Assembly (NCBI GenBank): GCA_021464245.1
Contig: JADCRB010000118.1
Span: 2,978,056-3,042,055, forward strand
Direction of reading: 5' to 3'
From: Carallia brachiata
Lineage: Eukaryota > Streptophyta > Magnoliopsida > Malpighiales > Rhizophoraceae
DNA: 64,000 nucleotides
Position numbers and translations under genes: made by a program
The notes under the pieces: model-generated
The model's database searches: none
Seen by the model: only the letters and a program-made list of their open reading frames with translations
What the model was told of the DNA's origin: nothing
Shown here: positions 1 to 64,000 of the stretch, one piece after another
How positions within the stretch are numbered: the first letter of the stretch is position 1
Layout: each line of letters begins with the position of its first letter

Positions 1-236
1 CAAAAATCCAAATCAGATACAGTTTCAGTCTATCCAGTTCAAGAAAAAGCGGTGAAAATTATTTCTGTCAATATCAAACTCGTGCAGCCGTTGACGGAGT
101 CAAAAAAGGAACACTAATCGGAGGATCTACGGAGATCGACCCCACGTAAATTTTCTTTTACTTTACAATTTTTGTTTGTAATTTATTTTTGTATTTTCGA
201 GTTTAATTGTTTTAGACTCGAAATTTACGCTTTACA
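1..236 (+). repeat. 5' LTR of copy 1, R/U5 end only
   Basis: This matches the last ~236 bases of the LTR at 8721-9530 with about five substitutions and a 2-base indel (roughly 2% divergence). It ends in GCTTTACA, the inverse of the TGTAAA start of the 3' LTR. The rest of the LTR lies left of the window. Confidence 0.93.
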
Positions 237-242
237 AATTTT

Positions 243-260
243 TGGCACGCTCGGTGGGAC
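243..260 (+). other. Primer-binding site of copy 1
   Basis: TGGCACGCTCGGTGGGAC lies six bases after the LTR end. It begins with TGG, the complement of a tRNA CCA tail, as expected for a minus-strand primer site. The same 18 bases follow the 5' LTR of copy 2. The primer tRNA was not identified; Ogre relatives are reported to use an arginine tRNA, so that is the first candidate to test. Confidence 0.85.
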
Positions 261-351
261 ATTTTCACCTCCCATCTCTTGTTCCTTAAAAGTAAAAAAA
301 AAAAAGTAAAAGTAAAAAAAAAAAAAATTTTACAGGTGTTCAGCACATCAA

Positions 352-2374
352 ATGGCACCGAAAAGGAGTACAACTGCTGCCACAAAAAAGAAGGCAACGG
401 CTCCATTGCCTGCATCAACTACCCTACCTGGGTACGCAGGTCCAGAAACCCGGGGACGGACACAATTTCTTGCCGTCCAAACCCAAAAGAATATCGAAAT
501 GGAGAGTCCACAGCTCGCACAACAAGATCTCTCCCCTGACTCTCTTGCCGCATGGAGGAGTCGATCACCCACCCCGATCGAAGTCGGGGGCAACACGATG
601 AAGTCTGCTCAACAGAATCCAACTCATTCTGTAGAGATCCATACAGAGAAGCAGAAGAATTTCTCCCCTCTTTCGGAGCCTCATCTGTTGCCGTCATGAT
701 GACCAACACAACCAGCACAGAGGAAAGAATTTCAGAATTGGAGAACAAAATTTTACAGCTGATCAGAGTCGTGGAGGAAAAAGATCAACAGATCGCCGCT
801 CTAACAAAAAAAACCCCGATCCAAATTGATCCCGAGATCCGTGAGGAGCAACCATATCCACCCGGTTTCACTCCAGAAGCCACACCACCCGACGTCTTCC
901 CTGCAGAAAAGCGACCAGGTAGTTCTACACAACTGCCACCCTCAAATTCTATAGCTTCGCTATCTGTTCAACAATTGCAGGAAATGATAGCCAATACGAT
1001 CCGACTGCAACAAGCTACATCCTTCCAAGGATCGCAGATGTACGTCAAACCGTACACCAGACGGATCGAAAGTCTCAACATGCCCTTGGGCTACCAGCCG
1101 CCCAAATTTCAACAATTCGACGGACGAGGCGATCCCAAACAGCACATCGCCCACTTCGTTGAAACCTGCAACAACGCAGGGACTTATGGAGATCTCTTGG
1201 TGAAGCAGTTTGTTCGTTCACTTAGGGAGACCGCTTTCACCTGGTTCATAAATCTTGAACCAGAATCGATCGACAGTTGGGAACAGCTACAACGAGAGTT
1301 CCTCAACAGATTTTTCAGCACTCGAAGGACGGTAAGTATGATGGAGCTTACCAGCACCAAACAAAGGAAAGGAGAGCCCGTTGTCGAATACATCAACAGA
1401 TGGCGTGCCCTCAGCTTGGACTGCAAAGATCGCCTGACGGAGACTTCTGCCGTAGAGATGTGCATCCAGGGAATGCATTGGGAGCTGTTATACATCCTGC
1501 AGGGTGTCAAACCCCGAACTTTCGAAGAACTGGCGACCCGCGCACATGATATGGAGATAAGCATCCAAACTTCTGGAGGCACGGTTCCCATCCAGTTGGA
1601 CCAGCAAGGGGGCAGAAGGGAGATTAAGAAACCCAACAGCTCCGGAAAAGGGAAAGAAGTGATGACTGTTGAAGCCGCACCAGTAAAAGTGGGAGCTAAA
1701 GCCAAGGTAAATCCTCCGACCCAAATAACTCAGCCAAAACAACAGGAAAGGCGGAAGGTGACATTGCGAGAGCTGGAGCAGAAGCAGTATCCATTCCCCG
1801 ACTCAGACGTCCCCGACATTCTTGAACAACTCTTGGAGGCGAAGCTGATCGAACTCCCAGAGTGCAAGCGGCCGAATGAAAAGGATCGAGTCAGCGATCC
1901 AAGATTCTGCAAATATCACCGGATAGTAAGTCATCCAACTGAGAAGTGTTTCGTCCTGAAGGAGCTAATCATGAAGCTCAAAAGCCAGAATAAAATCATT
2001 CTGGACCAGGAAGGCGTAACCTCAGCAAACCAGACCACCATCACTTCAAAACCATCAGAAGAGGTGACACACCGTAAGGAGGAGCCGCTCGACAACAAAA
2101 AGTCGACAACGGAGAAGGTATATGAAGCTCTCCAAACCCTTCTCGCTAACCCTCAGCTGTTTACAGCTTTGCAAACAACAGAAGTGTGGCAAAATCAAGT
2201 CGGCAATACTCTTCAGACCTCAGCTGAACCTCTGCCATCAAGTAATTCCAGCTCGACGGAGCATCAGGCGGACCAAAATCACGTCGGATGTTACTCTGCT
2301 ATCTCATTTTCAGATGAGGATCTCCTGCTGGGGTCCAAACCCCACAATCGGCCGCTGTATGTATCAGGCTATGT
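352..2374 (+). pseudogene. gag: Retrotransposon gag (copy 1, frameshifted)
   Basis: The start is ATG 352 (MAPKRS), matching ATG 30473 in copy 2. The frame changes somewhere between about 600 and 690; the main open stretch then runs in the frame of 552-2468. A retrotransposon gag capsid-like domain (around 1140-1560, with FVETCNNAGTYGDLLVKQF and a WEQLQREFLNRFF core) is followed by a basic linker. A zinc-knuckle-like C-x2-H-x4-H-x4-C cluster lies near 1905-1950 (FCKYHRIVSHPTEKC), as in Tat gag proteins. A two-base loss near 2375 shifts gag away from the protease frame. The family role is to form the particle that packages element RNA. Confidence 0.85.
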
Positions 2375-3515
2375 GAGAACAGAAGGTCCGGCGTATTCTG
2401 ATCGACGATGGTTTGACAGTCAATATTATCCCAAAATCCACCATAAAGGAGCTCGGCATCGGCATTGATGAATTATCAGACAGCCGCTTGATGATTCATG
2501 GCTTTAATCAAGGAGGACAGAAAGCAATTGGGATGATTCGCTTGGAGCTAACTATCGGTAATCTCACTTCTAGCACTCTATTTCACGTGATTGATGCACG
2601 TACCACATATAAGATGTTGCTAGGACGACCGTGGATTCATGGAAATGGAGTTGTGCTCTCAAGCCTGCATCAGTGCTTCAAGTACTACAATGGTGGCGTT
2701 CAAAAGGTCAATGCTGACTTAAAGCCGTTCGATGATGCTGAATCACATTTGGCGGATGCAGTCTTCTACACCGACACAGACAATCCGGAGATCATTCCAT
2801 CAAAAGCTACTTGGACTGGGGGCATCCACAAAAAGGGAAAAGCTGTCGAAGAACCTGCCAATGCCCAACCCCAGGCTCCAACAAATGAAAAGCTGCCACA
2901 GCCAGCTGAACTTCGTTCGAAGGATGTTGCATCTTCAAGCTCCACTCCAGTCCTACGCTATGTGCCTAAGTCACGACGCTCAGAAGGTCAACCCCCTTTC
3001 TCTTATTGTATTGATCTTAAACAGGAGCAAGGTCATAGCCAACCAGAAAGAAGAACACATGAAGGATTTGATCCTAATGCATACAAGCTTTTGGCAAAGG
3101 CGGGCTATGACTTCTCAAACCCGAGCACAATGGGTACGCTGCCGTCCACACATGGCGCTACTTCTCAAACATCACAGTCCCGACCTGGCTTAGGCTATCA
3201 GGAAAACTCACCTGTGCGGATCACGCTAAAGAGCCGAAGCCGAGCAGCTGATGCACGTGCCATCACCACCACACCAAACAAGACAGGCTTATCCAGTCAA
3301 ACAAAGAAGGTGAAGTCAGAGGTTCTGCATTTCATGTCACAATCAGCGAGGAGGCTGAGTCTGACTCATCAGACGGTGAAGTTAAGGAAGCTCCCCCGGA
3401 ACTTGAAGATGGTGGCCAAGCAACTGTTGATGAACTCAAGGAGGTCAATCTTGGCTCTCCGGAAGATCCCCGACCTACATTTGTAAGTGCTTTACTTACT
3501 GCAGAAGAAGAGTAA
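2375..3515 (+). pseudogene. pro: Retrotransposon aspartic protease and linker (copy 1, defective)
   Basis: The retropepsin-type active site follows the gag frame break. Codons at 2404-2415 read D-D-G-L where copy 2 reads D-D-G-S, so the conserved D-(D/S/T)-G-(S/T) motif is altered by one base. The downstream LLGRPWIHG is the usual plant gypsy protease/post-protease segment. The linker lacks about 130-140 bases present in copy 2 (33140-33280). A one-base loss near 3272 shifts frame again, and CAA to TAA at 3513-3515 stops the frame leading into reverse transcriptase. This copy is unlikely to process its own polyprotein. Confidence 0.82.
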
Positions 3516-4830
3516 GAATATGTTCAGGTATTAAGTCAATACAGGGATGTGTTCGTATGGAGTTACAAAGAAATGCCTGGACTTGACCCAAAAATTGCGG
3601 TGCATCGTCTAGCAGTAAAGAAGGGTGTTCGTTCTGTCAAGCAGCCACAACGACGGTTCCGCCCGGAACTCATTCCACAAATCGAGGAGGAGGTTAACAA
3701 GCTGATCAATGCTGGCTTCATCCGAGAGGTCACTTACCCAACATGGATTGCCAACATTGTCCCAGTAAGAAAGAAGAATGGACAGTTGAGGGTATGTGTT
3801 GATTTTCGAGATCTTAACAGGGCCTGTCCGAAAGATGACTTTCCATTGCCCATAACGGAGATCACAGTCGATGCAACAACGGGTCACGAAGCATTGTCCT
3901 TCATGGATGGTTCTTCAGGCTATAACCAAATCAGAATGGCACTAGAAGACGAGGAGTTGACAGCATTCCGCACCCCAAAAGGTATATACTGCTACAAAGT
4001 TATGCCGTTTGGATTGAAAAATGCTGGCGCCACTTATCAACGTGCTATGCAAAAAATTTTTGATGACATGCTGCACAAGATTGTAGAATGTTATGTTGAT
4101 GACTTAGTTGTAAAGACTAAGAAGCGCAAAGACCACCTCGAGGATCTCAAGACAGTGTTCGAAAGACTTCGGCGGCATCAGCTCAAAATGAACCCTCTCA
4201 AGTGTGCATTCGGTGTCACATCAGGAAAGTTTCTTAGGTTCGTGGTGCGCCATCGTGGAATGGAAGTTGATCAGTCAAAGGTTGAGGCAATTCAAAAGAT
4301 GCCTGAACCTAAAAACCTGCACGAGTTGCGAAGTCTACAAGGAAAGCTGGCCTACATTCGCCGTTTCATCTCCAATTTAGCTGGGAGATGTCAACCTTTC
4401 CATCGGTTGATGAAGAAGGATGTCAACTTCGAGTGGGACGAAGCTTGCAGCAAAGCCTTTGAAAGCATAAAGAAGTATCTTTCCAATCCACCGGTCTTAG
4501 GTGCTCCAATTCAAGGAAAGTCGTTGATTCTCTACATTGCAGCGCAGGAAAGATCTTTGGGAGCCTTGCTTGCACAGGAAAACGATCAGGGAAAGGAAGT
4601 TGCCCAGTATTACTTGAGCAGAACACTAAATGGTCTGGAGCTGAGTTATTCGCCCATTGTAAAGACATGTCTAGCACTGTTCTTTGCCATTGACAAGCTG
4701 AGGCACTACATGCAAGCTCACACGGTACGTCTCATTGCCAGAGCTGATCCTGTCAAATATATCTTATCTAGACCAATCTTGTCAGGACGACTTGCCAAGT
4801 GGGTAGTAATCCTACAAGCTACGACATTAT
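3516..4830 (+). pseudogene. pol: Reverse transcriptase and degenerate RNase H (copy 1)
   Basis: The open stretch 3549-4901 carries the RT landmarks in order: LRVCVDFRDLN near 3795, PFGLKNAGATYQRAM near 4005, and the catalytic YVDD near 4095. The following Ty3/gypsy RNase H domain (about 4440-4830) reads LYIAAQ where active family members have an aspartate (LYxDAS), so its first catalytic acid is missing. This degeneration is typical of elements with a second RNase H. Two single-base losses near 4820 and 4848 move the frame, after which the ORF ends in unrelated residues at 4901. Confidence 0.9.
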
Positions 4831-4968
4831 CCACGTGCCTCAAAAGCAGTCAAAGGACAAGCTCTAGCAGACTTCCTTGCAGATCACCCTATTCCGTCTG
4901 ATTGGGAGTTCACAGATGATCTTCCAGATGAAGAGGTCTTTTACATTGAGACACTGCCACCATGGACG

Positions 4969-5616
4969 ATGTTCTTTGATGGTGCAGCAAGGCGTGATGG
5001 TGCTGGTGCTGGCATAGTGTTTGTCACTCCTCAACGACAAATACTACCATATGCTATCATTCTCGGTGAGTTATGTTCAAATAATGTTGCTGAATACCAG
5101 GCTTTGATCATTGGTCTTCAAATGGCTGTCGATATGAAGATTCCAACTATAGAAGTCCATGGAGATTCCCAGCTCGTCATCAACCAACTTACAGGATTGT
5201 ATGACGTGAAGAAAGAGGACCTTGCGCCTTACCATCAACGTGCTCGACAGCTAATGGATGAATTTGAAAGCATCACCTTGGAGCATGTGCCTCGACGAGA
5301 AAACACTCAGGCAGACGCGTTGGCTAACCTGGCCACTTCTCTTGCAAAGTCAGAAATCCAGGCTACAGTTGTTGCCGTATGCCAGAAATGGATAGTGCCA
5401 CAGAAGGATGATGAAGAAACTACAGCAGCCAACGCTGTCTGTACGTCTCGCGGAGGACGAGATTGGCGCCAACCAATCATTGACTACCTACAGCACGGGA
5501 AGCTGCCGAAGATCGTCGTCATAAGACAGAAATTCAACGACGAGCTCCCCGCTTCATATATCTCAAGGATGCTCTGTATCGAAGGTCTTTTGATGGAGTT
5601 TTACTTCGCTGCCTAG
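4969..5616 (+). pseudogene. Second (archaeal-type) RNase H domain, Tat hallmark (copy 1)
   Basis: Four acidic positions of an active RNase H are visible: D in MFFDGAARRDGAGAGIVF (from 4969), E in NNVAEYQALIIGLQMA, D in EVHGDSQLVINQL and D in TQADALANLA. The domain is a separate insertion after the standard but degenerate RNase H, as described for the Tat/Ogre lineage. It should remove the RNA strand of the RNA-DNA hybrid. The domain itself reads through cleanly and differs from copy 2 by about one base in 300. The frame leading into integrase breaks just after 5600. Confidence 0.88.
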
Positions 5617-6702
5617 GCAATGAAGAGGCAAAACAGGCTCTCACTGAAGCACATTCTGGAGTTTGTGGCGGACATCAATCGGGGCCTAAGTTGCACTTCC
5701 AACTCAGAAGGATGGGATACTACTGGCCAACCATGGTACGTGATTCATTGAGTTTGCTAAAACTGTCAAGCTTGTCAATTTCATGCGAATTACATACATC
5801 AACCACCGGAGCCACTGCATCCAACTGTCTCATCCTGGCCCTTTGAAGCTTGGGGTCTCGACTTAGTGGGGCCCTTGCCAAAGTCATCCCTAGGTCACCT
5901 GTACATCCTCGCAGCAACCGACTACTTCTCAAAATGGGCTGAAGCCATTCCACTTAGAGAGGTAAAGAAGGAGCATGTTGCCAATTTCATCCGGACTCAG
6001 CTGATCTATCGCTATGGAGTCCCTCGATTCATCATCACTGATAATGGTAAGCAGTTCTACAACAGCTTAATCGACAAGCTCTGCGAGAAGTTCAAGTTCA
6101 AGCAGTACAAGTCATCCATGTACAATGCCCCAGCAAATGGCTTGGCTGAAGCATTCAACAAGACCTTATGCAACCTGTTGCGGAAGGTAGTCTCTAAATC
6201 CAAAAGAGATTGGCATGACAGAATTCCGGAGGCATTATGGGCGTATCGTACAACTTACCGGACTCCAACACAGGCGACGCCATACTCACTTGTCTACGGT
6301 GTCGAAGCAATACTGCCGTTGGAAACACAGATTCCATCCCTGCGCATGGCTGTTCTGGAAGGACTCACACAGGAGGAGAATGCTCGCCTACGTCTGGATG
6401 AGTTAGAAGCCTGATGAAAGGAGGCTCGAAGCACAACAGCAACTTGAGTGCTACCAAGCCCGGCTCACCAACACGTTCAACCGCAGGGTCCGCCCTCGAT
6501 CTTTTCAAGTTGGAGACCTTGTTCTTGCAGTGCGACGGCCCATCAACATGAAGCATCGGCCTGGTGACAAGCTTACTTCCAAATGGGACGGGCCATACTA
6601 GTGCAGGAGGCCTACACTCACAACGCTTACATGCTGTCAGACCAAGAAGGCGTCCGAATCGGCCCAATCAATGGTAAATTTCTGAAACAATATTATGTGT
6701 AA
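5617..6702 (+). pseudogene. int: Integrase (copy 1, frameshifted)
   Basis: An H2C2 zinc-binding region is split over frames (EAHSGVCGGHQSG near 5645, CQ-C near 5765). The DDE core is open from 5866 to 6414: D in GLDLVGPLPKS, D in IITDNGKQF, and E in NAPANGLAEAFNKTL. The C-terminal domain (QVGDLVLAVRRP, SKWDGPY, GPINGKFLKQYYV) continues in shifted frames to TAA 6700-6702. The stop at 6412-6414 and the missing base near 6600 are both absent or different in copy 2. The product would insert the cDNA and make a 5-bp target duplication, as seen around copy 2. Confidence 0.88.
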
Positions 6703-7040
6703 ATATGTTTGAAAAAAAAAAGAAGAAAAAAAAATCAAAAAAATCAAAAAAAAAAAGAGGAGAAAAAAAAAATCAAAAAAGAGAAGAAAAAAAAAAAAAA
6801 GTTCGGAAGTCCTGATCTGAAAGTCCAAGCGAAAATCCAAACCCAAAAATCCAAACCCAAACACTTGAGCCCAATTCAGAAAACACAAAACCTAAGTCCG
6901 AAACCCAAACACTCAACCCAAATCCAAATCCAAAACCCAAACACTCAACCCAAATTCAATTCAAAGCCCAAAACCCAAAAAATTCCAAGTTCCAAACACA
7001 GTCCAGAACCAAGTTCAAAATCCAATCCAACTTCTGGCCC
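6703..7040 (+). repeat. Purine tract and C/A-rich minisatellite after pol (copy 1)
   Basis: An A/G-only tract (6709-6800) is followed by imprecise repeats of a CCCAAACACTCAACCCAAAT-like unit to about 7030. Copy 2 has the same two-part structure at 36943-37225 with different lengths. No credible coding content; the poly-lysine and poly-phenylalanine frames here are low-complexity artefacts. Confidence 0.8.
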
Positions 7041-7071
7041 GCATGAGTATAAACTGTGAACGGCCCAAAAA

Positions 7072-7079
7072 TATAAAAG
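7072..7079 (+). promoter_or_regulatory. Internal TATA-like box upstream of the WOX-like frame (copy 1)
   Basis: TATAAAAG in the context CCCAAAAATATAAAAGC lies 88 bases upstream of the WOX-like ATG at 7167. The same box and spacing are kept in copy 2 (37266-37273). The sequence between is C/T-rich and leader-like. An internal promoter is an inference. Confidence 0.45.
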
Positions 7080-7166
7080 CGACGGAGGGTTTGAGTCTGA
7101 AACTCAGCATCAGTCTCAATCGATCTTCACCACACACCAGACCTTTGCTCCTCTGCCACAAGAAAG

Positions 7167-7782
7167 ATGGAACCAGTTGCAGAACCTCAAGACAAAGGAG
7201 AAGAAAGGTCACCCCGCACAAGGTGGCAACCAACCATGGCGCAACTGCAAATTTAGAGGAAGTCTTCCACAACAATGGAGGTATTATGCCTAATGCATCT
7301 CAGATTTACCAACTTGTCTCACGATTGCGCCCACTCGGGGCAATCGAAGGAAAAAATGTGTTTTATTGGTTCCAGAATCGGAGAAGCAGGAAGAAACCAG
7401 CACTGAGAGCTGATTTTTCCAAAGAACAGTCTGCTGTTCCGATGGTAGATCCCACCAGTACAACTTCGCCGTCAAATGAAGCAGGTCCGAGTTCTTCCAC
7501 TGCAATGGTCTCTCCACGGTATGTTCATCAAAGCCGTAGCCCATGGGAGCATGCACGCTGGTCCTGGTGGTCTTACGGAGTCAGCCAAGGGTTCATCCCT
7601 CCTAGATACTTAAGTCTAGGAGGAATTTTTCTAGCAGAAAGGAGTTATTCCGGCGAAACTTTGCCTCTCTTTCCAGAATATTCCGCAGCATCAACCAGCG
7701 GAAAGCGACGTCGACGACGTCAACATCATCGGCCCACCAGACGAGGTCGAGCTTGACTTGGAGTTGCCTCGGGCCCCGCTAG
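7167..7782 (+). pseudogene. Retrotransposon-borne WUSCHEL-clade WOX homeobox gene (copy 1)
   Basis: The frame starts at ATG 7167 (MEPVAEPQDKGEERSP). A WOX-type homeodomain of 61 residues (about 17-77) follows: RTRWQPTMAQLQI for helix 1, ASQIYQLVSRLRPLG for helix 2, IEGKNVFYWFQNRRSRKK for helix 3. A one-base loss plus a substitution gives TAG at 7254-7256, but the downstream frame (from 7253) is open through helix 3. A WUS-box, TLPLFP, is at 7658-7675, and L-D-L-E-L is encoded at 7752-7766 in another frame after further indels; the ancestral stop is TAG 7780-7782. Cellular WOX proteins are plant DNA-binding regulators of stem-cell fate. The frame lies between pol and the 3' LTR in both copies, so it belongs to the element family. 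No intron is visible. Confidence 0.88.
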
Positions 7783-7804
7783 GACGGCCGACAAGATAAG
7801 GTGC

Positions 7805-7888
7805 AACGACTTTGGCAGCACACGGTAACGACTTCTGCAGCACACGGCAACGACTTCTGCAACACACGGTAACGACTTTCGTGACACG
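7805..7888 (+). repeat. 22-bp tandem repeat (copy 1)
   Basis: Three full units and a partial fourth of AACGACTTCTGCAGCACACGG-like sequence start just after the WOX-like stop. Copy 2 has two units plus a partial (37991-38052). Tandem repeats in the 3' untranslated region are common in Tat elements. Confidence 0.85.
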
Positions 7889-8064
7889 CGTCAGCCGCTG
7901 CCTCTTTTGTCTCTTATGCAGGAAAGGACGTGGAGGACCCTACTCGATTCTGCGTACCTTCTTTTTGACTTTTAAAAAAAAAAAAAAAATCTTTATCGTA
8001 TGTATATATACTTGCATTCCCGAGTTATAATACTCACCCCTCAGCTCTTCTTTCTCAAAAGAAA

Positions 8065-8590
8065 ATGGCTAGTCTCTGCACTTGTCTCAGGAAGTTCTTC
8101 GATCAAGAAGTTGGAGGCGCACGAGCTAAGAAAAGAAGGAGTAGTCTTCTCGAGGGATCCTAAAAGCCCTCGAAACTCAGTCTCCAACGCCATCGGTGTC
8201 ATGGAGTTCCAACTACTCTCCTTAGTTCACATCTATCGCAGCGAGCCGAGAAGCTGATCGTCCTCCTGGAACTACAAATGCAGCGACGTGCAGGGAAGTT
8301 CCAACTACTCTCCTTACGTCGAAGCAGATTGGAATCATCACATACCGTCTCTCTGTGCGCAGGTCTTAAAGTTCCAAGTGCTGGGCCTTCCTCTTGGGGA
8401 GGTTCAAGTTCTTTGCCTACCGGATCATCCTCACCAGAGCTCTGGAACTTTAAGACATATAAAAAATCCTTTGCGGGCTATGGAAGCTCGAATGCACCTG
8501 GAGCCAGAAGGTTAATTTTTATATTGGCTGGGTTGCTAACTTTCTCAAGATCGTATCGGGTTCCTATTGCGATCCAACAACAGTAGGCAT
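8065..8590 (+). pseudogene. Second extra reading frame, unknown function (copy 1, broken)
   Basis: ATG 8065 opens MASLCTCLRKFFDQEVGG followed by a basic segment (ARAKKRRSS), the same start as the 140-residue frame at 38233 in copy 2. Here a missing base near 8150 truncates it after about 30 codons, and the later sequence is diverged and frame-scrambled. No family was recognised. The basic RAKKRR patch could be nuclear targeting, but nothing else supports this. It may be non-coding leader sequence that is open by chance. Confidence 0.35.
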
Positions 8591-8706
8591 GGTCAAAGAT
8601 AGAAGACTCCAAAGATTCAATGTTCATCAGGACGTTTCCAAGTTTCAAACTGGACTTCAAGACTCGGTGCGGATCATTTCTGTAAAAATCTTCCTTACCG
8701 ACCCTT

Positions 8707-8716
8707 GAAGTGGGGA
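8707..8716 (+). other. Polypurine tract of copy 1
   Basis: GAAGTGGGGA lies just before the 3' LTR (TGTAAAC at 8721). The equivalent in copy 2 is at 38883-38893. It should prime plus-strand synthesis. Confidence 0.75.
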
Positions 8717-8720
8717 CATT

Positions 8721-9530
8721 TGTAAACATCATTTTCAAAAAAAAAAAAAAAAAAATCAAAATTGGCGCTGCCGATTTCAAAGTCGGCAACGCCAACTTTG
8801 AAAAATATTTTCAATTAAAAATATTCCTTTCCCATGTGATGTTCACATGGGAAAGGAACCCTATAAATAGGCCCGTGCCCCTCAGTTCAAAACACATTCA
8901 GCAAATCTGTAAACAGAAAAATTCAGAGAATTTGAGAGAAAAAAAAAATTTTGAAAATCTCTCAAGAAAATTTCTCCTTTTCTTACGTGCTTTTACTCTG
9001 CAGTATACTCTCCTAACTCCTTTTTGAGAGATATTTCAGGGGTAAGACCCAAAAAATTTGTTGTTTCCATTTCTAAAGTTATTTTTAAATTTATATTCTC
9101 GGATCGCTCTAGATCTGAATTTCTGAGAATATAGATCTAAAAATATCAAATTACTACAAATCCGGCTGGGATTAAACCTCATACGGCCCTCAGCAAAATC
9201 CAGGCAGCTCATCCGAGAACAAGTCTCTTCGACCCTCGGTGAAATTAAGTCAGATAGGCTCAGATCAGCTCTCTGCGGTTCGTAAACGTAGTCAAAAATA
9301 TCCAAATCAGATACAGTTTCAGTCTATCCAGTTCAAGAAAAAGCGGTGGAAATTATTTCTGTCAAGATCAAGCTCGTGCAGCCCTTGACGGAGTCAAAAA
9401 AGGAATACTAATCGGAGGATCTACGGAGATCGACCCCACGTAAATTTTCTTTTACTTTACAATTTTTGTTTGTAATTTATTTTTGTATTTTCGAGTTTAA
9501 TTGTTTTAGACTCGAAATTTACGCTTTACA
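8721..9530 (+). repeat. 3' LTR of copy 1 (810 bp)
   Basis: It starts TGTAAAC and ends GCTTTACA. The U3 region has an imperfect hairpin (8762-8795), then a perfect 16-base-arm palindrome (8824-8839 / 8843-8858, 3-base loop), then a TATA box TATAAATAG at 8862-8870. The second half aligns with the LTRs of copy 2, but the U3 half (8721 to about 8900) does not. Confidence 0.93.
8824..8870 (+). promoter_or_regulatory. LTR promoter of copy 1: palindrome plus TATA box
   Basis: The perfect inverted repeat TTCCTTTCCCATGTGA / TCACATGGGAAAGGAA ends 3 bases before CTATAAATAG. The position and symmetry suggest a dimeric factor site, or a hairpin if read through. Copy 2 has an unrelated palindrome in the same place. 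Confidence 0.6.
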
Positions 9531-9875
9531 CTATCATAAATTTTTAGTTTTTTGAAATATATCACAAATTTTTAAATTGATTCTAAATTTAATATACCGT
9601 CATTCTAAAGTAACAGATTTCGTATTCATTTCTAAAATTCTAACCTTAAATCTCTATTTGCAATTCAAAAATGAAAAGTTTATTATTTTTTGAGGAGATT
9701 TCATGTGGGAATTTTAAGAATGGATACAAAATCTGTTACTATAAAATGAGGACATAATAAATTTAGAACCATTTAAAGAATTTATTATATTTTTCAAAAA
9801 AATGAAAGTTCATGACAAATTTGACAAAAAATAAAAAAAAAACCAAAATGTTCATTGGTTTTTTAGATATTAACT
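9531..9875. mobile_element. Inverted-repeat (MITE-like) element interrupted by copy 1
   Basis: Sequence directly after the LTR matches the inside of the element at 10242-10625, beginning about 20 bases in. It runs through the same TAACAGATTT...AAATCTGTTA arms to a TTAAC end at about 9875. Its left terminus must be beyond the 5' LTR outside the window, so the retrotransposon inserted into it. Confidence 0.6.
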
Positions 9876-9900
9876 CTATGTACTTATTGTTTTCTAAAAA

Positions 9901-10200
9901 AAATGAAAAGTTTATTATTTTTTGACCAAAACTATTTATTTTTCAAAATTATTAAAGAAAGAGATTTGAAGGAAAAAATAAAAAGGCCGCATATGAGAGT
10001 AAAGAGTCTCATTTCTCTTTTCTAACTCTGAAAAATTTTAACAAAAAGTTTATTATTTTCTCACCAAAACCATTTACTTTTCAAAATTACTGTTCAAAAA
10101 AAGAAAAAAAAGAGATTTGAAGGAAAACAAATAAAAACGCAGCATGGGAGAGCAAAGAGTCTTATTCTCCTTTTCTAACTCTGAAAAATTTTAGGATGTC
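9901..10200. repeat. Tandem duplication, period about 140 bp
   Basis: Two diverged units, each with GTTTATTATTTT, a CAAAACYATTTA segment, AGAGATTTGAAGGAAAA and TTTTCTAACTCTGAAAAATTTTA, start near 9906 and 10044. No gene is seen. Confidence 0.7.
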
Positions 10201-10241
10201 TATCGGCAATTCCTTCTTCCTCTTCTTCCTTTTTTTTTTTT

Positions 10242-10625
10242 GGGTTAATCTTAAAAGAAAAACTCATGAATTTTTAAGTTTTTTAAAATCTATTATGAAT
10301 TTCTACTTTTTTAGAATATATCATGAACTCTTCAATGGGTTATAAATCTATTTTCTCATCGTTCCATTGTAACAAATTTTGTATTTATTTCTAAGATTTC
10401 AACCTCAAATCTTCCAAGAAAAAATCCAAAAGTTTTGTTTTTGAATTAAAAATAAATATTTAAGGTTGGAATTTTGGAAATAAAAACGAAATCTATTACT
10501 TTAAAATGATGACATGCTAAATTTGAAACTAACTAAAGAGTTTGTGATATATTTCAAAAAATAAAGATTCATGATAAATTTGAAAAAACCGATAAGTTCA
10601 TGTTTCATTTTTATGAGATTAACCC
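10242..10625. mobile_element. MITE-like element with GGGTTAATCT termini
   Basis: It begins GGGTTAATCTTA and ends GAGATTAACCC. The two halves are inverted repeats of one another with moderate divergence, giving a foldback of about 384 bp. It is flanked on both sides by T-runs, so no clear target duplication can be read. Relatives are at 9531-9875 and 15835-16105. Confidence 0.7.
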
Positions 10626-11071
10626 TTTTTTTTTTTTTAAGAAAATAATTTATAATAGAAAAATACTTTTTTTGTTTCACAAGAGTAGCTTCAAAGTAAT
10701 AATAAAAAAATATAAATTATTAAATAATTAAATTTATAAAAATTGTTAAATACTATTTAATTGATTTGCATTACTAATCAATTTTATAATCTTGCTCTTT
10801 GTACCAAAGGCAGACCTTGGACTACTTCAATAAGGGTATCTCTAACCTCGTTGAATTTGCTAATTTTAGGTGCCAAATCCCAATCAATCAAGCCCCCCAC
10901 CGCCACCTACCACCTAGTTCGGTATAAAATGTGAGGTTCTTAACTACAATTTTATTTTAATCACTGAAAGTTGTAGTTTAATGATAAAGTGGTTATTCAT
11001 TTTTTAGGCCAAAAGCTTTGATTTAATGTTAACAGAAAACCATTTAATAAGACTAAATATATATATTTTTA
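10626..11071. other. AT-rich intergenic sequence
   Basis: No reading frame or structured repeat was recognised. A less AT-rich patch at 10800-10930 (CCCCCCACCGCCACCTACC) has no recognisable coding content. Confidence 0.5.
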
Positions 11072-11574
11072 GGGATATGTATAAATTAAATCTTAAACTT
11101 TTCATTTTTTTTACATTTAAATTTTAAATCTTTTTGACATTTCATTTAAATGATAAATCTTTCAATTTTTTACTATATCAATCCTTTTATTTACAAAAAG
11201 TGGTCAATCTATTATTAAATGAGTTTAACTTAATGCAAATTATTAAAAAAAAGTCAAATACACGAACTAAATATTTTTTTCATTAACAAAATATGTATAT
11301 TAAATATTTTTTTAATCAACAAATATACGAATTAAATAAGTAGCATGCATATTATTTGATGAAAAAAATATTTAATTCATATATTAACCTTTTTTCAAAT
11401 ATTTTTTTTGTAAATTCAAAATTATTTTTTAATATATTGATCACTTTCTGTCAACGTAGAAACTGGTTTAGTAAGAAATTAAAAATTTTAAAATTTAAAT
11501 GAAATCTTAAAAAAATTTAAAATTTAAATGTGAAAAAAATTTTAAAAATTTAAGATTTAAATTATATATATCTG
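11072..11574. mobile_element. Foldback/MULE-like non-autonomous element, older copy
   Basis: This shares its internal sequence (AAATATTTTTTTCATYAACAAAATATG, CAACAAATATACGAATTAAATA) and order with the element at 11614-12112. Its termini (GGGATATGTATAAATT... and its inverse near 11574) are more decayed, and no target duplication is legible. It lies about 40 bp from its sibling. Confidence 0.65.
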
Positions 11575-11603
11575 TTAAAGAATTTGCTCTTTTGTTGAGT
11601 GCT

Positions 11604-12122
11604 ATTTTCTATAGGGATAAATATTTTTAAAGTCCTAAACCTTTAGATTTTTTTACGTTTGAGTCCTAAACCTTTTTAACATTTCATTTGAGTCCTAAAT
11701 CTTTTAATTTTATACTATATCAGTCCTTTAAATTACGAAAAGTAGTCAATCTATTAATAAGTGAGTTTAATTTAATAAAAATCATTTAAAAAAGCTTAAA
11801 TACATGAATTAAATATTTTTTTCATCAACAAAATATGCATATTAAATATTTTTTTAATCAACAAATATACGAATTAAATAGGCAACATGCATATTTTTTT
11901 ATAAAAAAGACATTCAATTCATATATTTAATCTTTTTTAATAATTTTTTGTAAAGTTAAAATTATTTTTTAATAGATTGATTACTTTTGTTAAACAGAGG
12001 GACTAATTTGGTAGAAAATCAAAAAGTTTAGGACTCAAATGAAATGTCAAAAAGGTTTAGGACTCAAACGTAAAAAACTTTAAAGGTTTAGGACTAAAAA
12101 AATCATTATCCCATTTTCTATA
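11604..12122. mobile_element. MULE-like non-autonomous element with 10-bp target duplication
   Basis: The element 11614-12112 (499 bp) begins GGGATAAATATTTTTAAAGTCC and ends with the inverse GGACTAAAAAAATCATTATCCC. It is flanked by identical ATTTTCTATA at 11604-11613 and 12113-12122. A 9-10 bp duplication is characteristic of Mutator-superfamily insertion. There is no coding capacity. Confidence 0.8.
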
Positions 12123-12135
12123 GGAGTGTTATGTG

Positions 12136-12138
<3 letters not shown>

Positions 12139-12175
<37 letters not shown>

Positions 12176-12400
12176 CCTTTTTTATGACAAAAACAAATAA
12201 CATTCTTGTTTCAGAGCCAACAGGCCCACCATCAAAGAATTTCGACAATAAATATACGACACGCCTTACCATTGTCGGGACCAATAGAGAACCTCTTCCC
12301 ATGGATATGGCCTTAACAACATCGTCTTGGTTCGGGCGTTATTTAGGGCAATCATTAAGTCGTTTTGATTTGACGGCTTGAAAGACGAAATTTGACTTGA
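12139..12400. other. Poly-T run followed by a short anonymous open stretch
   Basis: More than 30 T's precede a non-repetitive, more balanced segment of about 200 bp (12180-12381) open on the plus strand for about 65 codons. No domain was recognised. The T-run next to unique sequence is compatible with an inserted fragment, but this is weak. Confidence 0.25.
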
Positions 12401-12620
12401 AATTTTCGAACATTACGATTTTGATATTTGAAAATTTGACTTAATTGAATTTGCAACTGAATTGAACAAATTATATACCTAACCTGTACAGTTGCAACCT
12501 AAACAGTTGCAACCTAAACTTGTACCCAACTTTATCAACCATAAATGTAAAAAAAAAAACCAATCCTCTTTGCAATCTAAACTTGTACCTAACTTTATTA
12601 AACATAAATGAAAAAAAAAA

Positions 12621-12987
12621 AATCCTCTTATAAATCAAATTTGATGTTGAATTAGTCTCAACTCTCTGAAAACTCTAGTCAAATAATGTTTATTGAGTAT
12701 AAATATATTATTGACGTTATGTTATCTCTCTCTCTTTCTCTCTCTATAGTTAAGGATCAATAGAGTTAAAACCTTCAAATATTTTCAATATAATTATTAA
12801 AATAAATCCTCTTATAAATCAAAGTTGATGTTGAATTAGCCTCAACTCTCTGAAAACTCTGCTCAAATAATGTTTATTGAGTATAGATATATTATTGGCG
12901 TTGTGTTATCTCTCTGTCTCTCTCTCTCTGGTTAAGGATCAACAGAGTTAACACCTTCAAATATTTTCAATGTAATTATTATTTTTT
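12621..12987. repeat. Tandem duplication, period about 184 bp, with a CT microsatellite
   Basis: Two units start at 12621 and 12805 (AATCCTCTTATAAATCAAA). Each includes AATAATGTTTATTGAGTATA, a (TC)n run and a GTTAAGGATCAA block. They differ by roughly 5%. Preceding sequence (12470-12610) carries shorter diverged repeats of CAACCTAAACTTGTACC. Confidence 0.8.
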
Positions 12988-13440
12988 TTTTCGTTATTTC
13001 TATTGTTTATTATCTTAACTTAATTTCTGGTCTTTTTTATTTTTGTTATTCATTCATTCATTGAAAAGTACTCAATTTTCTAGTCTTTTTTATTTTTGTC
13101 ATTTTATTTTTGTACTTATTTCTATGGTTCAGATTTCTAGTAATGGCGAACGTTTTCATTTTATTCATTTTTTCTGGTACCATGCTAAATTAATATATCC
13201 TAATATTTGTGAACATTTAAAATTTTAAAAATTCGTTATCAAGCTGGGAGGTTAAGTGACCTGATCATTTCTTATTACGTCAACTAGTAAGCTGCTAGTT
13301 CAGTTGATAGTTCTGAAATAATCGAAAGTTGCATATAATTAACAAATTTTTATTACATAATTTTTTAAAAATATTAACAAATTTTTATCTATTAATAAAA
13401 ATTGACTATTAATAAAAATTGACTATATCTATATTATTTT
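12988..13440. other. AT-rich intergenic sequence
   Basis: No supportable gene. Simple AT-rich sequence with short direct repeats such as AATAAAAATTGACTAT at 13395-13425. Confidence 0.5.
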
Positions 13441-13812
13441 GTAATCACAAAAATTTCATTATATCTTAATGTAGAAGTTAACCACGAATACTGTGTCAAA
13501 TGCCTATATATCAACATGTATAGTAAATTGAAAATAACAAAAACTGTAAAAGATATAATGTGAAATACTGTTCAAGTATATAACAAACTTCAATTTAAGA
13601 AATATATAATATATTTTTATAATTATAGTAGAGAAAAAAATAAAATTAGAAAACGATGTAATTTTAGCTAATTTCTGTTAATATATTTAACATAATCTTG
13701 ACTTAAGGGGTAAATTGCAAAAATTTAAAATTACAAAGTGATTTAATGCCTAAATTAAAATCACAAGAAATAAAATGTAAAACAACTAAACCACATAATA
13801 TTAAATGCATTT
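13440..13812. repeat. Dispersed repeat shared with 62270-62680, one end
   Basis: Colinear with 62270-62680 over about 370 bp, including CATTATATCTTAATGTAGAAGT, TATATCAACAT, ATATAATGTRAAATRC, TAATTTCTGTTAATA and a CCTAA-type end. The inverted left arm present in the 62-kb copy is not seen here. Confidence 0.65.
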
Positions 13813-14240
13813 AGCCCTAATTATTTTGAACTTTTATTAAAGGATAATCGACAGCGAAGTAATTCTTGCTCAATTTATATGTCAAAATATTCTTTTTTGT
13901 TAAATATTAAAATATTAGGTGCAAATCATTATTAGGTTCAAATTATAGTAATTTGTCTGAATGTGAATTTTCCTTTCTGATATATATGCTATTATTTATT
14001 ACGTTTTATTATTTTCTTGTGCCTATATTTCAAATTTCAACTGAGCATTTCGTAAGCTTAAAAGCTTCCTGCAGGATAGAATTTCGATTGATTATCAAGG
14101 AATTAAATTCCCATGTGCGTGCTGGTCCTTATGGAAAAGCTCAGAATAAGGAGATTTTTTTGGGAACTAGGCATAATCATATTGTTCAGTTGAGCCAATT
14201 TAATAAACTCATATCGGATATTTGTTCTAGTTTTCCTATT
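13813..14240. other. Intergenic sequence leading into a LINE remnant
   Basis: AT-rich to about 13950. Coding-like composition begins near 14100 (GTGCGTGCTGGTCCTTATGG), probably upstream LINE sequence too decayed to assign. Confidence 0.35.
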
Positions 14241-14244
14241 CCAG

Positions 14245-14790
14245 GGAGGCTCATTCTACGCCCATTCGGCTTGTATGGTGGAGTCCACCTCCTCCTGATT
14301 TTGTGAAGCTCAACACAGATGGGAGTTCCCAACATAATCTGGGTTGAGCGGGGTTTGGTGGCTGATCGCATGATGAGTTTGGGGTTTGGAAGGGTGGTTT
14401 CATGAATTCAGCAGGTCTGGCCGGTTACAAACATGTTCGTAGAACTTATTGGCTATTTGTCGTGGTTTGGAGCTTTGCTGAGATCTTGACCTTCGCTGTG
14501 TGATCCTTAAGTCTAACTCTCTTGAAGCATTGCATCTGATTTCTAACAAATAGTATACGCAGCATCCTTTGTCCATGATGCTTAATGACATCCGCAATCT
14601 CTGCAAATGACGTTTGCATGTTGAGTTACAACATGCATGTATTAAGGGAAGGGAATTCCTACGTAGATTATTAACTAAATTGGGTGCATCTTATTCTTGG
14701 AGCGAAGTTCTTTTTCAACAGCCTCCTGTGGGCATACTTCTCCTCTGGGAGGGTGACAAAATTGGGGTCGTTCATGTTAGGTGCTAGTTT
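14245..14790 (+). pseudogene. LINE-type RNase H (RVT_3-like) remnant
   Basis: TGGTGGAGTCCACCTCCTCC encodes WWSPPPPDFVKLNTDGSS, the usual start of the RNase H-like domain at the end of plant L1/LINE polyproteins (WxPPxxxxxKLNxDGS). Glycine-rich GFGG follows after a stop. The segment near 14660-14700 (LLTKLGASYSWSEVLF) corresponds to the C-terminal part of such domains. There are several stops and frameshifts. An A-rich run at 14820-14845 may be the LINE tail. Confidence 0.6.
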
Positions 14791-14799
14791 AGTTTAATT

Positions 14800-15834
14800 T
14801 TCTCTTTAGCCCATAAGAGCAAAAGGGAAAGAAAAAAAAAAAGTGAGCATTCCGCAATTTGTTTTGCTAAGTCTGATGGATATGTATCATTTTTTATCAA
14901 AAAAAAACTTTCTATTTTTCACAATTGTTCTTTAAGGAAAATTTTTATTAAAAAAAATTATATGACAGATGAACTAAAGGGTGAAGAAGGAGAATAGAAT
15001 TAAAAAAAATTGATTTTTTTCCTTTAATTTTAATTTTAAATTTCAGAACAAATATCGTGTTAGCACATTATGTTGTCAGTTTTTCACCTACATAGGTGTA
15101 AGTTAATGGAATTCGTTAGTGTCTTAAGTGGAATTTTTGATAAAAATAAATTTTAATTAATTAAAATTTTACTTTTCAAAAATGACATTATGAGACCACA
15201 GATAATTCAAAATTTGTTTGCATATAACTATTTATCTTTTCAAGGTCAATGTGCTTACTATCAAAGACTTTAAAGTTTAAACAGTTAAGAAAAGTAAACA
15301 TTAACAATGGCCATGCAAAGGTCCAACGCATAATCCTCGTGCCATAATTGAGGCATCTAGGTAAAAAAATCTTTGAAAGCTGTCGTGAGATTTTCTTTTT
15401 TTATTTTTTATCTAAAAAAAGTTTAGGTGAGGAGAGACTGACTCAATTTAAGGTCATGGAAAGTTACAGATTTAAAAAAAAAATTTATATATCACCCAGT
15501 AAAAAGGATCGCCAGTAAAACTCGAATTCTAAACCTTTCAAAAAGAAATCCAAAATCTTACCTGCCATGAGATTTTCTAGTTCACTAGAAAGATGCAGAT
15601 CTTGTGACCATTACTTACTTTGAACTCAATTATTATTAGGTCGCAATCAACAATAAATCAGTAATTGACTATAAGCATTGGTTATCCTTTCATATTTGCA
15701 TTATTACCAATGACTTCAATTATGAGCTAGTGTCCCTGAACTTAGTGGCTGTGTCGATCTGGTTGCTACACTCTATGGTGTTATAATTCATCATTTAGTG
15801 AGTTTGTTTTGTTAAATCCGATGGATATGTATTA
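14800..15834. other. AT-rich intergenic sequence
   Basis: No gene seen. It contains A-runs, a 14870/15820 pair of short direct repeats (TCYGATGGATATGTAT) and scattered low-complexity sequence. Confidence 0.5.
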
Positions 15835-16105
15835 GGGTTAATCTTATAAAAAAACTATGAACATTTCAGTTTTTTTTTTTTTTGAAATCTTTCATGAAGT
15901 ATTATTTTTTTGGAACATATCACCAATTTTTCAATTGGTTCTAAATTTATCATGTAGTCATTTTAAAGTAACAAATTTTATATTTAATTTTAAAATTTTA
16001 ACCTTAAATCCTTGTTTGGAATTCAAAAATGAAAAAAATATTTTTGGAGAGATTTGAGGAGAAAATTTTAAAAATGGATAAAAAATTTGTTACTATAGAA
16101 TCGAC
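15835..16105. mobile_element. Truncated third copy of the GGGTTAATCT element
   Basis: It starts GGGTTAATCTTATAAAAAAACT and follows the left arm and centre of 10242-10625 to AAAATTTGTTACTATAGAAT, where it ends abruptly against an FLA-like fragment. Confidence 0.65.
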
Positions 16106-16107
16106 AC

Positions 16108-16213
16108 TGGATATCGGTAAACGTTAGGATGACCGAAGCAACTATGAACGTAACCACAGGACTGACCAATACTACCGTATTAGGCATTGTCTACCCGGAT
16201 AACTAGCTTCCTT
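16108..16213 (+). pseudogene. Orphan fragment of an FLA gene
   Basis: About 105 bases match FLA1 coding sequence 25865-25970 at roughly 80% identity, including the exact run AACCACAGGACTGACCAATAC. It can be read as TGLTNTTVLGIVYPDN before a TAG. It covers only the H2 region of the fasciclin domain, with no upstream or downstream exon sequence, and abuts the truncated element at 15835. Confidence 0.75.
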
Positions 16214-16382
16214 AACGTGTTCGTGTTTGAAACGTGTTTAAAATGTGTATGATTTTTTTTAAAATTTCTTTTCTTTTGACGTATCAAAAACGTGTCTATG
16301 CCGTGTCCAATACGTGTTCAACATAGACACTTCACCAAAATATACGTGTCCGTGCATCCTTGAACGGTGCTAACGTGTTGTA

Positions 16383-16566
16383 TTAAAGTTGCAGTCAATT
16401 TGAGGGTGCATTGAAATTTTGGAAAATTTATTTGGTCACATTTAGATAGGGGTGTAGTAGATATATAGTAATTTGAACCTTTAAATTGTAAAAAATACGT
16501 TAAATTTAAAAAAAAAATTTAAATTATTACGTGTTCACTGCGTACCACTCTAATGTGTTTGTATAA
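16383..16566. repeat. Left edge of the segmental duplication (partner near 41925)
   Basis: AAAGTTGCAGTCAATTTGAGG and following GGTGCATTGRAATTT occur here and at 41929-41970. This is the leftmost place where the two segments upstream of BAHD1 and BAHD2 can be matched by eye. Confidence 0.6.
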
Positions 16567-16922
16567 TTAAACTTTTGAAATTTAAACAAAAATTTCTGCC
16601 CAATACTTGAATGGGAGGCCTCCACATGCATTTTGACGCGGGACGCATGCAATGTAATCAATTAAAAGAAGACTCACGCTAGATAATTTGTTTTCAAATT
16701 AATAGTGTTCGCGAATCAGATTAAACTTTTGAAATTTAAACAAAAATTTCTGCCCAATACTTGGAATGGGAGGCCTCCACATGCATTTTGACGCGGGACG
16801 CATGCAATGTAATCAATTAAAAGAAGACTCACGCTAGATAATTTGTTTTCAAATTAATAGTGTTCGCGAATCAGATTAAGTTGACGTTTTCAAATTAATA
16901 ATGTTCGCGAATTAGATTAAGC
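16567..16922. repeat. 154/155-bp tandem duplication upstream of BAHD1
   Basis: Two almost identical units (16567-16720, 16721-16875) with CTGCCCAATACTTGRAATGG, GGCCTCCACATGCATTTTGACG and TTGACGCGGGACGCATGCAATG are followed by a partial third unit to about 16922. Segment B has a single diverged unit (42205-42350), so the duplication arose after the segments separated or was lost in B. Confidence 0.85.
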
Positions 16923-16959
16923 TCACGTGAGAGATATTTACAATTAAACCTACCACACC

Positions 16960-17330
16960 AGTTTGGGAAGATTATATTATATACGTGGGACTGCTTCTTC
17001 TCTGCTCACCAGCATCTGACTAACAATCATCAGACACACTCCAACTTCCAGCCTTATAGTTCGTTTCCCTCCAATTCTCTGCTTCTCACTCTTGAAGGTA
17101 AAAAGCTTTTCTGAACAACTTTAAAGTTTAATTTTTTGAGCTTTTCAAAAGGTTTGCATTTTCAAACAAATTTTGTCGCTCATCATCTAAAAGAAGAGCT
17201 TTTGATCAAGTTTAATTGAATCTTCTTCTTTTCCTTTTGTTTTTTAATTTATTATGTTGCAGATATTGTTTCCTGACCCTGAAAATTCAGTTTTCGGACC
17301 TTACATGCAAAAGGATTTCAAGGTCAATAT
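16960..17330 (+). promoter_or_regulatory. Putative promoter and spliced leader upstream of BAHD1
   Basis: A TATA-like TTATATTATATACG at about 16970-16985 is followed by a C/T-rich leader. A possible donor CTTGAAG/GTAAAAAGC is near 17096 and an acceptor TTATGTTGCAG/ATATTG near 17262. The same landmarks are kept at 42400-42740, about 3 kb upstream of BAHD2. It could be a long 5' leader intron of the BAHD genes or the start of another transcript. Confidence 0.35.
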
Positions 17331-17845
17331 CCATTTTAGCTAATTTTTTTCCTGCTCTATCCATATCTCTTCTTATGCGTGAACTCAGAGTTAAGGCAAG
17401 GCCTCTTTCCCCTCTCCCTGTTTATGATTTTTTTTATGAGTCCATTTGTTTGGAGTTTGGACCAATTTTATTTTTGATTGATGGATTTGTGTATTCCAAC
17501 TCACCCACAAATTTGTAATTTTTTTTTTCTATATTTCCATTTAACGGGATTATTTCCAACCCTTCTTCTTAATTATAATTGAGAATATTAGTTTAATTGT
17601 CAGTTGGTCAATCATATCAGATTTATTTGGAGGTCGTTGTTTTAATTTACCCACCTACAATTTATCATAAGTTGTTAAACTCACTTACTTGGATTCAATA
17701 TCTAATACCATGTTATGATTTTTTATGGATCTATTTGTTTTTTGATTTAAGTCTTTGTGAACAGAAGAATGTTTGGACCAATTTTTTTTTTTTTTACTTG
17801 ATGAGCTAGTTGTAACCAACTTATTGCACCAACTTATAAACTGTT
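17331..17845. other. Duplicated non-coding sequence, intron-like
   Basis: T-rich sequence colinear with about 42780-43050 and 43130-43300 in segment B. No supportable gene; if the leader model above is right, this is intron. Confidence 0.4.
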
Positions 17846-17849
17846 GTTT

Positions 17850-18120
17850 AATATAGGATCATATCTAACACTCCCACAAATTCTCTCCCCATAGAAATTT
17901 TTTTTCTGCAGTATGATTTTGGATTTCCGCTAAGGTTATCTACGTTGAATGTTGACGTAGGAGCATTTCCAACACCATCACTCGTTCTCTGTCTCTCTTC
18001 ATAGAAAAATTTTCTTCTACAGTCTGGTTTTTGTCTTCTACTAAGGTTCTGTATGTTGATTCTGGGCTCCTGGCTTTTCTCGGTCACAGAACTTTTATTT
18101 TTTGATCAATTCTTCCTAAC
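17850..18120. repeat. Two-unit tandem repeat shared with 44405-44660
   Basis: A unit of about 125 bp (ATAGAAAAATTTTCTTCTACAGTCTGG, TTTTTGTCTTC, AAGGTTCT, ATGTTGATTC) occurs twice. Segment B has the same two units, so the tandem duplication predates the segmental one. Confidence 0.7.
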
Positions 18121-19780
18121 ACACTCTTAAAATAGAAAACCAAACCAAAATTTTTAATTATGCTAAATTTGCAATTGAAATCGAATCCAATTTTATATAA
18201 TCTTAATTACTTTTTTGAAGTCACCCAAATGAAGAAATCATTAAACTTGATTTGCTTTTTTTTTTTTACTAGGAAGAAATCTTTTATTATCTAAATGTTG
18301 AGACTGGTTTTTAATTATCTTTTAATAATACTTCTCTGTCGTTTGCAAGGAGTTATTCACACAGAACAAAAGTAAAAATACACCTGCCAACATTGTCAGA
18401 TGCGACCCAAAACAACTTTAATTTGGTCCATTAATTGCGATTTTTTTAAATTAAAAATTGTAAATAAACTGAAAATTTTAATTTATATGAATTAAATTAT
18501 TTAATTATAAAATTCGGTTTAATTAATTAAAATTTCAATTCGATTTGAATTTATTGGTTCACCGGATTTTATGATTTTTTTTGAATAATCCTACAGTCCT
18601 ACTTTTGAGTGTTGATACTTGAAACTTGACACATTAATTGGTGTGTACGTAAGATATTAAAAAAAAGGAGAAATAAGTATAAAGTCCCATCATATAGGCT
18701 CAAAAAAAAGTATATATAAGACAGACGTATAATAATTAATTAATTATTTTGTGTTACTAATGTAATTAATCTTTATAATAAAAAATCGATAAAAGTACAT
18801 TTATTTTTATTATAAAATTAATTATCTAATTATATAAAATAATTGATTAATTATTATATATATATATATATGTTACACATCAATTTTTTTCCATATTTAT
18901 GCACATTTTTTCCTCCAAAAATGATTCTTGGATGCGGATGTGGGCGGACGCAGTGTTGACGACACATTAGTTGTTGTACATATTATTGTATGTTTGCTAT
19001 ACATCGAATTTAACTGTAAATTTTAAAATTTTTTATAATTTTTAAATTCTATTAACTTATGATGTGCAATAATACTGAAGTTGATATATAATAAAAATAA
19101 AAAATATATACAAAAACGTATTAACTCTACGTTAATAAATTTTTTTGTGCGTATGTATCAAAACTTTTTTTCGTCATAGAAACAGAAAAATAAGTCAAAA
19201 GGTCTCTCTTGCCTATCCCTTCTTTTGAACGTCTGCTGATGAGGTTTGACTTCTTTTGTTAGGGGAGGGGATTTTCCGCACGGATGGGGGAAAGTCAAAC
19301 AAAGAGTATCGCAACTCATCTCATCATAACGCATGCGTGGCGGTGTTGAATTATGGAATTTAGACAAATTAAACAAAAAAGAACCGAAAATTAGTAAGAT
19401 CTTAGTATATTAGCATTACCATAGCCGTAAACGTCACTCATAGTTTAATTCCCCTCCTACACGAAAAAAGAAAAAAAACAAAACAAAACAAAACTTAAAT
19501 ATTGATCAAAATCCCAATTTTGCCAAAATGAGTACATGCTAATTGTAAAATTTGTTTATAGATGCATCATTTTCCTAAAAGAAAACTTGAAAAGTGGAAA
19601 ATCATAATTTTGATGCTTCCTGTTAAAAAATTAGTGCTTTCTCCTACAGCAACTTATTTGTTACTTGGTCTGATAATAGACCAGCCAATGCTAAGTTTAT
19701 AGCCACTAGCATGCTAAATTTTATTTTTCCTGCATCTTTTGGAAGAACTTTCTAGTTTAATATCCCAGCCGTTGCTGTCC
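18121..19780. other. Intergenic sequence upstream of BAHD1
   Basis: AT-rich, partly colinear with 44660-45850 (for example GAGTGTTGATACTTGAAACTTG and TTGATCAAAATCCCAATTTTGCCAA). An extra A-specific stretch at 18660-19150 is AT-rich with an (AT)n run near 18855-18870. No gene seen. Confidence 0.5.
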
Positions 19781-19806
19781 TTGTTGAATGTAATTGCAGA
19801 GAAAAA

Positions 19807-21120
19807 ATGGCGAAATTTGAAGTAGAATTGATATCCCAACACGTTGTGAAGCCAAGTTCCCCAACACCAAGCCACCGTCGCCGCCACCAGCTCTCTTCTC
19901 TTGATCTAATTATGGTTCCAGTTTACCAGCGCTACCTCTTCTTCTATCCTGGAAACAACGCTTCCGACAACATAGAAAAATACCAACGTCTTAAGCAATC
20001 TTTGTCCGAGACCTTAACTCTGTTCTACCCTTTGGCTGGACGATTGAAAGACAATCTGTACGTGGACTGCAACGACGAGGGAGTCCAGTTTGTAGAGGCT
20101 AAAGCCAAATGCACAATCCTAGATTTCCTCGAAATGGGAAGAAACAGCAATGAGATTAACAAGTTGCTTCCGATTCCTGTTGGCAATGCTACTGTTCATG
20201 TCCAGGCCACCAGCTTTGATTGTGGTGGCATAGTGATTGGTTTCGCCATGTTACACAAAGTTGGAGACGGCGTGTCGGCATTTATGTTCCTCAATGCCTG
20301 GACCGCCATTGCTCACGGACAGAAATCTTCGATTGTCCCTCGTTTCGATCTAGCCAGGCACTTTCCTCCGATTAATTTACCTGGTTTTGATCCATGTGTA
20401 GAGGTTGTCCCAGATAACATTGTAGCGAAGTGGTTTGCTTTCGATGAGTCGAAAATAGCAATGCTTAGAGACAGTTGTGCTGATCAGAATAGCAGCATTG
20501 GAAGCTCTAAACGCCCGACTCGCGTTGAGGCCTTAACGGCTTTTTTATGGGGCAAGTTCATGGCTACCACTCAAGCAGAAGCAGATGGTTATAGTAAATC
20601 ATATGTTGTATATCATCCGGTGAACTTGCGTCCGAGAATGGACCTGCCCATTTCGGAGTCTAGACAATATTTTGGGAATCTGATAGCTGCGCCAGTGGTG
20701 GCAATGCCTGACTTGAATGCTAAGGATGGATGCTACGGCATAGTAAGCCAAATGAGAGAAACTATAAGGAACGTAGATGCAGACTATGTGAAGAAACTTC
20801 AACGAGGCGAAGCACACCTGAACACTGTGAAAGAAAGAGCTGAGGGATTTGTTGATCGAGAGGTGGTTGAGCTTAGCTTCAGTAGTCTTTGTGGGTTTCC
20901 AGTGTATGAAATTGACTTTGGATGGGGGAAGCCTTTGTGGGTTGGCCTGGCCCCCATTCCTCTCAGCAATGTAATTTTCCTCTTTGATACCAAAGCAGGG
21001 GGTGGCATAGAGATAAATGTTCACTTGAAGGAGGAGGACATGAACAAGTTTGAAAATGATGCTGAGATTGCCAGACTGGTGTCTCCAAGTCCTAGAAGGA
21101 TGAAACTCTCTGCATTGTAA
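19807..21120 (+). CDS. BAHD acyltransferase 1 (vinorine-synthase-like)
   Basis: A single-exon frame of 437 residues with the family's usual length. The catalytic HxxxD motif is H150-K-V-G-D154 and the structural DFGWG motif is at 370-374. BAHD enzymes are cytosolic and transfer an acyl group from acyl-CoA to an alcohol or amine of a specialised metabolite. The N-terminal LSSLDLIM and YPLAGRL blocks and overall layout are closest to vinorine synthase-like members. The substrate cannot be read from sequence. The start MAKFEVEL is shared with BAHD2 and no better ATG lies upstream. The gene looks intact; BAHD2 at 45868 is a paralogue of equal length, roughly 90% identical. Confidence 0.95.
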   Translation: MAKFEVELISQHVVKPSSPTPSHRRRHQLSSLDLIMVPVYQRYLFFYPGNNASDNIEKYQRLKQSLSETLTLFYPLAGRLKDNLYVDCNDEGVQFVEAKAKCTILDFLEMGRNSNEINKLLPIPVGNATVHVQATSFDCGGIVIGFAMLHKVGDGVSAFMFLNAWTAIAHGQKSSIVPRFDLARHFPPINLPGFDPCVEVVPDNIVAKWFAFDESKIAMLRDSCADQNSSIGSSKRPTRVEALTAFLWGKFMATTQAEADGYSKSYVVYHPVNLRPRMDLPISESRQYFGNLIAAPVVAMPDLNAKDGCYGIVSQMRETIRNVDADYVKKLQRGEAHLNTVKERAEGFVDREVVELSFSSLCGFPVYEIDFGWGKPLWVGLAPIPLSNVIFLFDTKAGGGIEINVHLKEEDMNKFENDAEIARLVSPSPRRMKLSAL

Positions 21121-21578
21121 GGCCTTCTTTGAGTTGGTTGAGTGGCTCACTTGGGCCTTAACCAATGTGATGGTGTTGGTGATTTAGTCTTGAAACAACT
21201 TGTTCAAGAGTCCTTTGTTGTATCTAAATAACCAAGTTGCAAGAAATAACCAACTTGTTCAAGTGTTGCAACTTTCTCCAGGTACAAACATCATGCAAGA
21301 AGCCTCTAGGATTGATAAGGCTATCCTTCCCTCTTACGATACAAACCCCATTTCATAAGTCACTCTGGCACATCGTTATCAGCTTAATCTCCCATGGCAT
21401 TTTTCCTGTTTTTCCAAGCAATCAAGGTGCAGAGGAGGCACTTTGGTGTCGGAAAGAACTTGATAAGATAATGACGTCATGTGCTGGCAACTATAAATTG
21501 TGTAACTAAAATTGAACATTATACCTAACTTACCATAACCAAAACTCTATAAAATAATCGCTCTATATCCCCTAAAGA
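21121..21578. other. 3' flank of BAHD1, conserved in segment B
   Basis: Colinear with 47182-47855: GGCCTTCTTTGAGTTGGTTG just after the stop, CAAGAAGCCTCTAGGATTGA, TTGTGTAACTAAA and CTCTATATCCCCT. It probably contains the 3' untranslated region. Colinearity stops at CTCTATATCCCCT; beyond this, segment B continues into an FLA pseudogene and segment A into a minisatellite. Confidence 0.6.
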
Positions 21579-21900
21579 AGAAAAATTTTCAGAAAAATAT
21601 ATGAAAATAAAAAATAATTATATATTTTTCTCAAATTTTAAAAAAAAAAAGGTAAGAGGAAAAAAAAAATTTCAGAAAAACATATAAAAATAAAAAAAAA
21701 TAGTTACATATTTTTCCAAAATTTCAACAAAAAGGTAAAACGAAGAAAAAATTTTAAGAAAAATATGCGAAAATAAAAAAATTAATTATATATTTTTTCT
21801 AAATTTCAAAGAAAATAAAAAAAATAAAAAAGTTTCAGAAAAATATATGAAAATAAAAAAATTGTTACATATTTTTCCCAAATTAAAAAAAATCTAAAAA
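21579..21900. repeat. AT-rich minisatellite, about 4 units of roughly 75-80 bp
   Basis: Each unit has a TTTCAGAAAAATATATGAAAATAAA block and an ATATATTTTTCYCAAATTT block. It is followed to 22140 by A/T-only sequence with repeated TTTTGGTTTCTAAAAA. Confidence 0.75.
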
Positions 21901-22144
21901 TAATTTTGGTTTCTAAAAATAAAAAATAAAAAAAATCAAAAATCAAAATTTCGGTTTCTAAAAACAAAAAAAAAAGAAAAATTTAGAATTTTGGTTTCTC
22001 AAAAAAATAAAAATTCAAATTTTGGTTTTAGAAAAAAAGTGAATTTTTCTTTTTTTACTTTTAAAAATTTTTTTTTGAGTTTTTTTTTTAAGAAATCGAA
22101 ATTTTGAAGTTTTTGTTTTTTTAAAATTAAATTAAAATTTTTAA

Positions 22145-22870
22145 AAAAATTATTGAAAACAGTCACATCAACAATCGTTTATTGACTTGGTAGATGATGT
22201 GGCAGAGTTCGTCTAAGGTGGCATGTCAAGTGGCTTCACATGGCAAAGTTAACGGCAGTTAACAGTAAAAAGTAATTTTCAACTACAAAATTAATTTAGA
22301 GAGTGAAATTCAATAAAAAAAAGAAAGTAAATAAAAAGACAAAATTCCCCGAACATGCAGAGCAGATGTTTATTTTATACCTTTATTCATCTCGCTCAAA
22401 AAGAATTTGGTGTTTTTTTTTTTTTTGATGCCTCTACAGCACTGGTGAATACTTGACGCGGCACCCAAAAAGAATTTTATTTTTGACTTAACAGTTAATT
22501 TCATTTATAATTTTTTGGTCTTTGTTAAATTTAATTTAAATTATTTAAAAAAATTTAACTTTAAGCGATTAGTTTTGTTAATTAAATTCAACTTTTCTAT
22601 TAAAATTTTGGTTAAATATACTTATGTAGTGCCACGTGACATAACACATCATTCATTTGGGACAGGTCAGTATGCCGCGTCAGCACATCATTCTGACGTG
22701 GCAATTTGTGCAAGCTTTTTTAAAAAAAAGATTTGTTATAAAAACATTAAAACGGAAAAAAAAAGAGGAGGAAAAACAAGCGTAATTGCTGTAAGCGAAA
22801 CCGTCGACAGGACGAATTCGCCGGCGAGGACCGTGCGTGCTTCTTTTTTTTCTTTTTCTTTGGAAAAACT
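22145..22870. other. Repeat-like intergenic sequence
   Basis: 22160-22280 has GGCAGAGTT, GGTGGCATGTCAAGTGGC and GTTAACGGCAGTTAACAG; 22630-22700 has GCCACGTGACATAACACATC and a CTGACGTGGCAA end. These paired TGGC/GCCA blocks resemble a foldback repeat common in dicots. No gene is supported; the open stretch 22515-22883 is low-complexity. Confidence 0.4.
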
Positions 22871-23400
22871 AAACTGTAGCTGAGTCCATTCTAGGTTTAG
22901 ACTTCCCACGGTTTTTCTATAGCCGATCCATAAATCTGCCTAAACTAGTGGCTCAGCTCACAAGAAAAACGAGCACAAGTGTATGTATGAGTACAAAATT
23001 CTTAAATGGTACTAAGATCTATTTAACCTATTATCACTACAGGAGACGGGCACACATGTATGTACGAGTACAAAAATTTTAAACCACCCGTCCGACAAGG
23101 AAAAGAAAAATCATGAACTTCATGAGATGTGTTTGCCTGAGTTTTTAGCGACCAATGATCCTGAATTTGAATCCATTTGTCTGTGTAACACAGTGCCAGA
23201 CACACTTGTTTGAATCCATTTGGTATCAATTGAACTTTTTTTGTTTCTTTTTTGGGAGCAAAAGTAGTTAGAGGAAGAAAGTCTCAAATGATCAATAACC
23301 ACATTCTGACGACTTGAAAAGGAAGCACCGTATAGCAATGATGCGGAAAAAATAAGCAGGGCCAGACCATAATAAACCAAGAAAAACAATTTTCATGTCA
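22868..23400 (-). other. Conserved block duplicated at 50573-51090; possible minus-strand gene tail
   Basis: About 520 bp are colinear between the segments, with an internal repeat of a GAGCACACATGTATGTACGAGTAC unit. On the minus strand both copies encode LVYYGLALLI plus a hydrophobic stretch and YGASXSSRQNVV, resembling a membrane segment. The later residues diverge in frame. No family was recognised; it may be a gene remnant or a non-coding conserved block upstream of the FLA genes. Confidence 0.35.
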
Positions 23401-25260
23401 TTCCATTTTTGGTCAGTCATTTCTGAACTTTCTTTCTTTTACAGAAATCCAATGAGCTGCCACAATGTTTTGATATGAACCAATTGACGCCAACGTCACC
23501 CTGATGGTGATATCGGTTAGGATGCTTAATCCATGTTTTAAAAAGAACAGCAAAAGCAACCCAAAAAAAAAAAAAAAGGAAGCAAAACCAGAAAGAATTT
23601 TACATGATCAATTAATTTCTATTCGTCAATGGGCAAGCCTTCGTGTAATGTAAATGTTATTTTATTATGATTTGATAGTCTGAGTTTAATGTGCTTATAG
23701 CTAATTCTCACTCAGACTTTACTAATGTTTGAGGCTCCTGCACTCATACGCACTTTAATCCATTTCTATTAGTTACCCATGTAAGGATAACTTACTAGAA
23801 GTTAACCATCCGAAGTTCGTAGTGATTGCAGTGATGGGCATTTTTTGGTACAGAAGTTTAATCCTACAGTGAGTAGCCATTCTCTAGAGACTTTCTACTC
23901 GTATTCCGGACCACGTAAGAAGAGTTAGACCGACCCCCGCCGGGCTAATTTGATTACCGGGTTGAACCGCCGGTTAGGGTTGAGGAGACATTATAGCCTA
24001 CACTGCGTCTGATATACAGCAATCTCCATTTTCCACAAACGGCGATTCTTCCGCAAATATATGTTCAGATCAGCACCCGTTACCCCACAGCTTCATTTTC
24101 CAGGGTTATTATTGCAGGAACTGTTTGAGAAGATGTGATGGAATGAAACGAAATATAATTTATTGAAATTTTTTTTCGGTTTTTTTGAGGAAAATTTAAC
24201 CAAAAAGATTTCACTATGTTCTAACAAATCCAAACAATGAAATAAGCATACATGTCATTCAATAATGTGGACAAAGTCTAAGAAATGTGTGTTTTTTTAT
24301 TTGCTAGCCTGCTTGGATATTGTGTTCAGACTTTAGTTCTTATTTACAATAAGTGATTTTAGTTAAAAGCTTTTAAATTTTGAAAAAATATATTATTACT
24401 TTATTATAAGTAATGTCATGCGTCGATCTCGCATATAGTTTACTCTGTCCAAGTAATGAGACTGTTAACTAAAAGGAAATCCATTATTTATGGCAGGTGA
24501 AGATCCCGTTTCCCTTTCCATTCCATCGTCGCTTCTTTTTTTTTGTTTAATGAGGGACACAACAAATAATTAATTTTTGCTACGAAGCCACAAGTTTCGC
24601 CATTACAGGGTGCCCCTCCGTGCCAGGCTGCTGAGTTTGGTGGCCCAAAGCCTTGCAATTACTCAAAATCCAAACCAGCTAAGCAGCTAATGAAATGATG
24701 CAGACATGATACACCTTTCGAAACCAAAAAAAAGAAGAAAAAAAGGCTTTGCAATTGAGCACTGCCATATTGCAGCCCCGTAAAAAAGACCAAAATTAAG
24801 CTTGATTATTTATTTATTTATTTATTTTAATAGATTAATCTATTTCTTGTAAAAATAAATATTATTATATTATAATTTCGAAGTAATGACAAGTTTGAGT
24901 TCATATAAAAAAAATAAAAATAAGACTACATATACTTCATAGACCTACACTTAAAACCACCCTTTTAAGATTTATTCATTACATAATGATTGCAGGGACC
25001 AAAAATGAAGTCAATTTTGCACAATTTTGCTCTTTCTTCGAGCGACAAAGCTGTCCTTCCTGCATTCATGCATGGATTTACCTGCCCAAAAATAACACCC
25101 AAACACACCCACCTCATCCAATGTTCTGAGTATTTCCCTGGTTTTTCAAGCAATCTGATGACAGCAGACAGCCACTGTTATGTATCTCTCTCTCTCTTTC
25201 CATCCACGCCTTCCACCTTTTCAAGTAGATGTGATACTAAGTAGTAACTAAACTCAATCA
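23401..25260. other. Intergenic sequence upstream of FLA1
   Basis: No gene recognised. 23690-24000 is less AT-rich, with GACCGACCCCCGCCGGGCTA and ACCGGGTTGAACCGCCGG, possibly a short dispersed repeat. A (TTTA)n run is at 24807-24825 and a (TC)n run is near 25185. Confidence 0.4.
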
Positions 25261-25434
25261 TGCAACTAAAAATTGCAAGTGGCACCTAATAATTTTTTAC
25301 TCTTTTTCTGCACCACAATAAAAACCCTTCTCCGTCTACATTTCATACACCAAGCAAGCACTTGTGCAACAACAACTACTTTTGTTACATCAAGCTCTTG
25401 TGCAAGTGCCACTGCACATAAACACAGTAGCAAG

Positions 25435-26214
25435 ATGATGCAAATGCAACCATCTGTTCTCTCACTCTCGCTTCTCCTTATCTTCTTCCATTTCTGCAGA
25501 ACATTAGCCCAGACACCGGCAGCACCGCCATCCTCAGCACAAGTACCGCCAATAACATCCGGCACCCCGGACATTGATAGCATCCTGACAAAGGCCGGCC
25601 ACTTCGGTATATTCGTCCGCCTACTGAAAGCCACTCAGGAAGATAGTGAAATATTCTCTGAGCTCAACACCACAACCAATGGAGTGACCGTATTTGCACC
25701 AACCGACGGGGCATTTTCGCTCCTCAAAGTGGGATCTCTAAACTCCATGAGCGATGAAGAGAAGACAGAGCTGGTGAAGTTCCACGTACTAACTAAATTC
25801 ATCTCAAGTTCCCAATTCCAGACTGAGAGCAACCCTGTGAGGACAAAGGCCGGAGCCGGAAACCGGGTATCGCTAAACGTCACGGTGATCGGAGCAACCG
25901 TGAACATAACCACAGGACTGACCAATACAACCATATCAGGCACCGTCTACTCTGATAACCAGCTTGCTATTTATCAGGTTGACAAGGTGCTACTTCCCTT
26001 GGCTTTGTTTACTCCCAACCCTCCGGCCCCGGCTCCGGCTCCTGGACTAACTGAGGAGAAGCCTAACAGGCAGGCGGCCACTGCTGCAGCAGAGACTCCC
26101 TCTGTTTCTAAGGAAAATTCTGGTTCGGTGAGTCTTATTTTGCAGAAGAAGAGCAGGGTGTTTTCCGCAGTACTGGGAATGCTTGCTGCTTGCAGCCTTT
26201 TGCTTGTAATGTAA
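25435..26214 (+). CDS. Fasciclin-like arabinogalactan protein FLA1
   Basis: A single-exon protein of 259 residues from ATG 25435. An in-frame ATG at 25273 would add 54 residues and bury the signal peptide, so 25435 is preferred. Order: hydrophobic signal peptide (about 1-26, ending TLAQ), a short Pro/Ala/Ser-rich segment, one fasciclin domain (H1 motif TVFAPTDGAF, H2 region TGLTNTTISGTVYSDNQLAIYQVDKVLLP), a PAPAPAP arabinogalactan segment and a hydrophobic C-terminus expected to direct a GPI anchor. N-glycosylation sites (NVT, NIT, NTT) are present. This is the group with one fasciclin domain flanked by AGP regions, acting at the plasma membrane and cell wall, often in secondary walls. It looks intact. 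Confidence 0.93.
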   Translation: MMQMQPSVLSLSLLLIFFHFCRTLAQTPAAPPSSAQVPPITSGTPDIDSILTKAGHFGIFVRLLKATQEDSEIFSELNTTTNGVTVFAPTDGAFSLLKVGSLNSMSDEEKTELVKFHVLTKFISSSQFQTESNPVRTKAGAGNRVSLNVTVIGATVNITTGLTNTTISGTVYSDNQLAIYQVDKVLLPLALFTPNPPAPAPAPGLTEEKPNRQAATAAAETPSVSKENSGSVSLILQKKSRVFSAVLGMLAACSLLLVM

Positions 26215-26620
26215 TTGCTAAAATTTTTCGTTATATTGTTGAAGATTGTGTTATTGGTTGGTGCGGTGATCAAAGATTTTGTGAGTGTCTCTGAATAATT
26301 GCGCACCAGTCAGCTTCACTTTGCATTCATTTAAGTTTTCCGAGTAACTTGTTTTTTTTTTTTATCCATATCTGTGAGTAACATTTCAATTTTTTGCTTT
26401 CGGCATAAAATTTTATAGTGGAGATAACCTAATTATATTTATCGGCATAAAATTATATTTGATGCCTTTTGGCATCAAACAATAGAAAATATTATATTTT
26501 CCCTAAAAATATGTTTTCCAGCAAATATTTTATAGAAATATGCTATTTTTCAACAAATAAATGGACTGAGATTCAACGATGTGTTGTGCGAAAGGACTAA
26601 TTTATTTTAACAAAATAGAA
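26215..26620. other. 3' flank of FLA1
   Basis: Probable 3' untranslated sequence to about 26340, then AT-rich sequence with a small hairpin (TTGATGCCTTTTGGCATCAA, 26458-26477). Confidence 0.4.
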
Positions 26621-26621
26621 A

Positions 26622-26975
26622 AAATTTGTGGCTGCAAGTAGCTATCAATATACGACGTATTAGACGAATTATACGATGTAATAGAAGAATTATAAAAAAA
26701 TTATACGACATGTTAAAAAAATCATACGATTTGTATGAACACTGATACAAAAAATTTTGATTTTTAATGTCTGTTCACACTAGTAGTAAAATTTTTTTTG
26801 ACATGTATGACCTGTGTGAACAATTATTAAGAATTAAATTTTTTTTTACGAATGTTCACATAAGTCGTATAATTCTTTTTGACATATCATATAATTTTTT
26901 TATAATTTCTCTACTATATCGCATATTTCATCTATTACATTGTATATTGAGAGTCACTTGGAGCCACCAAATTTA
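26622..26975. mobile_element. Foldback element with ~115-bp inverted arms
   Basis: The left arm (TTTGTGGCTGCAAGTAGCTA... to TTGTATGAAC, about 26622-26740) is mirrored by the right arm (GTTCACATAAGTCGTATAAT... to GGAGCCACCAAAT, about 26860-26975) at roughly 80% identity. Transcription would give a long imperfect hairpin. There is no coding capacity, and the target duplication is not clear. Confidence 0.75.
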
Positions 26976-29000
26976 CAACTATATAATGGTCCGCTTAAAA
27001 AAATTATAAACAAATCGATTTATATTTTTTTGTATATATATAATTATTTAATGATTTTTAAAATTTTGTTTGAACGTCACAACAGCTATTAAAGAAAAAA
27101 AATGCGGAGAGCTACACATATAATTAGTTAAAGGAAATATGGGTGGCGAGCTTTGTTTTCTTGAACCGTAATATTTAGTAATAATAATAATTTGTTGGTA
27201 AGATTAATAATTACTCAAATTTGAAAACTTACTTATTTATAATTATATAAATGAGTAGAATATCATTTGAAACTTGTCGGATAAATTAGATTAAAGACAA
27301 AATTGCATACAAATAATAAATTTTCAAAAGGTAAAATTTTATGAGTAATTGTTTGTTATTTTAATTTCGTGTATAATTATTTTCTTATTCATTTGAATTA
27401 CAATAATAAAAATAATTTTTTTTTACCTATTTATTTCTTCCTAGTCTCTATTATCGATCTTTTTGCATAGTTTGTCTCAAGCTTACCGTTGAGGCAGGGT
27501 GGAACGACGGAAAAAGAATGGAATGCCGTAGGATCATGCAGAACAAAAGAGAGGGAGGTGAGAAAATAAAGAATGACCAACGTTGAACGTGAGCCAATCA
27601 AGATTCTGCCGAGGAAAAGGGAAAAACCAAACTGGATAATGACGACGAAACTTCACCTCCACAGATAGAAGACAAAGTGGATTTAACTTTTGAGGACTAA
27701 CCACCACCACATTTTTTTTAAAAAATTATAAAATTAAATTTATTATTATTATTTCCTTCAAAGGACCTTCACAGCCATAACTTTTTCTTAATTCTTTCCT
27801 AATCATGTCGTAAATGAGACAAGAATAGTAACTCATCAATATAAAAAATGAAAATATTGAAAGCAAAGTTATTAAATTTAGTTTGGAGTATCATCCAGAT
27901 AAAAGATTGAATTAATGAATCACTGATTTAATTAATAGATTAATTATTGGTCTAATTAAATTAATATTTAAAATAATTTTTTTTTCTTTTATTTGTAGGA
28001 ATAATTTCTTATTCTTATAATATTTTTCTTTTACATCCAAATAAAAAAAATCTTATTTTTTTTAGGAAGTTAAAATGTACTAAAATTATTTTTAAAATTT
28101 TTTATTTAAAAGAGTGATCTAATCCAGTTCAATCTGATTATTGGGTTACTGAGTTTTAAAAGTCTGGTTGGGTTGACCAAATTTTTTTAAGTCAAATGTC
28201 AAAATGATTTTTTTAACTAACTTTGCCCGGTCTAGTGACTGGGTGACAAAGTTTTTGATCCGACCAGTTAAATCAAACCAAGTTTTATAACTATAATTGA
28301 GAGACATTGCTGCAGCCCTTATTAATTGATATAAGAGAAAGATTGAGGGCATACATTTAATAAAACAAACAGAAATTAGAAATTACACAGTTTATATATT
28401 AATATTTAATAATATTAAATTATTATTTCCTTACTAAAATTTAATGCATATTTCAAAAGTTAATTTATTAATTATTTCACATCATTATAATTATTTTAAA
28501 ATAAATATTTCAAATAAAAATAAAAGTGAAAATCTACTAAAATTTAGGGTTGTTGTAATTGTCTTTAATGAATTTGTTAAATAAAAAAAATGCTCTATGG
28601 TATGATTTAACTAAATTAACAAAATTATTTTTAAACACATATCTACACTCATCCGTACGCACACAACTGTACGTATAGTAAAATTTCAACGCATCTTTAA
28701 CAACTTTCTAGGAGGTTAAAGACAAAAAGAGTATTTTAAATTTTTTTTTCTTCCTCATTAAAGTCTAATACAAAATTTAAAAGAAAAATGAACAAAAAAA
28801 ATTTACTTCGCGCGGGCACATTGTTAGTTAGAGTAAAAGATATCAATTACGAACACGTACACAACTCACGCGACATATATATGTATATATATATAAAGCA
28901 ATATTATAAATTTTATTCAATTTAAAACACCCCAAAATAAATGTTTTATTTCACATTGGCAGTTGTCTAATGCAATCCCCATTTGATTTGGTCTGTGAAT
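26976..29000. other. AT-rich gene desert
   Basis: No gene supported. 27840-28310 looks like a decayed inverted-repeat element: AAAGTTATTAAATTTAGTTTGG at the left and AACCAAGTTTTATAACTATAATT at the right are partial inverses, with GGTTGGGTTGACCAA inside. A near-perfect (AT/GTAT)n run is at 28876-28896. Confidence 0.45.
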
Positions 29001-29225
29001 AGAGATTTTAGATCATTTGATTTCAGCACTTCTGTCCTTTTTCGATTCACGTTTGATGGCCAATAGTGCCAACATTTTCAATCAAATGCCTTTTATGGCT
29101 AAAACAGGTTCAAAACTTAGAAACTTAAATTACACAAGATGGCCACTCTTTCGAAGAGTGAAAGCAACACCAATTTCAAGCAGGAAACCTTTCATACGTA
29201 AAGCCAAGAGCACAAAGCGAGGCCA

Positions 29226-29412
29226 ATGGCAACAATAGCCAAACTTAACACCCATCAGGAATCAACTACGGAAAAGGCCTTTAATGGGATTGGCAATCTA
29301 ATCAAGCTTCTCCCGACAGGAACTGTCTTCATCTTCCAGTTCCTTAACCACAAGAAGATGGGTGCGTCCTTGCGATTGGAAACACAGAAGCGATTGAAGG
29401 CCGAGCATTTAC
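29226..29412 (+). pseudogene. DMP (DUF679)-like N-terminal gene fragment, cut by copy 2
   Basis: The frame from ATG 29226 reads MATIAKLN, then KAFNGIGNLIKLLPTGTVF and IFQFLN, matching the N-terminal cytosolic part and first membrane segment of plant DMP (DUF679) proteins. After FLN the expected family sequence (PVLTN-like) is replaced by unrelated residues. So only about 35 codons are DMP-like, fused to another sequence that continues beyond the retrotransposon at 39709 (CACAAGAATAGAGCC). It resembles a mosaic of gene fragments, or a host gene split by the insertion. Confidence 0.5.
29408..29412. other. Left target-site duplication of copy 2 (TTTAC)
   Basis: TTTAC immediately precedes TGTAAAC of the 5' LTR and recurs directly after the 3' LTR at 39709-39713. 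A 5-bp duplication is standard for Ty3/gypsy integrases. Confidence 0.9.
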
Positions 29413-30222
29413 TGTAAACAAATAAATTAAAAAAAAATAATAATTAATATGATTGGCAGCCGCCAACCTTGAAGTCAAGGTTGGCAGCTGCCAACCTAAT
29501 TAAATGCCACCAACCATTTGGTTGGTAGTAGGCAAGTATGAGGGAGGCCTATAAATTGGCCTCTCCAATTGAATGAAATGGAGAAAAAAAAGAAGGTAGG
29601 CAGCGAAGCGAAAAAAAAAAAGAAAAAGCAAGCTGAAGAAAAGAAAAAAGTAAACAAGAGAGAGATATAAAAAAAAATTGTGTATTCTGTGATATATTTT
29701 TTTTTAACTCTTTTGAAAAAGATATCTCAGGTGCAAAGTAAAAAAAAAATTACTATTTCTATTTCTAAAATTATTTTTAGGTGTATATTCTCGGATCGCT
29801 CTAGATCTGAATTTATGAGAATATAAATTTGAAAATATCAAATTACTACAAATCCGGCTGGGATTAAACCTCATACGGCCCTCAGCAAAATTCAGGCAAC
29901 TCATCCGAGAACAAGTCCCTTTGACTATCGGTGAAATTAAGCCAAATCAGTTCAGATCTGGTCTCTGCGGTTTTTAACCATAATCTAAATGTCCAAATCA
30001 GATCTAGTTTCAGTCTACCCAGTTCAAGAAAAAGTTGTGGAATTTATTTCTGTCAAGATCAAGCTCGTGCAGCCCTTTGACCGAGTCAAAAATGGAACAC
30101 TAATCGGAGGATCTACGGAGATCGACCCCACGTAAATTTTCTTTTATTTTACAATTTTTATTTGTAATTTATTTTTGTATTTTCGAGTTTAATTGTTTTA
30201 GACTCGAAATTTACGCTTTACA
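29413..30222 (+). repeat. 5' LTR of copy 2 (810 bp)
   Basis: TGTAAACA...GCTTTACA. The U3 carries a double palindrome (29451-29496, left arm mutated to GATTGGCAGCCGCC), a second palindrome CCACCAACCATTTGGTTGG (29508-29526) and a TATA box at 29550-29555 (GCCTATAAATTGG). R-U5 aligns with copy 1. Confidence 0.95.
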
Positions 30223-30228
30223 AATTTT

Positions 30229-30246
30229 TGGCACGCTCGGTGGGAC
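30229..30246 (+). other. Primer-binding site of copy 2
   Basis: The same 18 bases as at 243-260, six bases after the LTR end. Confidence 0.85.
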
Positions 30247-30276
30247 AACTTCACCTCCCATCTCTTGTTCCTTAAA

Positions 30277-30452
30277 AAAAAAAAAAAAAGAGGTAAAAGG
30301 GGAGCCGAGAGAAAAAAAAAGTAAAAAAAAGTAAAAAAAAAGTAAAAAAAAAGTAAAAAAAAAAGTAAAAGTAAAAGTAAAAAAAAGTAAAAAGTAAAAA
30401 AAAAAGTAAAAAGTAAAAAGTAAAAAAAAAGTAAAAAAAAAAAAAAAAATTT
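30277..30452 (+). repeat. GTAAAA-type microsatellite in the gag leader (copy 2)
   Basis: About 170 bases of irregular (A)nGT repeats, expanded relative to about 40 bases at 291-330 in copy 1. The leader between primer site and gag is length-variable in this family. Confidence 0.85.
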
Positions 30453-30472
30453 ACAGGTGTTCAGCACATCAA

Positions 30473-32450
30473 ATGGCACCGAAAAGGAGTACAACTGCTG
30501 CCACAAAAAGAAGGCAACGGCTCCATGCCTGCATCAACTACCCTACCTGGGTACGCAGGTCCAGAAACCCGGGGACGGACACAATTTCTTGCCGTCCAAA
30601 CCCGACAAAATATCGAAATGGAGAGTCCACAGCTTGCACAACAGGATCTCTCCCCTGACTCTCTTGCCGCATGGAGGAGTCGATCACCCACCCCGATCGA
30701 AGTCGGGGGCAACACGACGAAGCCTGCTCAACAATCCAACTCATTCTGAAGATCCACACAGAAGAATCAGAAGAGTTTTCTCCCCCAGTCTTTCCCGGAG
30801 CCTCATCTGTTGCCGTCATGATGACCAACACAACCAGCACAGAGGAAAGAATTTCAGAATTGGAGAATAAAATTTTGCAGCTGATCAGAGTCGTGGAGGA
30901 AAAGATCAACAGATCGCCTCTCAAAGGAAAAGCCCCGATCCAAGTTGATCCCGAAATCCGCGAGGAGCAACCATATCCACCCGGTTTCACTCCAGAAGCC
31001 ACACCAGCCGACGTCTTCCTGCAGAAAAGCGACCAGGTAGTTCTACACAGCTGCCACCCTCAAATTCTGTAGCTTCGCTATCTGTTCAACAATTGCAGGA
31101 AATGATAGCCAATACGATCCGACTGCAACAAGCTACATCCTTCCAAGGATCACAGATGTACGTCAAACCGTACACCAGACGGATCGAAAGTCTCAACATG
31201 CCCTTGGGCTACCAACCGCCCAAATTTCAACAATTCGACGGACGAGGCGATCCCAAACAGCACATCGCCCACTTCGTTGAAACCTGCAACAACGCAGGGA
31301 CTTACGGAGATCTCTTGGTGAAGCAGTTTGTTCGTTCACTCAGGGAGACCGCTTTCACCTGGTTCATAAATCTTGAACCAGAATCGATCGACAGTTGGGA
31401 ACAGCTACAACGAGAGTTCCTCAACAGATTTTTCAGCACTCGAAGGACGGTAAGTATGATGGAGCTTACCAGCACCAAACAAAGGAAAGGAGAGCCCGTT
31501 GTCGAATACATCAACAGATGGCGTGCCCTCAGCTTGGACTGCAAAGATCGCCTGACGGAGACTTCTGCCGTGGAGATGTGCATCCAGGAATGCATTGGGA
31601 GCTGTTATACATCCTGCAGGGTGTCAAACCCCGAACTTCGAAGAACTGGCGACCCGCGCACATGATATGGAGATAAGCATCCAGACTTCCGGAGGCACGG
31701 TTCCCATCCAGTTGGACCAGCAAGGGGGCAGAAGGGAGATTAAGAAACCCAACAGCTCCGGAAAAGGAAAGAAGTGATGACTGTTGAAGCCGCACCAGTA
31801 AAAGTGCGCCAAAGCTAAGGTAAATCCTCCGACCCAAATAACTCAGCCAAAAACAGGAAAGGCGGAAGGTGACATTGCGAGAGTGGAGCAGAAGCAGTAT
31901 CCATTCCCCGACTCAGACGTCCCCGACATTCTTGAACAACTCTGGAGGCGAAGCTGATCGAACTCCCAGAGTGCAAGCGGCCGAATGAAAAGGATCGAGT
32001 CAGCGATCCAGATTCTGCAAATATCACCGGATAGTAAGTCATCCAACCGAGAAGTGTTTCGTCCTGAAGGAGCTAATCATGAAGCTCAAAGCCAGAATAA
32101 AATCATTCTGGACCAGGAAGGCATAACCTTCGCAAACCAGACCACCATCACTTCAAAACCATCAGAAGAGGTGACACACCGTAAGGAGGAGCCGCTCGAC
32201 AACAAAAAGTCGACAACGGAGAAGGTATATGAAGCTCTCCAAACCCTTCTCGCTAACCCTCAGCTGTTTACAGCTTTGCAAACAACAGAAGTGTGGCAAA
32301 ATCAAGTCGGCAATACTCTCAGACCTCAGCTGAACCAGCCATCAAGTAATTCCAGCTCGACGGAGCAACAGGCACCAAAATCACGTCGGATGTTACTCTG
32401 CTATCTCATTTTCAGATGAGGATCTCCTGCTGGGGTCCAAACCCCACAAT
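30473..32450 (+). pseudogene. gag: Retrotransposon gag (copy 2, multiply frameshifted)
   Basis: The start MAPKRSTTAATK matches copy 1, but one lost base within 20 codons shifts frame. The capsid-like domain is open in 31093-31620 and is nearly identical to copy 1. Further one-base deletions near 31590, 31765, 31850, 31885, 31940 and 32010 scramble the zinc-knuckle region (FCKYHR cluster around 32015-32060). Most breaks are single missing bases with intact surrounding sequence. Confidence 0.85.
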
Positions 32451-32474
32451 CGGCCGCTGTATGTATCAGGCTAT

Positions 32475-32990
32475 GTGAAAGAACAGAAGGTCCGACGTAT
32501 TCTGATCGACGATGGCTCGACAGTCAATATTATCCCAAAATCCACCATAAAGGAGCTCGGCATCGGCATTGATGAATTATCAGACAGCCGCTTGATGATT
32601 CATGGCTTTAATCAAGGAGGACAGAAAGCAATTGGGATGATTCGCTTGGAGCTAACTATCGGTAATCTCACTTCTAGCACTCTATTTCACGTGATTGATG
32701 CACGTACCACATATAAGATGTTGCTAGGACGACCGTGGATTCATGGAAATGGAGTTGTGCTCTCAAGCCTGCATCAGTGCTTCAAGTACTACAATGGTGG
32801 CGTTCAAAAGGTCAATGCTGACTTAAAGCCGTTCGATGATGCTGAATCACATTTGGCGGATGCAGTCTTCTACACCGACACAGACAATCCGGAGATCATT
32901 CCATCAAAAGCTACTTGGACTGGGGGCATCCACAAAAAGGGAAAAGCTGTCGAAGAACCTGCCAATGCCAACCCAGGCTCCAACAAATGA
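32475..32990 (+). pseudogene. pro: Retrotransposon aspartic protease (copy 2)
   Basis: The open stretch has the retropepsin motif ILIDDGSTVNI; the D-D-G-S codons are 32508-32519. LLGRPWIHGNG lies downstream, as in plant gypsy proteases. The catalytic motif is intact here, unlike copy 1 (DDGL). The frame ends at 32990 after base losses in the linker. The linker 33140-33280 contains about 130-140 bases that copy 1 lacks. Confidence 0.85.
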
Positions 32991-33445
32991 AAAGCTGCCA
33001 CAGCCTGCTGAACTCGTCCGAAGGATGTTGCATCTTCAAGCTCCACTCCAGTCCTACGCTATGTGCCGAAGTCACGACGCTCAGAAGGTCAACCCCCTTT
33101 CTCTTATTGTATTGATCATAAACAGGAGCAAGGACATAGCCAACCCAAGACAAAAGAGCTGCACAACCTGAAGGAGACTTACACTCTGCCGATACCAAAG
33201 ATTGAGCCGGTTTTGTCTCAAAACCATTAAAAGGCTTCGTCAAACCACACACGGGGGCAGTCGAAGGCGGCTCACTTCCAGAAAGAAGAACACATGAAGG
33301 ATTTGATCCTAATGCATACAAGCTTTGGCAAGGCGGGCTATGACTTCTCAAACCCGAGCACAATGGGTACGCTGCCGTCCACACATGGGCCGCTTCTCAA
33401 ACATCACAGTCCCGACCTGGCTTAGGCTATCAGGAGAAGTCACCT

Positions 33446-35060
33446 GTGCGGATCACGCTAAAGAGCCGAAGCCGAGCAGCTGATGCACGTGCCATCACCA
33501 CCACCACCAAACAAGACAGGCTTATCCAGTCAAACAAAGAAGGTGAAGTCAGAGGTTCTACATTTCATGTCACAATTAGCGAGGAGGCTGATTCCGACTC
33601 ATCAGATGGTGAAGTGAAGGAGGCTCCCCCGGAACTTGAAGATGGTGGCCAAGCAACTGTTGATGAACTCAAGGAGGTCAATCTTGGCTCTCCGGAAGAT
33701 CCTCGACCTACATTTGTAAGTGCTTTACTTACTGCAGAAGAAGAGCAAGAATATGTTCAGGTATTAAGTCAATACAGGGACGTGTTCGCATGGAGTTACA
33801 AAGAAATGCCTGGACTTGACCCAAAATTGCGGTGCATCGTCTAGCAGTAAAGAAGGGTGTTCGTTCAGTCAAGCAGCCACAACGACGGTTCCGCCCGGAA
33901 CTCATTCCACAAATCGAGGAGGAGGTGAACAAGCTGATCAATGCGGCTTCATCCGAGAGGTCACCTACCCAACGTGGATTGCCAACATTGTCCCGGTAAG
34001 AAAGAAGAATGGACAGTTGAGGGTATGTGTTGATTTTCGAGATCTTAACAAGGCCTGCCCGAAAGATGACTTTCCATTGCCCATAACGGAGATCACAGTC
34101 GATGCAACAACGGGTCACGAAGCATTGTCTTCATGGATGGTTCTTCAGGCTATAACCAAATCAGAATGGCACCAGAAGACGAGGAGTTGACAGCATTCCG
34201 CACCCCAAAAGGTATATACTGCTACAAAGTTATGCCGTTTGGATTGAAAAATGCTGGCGCCACTTATCAACGTGCTATGCAAAAAATTTTTGATGACATG
34301 CTGCACAAGATTGTAGAATGTTATGTTGATGACTTAGTTGTAAAGACTAAGAAGCGCAAAGACCACCTCGAGGATCTCAAGACAGTGTTCGAAAGACTTC
34401 GGAGGCATCAGCTCAAAATGAACCCTCTCAAGTGCGCATTCGGTGTCACATCAGGAAAGTTTCTTGGGTTCGTGGTGCGCCATCGTGGAATCGAAGTTGA
34501 TCAGTCAAAGGTTGAGGCAATTCAAAAGATGCCTGAACCTAAAAACCTGCACGAGCTGCGAAGTCTACAAGGAAAAAAAACTGGCTACATTCGCCGTTTT
34601 ATCTCCAATTTAGCTGGGAGATGTCAACCTTTCCATCGGTTGATGAAGAAGGATGTCAACTTCGAGTGGGACGAAGCTTGCAGCAAAGCCTTTGAGAGCA
34701 TAAAGAAGTACCTTTCCAATCCACCGGTCCTAGGTGCTCCAATTCAAGGAAAGTCGTTGATTCTCTACATTGCAGCGCAGGAAAGATCTTTGGGAGCCTT
34801 GCTTGCACAGGAAAACGAGCAGGGAAAGGAAGTTGCCCTGTACTACTTGAGCAGAACACTAAACGGTCCGGAGCTGAGTTATTCGCCCATTGAAAAGACA
34901 TGTCTAGCACTGTTCTTTGCCATTGACAAGCTGAGGCACTACATGCAAGCTCACACGGTACGTCTCATTGCCAGAGCTGATCCTGTCAAATATATCTTAT
35001 CTAGACCAATCTTGTCAGGACGACTTGCCAAGTGGGCAGTAATCCTACAAAGCTACGACA
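33446..35060 (+). pseudogene. pol: Reverse transcriptase and degenerate RNase H (copy 2)
   Basis: The approach to RT is open 33446-33844, then broken by lost bases near 33828, 33945 and 34127. From 34133 a 503-codon open stretch runs through RT (PFGLKNAGATYQRAM, YVDD near 34320), the standard RNase H (LYIAAQ, catalytic D missing as in copy 1) and on into the second RNase H. An AAAAAA insertion near 34575 changes GKLAYI to GKKTGYI. The conserved loss of D in the first RNase H in both copies points to a lineage feature rather than a recent mutation. Confidence 0.9.
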
Positions 35061-35199
35061 TTGTCTACGTGCCTCAAAAAGCAGTCAAAGGACAAGCTCT
35101 AGCAGACTTCCTTGCAGATCACCCTATTCCGTCAGATTGGGAGTTCACAGATGATCTTCCAGATGAAGAGGTCTTTTACATTGAGACACTACCACCATG

Positions 35200-35590
35200 G
35201 ACGATGTTCTTTGATGGTGCAGCAAGGCGTGATGGTGCTGGTGCCGGCATAGTGTTTGTCACTCCTCAACGACAAATACTACCATATGCTATCATTCTCG
35301 GTGAGTTATGTTCAAATAATGTTGCTGAATACCAGGCTTTGATCATTGGTCTTCAAATGGCTGTCGATATGAAGATTCCAACTATAGAAGTCCATGGAGA
35401 TTCCCAGCTCGTCATCAACCAACTTACAGGATTGTATGACGTGAAGAAAGAGGACCTTGCGCCTTACCATCAACGTGCTCGACAGCTAATGGATGAATTT
35501 GAAAGCATCACCTTGGAGCATGTGCCTCGACGAGAAAACACTCAGGCAGACGCGTTGGCTAACCTGGCCACCTCTTGCAAAGTCAGAAAT
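35200..35590 (+). pseudogene. Second (archaeal-type) RNase H domain (copy 2)
   Basis: The same domain as 4969-5350, with D, E, D, D acidic positions visible (MFFDGAARRDG, NNVAEYQAL, EVHGDSQL, ADALANLA). In this copy it is in one frame with RT from 34133, which shows that RT, RNase H and the extra RNase H were one polyprotein. The frame is lost just after ANLATS, near 35573. Confidence 0.88.
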
Positions 35591-36936
35591 CCAGGCTACA
35601 GTTGTTGCCGTATGCCAGAAATGGATAGTGCCACAGAAGGATGATGAAGAAACTACAGCAGCCAACGCTGTATCTGTACGTCTCGCGGAGGACGAGGATT
35701 GGCGCCAACCAATCATTGACTACTACAGCACGGGAAGCTGCCCGAAGATCGTCGTCATAAGACAGAAATTCAACGACGAGCTCCCCGCTTCATATATCTC
35801 AAGGATGCTCTGTATCGAAGGTCTTTTGATGGAGTTTTACTTCGCTGCCTAGGAATGAAGAGGCAAAACAGGCTCTCACTGAAGCACATTCTGGTGTTTG
35901 TGGCGGACATCAATCGGGCCTAAGTTGCACTTCCAACTCAGAAGGATGGGATACTACTGGCCAACCATGGTACGTGATTCAATTGAGTTTGCTAAAACTT
36001 GTCAAGCTTGTCAATTTCATGCGAATTACATACATCAACCACCAGCCACTGCATCCAACTGTCTCATCCTGGCCCTTTGAAGCTTGGGGTCTCGACTTAG
36101 TGGGGCCCTTGCCAAAGTCATCCCTGGGTCACCTGTACATCCTCGCAGCAACCGACTACTTCTCAAAATGGGCTGAAGCCATTCCACTTAGAGAGGTAAA
36201 GAAGGAGCATGTTGCCAATTTCATCCGGACTCAGCTGATCTATCGCTATGGAGTCCCTCGATTCATCATCACTGATAATGGTAAGCAGTTCTACAACAGC
36301 TTATCGACAAGCTCTGCGAGAAGTTCAAGTTCAAGCAGTACAAGTCATCCATGTACAATGCCCCAGCAAATGGCTTGGCCGAAGCATTCAACAAGACCTT
36401 ATGCAACCTGTTGCGGAAGGTAGTCTCTAAATCCAAAAGAGATTGGCATGACAGAATTCCGGAGGCATTATGGGCGTATCGTACAACTTACCGGACTCCA
36501 ACACAGGCGACGCCATACTCACTTGTCTACGGTGTCGAAGCAATACTGCCGTTGGAAACACAGATTCCATCCCTGCGCATGGCTGTTCTGGAAGGACTCA
36601 CACAGGAGGAGAATGCTCGCCTACGTCTGGATGAGTTAGAAGCTCGATGAAAGGAGGCTCGAAGCACAACAGCAACTTGAGTGCTACCAAGCCCGGCTCA
36701 CCAACACGTTCAACCGCAGGGTCCGCCCTCGATCTTTTCAAGTTGGAGACCTTGTTCTTGCAGTACGACGGCCCATCAACATGAAGCATCGGCCTGGTGA
36801 CAAGCTTACTTCCAAATGGGACGGGCCATACTTAGTGCAGGAGGCCTACACTCACAACGCTTACATGCTGTCAGACCAAGAAGGCGTCCGAATCGGCCCG
36901 ATCAATGGTAAATTTCTGAAACAGTATTATGTGTAA
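35591..36936 (+). pseudogene. int: Integrase (copy 2, frameshifted)
   Basis: The H2C2 zinc region, DDE core and C-terminal domain are all recognisable but lie in several frames (35898-36080, 35974-36423, 36351-36650). Catalytic positions: D in GLDLVGPLPKS, D in IITDNGKQF, E in NGLAEAFNKTL. The C-terminal SKWDGPYLVQEAYTHNAYML segment is intact at about 36817-36876, where copy 1 has lost a base. The ancestral stop is TAA 36934-36936. Confidence 0.87.
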
Positions 36937-36940
36937 ATAT

Positions 36941-36942
<2 letters not shown>

Positions 36943-36982
<40 letters not shown>

Positions 36983-37230
36983 AAAAAAAAAATTGCGAAG
37001 TCCCGATCTGAAAGACTAAGCGAAAGTCCAAACCCAAACACTTGAGCCCAATTCAGAGTCCAAATCCAAAAGTCTAAGTCCAAAAACCCAAACACTCAAC
37101 CCAAATTCAACAAAAATCCAAGTCCAAAACCCAAACACTCGACCCAAATCTAATCCAAAACCCAAAACCCAAAAATTCCAAGTTCCAGACACAATCCAAA
37201 ACCCAAGTTCAAAATCCAATCCAACTCCTG
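36943..37230 (+). repeat. A-rich tract and C/A-rich minisatellite after pol (copy 2)
   Basis: An A-run of about 50 bases is followed by irregular CCAAACACTCAACCCAAATTC-like repeats. The same architecture as 6703-7040. Confidence 0.8.
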
Positions 37231-37265
37231 GCCCGCATGAGTATAAACTGTGAACGGCCCAAAAA

Positions 37266-37273
37266 TATAAAAG
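37266..37273 (+). promoter_or_regulatory. Internal TATA-like box upstream of the WOX-like frame (copy 2)
   Basis: TATAAAAG, identical to 7072-7079 and 89 bases before ATG 37362. Conserved although nearby minisatellite sequence varies. Confidence 0.45.
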
Positions 37274-37361
37274 CAACGGAGGGTTTGAGTCTGAAACTCA
37301 GCATCAGTCTCAACCGATCTTCACCACATACCAAGACCTTTGCTCCTCTGCCACAAGAAAG

Positions 37362-37968
37362 ATGGAACCAGTTGCAGAACCTCAAGACAAGGGAGAAGAA
37401 AGATCACCCCGCACAAGGTGGCAACCGACCATGGCACAACTGCAAATTTTGGAGGAAGTCTTCCACAACAATGGAGGTATTATTCCTAGTGCATCTCAAA
37501 TTTACCAACTTGTCTCACGATTGCGCCCGCTCGGGGCAATCGAAGGAAAAAAGTGTTTTATTGGTTCCAGAATCGGAAAGCAGGAAGAAACCAGCACTGA
37601 GAACTGCTTCTTCCAAAGAACAGTCTGTCGTTCAAGTAAATCCCACTGGTACAGCTTCGCCCTCAAATGAAGCAGGTCCGAGTTCTTCCACTGCAATGGT
37701 CTCTCCACGGTATGTTCATCAAAGTCGTAGCCCATGGGAGCATGCATGCTGGTCCTGGTGGTCTTACGGAGTCAGCCAAGGGTTCATCCCTCCTAGATAC
37801 TTAAGTCTATGAGGAACTTTTCTAGCAGAAAAGAGTTATTCCGGCGAAACTTTGCCACTCTTTCCAGAATATTCCGGCAGCATCAACCAGCCGGAAAGCG
37901 ACGTCAACATCATCAGCCCACCAGACGAGGTCGAGCTTGACTTGGAGTTGCACCTCGGGCCCCGCTAG
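37362..37968 (+). pseudogene. Retrotransposon-borne WUSCHEL-clade WOX homeobox gene (copy 2)
   Basis: From ATG 37362, residues 1-63 run through helices 1 and 2 of the homeodomain (RTRWQPTMAQLQILEEVF, ASQIYQLVSRLRPLG). Two single-base losses in helix 3 (near 37552 and 37577) then shift frame; the residues they disrupt are readable in copy 1 as NVFYWFQNRRSR. The following frame is open except for one nonsense codon (TGA 37810-37812; GGA in copy 1). It contains the WUS-box TLPLFP (37849-37866) and ends VELDLELHLGPR then TAG 37966-37968. LDLELHL fits an LxLxL (EAR-type) corepressor motif, and homeodomain/WUS-box/EAR is the order in WUS and WOX5-type proteins. The ancestral product would be about 200 residues. 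Confidence 0.9.
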
Positions 37969-37990
37969 GACGGCCGACAAGATAAAGTGC

Positions 37991-38052
37991 AACGACTTTG
38001 GCAGCACACGGTAACGACTTTGACAGCACACGGTAACGACTTTTGTGACACG
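37991..38052 (+). repeat. 22-bp tandem repeat (copy 2)
   Basis: Two full units and a partial of AACGACTTTGGCAGCACACGG-like sequence. One unit fewer than copy 1. Confidence 0.85.
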
Positions 38053-38232
38053 CGTCAGCCGCTGCCTCTTTTGTCTCTTATGCAGGAAAGGGACATGGAT
38101 GACCCTACTCTATTCTGCGTACCTTCTTTTTGACTTTTCAAAAAAAAAAAAAAAAATCTTTATCGTATGTATATATATATCTGCATTCCCGAGTTGTAAT
38201 ACTCACCCCTCAGCTCTTCTTTCTCAAAAGAA

Positions 38233-38655
38233 ATGGCTAGTCTCTGCACTTGTCTCAGGAAGTTCTTCGATCAAGAAGTTGGAGGCGCACGAGCTAAGAA
38301 AAGAAGGAGTAGTCTTCCTCGAGGGATCCCTAAAAGCTCTCGAAACTCAGTCTCCAACGCCATCGGTGTCATGGAGTTCCAACTATTCTCCTTAGTTCAC
38401 ATCTACCACAGAGGGATGAGAAGTTGCAATCATCCTAATCTTCCTTTGGATGCGGCGACGTACAGGGAAGTTCCAACTACTCTCCTTACATCGAAGCATA
38501 CTTGGGAATCATCACTACAGTCAGTCTCTCTGTGTGCCGGTCTTGAAGTTCCGAGGTGCTGGGCCTTCCTCTTGGGGAGGTTCAAGTTCTTTGCCTATCG
38601 GATCATCCTCACTAGAGCTTTGGAACTTCAAAGAACCTTTGCCAGCCTTTTCTAG
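38233..38655 (+). CDS. Second extra reading frame, unknown function (copy 2)
   Basis: A 140-residue open frame starting MASLCTCLRKFFDQEVGG with a basic RAKKRRSS patch, lying between the 22-bp repeats and the 3' LTR. Its start is shared with copy 1 (8065), but the rest is poorly conserved and copy 1 is frameshifted, so coding is uncertain. The nucleotide motif GTTCCAACTACTCTCCTTA occurs twice inside it. No domain was recognised. It could be a second captured gene piece or untranslated leader. Confidence 0.35.
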   Translation: MASLCTCLRKFFDQEVGGARAKKRRSSLPRGIPKSSRNSVSNAIGVMEFQLFSLVHIYHRGMRSCNHPNLPLDAATYREVPTTLLTSKHTWESSLQSVSLCAGLEVPRCWAFLLGRFKFFAYRIILTRALELQRTFASLF

Positions 38656-38882
38656 CTATAGAAGTTCGAATGCACCTAGAGCTAGAATGTCAATTTTTAT
38701 ATTGGCTGGGCTGCTAACTTTCTCAAGATCGTATCGGATTCCTATTGCGATCCAACAACAGCGGGCATGGTCAAAGATAGAAGACTCCAAGATTCAATGT
38801 TCATCAGCACTTTCCAAATTTCAAACTGGACTTCAAGACTCGGTTCGAATCATTTCTGTAAAATTCTTCCTTACCGACCCTT

Positions 38883-38893
38883 GAAGTGGGGGG
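38883..38893 (+). other. Polypurine tract of copy 2
   Basis: GAAGTGGGGGG just before the 3' LTR; plus-strand primer as in copy 1. Confidence 0.75.
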
Positions 38894-38897
38894 CATT

Positions 38898-39708
38898 TGT
38901 AAACAAATAAATTAAAAAATAATAATAATTAATATGGTTGGCAGCTGCCAACCTTGAAGTCAAGGTTGGCAGCTGCCAACCTAATTAAATGCCACCAACC
39001 ATTTGGTTGGTGGCAGGCAGGCATGGGGGAGGCCTATAAATTGACCTCCCCAATTGAATGAAATGGAGAAAAAAAAGAAGGCAGGCAGCGAAGCGAAAAA
39101 AAAAAAAAGAAAAAGCAAGCCGAAGAAAAAAAAAAGTAAACAAGAGAGAGAGATAAAAAAAAAATTGTGTACTCTGTGATATATTTTTTTTAACTCTTTT
39201 GAGAAAGATATCTCAGGTGCAAAGTAAAAAAAAAATTACTATTTTTATTTCTAAAATTATTTTTAGGTGTATATTCTCGGATCGCTCTAGATCTGAATTT
39301 ATAAGAATATAAATCTGAAAATATCAAATTACTACAAATCCGACTGGGATTAAGCCTCATACGGCCCTCAGCAAAATTCAGGCAACTCATCCGAGAACAA
39401 GTCCCTTCGACCCTCGGTGAAATTAAGCCAAATCAGCTCAGATCTGGTCTCTGCGGTTTTTAACCGTAATCTAGACGTCCAAATCAGATCTAATTTCAGT
39501 CTACCCAGTTCAAGAAAAAGTTGTGGAATTTATTTCTGTCAAAATCAAGCTCGTGCAGCCCTTGACCGAGTCAAAAACGGAATACTAATCGGAGGATTTA
39601 CGGAGATCGAACCACGTAAATTTTCTTTTATTTTTACAATTTTCAATTTGTAATTTATTTTTGAATTTTCGAGTTTAATTGTTTTAGACTCGAAATTTAC
39701 GCTTTACA
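38898..39708 (+). repeat. 3' LTR of copy 2 (811 bp)
   Basis: TGTAAACA...GCTTTACA. The U3 has a 46-bp near-perfect palindrome (38936-38981: two GGTTGGCAGCTGCCAACC blocks around TTGAAGTCAA), an 11-base-arm palindrome (38991-39014) and a TATA box at 39035-39040. It differs from the 5' LTR at about 40 sites. Confidence 0.95.
38936..39040 (+). promoter_or_regulatory. LTR promoter of copy 2: nested palindromes plus TATA box
   Basis: Each GGTTGGCAGCTGCCAACC is itself an 18-bp palindrome centred on a CAGCTG E-box, and the pair forms a larger palindrome. A second palindrome (GCCACCAACCA/TGGTTGGTGGC) follows, then CTATAAA. The plan (hairpin, hairpin, TATA) is shared with copy 1, but the sequences are unrelated. 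Confidence 0.6.
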
Positions 39709-39713
39709 TTTAC
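39709..39713. other. Right target-site duplication of copy 2 (TTTAC)
   Basis: Identical to 29408-29412. Confidence 0.9.
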
Positions 39714-41924
39714 CACAAGAATAGAGCCATTGTACAGCAGCGATTTGAGAGCCTGAAAGATAAAGAGTGAGAAGGGGTTTCAGGTTTGCGGCCGGCGGGG
39801 CCGAAGGTTTTATTTTATTTTATTTTTTTTCTTTTTAAGTTTTAACCTTTTTTTTGATTAAAAAAAACGTTTTAACCTTTTTCTTTTTAATTTTTTTATT
39901 ATTTAAAATTATAAAAATATTTACACGTATATGTAAATTATCAAATATTTATAAATATTTATAATTTTTATGTCCGACATATGTGTCCGATTTTCTTTTA
40001 TAAAAAATTTTAGCAGACACTTTACGTGGATCAGAAATGTATCAAGTGCATGTTGGACACACTCTATCTCTTCAAATTTCCAGGTCGGTGCTATATAGAG
40101 CAACCGATTTTACATCAACACCTGAAATATCTTTTTTTTTTTTTCGGTTAATTGAGTCGGATGCTCAAGATGCCTTGTTTTGATTTCAATCAATGAGCTA
40201 CAATTCAGCAGTGCCATGAGTATGAGTCAGTTTTTAAAATTAAAAATTTTGAATCCAAATATTCAAAATCAATTAATTAAAAAATAAATAATTGAGTTCA
40301 AATCAAGTAATATACTACACAACAATTTTTAAGCGTCCCATTTTGCTTATGGGAATGCAAATTCTCATTATAAGAAGCAGACGCTCTAAATTTCCTAACA
40401 AATGAGACCCACGTAATGAAAAGTAACAAAATACCTAAAAATTTAAGTTTTTCACTGAAATATTTAACGTCTCAAAATACATACAACAAAGTATCAATTA
40501 ATTTATCATAACTGATTAACCACTAATTTAATTTATGTATTATTGGTTAATAACTTGTGTCAACTTTATTTAATATCACAATTATAATATTTAATTAATT
40601 AACATCTTATTGCACATCCTGCAAACTACAATAAATATTTTGATGAGAATTTATAAAACATTAAGTAGATGTCCCTTTGTTTATCCTTTTTTTTTTTTGG
40701 TAAAAAAATAATAAAATAAAAGGTCACACCCTACAATTTTATTAAAAAGAATTATATTAGTTGTACTATATAGTAACTGAATTACTATATTAAACTTATA
40801 ATAGAGTAAATTTTATAATAATCAATTAAAATTATTAATCTCCTACATAACTGTAAAAGTTTATACATAATATATTTAACTCCATCAAACAACTTAATAA
40901 AAGTTCAAAATTCTGACTTTATGATAATGAATGAAATCCTTTAATGACTAACGCTCTGTTTAGATGCAATGAAAAAGAAAAAATAAAGAAAATGAAAGGA
41001 ATATATTTTTTTATTTATTTTATTTATTTATTTTTTATTAATTTAAATAATTAATTTTTATTTTTTTTCACAAATAAGTATTTTTTTTTCATAATTTTTT
41101 AATTATTATTTTTTATTAGTTATAATTAAATTATTACTGTATTATTTTTTATTTATTTTTATTTATTTTTTATTAATTTAAATACACTATAATTGAAGAG
41201 AGAGGTGACCATAAATTATATAATTTTTTTTTATTCATAAAAAAATCCTATTGAACTCGTAAATGAGAGCCATGCGATTCTCCGGATTAAGCGCCCTTTC
41301 CTCGAATTTTCCAGACGAGTTCCATTACATTTTCAGACAAAAATTTGTCAGAAATATTGTCTGAATACAATTATCTGTATTTTATTTGCAATCATTTGAA
41401 TTTTAAGTGCAACTAAAACGAAGAAGAAAAAATCACTGTCATTTTTTTACATATAAAATTTAGTTAGTTACATTTCAAAAATAAGTAATTGCATTCAAAC
41501 AAAATTTTAGATAATTTTTTATTAAGTAACGTAACTTTTTTCTTTTTCAGACTGACCGGCCCTGCATTTGTAGGGGCCCACCACGTGAAATTGCTGGCCT
41601 CCGACGGCCCCGTGCTTACGCCTTACAGGCGCGCGAGAAATTTCCTTGGCAATTATTTTAGGAGTGGCTTTTGAGATTAATTTTAAAATAATTATAAAAT
41701 AATATGAGTTATTTAATAATTAAATTTATAAAAAAAAAAGTAAAAAAGTGAAAAATTATTAAAACTGATTGATAAAAATGTGTTATTATTTATTATCGTT
41801 AGTCTAAAGTCACATAAAATTATTCTTCTTTCGTTATCTTGTCAATGTTCTCTTAAATAAATCACAACTAATAGTTTTTTATGTGATTTTTTTTCAGACA
41901 ATTTCTCGTCTGCACTAACGTGTC
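39714..41924. other. Gene-poor sequence right of copy 2
   Basis: 39714-39810 is less AT-rich and continues the sequence interrupted by the insertion (CACAAGAATAGAGCCATTG, GCGGCCGGCGGGGCCGAAGG). On the minus strand it has a short C/T-rich leader and an ATG followed almost at once by a stop. The rest is A/T-rich repeats with no supportable gene. The patch at 41550-41660 (CTGACCGGCCCTGCATTTG...) is more balanced, but its open stretch is short and unrecognised. Confidence 0.4.
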
Positions 41925-44900
41925 GGTCAAAAGTTGCAGTCAATTTGAGGGGTGCATTGGAATTTAAGGGCGTGGTTACAGACTTTCAGTGCTCGATATT
42001 TGTGGACTGATAGATTGTCTTAAGAATTATAATTTAGTAATTTTTAGTAATAATATATATATATTAAATAATAAAAAATTTAATAATAAAATTTTATAAT
42101 TAAAAAAATAAATTTTATTACTTAAAATTGAATATTTCTTTTTTTCTATACACTTTATCGGACAAAAAAAATGGGTCGCCCAAACCTTTTCCGAAATTTC
42201 AACATCGTAATCGAATTTCTGGCCAGCACTTGGAATCGGAGGCCCCCACATGCTTTTTGACCCGAGTGGCACCCCATGTAATCAATTAAAAGTAGACTCA
42301 CGGTAGATAATTTGTTCTCTAATTTGGAGTGTTCGCAAATCAAATTAAGCGACCGTGACCAATGATTTACAATTAAACCTACCACACCACTTTGGGAAAA
42401 TTATATTATACCTGGGACAGCTTCTTCTGTCCTCACCGACACCTGACTAACAATCATCGGGCACATTCCAACTTCTAGCCTTGTAGTTTATTTCCCTCCA
42501 TTTCTCTGCTTCTCATTCCCTTGCTCTACTTCTGCAGCTCTTGTCAAGTCACTCGTCCTCTTGAAGGTAAAAAAGCTTTTCTGAATAACAACTTTAACCT
42601 ATAATTTTTAGAGCTCTTCAAAGGATTTGCTTCATCAAACAAATTTTGTTGCTCATCATCTAAAAGAAGAGCTTTTGATCAAGTTTAAATCTTGTTCTTT
42701 TCCTTTTGTTTTTCAATTTATTATGTAGCAGATATTGCAGAAAATTCAGTTTTCGGGCCTTTCATGCAAAAGGATTTCAAGGTCAATATCCATTTTAGTT
42801 AATCTTTTCCTGCTCTATCTCTATCTGTTCTTATGTATGAACTGTGATAGTCAGGTAAGGCCTCTTCACCCTCTCTTTCTGTTATGATTTTTTTATGGGT
42901 CCATTTGGTTTTGGGTTTAAATCTTTGCGAGTAGGAGAGTATTTGTATTAATTTTATTTTTAGTTGATGGGTCTATTGTGTGTGAAAGAGTCACGAACAA
43001 AGTTATTTTAATCATCTTACTTATTCATTTATAAATTATTCTTTTTTTATATTTTCATTTCATGAGAAATTATTTCAAACACTTCTTCTCGAGTGTAATT
43101 AAGATATTTTAATTTAGTTGTTCGTTGTTCAATCATATCACGTCTTATCAAAATGCTACTGTATGAATTTATGCACCCATATTATTTAATAAATTGTTAT
43201 ATTCTCTCACTCAGGCTCATACAGCTTTATGATTTTGTTTTATAAATTTGTGTGCTTTTAGAAGTCTTTGTAATTAAAAGAGTGTTTGGACTAATTTGGG
43301 AGGCATTTGGTTTTGCTATTAGACATTGTTGTTGCTGTTAAAATTAAAAAGTAAGTCAAAATAGTGTTTATTCTTTTTTTAGGAATTGTTATTATTGATA
43401 TATTCTAAAAATAGCTGATACTTGAAAAAGTAAAGGTTTCTTACTGTTTTTTTGTTTTTACTAATAATTGGTGAAAAGATTAATTACCAAATTAGCCTTG
43501 CACGCGGCATGAGGATGTACTATCTATTGTGTCAGGCTGAAGGCCGTACGAGAGAGAAGCATCAAAATATTTTGTTTTTTCACCGACAGACAGAGAGAGA
43601 GAGAGAGGGTATAAGCATTAAAACATTTTATTTTTCACTTTTCTTAACAGAGATTGAAGAGTATAATAAAATAATAAAAATTTTAATTTAATTCATATTT
43701 TTTAATAAATATATTTTATTAATAATTTTATATTATATAATAAGTAAAATTTACTTAAAATAATAAAATAAAAAATAATTATGTATATTATTAAATTATA
43801 AGTAAATTTAACTCGTTAAAAAAAAGAATAAAGTTATCAAATAACATAAAATAATATTTAATTATTGGAACTTTACATGGGCACTGGCATGTATTTGTAT
43901 TATAACAAGAATATTATTTTAAGTATGCTCACTTTTTTATTTTTTCTTTTTCTATTTTTTTTATTTTTGTTGTATAAAAAATTATTTACACAATAAAGTC
44001 AATAATATTTTTTAAGTACAATAATTTATACGATAAAAATTATAATATTTTTTTTATAAATTATAATTATTTTTAAGACACACATTCAATAAATTTTTAT
44101 TTATAAATACATAAGATATATTTTTTGTAAGATTAGTTTAAATTAATTAAAAATAAAAAAATTACTTATTATAAATAAAATTAAAATAAAATATCTTAAA
44201 TCGTCATTTTATTGGTTGATCAAGAATCACTAATATTAATTTAATCAAATATTATAATTTTATTTTATTTATCAGTAATAATAATTAATAATAACGAATA
44301 ACAAAACCAAACACCTCTATATTTTTAGTTGATGAATTTATCATTTAACGAGCTCAGCCACCAACCTATAAAACTTCTTCTCTCTATTCCCATCCGATAT
44401 GGATCATTTCCAACCCTCAGACCCTCTCACACATATTCTCTCTCTCCGTAGAAAATTTTTCTTCTATAGTCTGGTTTTTGTCTTCCACTAAGGTCATCCA
44501 TGTTGATCCTTGACGAGGGGCCATTTCCAACATTCTAACACATTCTCTCTCTCCGCAGAAAAATTTTCTTCTACAGTCCGGTTTTTGTCTTCCACTATGG
44601 TGATCTATGTTGACTCTTGACTCCTTGCTTGTTCCTGGTCACAGACCTTTTTTTTTTTTTTTTTTTATCAATTCTTTGTTACACACTCTTGAATATGGGT
44701 GCTCTCTTAAAATAAAAAATCGAACCAAAATGTTTAATCATGCTACTTTTAAAATTGAAATAAAATTGAAATTTGTATAGTCTTTCTCTTTTAAAGTCAC
44801 CTGAATAAAGAAATCATTAAACTTGATTTGCTTTCTTTTTTTCCTTTTTAGAAAGAATATAAAAATTCATCCAAACATTCAAAGATAGTACATCCTGTAG

Positions 44901-45850
44901 ACCAAAAAAAAAAGATAGTATCGATCAATATTGTAGAGTCTGATTGGATACTAGACCGATTAGCTTTGTTTACTAGGAAAGAATCTTTTATTATTTAAAT
45001 GTTGAGAACGTCATTTCATTATCTTCCGATGCGAAAATTGGGCCCCTTCCAATAATACTTCTCTTTCCCTTGCAAGGAGTTATTCACACAAAACAAAGGT
45101 AAAAATACACTCTACCAACATTGCAAGCTGGAAGTCAATACAAATTGAAATAACATTTCAATCCATTTCAACTAACTAGAGCTTTCTAAAATTAAAAACT
45201 GTAAATGAATTGAAAACTTTAGTTTATATCGATTCAATTATTTAATTATAAAATTTAGTTCGATTAACTAAAATTTTAATTTAATTTGATTTGGTTGGTT
45301 CAGCCAAGTTTTTTATTTTATTTTTTTATGCTCCTACTCTTGAGTGTTGATACTTGAAACTTGATCCATTGGTGTGTATGCACGATATTAAAAGGGGGAA
45401 ACATTTATACAAAAACAGAAAAAGGAAATCAGAAGGTCTCTCTTGCCTATCCCTTCTTCTGGACATCTTTTGATCAGGTTTGTCTTCTTTTGTTAGGGGA
45501 GGGAATTTTCCTCTTCCAAATAGAAGGAAAGTCATACAAAGTGTATCATAACTTACATATTGATCAAAATCCCAATTTTGCCAACATGAGTTTATACTAT
45601 TAATAAATTTTTTTTCATAGATGCATCTTTTTCCTAAACGAAAACTTGAAAAATGGGAAATCATAATTTTGCTACTTCCTCTTAAAAAATTAATGTTTTC
45701 CCGTTCGACACAACTTATTTGTTACTTGATCTGATAATAGAGTAGCCAGGCCTTGATTTATAGCAACTAGCATGCGAAGTTTTATTTTTCCTGCATCTTT
45801 TGTAAAAGTTTTCGAGATTAATATCCCAGCAGTTGCTGCCCTTGTTGAAT
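41925..45850. repeat. Segmental duplicate of the BAHD1 upstream region (segment B)
   Basis: Colinear with 16383-19800 in blocks: 42200-42480 with 16580-17060 (GTAATCAATTAAAAG, CTACCACACCACTTTGGGAA), 42560-42850 with 17095-17400, 44400-44660 with 17850-18120, and 45330-45850 with 18600-19806. An insertion-like AT-rich block at 43300-44340 is specific to B. It has the inner microsatellite (GA)n at 43591-43607. No independent gene seen. Confidence 0.7.
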
Positions 45851-45867
45851 GTAATTGCAGAGAAAAA

Positions 45868-47181
45868 ATGGCGAAATTTGAAGTAGAATTGACATCCCAA
45901 CAAGTTGTGAAGCCAAGTTCCCCAACACCAAGCCACCGTCGCCACCATCAGCTCTCTTCTCTTGATCAAATTATGGTTCCAATTTACCAGCGCTACCTCT
46001 TCTTCTATCCTGGAAACAACACTTCCGACAGCATAGAAAAATGCCAACGTCTCAAGCAATCTTTGTCTGAGACCTTAACCCTGTTCTACCCTTTGGCTGG
46101 ACGATTGAAAGACAACATGTACGTGGACTGCAACGACGAGGGAGTCCAGTTTGTAGAGGCAAAAGCTAAATGCACAATCCTAGACTTCCTCGAAAAGGGA
46201 AGAAACTGTAATGAGATTAACAAGTTGCTTCCGATTCCTGTTCGCAATGCTACAACTCATGTCCAAGCCACCAGCTTTGATTGCGGTGGCATGGTGATTG
46301 GTTTCGCCATGTTACACAAAGTTGGAGATGGCATTTCAGCATTTATGTTCCTCAATGCTTGGACTGCCATTGCTCGCGGACAGAAATCTACGACTGTCCC
46401 TCGTTTTGATCTAGCCAGGCACTTTCCTCCTATTAGATTATCAGGGTTTGATCCATGTTTTGAGGTTGTTCCAGACAACATTGTAGCGAAGTGGTTTGTT
46501 TTCGATGAGTCGAAAATAGCTATGCTTAGAGACAGTTATGCCAATCCGAATAGCAGCATTCAAAGCTCTAAACGCCCGACTCGTGTTGAGGCTTTAACGG
46601 CTTTTATATGGAGCAAGTTCATGGCTACCACTCAAGCAAAAGCAGATGGTCATAGTAAAACATATGTTGTGCATCATCCGGTGAATTTGCGTCCGAGAAT
46701 GGACCTGCCCATTTCGGAGTCTAGACAATATTTCGGGAATCTTATTGTTGAGCCAGTAGTGGCAATGCCTGACTTGAATGCTAAGGATGGATGCTATGGC
46801 ATAGTAAGCCAAATGAGACAAACTATAAGGAATGTAGATGCAGAATATGTGAAGAAACTTCAACAAGGCGAAGCACACCTGAACATGATGAAAGAGAGAG
46901 CTGAGGGTTTTGCCGATCGAGAGGTGGTTGGGCTTAACTTCAGTAGTCTTTGTGGGTTTCCAGTGTATGAAATTGACTTTGGATGGGGAAAGCCTTTGTG
47001 GGTTGGCCTGGCCCCCATGCCTCTCAGCAATCTAATTTTCTTCTTTGATACCAAAGCAGGGGGTGGCATAGAGATATATGTCCACTTGAAAGAGGAGGAC
47101 ATGGAAAAGTTTGAAAATGATGTTGAGATTGCCAGAGTTGTGTCTCCAAGTCCTAGAAGGATGAAACTATCTGCATTGTAA
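45868..47181 (+). CDS. BAHD acyltransferase 2 (vinorine-synthase-like)
   Basis: A 437-residue single-exon paralogue of BAHD1, colinear over its whole length. HxxxD is HKVGD at 150-154 and DFGWG is at 370-374. The upstream in-frame ATG at 45772 would add 32 residues not shared with BAHD1, where no such extension is open, so 45868 (MAKFEVEL) is the start. Differences from BAHD1 are spread through the protein (for example GNATVHVQ versus RNATTHVQ, and LPGFDPCV versus LSGFDPCF), so acceptor specificity could differ. The gene looks intact and probably functional. Confidence 0.95.
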   Translation: MAKFEVELTSQQVVKPSSPTPSHRRHHQLSSLDQIMVPIYQRYLFFYPGNNTSDSIEKCQRLKQSLSETLTLFYPLAGRLKDNMYVDCNDEGVQFVEAKAKCTILDFLEKGRNCNEINKLLPIPVRNATTHVQATSFDCGGMVIGFAMLHKVGDGISAFMFLNAWTAIARGQKSTTVPRFDLARHFPPIRLSGFDPCFEVVPDNIVAKWFVFDESKIAMLRDSYANPNSSIQSSKRPTRVEALTAFIWSKFMATTQAKADGHSKTYVVHHPVNLRPRMDLPISESRQYFGNLIVEPVVAMPDLNAKDGCYGIVSQMRQTIRNVDAEYVKKLQQGEAHLNMMKERAEGFADREVVGLNFSSLCGFPVYEIDFGWGKPLWVGLAPMPLSNLIFFFDTKAGGGIEIYVHLKEEDMEKFENDVEIARVVSPSPRRMKLSAL

Positions 47182-47936
47182 GGCCTTCTTTGAGTTGGTT
47201 GGGTGGCTCACTTGGGTCTTAACCTATGCGATGGTGTTGTTAATTTAGTCCTGGGAAAAACTTGTTCAAGAGTCTTTTGTTGCACCTGAATAACCAAGTT
47301 GCAAGAAATGGATTTTCAATGTAATCCTTTACATGTATGAATGCATCTATTGTGGTTAAATCAGTAAGCTACAATGTAGAGTAAGCAATAAGTTGGGATG
47401 TTATGGATACGCTTGTGCTCCTCTGCCATTAGTTAATCAATCATTACTTATGAATAACTTAATGGCCAGTTGATATTTAACTCTTTCAAGTGTTGCAACT
47501 TTCTCCGGCTAAAAACGTCATCCAAGAAGCCTCTAGGATTGATGAGGCTATCCTTCGCTCTTCAATACAAACCCCATCCCATCATATCACTCTGGCACAT
47601 CTTTATCAGCCTGATCTCCCCTGTCATTTTTCCTATTTTTCCAAGCAAACAAAGTGCAGTGGAGGCACTTTGGTCTCTCACTCTGTTCCCCCTGATAGCT
47701 CACCCACAATGACATAATGTGTTGGCAACTATAAATTGTGTAACTAAACTTGAACATTATACCTAACTTTTTTTTTAATTTTTTTGAGTAAGAACAATAT
47801 ACCTAACTTACCATAATGAAAAAAATCTACAAAAACACGCTCTATATCCCCTCTTCTGCACATCAAGCACACGCTGTAATTGCATTTAACTTGATCAGGT
47901 CAATAAAAGGAACCATTTGTCTAGTCATTATCAAAC
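47182..47936. other. 3' flank of BAHD2, conserved in segment A, and leader of the FLA pseudogene
   Basis: Colinear with 21121-21578 as far as CTCTATATCCCCT at about 47855. It then continues into sequence with no match in A, leading into the FLA-like frame at 47937. Confidence 0.55.
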
Positions 47937-48560
47937 ATGCAGAAACAAGTCATCTTCTCATTTTCACTTCTCCTTCTCTTCCACCACTGCACTAAAACCG
48001 AATCCCAGTCACCAGCAGCAGCCCCTGCAAAGGCTCCATTTTTATTCCCTGCAAAGGCTCCTCCTACAGCTCCTGCAAATGCTCCAGCCGCAAAGCCTCC
48101 GGCTGCAGACTCTGGAGCCGCTGCAAATGCATCTCCACTGGTTATGGTCCCAGTACAGGAAACTCATGGCGCCCCTCTCAATGTCGTCAAATTCCTCCAA
48201 AAGGCTGGCCATTTCGGATTCTTCATCCGTCTCATAAAGCCACCCAAGGAGGCCTAAAGTTGTTTTCCCTTTTCAATAACTCCAGAGATGGACTAGCCAT
48301 TTTTGCCCCAACAGATGGTGCCTAACTGATCAAGAAAAAGAGAGTTTTGGTGCAATTTCATTTAATACCCAAAACTTCTATCACCTTCCCAAATCCAAAC
48401 CGTGAGCAACCCAATAAGGACACTGCCTGGTTCAGGTGCAAGATTCCTACTTAACGTCCTGACAAGCAAGAGTTCGGTGAAAACTAGCCTACTGGAGAGT
48501 GCCGTTAATGTACATTTTAGAGGGCAATCAGCCCTGGCAAGAGCTAATATTTGTTGATTT
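47937..48560 (+). pseudogene. FLA pseudogene (FLA2)
   Basis: ATG 47937 opens a signal peptide (MQKQVIFSFSLLLLFHHCTKTESQ), an unusually long Ala/Pro-rich AGP segment with PAKAP and PANAP repeats, then LNVVKFLQKAGHFGFFIRL, the start of the fasciclin domain. The frame stops at 48257. The H1 motif is still legible further on in another frame (AIFAPTDGA-like, about 48293-48325), and decayed NPIRT..GSGARFLLNV sequence follows to about 48480. Two or more indels have destroyed it. It lies 0.75 kb after BAHD2; no complete counterpart follows BAHD1. Confidence 0.82.
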
Positions 48561-49500
48561 AAAATTAGTCGTGTAAACCAGTAACTGGAGTTGATGATCA
48601 ATGGATTGCTGGAATTTGATCCTCTAAGCTCTGGCAATTTCACAAACATCTGGTGGACACAAGAAAATGCCGACAACGTATTTACTTAACAAACCGGACA
48701 ACTCTTACCGACCGGACGGGGTGAATCTATGGCCGTGTGGCTCGCAAGTGAGTGTTTACCGGAATTGAACTCATGACTTGGAGTTAACACGCTTAGGATA
48801 AATGACTCTTGAGGAATTAACACCCTTAGCAAAAATTGAATTTCTCCGCCAGGTTAAGGTAAAGCATGAAAAATTATGGATTTGGGTCCTCTCAGGATTG
48901 AGTGGTAGGTTAAACATTTGTGAGACTTGTTGAATTTAGAACAATTTGTTTATACTTATGGAATTCTAAAATGTACTCTTTGATAAATTTAATATAAATC
49001 GTCTAACATAACTAAATACAACAATAAAATCTGATAGGTTAAACATTACTTGCTTATTCATCTCTTTTTCACAAAAAAATAAAAAAATAAAAAGAGAATT
49101 TCGTTGGTTTTTTTTTTATGTAAAAAGGGTCATTGTCGCAAAATAAATTATGGTCCTTGCAAACTCAAGTGTTTTTATTTTTTTTTTTCGGGTCAAGTTT
49201 TGGGATACGAAGGATACATTCATCACGGGGATAAAAGTAAGCGTACAAACTTTCAATAATCTATAATATGCCTTACAAATTACCCACTCACAATGGACAA
49301 CAACAGTAAGATTTTAAATTTAATAATCACCCCAATTAATTTGAGAGAAGCTTATTTAGGTTCATCAATACTCAAATAATAAGTCTCTTCATGTGAGTTA
49401 GGTTAAGTGAAGCATAAATAAAAAAATTAGTTTGATTTCAATCTAAAAATTTGATAATTGACATATATATAATAATATTTTTTTTCACTAATAAAAAAAA
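48561..49500. other. Intergenic sequence
   Basis: 48680-48880 is less AT-rich and, on the minus strand, has GAGTTCAATTCCGG, which resembles an RNA polymerase III B box, so a tRNA-derived SINE is possible but unproven. The rest is AT-rich with no gene. Confidence 0.35.
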
Positions 49501-50060
49501 GCAACAGGAAGATTTAAGGCTGATTATTGATATACGGATTAATGTTTTGTTTATGCGGGCCAGCTCACAATTTTCACTTTGGAATAACTATCAAAACTGG
49601 ACCATCAGATGGCCCGAAGTTTGGAGCAATTCAGCAATTGTCAATAAGAATACCAAGACAATGCGGGGATAACATGGTCCCGAATGGTCCCGAATTAGAG
49701 TTCTATTTTATCTTTTGGCTTAGAACTTCATGTAAATCCAAAAAAAAAAAAAGTGTGGCTGAGGGGAATCCCGAAGGGCGTACCAATTTGTTAGAAGCCA
49801 CTTTGGTGCAGAACTGTAGTGATCTTCTTCGCTAATAGTAGATTGTGAAATTGACAGACGCATATAGGAAAGGTTACCAGGTGGCCAATGCGCTAGCAGC
49901 GTGAGTCAGATCAATGCCACTGGATTTTCATTTGCTGTCCAAGCCTCCAGCGACGTGCCTAACTTTGTTGGCCCAATATCGGTTTGGCGTTCACTGGCCC
50001 CGGAAACGGCCTCTGTAGGTTTTACAAGTTCTTTTGGAAACACCAGACTTAGCGCCAATA
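49500..50060 (+). pseudogene. Probable LINE RNase H 3' remnant
   Basis: Around 49850-49905 the plus strand reads AYRKGYQVANALAA, like the C-terminal AYREGNxVADxLA block of RVT_3-type RNase H domains. The upstream 49500-49740 has coding-like composition but no clear motif. Several frames are mixed. A-rich sequence follows at 50070-50170. Identity is tentative. Confidence 0.4.
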
Positions 50061-50572
50061 TAGGAGAAAAAAAAGGAGAATATGTGTGGCTATTGGCTAA
50101 CTGCCAAAAGAAAAAAAGAATATGTCTGGCTAAAAAAAATATGTGTGGCCAAAAAAAATAAAAAAGATTATGTTCGTCCAATGAATGGCATTGTAGGCGT
50201 CCATTGGCCCTGAGCAGCGGTATAATGCCCTTTTGAAACTGCCCTCAGGCCCCCAATTTCTATAAAAAAAGAAAAAAAAATTTTCTATAAAAAAAAATTG
50301 TGTGTAGTTAAGTTATCAATTCTGAAAAATAAAAAACGAATGTGTGTGCTTGACCTATGTTTTCAAATTTCAACAGAACTCATTGGAATAATTTGTTAAG
50401 ACCTTTTATCTTCTGTTAGACTCATTCCTTTTTTCTTTCATAGATCCTCTTTTTTTTTTAAAAAAAAAAGGAATATGTGTGTGATTTTGATGGCCGGCTG
50501 TCTTTTTTTTTTTTGTTTTTATTTTGTGTAACAGATATATGTGTGTGTGTTTTTTTTTTCTTGGAAAAAACT
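50061..50572. other. A/T-rich and TG-rich intergenic sequence
   Basis: Repeats of an AAGAATATGTGTGGCTA-like unit occur at 50085-50160. T-runs and TGTGTG tracts fill the rest. No gene seen. Confidence 0.45.
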
Positions 50573-51090
50573 AAGCTGTAGCTGAGTCTATTCTAGGTTT
50601 AGACTTCCCACGGTTTTTCTTCAGCCGGTCCATGAATCTGCCTAAACTATTGGTTGGGCTCACAAGAAAAACGAGCACACATGTCTGTATGAGTACAAAA
50701 TTCTTAAATGGTACTAAGTTCTGTCTGAGCTATCATCACTACAAGAGACGAGCACACATGTCTGCACGAGTACAAAAATCTTAAACCAACCGTTCTACAA
50801 GGAAAAGAAAGATCATCAACTTCACGAGATGTGTTTGCTTGAGTTTTTAGCGACCAATGACCTTGAATTTGAATCCATTCGTCACAGTGCCAGACACACT
50901 TGTTTGAATCCATTTGGCATCAATATATTGATCTTTTTTGTTTCTTTTTGGGACAAAAGTAAAAGGAAATAGAGGAAGAAAGTCCCAATTGAATAACTAC
51001 ATTCTGACGACTTGAACAGGAAGCACCGTATAGCAATAATGCGGACAAAATCAGCAAGGCCAGACCATAATAAACCAAAAAAAATTTTGC
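50573..51090 (-). other. Conserved block, partner of 22868-23400
   Basis: Colinear over about 500 bp, again upstream of an FLA gene. The minus-strand LVYYGLALLI-type hydrophobic stretch is kept, but the downstream frame differs. Function unknown. Confidence 0.35.
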
Positions 51091-51718
51091 TAAGCCATTC
51101 CAATTTTTGACTCTTTCCTACCTTCTACTCTAAGCAAAACTAGCTAGTTGGTGTTAAATATCCATCCAACGATTCCCTCCAAATCTACGAGTGTACCATA
51201 CTAACAAGTAAATTTTGAAAGGGCATTCTTACAGGAGGAGCGTCAGATAGGGTGTGAGATTTTTTTTCAATTATAATTTTATTTCACATCAACATTAATT
51301 CTAACTTTAACTATTGTTCGTATTGTATGAATAAAAAAATTGTGAAGCCCACAATTATTTTTTCTTTCTCTCATCCTCTCTCTTTCTTCACCATGTCGGC
51401 CTCTCGTACCTCCTATCTATCCATTTATCATTTCCGATTTTAAATAACACTAGACAAGTAATTATGCAATTTTATCTAACGATATCAGATAATTTTTATA
51501 TTTTTATTTTTTTAAAAATTTAATTATTTAACGATTTGTATCACTTTATAATTATTTAAAAATTACTAAAATAAGCGACTACTTTTGTTTCTTTCGAAAA
51601 TTCTACCTAGACAGACACATTGACACATTCTCCTTATAGTTTCCACCAAAATAAAAGCTCCCCTCATCATGTACCATCACTTTGTAAAGAGAAGAAACAT
51701 AAGCCAAAAAGCACCAAA
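51091..51718. promoter_or_regulatory. Upstream region of FLA3
   Basis: No gene seen. An AAATAAAAGC TATA-like element is at about 51647-51656, roughly 65 bases before the start codon. Confidence 0.3.
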
Positions 51719-52450
51719 ATGATCCTACAATCACTCTTCCCATTTTCTCTTCTACTCCTCCTCCTCTGTTTCACCGAAACCTCAGGCCAATCACCGGCTC
51801 CGGCACCGACTCCTCGGGGGCCCACTAATGTGGTGAAAATCCTCAAAAAGTCCGGCCAATTCAAGTTCCTTATCCGCCTCTTGAAGACAACCCAACTGGA
51901 CAGCAATCTAAACTCCCAGTTGGGCAACACAAACAATGGCCTAACCATCTTTGCCCCAAGTGACACTGCGTTTTCAAGCCTGAAAGCTGGTGGCTCACTC
52001 GATTCCTTAACCCAGCAACAAACCGTGGAGTTGGTGCAGTTTCATATTGTGCCCACATTTCTATCGATTCCCCAGTTTGATACTGTGACCAATCCTTTGA
52101 AAACACATGCCGGATCGGGTAACCGGTTCCAACTCAATGTGACCGCAGATGGGAATTCAGTGAAGATAGCCACAGGACTCACCAACACAACTATCTCTGG
52201 CACTGTGTACTCAGATGACCATCTTGCTATATACCAAGTGGACAAGGTGCTTCTTCCTTTGGACATATTTACCCCTAAGCTTCCGGCACCGGCACCGGCA
52301 CCGGCAATAGCAATGATTAATTCAAAGAGTCATGATCATGGTGTTGCTAAGGACAGTTCTGGTGGAGCACTTTTTCCAATGTGCCATGGCTATATGGTGT
52401 TATTTCAAGTTGGCATAGTTTTTGCAATTAATGCTTTCTTCGAGACGTAG
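51719..52450 (+). CDS. Fasciclin-like arabinogalactan protein FLA3
   Basis: 243 residues from ATG 51719. An upstream in-frame ATG at 51620 would bury the signal peptide (MILQSLFPFSLLLLLLCFTETSGQ). A short PAPAPTP segment is followed by one fasciclin domain (LTIFAPSDTAF; TGLTNTTISGTVYSDDHLAIYQVDKVLLP), PAPAPAPA and a hydrophobic tail (MVLFQVGIVFAINAFF) consistent with GPI anchoring, though the final residues FET are slightly unusual. It shares the long H2 block almost exactly with FLA1. Intact. Confidence 0.92.
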   Translation: MILQSLFPFSLLLLLLCFTETSGQSPAPAPTPRGPTNVVKILKKSGQFKFLIRLLKTTQLDSNLNSQLGNTNNGLTIFAPSDTAFSSLKAGGSLDSLTQQQTVELVQFHIVPTFLSIPQFDTVTNPLKTHAGSGNRFQLNVTADGNSVKIATGLTNTTISGTVYSDDHLAIYQVDKVLLPLDIFTPKLPAPAPAPAIAMINSKSHDHGVAKDSSGGALFPMCHGYMVLFQVGIVFAINAFFET

Positions 52451-52730
52451 AAACAGCTTTGATTATGTATGTGTGTTGGGGGTAGGAACGGGAAATGTGC
52501 TTTGATTTTTGCATGGCGGATTGAAAAGGTTGGTGACATATACCGAAGCGGTGTGAGTGTGACCCCAAAGAATTGTCATTTGTACTCTTTCATATTCATG
52601 TATATGACAGTTTCAATAACTTTGTCTTTCTTTGTTTGATTTAGCACTGTTAGTTTTCGAACTGTGACATTTCTGAATAATTTTCAAAATACTTCACAAG
52701 AAGGGGAATCATAGTGATATTAGTCATTTC
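52451..52730. other. 3' flank of FLA3
   Basis: Probable 3' untranslated sequence; no other gene. Confidence 0.4.
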
Positions 52731-53881
52731 TGTGGCCTTGTAGCCTAGCTCCTCTTGAATAAATTGCCTTTGCGGCTAGTAACATTATTCGGAAAACCAT
52801 TTTGCTGGCAATTGCCTTGTTTTGCAGTCACCCAACCCAATTACGTAGCACGTAGCTAGGCCAGCTACAAATGTATTATTTGCTTCAACTTAATTTTTCA
52901 CCACATTAATTGGATAGAGATCAAATATCACTTTGTTGCAGAAAAAAAAAATTTATGTGTATATATATATATGAAAATAAAAATAATTATTAATCTAGAA
53001 ACACTTGCAAACAGCTACGAAGTGCGTCGGATGACTCAAGGTCACACCTGACCTTATATTAGTCATTGTTTCAGCAAATTTAGATTGAAAATCACTTATT
53101 TGAAATCCTGATTCAACCTTTCCTATAAAGAGGGCTTACCATTCAAGCAATAATCGCACCAAGTGAGACTACCTCACACTCATTCACAACGTATCGAATT
53201 TAGAATTCAGAAACTCTTTATAATTTCTTTGAAATCAAGGGGAATGCTTTCAAAGAAATTCAAACTGAGCCAATAAAAGGAGAAACATGCTAACTAAGCA
53301 CTAAACTTCCACGCTTGACGATAATATAAGGCATTTTAAGTGCCAAAGACTTTCACAGTGTGGATAAGACATCGGCTGTCTTGGCAAATCAAATACTTAG
53401 CCTCCAAGCTATTCAGGTCACACAAGACAGGGACATTATGGTTACACCAAACTAATGGAAGAAAATATTATGTCTAAGAGACCCCACTTGATTTCATTCA
53501 TTAAGTAAATAACAATGTGGGTGCATGAGTACTTAAAGCGAGTCTAATTGAGAATCATTCAACAATAACATTATCATCATTTGTCATTCAATAAGACGAC
53601 ACACTCCGTAGCTGTTTGCGAGTGTTTTTGGATTAATAATTATTTCTGTTTATATATATATATATATTTTCTGCAACAAAGTGATATTTGATCTCTATCC
53701 AATTAATGTGGTGAAAAATTAAGTTGAAGCAAATAATACTTTTGTAGCTGGCCTAGCTACGTGCTACGTAATTAGGTTGGTTGACTGCAAAACAAGGCCA
53801 TTGCCAGCAAAATGGTTTTCCGAATAATGCTAGTAGCCACAAAGGCAACTTATTCAAGAGGAGCTAGACTACATGGCCACA
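52731..53881. repeat. Large inverted repeat, ~300-bp arms, 567-bp spacer
   Basis: The left arm 52731-53029 and right arm 53597-53881 are reverse complements at roughly 93-95% identity (for example TTACGTAGCACGTAGCTAGGCCAGC and CATTTTGCTGGCAAT in both). The spacer holds no gene; it has CCTATAAAGAGGGCTTACC at about 53124. The structure could be a long-TIR transposon or an inverted duplication. Confidence 0.88.
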
Positions 53882-56800
53882 TAAATTGAAAAATTAATCT
53901 TTTTTTTTTTTTTTACAATTTAAATTCCTGAATAAAAATGATTAGATGTGCAATAAGATCAATAGGATTGTGCAATATTTTTTATACATTGTAATCGAGC
54001 GGTTACACATTTAATTAGATTAATTGCACATTCACTTAATTTAAATGGGAAAATTTACATTTAAAAAAAATTATTTTTATCACGGTGTGTATGTGGACTG
54101 AGCTTTTCTTCGATTCATGTAACCTTTTCCTTTGTTTAAATGAAAATGGCCGAAAACGCATGTGACCAAATAGACCAAGAAAGGAACGCAAGCTGTACAT
54201 TCACTACTTGTTTGTTACCTTATGAAGAATTACGTCAAAAAGGTGGTAAATTTGTGAAGAAAATATACTTGTCATCACGTCATTTTCTCATTTTCCTTGG
54301 AGGGTGAAAACTGAAAAGAGGTAAGAATAAAAGCTAGCCGTTGGGAATTTAATTTATTTAAAGTAAGTTGTTGCTTTCATAAGGTACCACATCCATTTTT
54401 CAAATTAGAGAAAAATTATGTAGTATACACACAAGTAATTAAAAAACTGGTATGTGAGATTTATAGTTGGATCATAAAAAATATTTTGAGTTTAAAAATA
54501 AAATAAAATGTTAAATTAATTATATATTTTTTACGTACTGCACATACGTAGTCTCACTCAATTAAAAAAGAAAAAGAGATGAGTGATACAACTAAAATGA
54601 CTAAGAAAATCATCGGCCAAATGGAAATTGGCTAGCTGTCCTTTATCAATAGATCTAGCTAGTACACTATCTAAGTCATGGTTTTTTTTATGCATATCAT
54701 ATAAAAATCGAAACTCCAATGAGTTCCAACCAAACTAATTCTACTGTTGAGGTAGTAATTTAGATGGTAGATCTGATGTACTTCTATATAATTAACTTAA
54801 ATTTAAATTTTTATTGTGTAACGCTCTCCTGGGCGAAGAGTTAAGGTGTTCTCCTCGCAAAAATTGATTTCAAAGATCTAGTTGAAGTGTAAATATTAAG
54901 TTGACAATTTGATAATCGCTAAATATGCTGCAATAGAATGTCGCTCATGTGTATTAGTGTTTAGATATTAGGTTTTTTTTATAGTAAAATTGAATAAAAA
55001 TGTTAATAGGTGACTTTCGACACATATGCACAGTGACTAATATATCTATAATATACAATTTTTTTTCATAAAAGAAAAAACTAAAAACCCAGTCACTCAG
55101 ACTAATTCTTGTGTTGTGCACAGTGTCTAGCTTCTGTGATTCCATACTATATTTTTATTCTAAGCTTAGAATTTGCAGGTGAGATTTTGAATTTAATTTC
55201 AAATTCTACTTATAATTAACTTCCATCTCCAATTCTTCGTCAACCAAAAAAAGAAAAAAAAAATCCGTCTCCAATTCAACTAAAAAAAAACCACTCGTTT
55301 TGTCTTTGACATGTTTTTTCCGCAGTAATATTGGAATGCCAACGAGCGCTGACCAGATGCTAAGGCCTAAGAGTTGACATCACGAATTCTAAGCCTCTCT
55401 AGAACATTAATCGAGTTGTCAATGAATGCTGCTGATTTTCTTACATTCTCTTGGCGAAAATTCATGCTGAACTGAACCCAGAATTTCCAATAGCTCATGT
55501 TACTTAACTAATATATTGCGCCTTCGATTTTAATTATTTTAAGACAGGAAAAAAAAAAAAAAAACACCGTAAAGTGCATTCAAATTCGGAAAAAATTATC
55601 ACAAGTTGTAAACCATGGTTTGATGAGTATTCATACTATATTTAAACTGACAAAAATTATGTCAGCTTTCGACCTAGAAACACATATATAATATTAATAA
55701 TAAAATAAAACCCGTGGGCCTAATTTCTATGTTAAAAATAAACCAAAATATATCACTATTTTCAACTAATTTGGTCCACAATACGATCTGTGCGAGTGTG
55801 TCGCAATGGTACCCACACTACTTTTTTGCTTTTTTTTTTTTTTTGGATAAACTAAAATCGACGTTGAAATATTAACATCTTTTTTTTCTGCTTTATATAT
55901 CAGGACATTAATTAAGTGATATGTACACCATTGATAATCAAAATAGTCCGACTAATTAATAAGGAAAATAATAGAAGTGTATAGAAATATACTTATTATG
56001 TGACCTTGAGTATTGGTTCAACGATCATGTGCTTAATTAGTTAAGTGTGTGGTCGAAAGTTCAACTCCTAGTATACTCTTTCTCTGTTATACAAATTAAC
56101 TTTCCCAAGATTAAAAAAAAAATTGTTTTTTGGTCTCTCTTTTCTTTCCATGTCGATTTTCTGAGTTGCTTTGTTTTCAGTCATTAGAGAAAAAAAAAAA
56201 AAACTACGAAATTTATCTGGAATGCCGCCAACATGTCAAGCGACGGACTTTAGTCTTTTTTTTTTTTAGTCAGTCAAGCGAAGGACATTAATTGGGCAGA
56301 GTTCCATCAAAATTTTCCTAACTCTTTCACTAAGATAGATAAAACTGAAAATGATTAGACTCGGTCCACCGGGGACATTCAATAATGAAAATTTTAGATT
56401 TTTGTTTTAGATATTTCAAGTTCAAGGAACATAAAATTTATGAGAAAAAATAAAATTATTTATATTATGTAACTTATGGATAATAGGTCTTTCAATAAAA
56501 AAAATTTATCAAACTCTCATCAATCCAATAATTAATGGTTTTAATTTATCGAAACATATCATATAACAGCTACGAACTCAAAGCTTGTATTATATTAAAT
56601 TAAATAATTTTCTTTAGAAACGAATCCCTCAATTTTCCTACTTGTTCACACGCATACGGAGGTGTGTACACCCCAACAAAAAAAGTTGTACATGAAATAG
56701 ATAGCATTTTTACTCCCACGAGAAAAAACCTGCAATTAAAATTTTCAGAGAATAAATAATTATACAATTACAAATAACTCTATTCATTCTTGTAAATCTG

Positions 56801-57332
56801 ACAGCAACTTAAACTTTTAAAATAAAAATTTTAAATCTTAACTTCTTTATCCGGACAAATTCTGGAGAGATTAACATCCCTACCCTCAACTAATCACATT
56901 TGGACGGTAGTCATTGCGCGGTGAAGGTAAAACCTTTTTGACTTGACAAGGTAAATTTGTAAGTAGTAACAAAACTGTCAAAAGTCAAAACTGCACGATT
57001 TGCACCCAGTCCTACGAGCCCACCCATCCCTCCTCTTTTTCTTTGATTGCCATGTCTGTCTCTTTCTTCGCTGTGTCCCTTCATAATTTTTAAACTGGGT
57101 CAAAACTTGACTCGGTCTTGGATTCGGTTCAGTGATTAATGGTTGTTAATTCAGCAATCCAAATCGGATGAGTTGACTCGGTTCTCAACTGGGTCCCAAT
57201 CAGAACTTCCATATGGTGAACATGTGCTGTACGTGATGAACTCTTTTTATATAGTACAACCTCGGAATCTTTTTCTTATTTGCAGACAGCAATGGAGTTT
57301 AATTGTAGGCTGCCCTGCCAGCAGCAGTAATG
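53882..57332. other. Gene desert between the inverted repeat and the IDD gene
   Basis: AT-rich; no supportable gene. A possible SINE-like patch is at 56005-56075 (TTAGTTAAGTGTGTGGTCGA and AGTTCAACTCC, resembling A and B boxes). There are A- and T-runs at 55551-55563, 55833-55845 and 56187-56202. 56900-57330 is more balanced, but its only open frame (57143-57349) has no recognisable domain. Confidence 0.45.
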
Positions 57333-59242
57333 CTACTGTATTAACTTGAAGTACTCCATGGCTGTTGCTGCTGAACTCATTGGTACAAACTTGGCAAGCT
57401 CTTGCTGCAAGAATGTGCTGCCAATTGCTTCAGTACCCCCAACACCAAGAAAATCTCTAGTTAAACTTCCCTCTGCTTCGCTCGGGCTTCCTTGAAGAAT
57501 ATGTTGGCTTCTTTGCTTCCCATTCCCTTGGATCATCAATAGATTGTTTAAGCTTGAGTTGTCCAAAGAGGCCGACCCCCCACCTTTTACTATTGTTGCC
57601 GGAGCCGGAGAAGAGGGAGAAATGAGCCCCCATTCATTCAAGTTCTCGGCAGGATTAGTCTGCTGCTTGCTTAGATACTTGAAGGCTTCTGTTTTGTCCG
57701 CGAAGCTAAATGAGTTGAAGTTTGAAATGTTTGTGAGAGATGAGGTGGCCAGTCCTAAGCTTCTGTTCATTGTAGATCCTATTTGGGCTGCTTTTTGTAA
57801 TAGCGCAGTGGCTGATGACATGTAACTGACAGGGCCTTGTTGTTGTTGTTGTTGTTGCTGATTCTGGTTTGAATACAAAGTAGTTACAGATGCAGACATG
57901 TCCTCTATGTTGTCTTCTTCCTCTTTAAATATTCCGCGCGGCATTGCCAGTACGGAGAGGTTGGCACCTGTAAATTGTGCTTGATCTTGGTACTTACTGA
58001 GCCACTGAGCTTGTGGTACAGATCCAAACACGTTCATCGGTGTTGCTTGACCCAGGTCAGGCAAAGAAGCTGAGTTTGCTGCCAAGACAGCAGAACTAGA
58101 ATTGCCCATTGGGTTCATTTGAGAATTGGGATGGTCTGGCCACATTGCCAGCCGTGGCTTCTGCCCATCGGCATTGAAATTTCCGACTAGCTCGTATCCG
58201 GAAAATTCAGGCCTTAACATGGGCGAAAATTGGGATATACCGGTGGCTTCAGGATTGCTGTTAGCCGCATTCATAAAATTATTCCTGAAGTTAGCATTAA
58301 TGGCAGCTGAAACCGACGTGAATCTCACACCTTCTTCAGCTAGCGCATCACAGAAGGCCCTGTGCGTAATAAAGCTATCCTTCCTATTCATATTAGAAAA
58401 CCGCATCTCAATAAATGTGAAAAATACTTATTTATACACCTAGAAAACATAGAAACATTCCCGCATCAAATTGGAAGAACATCAAAGTTCGTAAAAACAG
58501 GTGAGTGAAAGCCCTGAATTCTTCAACAACCTAATCATATGAAGTGGAGGACATTTAATTATAACAACAATAAATAATCAAAAAAGGGAGAAATTTGAAA
58601 GCATATATATATGTACCTGGAGAAAAGTGTGCCACAGTCACATCTGTACTCTTTGGTACCACAAATCTTACTATGAGCTTTCCAATCCGACCGAACCGCG
58701 TATCTCTTTGAGCATTTCTCACACTTCCACTTCTTCTCCCCATGCTTTCTGCTGAAATGCTTCTTTATTCCCGTGAGGTCGCCTAGCGCCCTCGATGGAT
58801 CGTGGTGGGCGCAGGTCTTTTCTGGGCATATGTATACCTTCTTTCTAACCTCTTTGTTGGTTCTTTGCTTGAGTTTCCAGGGAAGGTTGTGGCCTCTTCT
58901 GTGGAGCTGAAGGTTTTGGTCTCTCTGGAAACCTTTGTTGCAGATTTCGCATATGAATCGATTGGTTGCCATGAGAGATTTCGGAGACAAAGCTATAACT
59001 TCAGCGTCTGGATCTGCTTCCAAGTCCAAAAACGAAGAACCCCATCAAAATATGACAACAGAAATTGTATATATATCAAATAAATATGCATGCTTAATTT
59101 GTTGCTTGCCTGGTGTTCCTGGTAAGCTTCTCTTCTTTTTGCTGGCATGGTTTGTTGAAGCGTTAGGTTTAGGGTTTGGAGGTGGCTCCTGTGGGAGCCC
59201 TTGGGTTGTGGAGGGAATAGAAAACCGATCTTGAGACATCAT
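57333..59242 (-). CDS. INDETERMINATE-DOMAIN (IDD) C2H2 zinc-finger transcription factor
   Basis: Three coding exons read on the minus strand: 59242-59110, 59013-58617 and 58383-57333; total 1581 bases, 526 residues. Intron 2 (58616-58384) is GT-AG. Intron 1 (59109-59014) uses a GC donor (CCAG/GCAAGC). A basic KKKR nuclear signal lies in exon 1. The ID domain follows: finger 1 at C66-H86, finger 2 at C107-H135, finger 3 at C142-C162 and finger 4 at C169-C188, split by intron 2 in CGTLFSR/KDSFITHRAFC. The C-terminal half has a polyglutamine run, MSSATALLQKAAQIG (from about 365) and TRDFLGV (from about 485), motifs of IDD factors linked to partner binding. These nuclear factors act in gibberellin, root-patterning and metabolic pathways; the subfamily was not resolved. 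It appears intact. Confidence 0.93.
57841..57865 (-). repeat. Polyglutamine-encoding trinucleotide repeat in the IDD gene
   Basis: TTGTTGTTGTTGTTGTTGCTG on the plus strand encodes a run of eight glutamines within exon 3. It is a likely site of length variation. Confidence 0.8.
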
Positions 59243-59620
59243 TAAGGGCTGTTGTGACTGCTGCTGAAGTTTGGAATAAAAGTAGGTGGCTGCTGTGACT
59301 GTGTAGTCTTCTGAAACTAAAAGCTAATTAATAAACCAGAAAAACTATGTCCTGATATTAAAAACAAATTAAGGGCTTTGCCACACACTTTAAAAGCATA
59401 ATCCAAAAAAAAAAAAAAAAAACCTCTAACATGAATTCTTCCCAGTTCTAAATGCAAGAGGCACTCTAATCAAGTCTTGTCTCCAATTCCATAAATTGCA
59501 TCCCTTTTAACTCGCAATAAAATCCTTGTTTTTGCCTTGCCTGAAGCCAATGACAAACATACAAAACAAATGATATAGATGGAATCTCTGTCTCTCTCTC
59601 TCTCTCTCTCTCTCATGGAC
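59243..59620 (-). promoter_or_regulatory. IDD upstream region with GA/CT microsatellite
   Basis: A pure (TC)12 run at 59591-59614 (GA on the gene's strand) lies about 350 bases upstream of the ATG. GA/CT repeats are common in plant 5' leaders and core promoters. An upstream leader intron cannot be excluded. A second GA-rich patch is at 60757-60790. Confidence 0.45.
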
Positions 59621-62115
59621 TCGGCTGGACCACCTTACACGTTGTAATATGTGGGATATGCAATATTTAGACAGGTGACAATAAGCTGCTCAGCTAGCTT
59701 GACGAAAGGCGCAATATTTGTCTCGTTTCATCGCAATAAAGGCATATTTTTAGGTAATTTTGGTGTACCATGTTGCTGAGTGCACCTTTATTATAGCGCG
59801 TTACAAATAATTTTGAATAGATAATAATAAATAATAATATATTATCAGTTTATTTATTTTTTTTAATAAATTTAATTATTCAAACATTTATATATTTTTA
59901 ATATTATTTTAAAACTACTTAATCAGAGTCATCAAGAGTTTTTCTAATATAAATATAAATATAAATAGGTATTCAAAATGAGTTTGATCTGTAGTCCATG
60001 AAACTTATGTTACGTTAGCCAGCTTGCTACTAGCATGTTGATCTTTTTTTTTTTTTTTGGTTTGAAACAAATTACTGATGGAATTTGATGATCTCGTAGG
60101 ATTTCAAAAAAGAGTAAAAAGGGGGAGAAAAGCGAGATGCCTTTACAGCGAGCACTCTATGAAGTGGGGGTCAAAATGATTGTCGCATAATTATCTGGAT
60201 ACCATAAAAGATTGAGATTGGACGTTATACAAAACGGCAACAAAAATATACATAAAATTAAACGTAATGAAATCTAAACTATTCATTATAATTAGTTTTG
60301 TTTATTGCTCTCTCAAAGGGTTTATTGTAATTAGTTTTTAGTTTCAACTTTTAATTACAATTAACTCACCATTTACAAAAAAGAAAAAAGTTAAGAGCCA
60401 GTGACATCTTGAAGTTTGAAGACATCCTGAATAAAATAAACAATCAATTTTAAGTAACGATATTTATATTTTATGTAATTTTTCGTTACGTAAAATATAA
60501 ATATTATTACTTAAAATTTACTATTTGTTATATTTATAACATTCTCGAAATGCAAAATTGTCTGACTCTAAATTAAAGTTTTTATAAAAAAAATTAATTA
60601 TAATTGATAGTAAATTTAGAAGTTAACAAATCAACAATTCACATTTCTACGCTCACGCTAGTAACGCATTTGATTGAGATCTGAGAAGTGAAAAGGACAA
60701 GAGAACCCTATTGCCGCCCGTGAGTCCTTAGTAGCTGGGCGATGGAACCCACGAGAGTGACAGAGAAAGAGAGAGAGAAAGAGAGGGTTTGAAGAAGTAG
60801 TACAATGCAAAAGACAAAGAGATGACTGGCAGCGCTCTGCTTTGTCGACCAGCTAGCCCACGAGAGACTCGCTACTCATCAATCTCACATTTCTCTAGAA
60901 ATTCTTCCCTTAGATTCCCCCCAGGCGGCCCACCCGGGTGGTCGGCCGCTGGTTGACAGAATTTGTGAATCTTTTTTCCTTCTTTCTTTTTTTTTTTTCT
61001 CTATTATTTTTGCTTTGGAAAAAAGTGGGTGCACCAAGGTTCTTGCACCGAGAGTAAGGTAGTTAATATAATATTATTTTACAGTCTTTATTTTAAATTT
61101 TAAAATTATATGTATTCAAAAATAAATTTTATTTTTGTAAAAAAAATCAAATATCTTTTGAGATACTGTTGGATGTATTAGTCTCAATACACTTAGCAGC
61201 ACCCTTTTGCTTCACCCTCGTTCTTTGATTGGTTGTTAACCTATATTTTTTCCTAGTGGAGTGGTACAACTAGAGGAGGCAAATAAATGAGTCGTATCAT
61301 ATTGGAGTGGAATTATTTTGAATTTCAAGTTATTCAAATTTTGGATATTTTAATAATAAATCTGAATTTTATAACTTTGAAAGTTAAGAAATTGCAGCAA
61401 CTCATCGGAGTGGGCTAAACTCAGGAAGCAATAGCCTAGCCATCCTTGATAGGTAGCTTTCAAAGAATTTCGAAAGTCCTTTTGGTTCATCCAAGTCCAA
61501 CAACGCGTTCTGTTTTTTTTATCCACACCCACCTACCAGTTGCTAGGCTTTCTGCTCCTCGTGGAACCATATAATTGCCACTCGTGAGGACGACCTGTAC
61601 CAATCTTTGTCCCGCAAGAGGCGATCGGTTGCTAATTTTTCATACTCTAAGAGTCAATCATATGACTTATATGTATATAAACGCGTTTGTATCATAAAAA
61701 ATATCAGGCAAACGAGAAAATAAATACGGTAAAAGAAACAGATCTAAAAATATATATTCACAACTGTTAATTACAATTTTTACTTTTTTTAATGAAATAA
61801 AATGACTCATATCCAAATTGTGTTCATTCGTTGGGTAAAATTCATATATCATTTGTATGAACGTGTATATACTCGTGCAAGCGAAATGAATTATTTGAAG
61901 AAATGTTTTGAACAATTGAGGTCTAAAATAATCAATCTCTCAGTCTCTCAAAGCCACTAGGTTCAACTTGAATATATGGTTAGAGACAAGAAATGAAGGA
62001 CGGTCGAGATATAGAGAGAGAGAAAGCAGCGGCCAATATTGAGGAAGTCAATCACGTGACTGATATCATTCACACCTACCTTTAGCAAGACACGCAAATT
62101 TATGAACTCATATGA
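59621..62115. other. Gene desert right of IDD
   Basis: AT-rich with no supportable gene. 60640-60960 is more balanced (CCCCCCAGGCGGCCCACCCGG) and could be distal IDD promoter. 61500-61630 is another non-AT-rich patch with no recognised motif. Confidence 0.45.
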
Positions 62116-62119
62116 ACGT

Positions 62120-62680
62120 AATAAAATTTTGATTAAATGTAATTTAGTTGTTTTGTATTTTATTTTATGTGGTTTTAATTTAAGTAATAAATTTTTTTTT
62201 ATAGTTTTTAATTTTGATAATTAATTCTTATGATAATAATTAGTTAAATCGATGATTTAAAATTGATTATAATTATATTGTTTTGTAATGACAGGAACTT
62301 CATTATATCTTTATGTAGAAGTCGATTATAAATACTGTTTTCAAAACCTCTATATCAACATCCGCAATACACTAAAAATAATAAAAATTGTGAATGATAT
62401 AATGTAAAATGCAGTTCAAGTATATATTAAAATTTTATTTGAGAGATATGTGACATATTTTTAAAATTTTAGTAGGAAAAAAACAATCAATAATTATAAA
62501 AGGATATAATTTTGGTCAATTTCTGTTAATAAATTTTATAGAATCTTAACTAACGAGATAAATTATAAAAATTGAAAACTGCAAGGGAATTTAATATCTA
62601 AATCTAAATCATAGAAAAGTAAAACACAAAATAACCAAACTATAAGGGAGTTAAATGTCTTTAACCCTAAAATTTTATAT
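62120..62680. mobile_element. Inverted-repeat element, full copy of the 13440-13812 family
   Basis: The left end (ATGTAATTTAGTTGTTTTGTATTTTATTTTATGTGG, about 62137) is the inverse of the right end (AAGTAAAACACAAAATAACC... to GTTAAATGTCTTTAACCCTAA). The centre matches 13440-13812. Probably a non-autonomous DNA transposon of about 550 bp. Confidence 0.6.
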
Positions 62681-64000
62681 TATGTAAAAAATAGTTTTTA
62701 CAAATTAATTTTTTTTAAATAGTATAGTATTACATTGTATAAAATGCTTATAATATAAAATATTTTATAAATAACCTAAAATCTTATCTTATTTATATGA
62801 ATGCCATCACGTTGCAAAACAAAATGATAGGTTGTGCGAAACTTTTTATTTCTATTTCTAGCGTGACAGTGGCGGAACACATTAAAACATTATGTTGGCG
62901 CAACACAAGGGCCGGAAGTACAGTAAACTCGGCCAAAATATGACATCCCGAGGACATAAAATTTTTTTTATGTTTTTTCAAAAGAATGTCAATATCTATA
63001 TTATAATTAGGGGAGAGGTGAAACTCAGACAGATACTACTCCAAACGAATGTCATGGGCTAGGCCACTGACTTGTGGGTGCTTTATCAATCGAGTCGGAG
63101 TGACTGCGGGAGCTCGGAGGTAGGCTGCACTGACAGGCCCATTGTGAGCTCTTTCTTTCTAGACTTTATTTCACTATTTGGGTTGGGCAAACAGAACCGC
63201 AGATTTTTTGGGCTAACCAGAGTTTGTGTCCTTTTGTCCAGACATCTATAACACGACCCAAATTACGTTGGTAGGAATATATATATATATTTTAACAATA
63301 TAAAAAAAAAAAGACATTGTGGAAATGTTAGTTTTATAGCTTTTGTAGGTCCAAGTCGGGAATTATTCAGAAACGTTTTGATTCAACTTGTTACATAGAG
63401 ATAATTAGCCACCCAAGTAGTAATAGTGCCGACCGAAACTCCTCCACATATATTTTAACTATTACTGAATTTGAAACTCAATAGAAAGAATTTAAGCTTG
63501 AGTGCAGTGCACAAAAATGCGTCAACTAACTACCAAGCTCCTACCTCAAGAGATGTGTTGTAAGAATATAGACCGAAATATTTCAAGCAATCACACTTTC
63601 TTCTCCTAGACGAGACATTAATCTAGCCACTCTTTCCAAAATGCACGAATGCAAGTAAAAAGATTATTTTCTGGATAAGCCCTTGAACGGATCACTTTTG
63701 ATATTGAAGAGAAAATTTCCATTAAGAATAAACGAAAAATAGTTAAAGTTTGAGCATAAATTCACCTTATTTAAGAATAACTCTTGATTATGACACAAAA
63801 AGACATAAAAACTATAATTAACGGTCGTAATTATAAATTTGTGAATTTATATTTTTGAATATATTTATTTTTCATGTTTTCTATAGAATTTATCGCGCCA
63901 CCCACAAATAAAAAAGATCAAGCTTTGATTACTCAAGCACAGTTGAAAAAGAGAGGAAGGACCGCAGTCAGGCGCAATGGAGTTGATTAATGTTTAAAAG
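62681..64000. other. Intergenic sequence to window end
   Basis: AT-rich, with a less biased patch at 63020-63240 (GGGCTAGGCCACTGACTTGTG) in which no gene was recognised. An (AT)n run is at 63278-63289. Confidence 0.45.

Follow-up and report, generated by a model that had tools for sequence, protein, structure and literature searches.

Acutely transforming animal retroviruses carry host-derived regulators of growth or fate. In plant LTR retrotransposons, the origin and function of the extra genes are mostly unknown, and the family described here carries one that is recognisable and of host type. The extra ORFs of Retand and Grande lie between pol and the 3' LTR, and their products are probably nuclear and DNA-binding (PMC11963269, PMC7264820). 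In the available part of the former source, none of the sense extra ORFs surveyed encode known domains (PMC11963269). Retand is marked by an antisense ORF for TRP28 (PF04195) downstream of pol and ahead of the 3' LTR. Host genes, too, are transduced by plant LTR elements such as Bs1, each in one or a few copies according to the text available (PMC7264820).

The present family resembles Retand and Grande in being of Tat type and in carrying an extra gene in the stretch from pol to the 3' LTR, but their ORFs are antisense and either TRP28 or without clear relatives, while the gene here is in sense orientation and would encode a recognisable host-type transcription factor. It shares with Bs1-type transduction a cellular coding sequence within an LTR element, but in place of one or a few copies there are hundreds, selectively constrained, in elements that encode pol. 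The likeness to acutely transforming retroviruses is the host origin of a fate regulator and the presence of derivatives that lost pol and kept the gene (3 of 42 copies here); the difference is that this is a vertically inherited plant element, whose effect on cells is putative. The earlier note on this DNA knew of no WOX gene in such elements, and a literature search, judged by titles and abstract starts, likewise found no description of a WOX gene in a retrotransposon. The available parts of the extra-ORF and gene-capture surveys PMC11963269 and PMC13317346 had no mention of homeobox, WUS or WOX, and that of PMC6317226 had none of homeobox.

The window (the whole stretch of 64,000 nucleotides of Carallia brachiata that was analysed) contained one LTR element at 1-9530 (copy 1), truncated in its left LTR by the window edge, and a complete LTR element at 29413-39708 (copy 2), with a 5-bp target duplication on both sides. 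The following features defined the two elements:

1-236, + strand: copy 1, 3' end of the left LTR, 97.4% identity to 9296-9530
540-2468, + strand: copy 1, gag frame (Pfam Retrotrans_gag, 5.9e-15)
2377-3486, + strand: copy 1, weak protease-like frame (gag-asp_proteas, E 0.0032, under the curated cut-off)
3516-4901, + strand: copy 1, reverse transcriptase and RNase H (RVT_1, 1.9e-32; RT_RNaseH_2, 1.5e-21)
4810-5616, + strand: copy 1, second RNase H (aRH), between RH and INT (RVT_3, 2.6e-25)
5761-6414, + strand: copy 1, integrase core (rve, 4.3e-11)
8721-9530, + strand: copy 1, 3' LTR, with termini TGTAAAC...TTTACA
29413-30222, + strand: copy 2, 5' LTR, with TTTAC directly before it; 94.6% identity to its own 3' LTR (35 mismatches over 815 aligned positions)
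38898-39708, + strand: copy 2, 3' LTR, with TTTAC directly after it (5-bp target duplication)

The Pfam matches came in the order gag, RT, RNase H, second RNase H and integrase, with the protease weakly visible. A second RNase H marks the Tat lineage, and Ogre and Retand have it between RH and INT (PMC6317226, as far as its available text goes). By this position of the aRH, both window elements are classed as Tat-type Ty3/gypsy elements, in agreement with the lineage first claimed for copy 1, and aRH and INT were matched in 39 of the 42 family copies examined. When copy 1 was scanned for a Retand-type TRP28 (PF04195) ORF, its six antisense ORFs (82-110 aa) matched nothing in Pfam at E 0.1 or below. 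A plant mobile domain ORF is reported in 57% of Ogre elements (PMC6317226, available text); on checking for it, the sense ORF at 316-696 before gag gave a sub-threshold, unrelated match. Rfam and tRNA scans over the whole window gave no matches. Relatives of the copy-1 gag were 43-66% identical and mostly from eudicots among the 120 listed of 568. One gag protein recorded as Salmonella enterica (P0096) was 65% identical to it; this record is probably plant contamination of a bacterial entry.

Downstream of the integrase, both copies carried a homeobox region of WUS type:

7167-7799, + strand: copy 1, WUS-type homeobox region, frame-disrupted
7215-7400, + strand: copy 1, homeodomain, in which the frame changes near 7250 (Pfam Homeodomain, 7.3e-08 on frame 6896-7756)
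7658-7675, + strand: copy 1, WUS-box TLPLFP
7752-7766, + strand: copy 1, EAR-like LDLEL, in a frame that differs from that of the WUS-box
37362-37968, + strand: copy 2, WUS-type homeobox region, with breaks elsewhere than in copy 1

A WOX homeodomain and an exact TLPLFP between integrase and 3' LTR, as the earlier note had reported for copy 1, were present in the sequence. Its start at ATG 7167 held, but a single open frame did not: the frame was lost near 7250 within the homeodomain and again past the WUS-box. The extent given as 7167-7782 was right at its start and slightly short at its end, the region ending near 7799, and the C-terminal LDLEL had been overlooked. In the alignment, the frame of copy 1 had 4 non-triplet indels; that of copy 2 had 2, together with one stop, and its first 62 codons gave a Homeodomain match under the Pfam cut-off.

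The open frames found elsewhere in the family comprised 203-207 codons and predict a protein with a short N-terminus, a homeodomain, a linker of 80-90 residues, the WUS-box, an acidic stretch and the LDLEL tail. The WOX assignment stood up to protein and profile searches, with a homeodomain in 45 of 45 matches, the best named being WUS and WOX2, and a Pfam Homeodomain match at E 2.3e-12 for an open copy. The best PDB structures were WUSCHEL (E 2.7e-18) and STENOFOLIA (6.7e-16). A homeobox pattern of 32 bases over helix 3, allowing up to 3 mismatches, occurred at 803 places in the host genome and its reversed form at 0; these counts and the Pfam and WUSCHEL values exclude a homeobox frame by chance. 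The Pfam EAR profile stayed below threshold in two open copies (E 0.58 and 0.071) and had no match in a third. Protein searches yielded no close relative, the best identity being 53%, and of 6 pattern matches in viral contigs 0 were confirmed.

The residues R38, N90 and R94 are base contacts of WUS, and the extra residue at position 54 has been called WUS-specific (PMC7203112, available text). The contacts were kept in 41, 42 and 39 of the 42 copies, respectively, and the extra residue (pi-bulge) was H in 40 copies and Y in 2, at a position that is not fully diagnostic of WUSCHEL, as Spinacia WOX2 likewise has the extra residue. The element protein thus resembles WUSCHEL in these contacts, the extra residue, the WUS-box and the EAR-like tail. 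It differs in about half of the homeodomain residues (33 of 65 positions equal to Arabidopsis WUS), in helix 3 (FQNRRSRKK in the element, FQNHKARER in WUSCHEL), in its short linker, in being intronless and in lying outside WUS in the tree. By its WOX-type homeodomain and WUS-box, the predicted product fits the WUS clade.

The host genome (337.5 Mb in 164 contigs) held at least 138 rows matching the copy-1 homeobox frame and at least 150 rows, each with at least 95% identity, matching the first 62 codons of copy 2. The 42 copies comprised 40 fetched by protein similarity to the copy-1 frame and the 2 window copies. RT, aRH, INT, WOX and the downstream LTR followed one order in 39 of them, on many contigs, so that a WOX frame between pol and LTR proved to be family-wide. 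This count also bears on the possibility that a host gene was inserted into the element or that the arrangement is an assembly artefact. In several copies, single-base indels were numerous and substitutions few, which assembly errors could explain, but an artefact or a nested gene is extremely improbable given the common order on many contigs, the 803 genome places, the completeness of copy 2 with its target duplication, and the location of the host WUS genes at separate loci. A nested host gene was rejected on these grounds.

The frame was open from ATG to stop in 5 of 42 copies (4 distinct sequences), and in another 3 it was open with the start codon missing. It was broken in 37 of 42, and in a less biased sample, taken by the DNA pattern alone, 0 of 5 were open. 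The exact WUS-box TLPLFP was present in 33 of 42 copies, both window copies among them, and the LDLEL tail in 37 of 42. Among the 5 open copies, the WUS-box was exact in 3 (two of them identical), TLSLFP in one and ILPLFP in one. In three copies (L020, L026 and L038), pol was deleted with one common breakpoint at copy-1 position 2062, from a position in gag to the stretch before WOX, and the LTR, part of gag and WOX were kept. Being without pol, these copies must have moved with pol from other elements.

Selection was estimated as omega from a codon model over the family copies. The homeodomain had an omega of 0.34 (p 7.5e-6), against 0.31 for integrase and 0.24 for RT, the linker 0.98 (p 0.89), codons 161-207 0.54 (p 0.0067) and the N-terminus 0.55 (not significant). 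In the wrong frames, omega was 1.08 (+1) and 1.47 (+2; p 0.0006 above 1). The copies had been chosen for protein similarity to the copy-1 frame, a choice that can lower omega; the whole-frame value of 0.73 is therefore no evidence alone, as an upstream non-coding control stretch had an omega of 0.74 (p 0.066) when read in the copy-selecting frame. Two segments fall outside the frame used for picking copies, codons 2-28 and 174-207; together they had an omega of 0.52 (p 0.0017), with 0.91 and 2.11 in the wrong frames. The tail codons 174-207 alone gave 0.26 (p 1.5e-6), and in the same analysis codons 29-78 gave 0.41 (p 0.001) and the linker 1.03.

Variants common to at least 3 copies were also counted as replacement or silent. 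The homeodomain had 4 replacement and 9 silent (p 0.0036 vs neutral), with no difference between shared variants and singletons (Fisher, p 0.13), and the whole frame 45 and 39 (p 0.0013 vs neutral; p 0.0031 vs singletons). The C-terminal part, with 10 replacement and 6 silent, was not significant (p 0.39 to 0.43). We read the results as purifying selection on the homeodomain and the C-terminal tail, with the linker between them free.

A functionless gene, picked up in a single capture and since replicated with the element, would account for the frame being broken in most copies and closed throughout the less biased sample, for the unconstrained linker, and for a whole-frame omega no lower than that of the non-coding control. 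We nevertheless consider such a passenger unlikely: the homeodomain omega equals that of integrase, the tail is constrained outside the selecting frame, the +1 frame is unconstrained, two functional modules persist on either side of a drifting linker, and the three pol-deleted derivatives with one breakpoint still hold WOX. As a separate observation, divergence between copies at four-fold sites was 0.074 for WOX and 0.037 for integrase, with a correlation of 0.37 (42 copies); WOX is thus about twice as diverged and weakly correlated, as if the 3' part of the element had another history.

The host genome contained two WUS-like loci, with 73% and 66% identity to a Hibiscus WUS. Identity to a known WUS was 66-73% for these loci vs about 40-46% for the element copies. 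In both loci, the homeodomain frame and the ETLPLFP frame were 0.7-0.8 kb apart, with AG before the latter, and the loci appear to have an intron or introns where the element frame is continuous. Retrotransposition through RNA splices out any sense-orientation intron. The capture of a cellular transcript, proposed in the earlier note, is consistent with an intronless frame beside host WUS genes apparently with introns; this contrast does not distinguish it from genomic capture, since passage through RNA removes sense introns anyway.

In the homeodomain tree, a long branch led to the element, which fell outside the WUS clade, and the AU test did not reject its union with WUS (0.28), WOX1 (0.41), WOX2 (0.23) or WOX3 (0.39). 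The tree did not place the donor among these four. The nearest eight proteins by substitution score were all WUS, and identities with the element homeodomain were 34-35 for WOX3 vs 31-34 for WUS. With moderate confidence, the WUS-box, the tail and the extra residue favour WUS as the donor type, and the frame was likely captured from a host WUS-clade transcript.

A promoter-like block preceded the ATG, with these features:

7019-7079, + strand: copy 1, promoter-like block of 61 nt without any variant common to at least 3 copies
7062-7067, + strand: GGCCCA in the promoter-like block
7072-7079, + strand: copy 1, TATAAAAG, at the end of the promoter-like block
37266-37273, + strand: copy 2, TATAAAAG, upstream of WOX

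The block was the longest such run within 6720-8728 (pol to LTR) and was equalled in 97 of 5000 shuffles; rarer variants occupied 17 of its 61 columns. It contains a TATA sequence, and 40 of 42 copies had TATAAAAG, with a median distance of 87 nt from there to the ATG. TGGGC[CT] occurred 3 times in the pol-WOX spacer vs 0.37 expected (0 of 200 shuffles), a value uncorrected for 35 motif-by-region tests, among which none of the others stood out. The extra gene of Grande has its own promoter (PMC7264820, available text), and the block fits a putative internal promoter of this kind.

On balance, we lean towards a Tat-type family with a captured WUS-type frame that is likely expressed as a stem-cell-promoting nuclear repressor aiding entry into the germline. 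The family would have acquired its intronless WUSCHEL-type frame from, likely, a host WUS-clade transcript, and the frame would be translated from a promoter in the conserved TATA-containing block. Its product would likely act as a nuclear repressor, binding WUS-like sites and presumably recruiting co-repressors, and would keep cells that bear the element in a stem-cell state or return them to one. Shoot stem cells lead to gametes (PMC7560203, available text), and such a state would raise the odds of new insertions entering the germline, a benefit that selection could see.

In another reading, the homeobox protein would act on the element's own transcription, RNA or integration, with stem-cell fate irrelevant. 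This parallels the role proposed for other Tat-type extra ORFs, and the parts under selection are DNA-binding and repressor-like, but TGAA, TAAT, TTAATGG and CACGTG were not enriched in three LTRs vs 200 shuffles each, a weak counterpoint in that these are motifs of WUS and may not be those of the element protein; we regard this role as rather unlikely. Autoregulation via WUS sites in the LTR was rejected as a candidate on the same absence of enrichment. WUS has an antiviral role. A WUS mimic might upset or exploit the WUS-dependent barrier that keeps viruses and transposons out of stem cells. In shoot stem cells, transposon insertions must be avoided (PMC7560203, available text). The WUS-like contacts and divergent linker fit a decoy, but the retained repressor motifs favour an active protein over a passive one, and counter-defence of this kind is quite improbable.

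A bolder form of the stem-cell reading is held tentatively, as possible but somewhat doubtful: the third gene of a retroelement would be a stem-cell master regulator and the family a heritable counterpart of an oncogene-carrying retrovirus, reprogramming cells to reach the germline, its hundreds of copies forming a reservoir of WUS-like repressors. The significance of the family is that its copies run to hundreds and that selection falls precisely on two modules, the DNA-binding one and the repressor-like one at the C-terminus. With it, the route of plant elements into the germline can be put to a direct test. It also carries a warning: counts of meristem genes may be wrong, and such genes may be silenced along with these copies.

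Further features were observed in the window. Directly after the WOX frame of copy 1, at 7803-7890, a 22-nt unit (GCAACGACTTTGGCAGCACACG type) was repeated in tandem. A second sense frame of variable length, starting MASLCTCLRKFFDQEVGG, was present downstream of WOX from 8065 onward and 38233 onward; as a coding gene, this ORF (ATG near 8065) was rejected, with shared variants of 66 replacement and 22 silent and protein-level constraint absent. Gene pairs of a BAHD-type transferase and a fasciclin gene were located at 19756-26211 and 45757-52447, on either side of copy 2, and are apparently a duplicated segment. Exons of a BIRD-IDD zinc-finger transcription factor were located at 57336-59044 on the minus strand.
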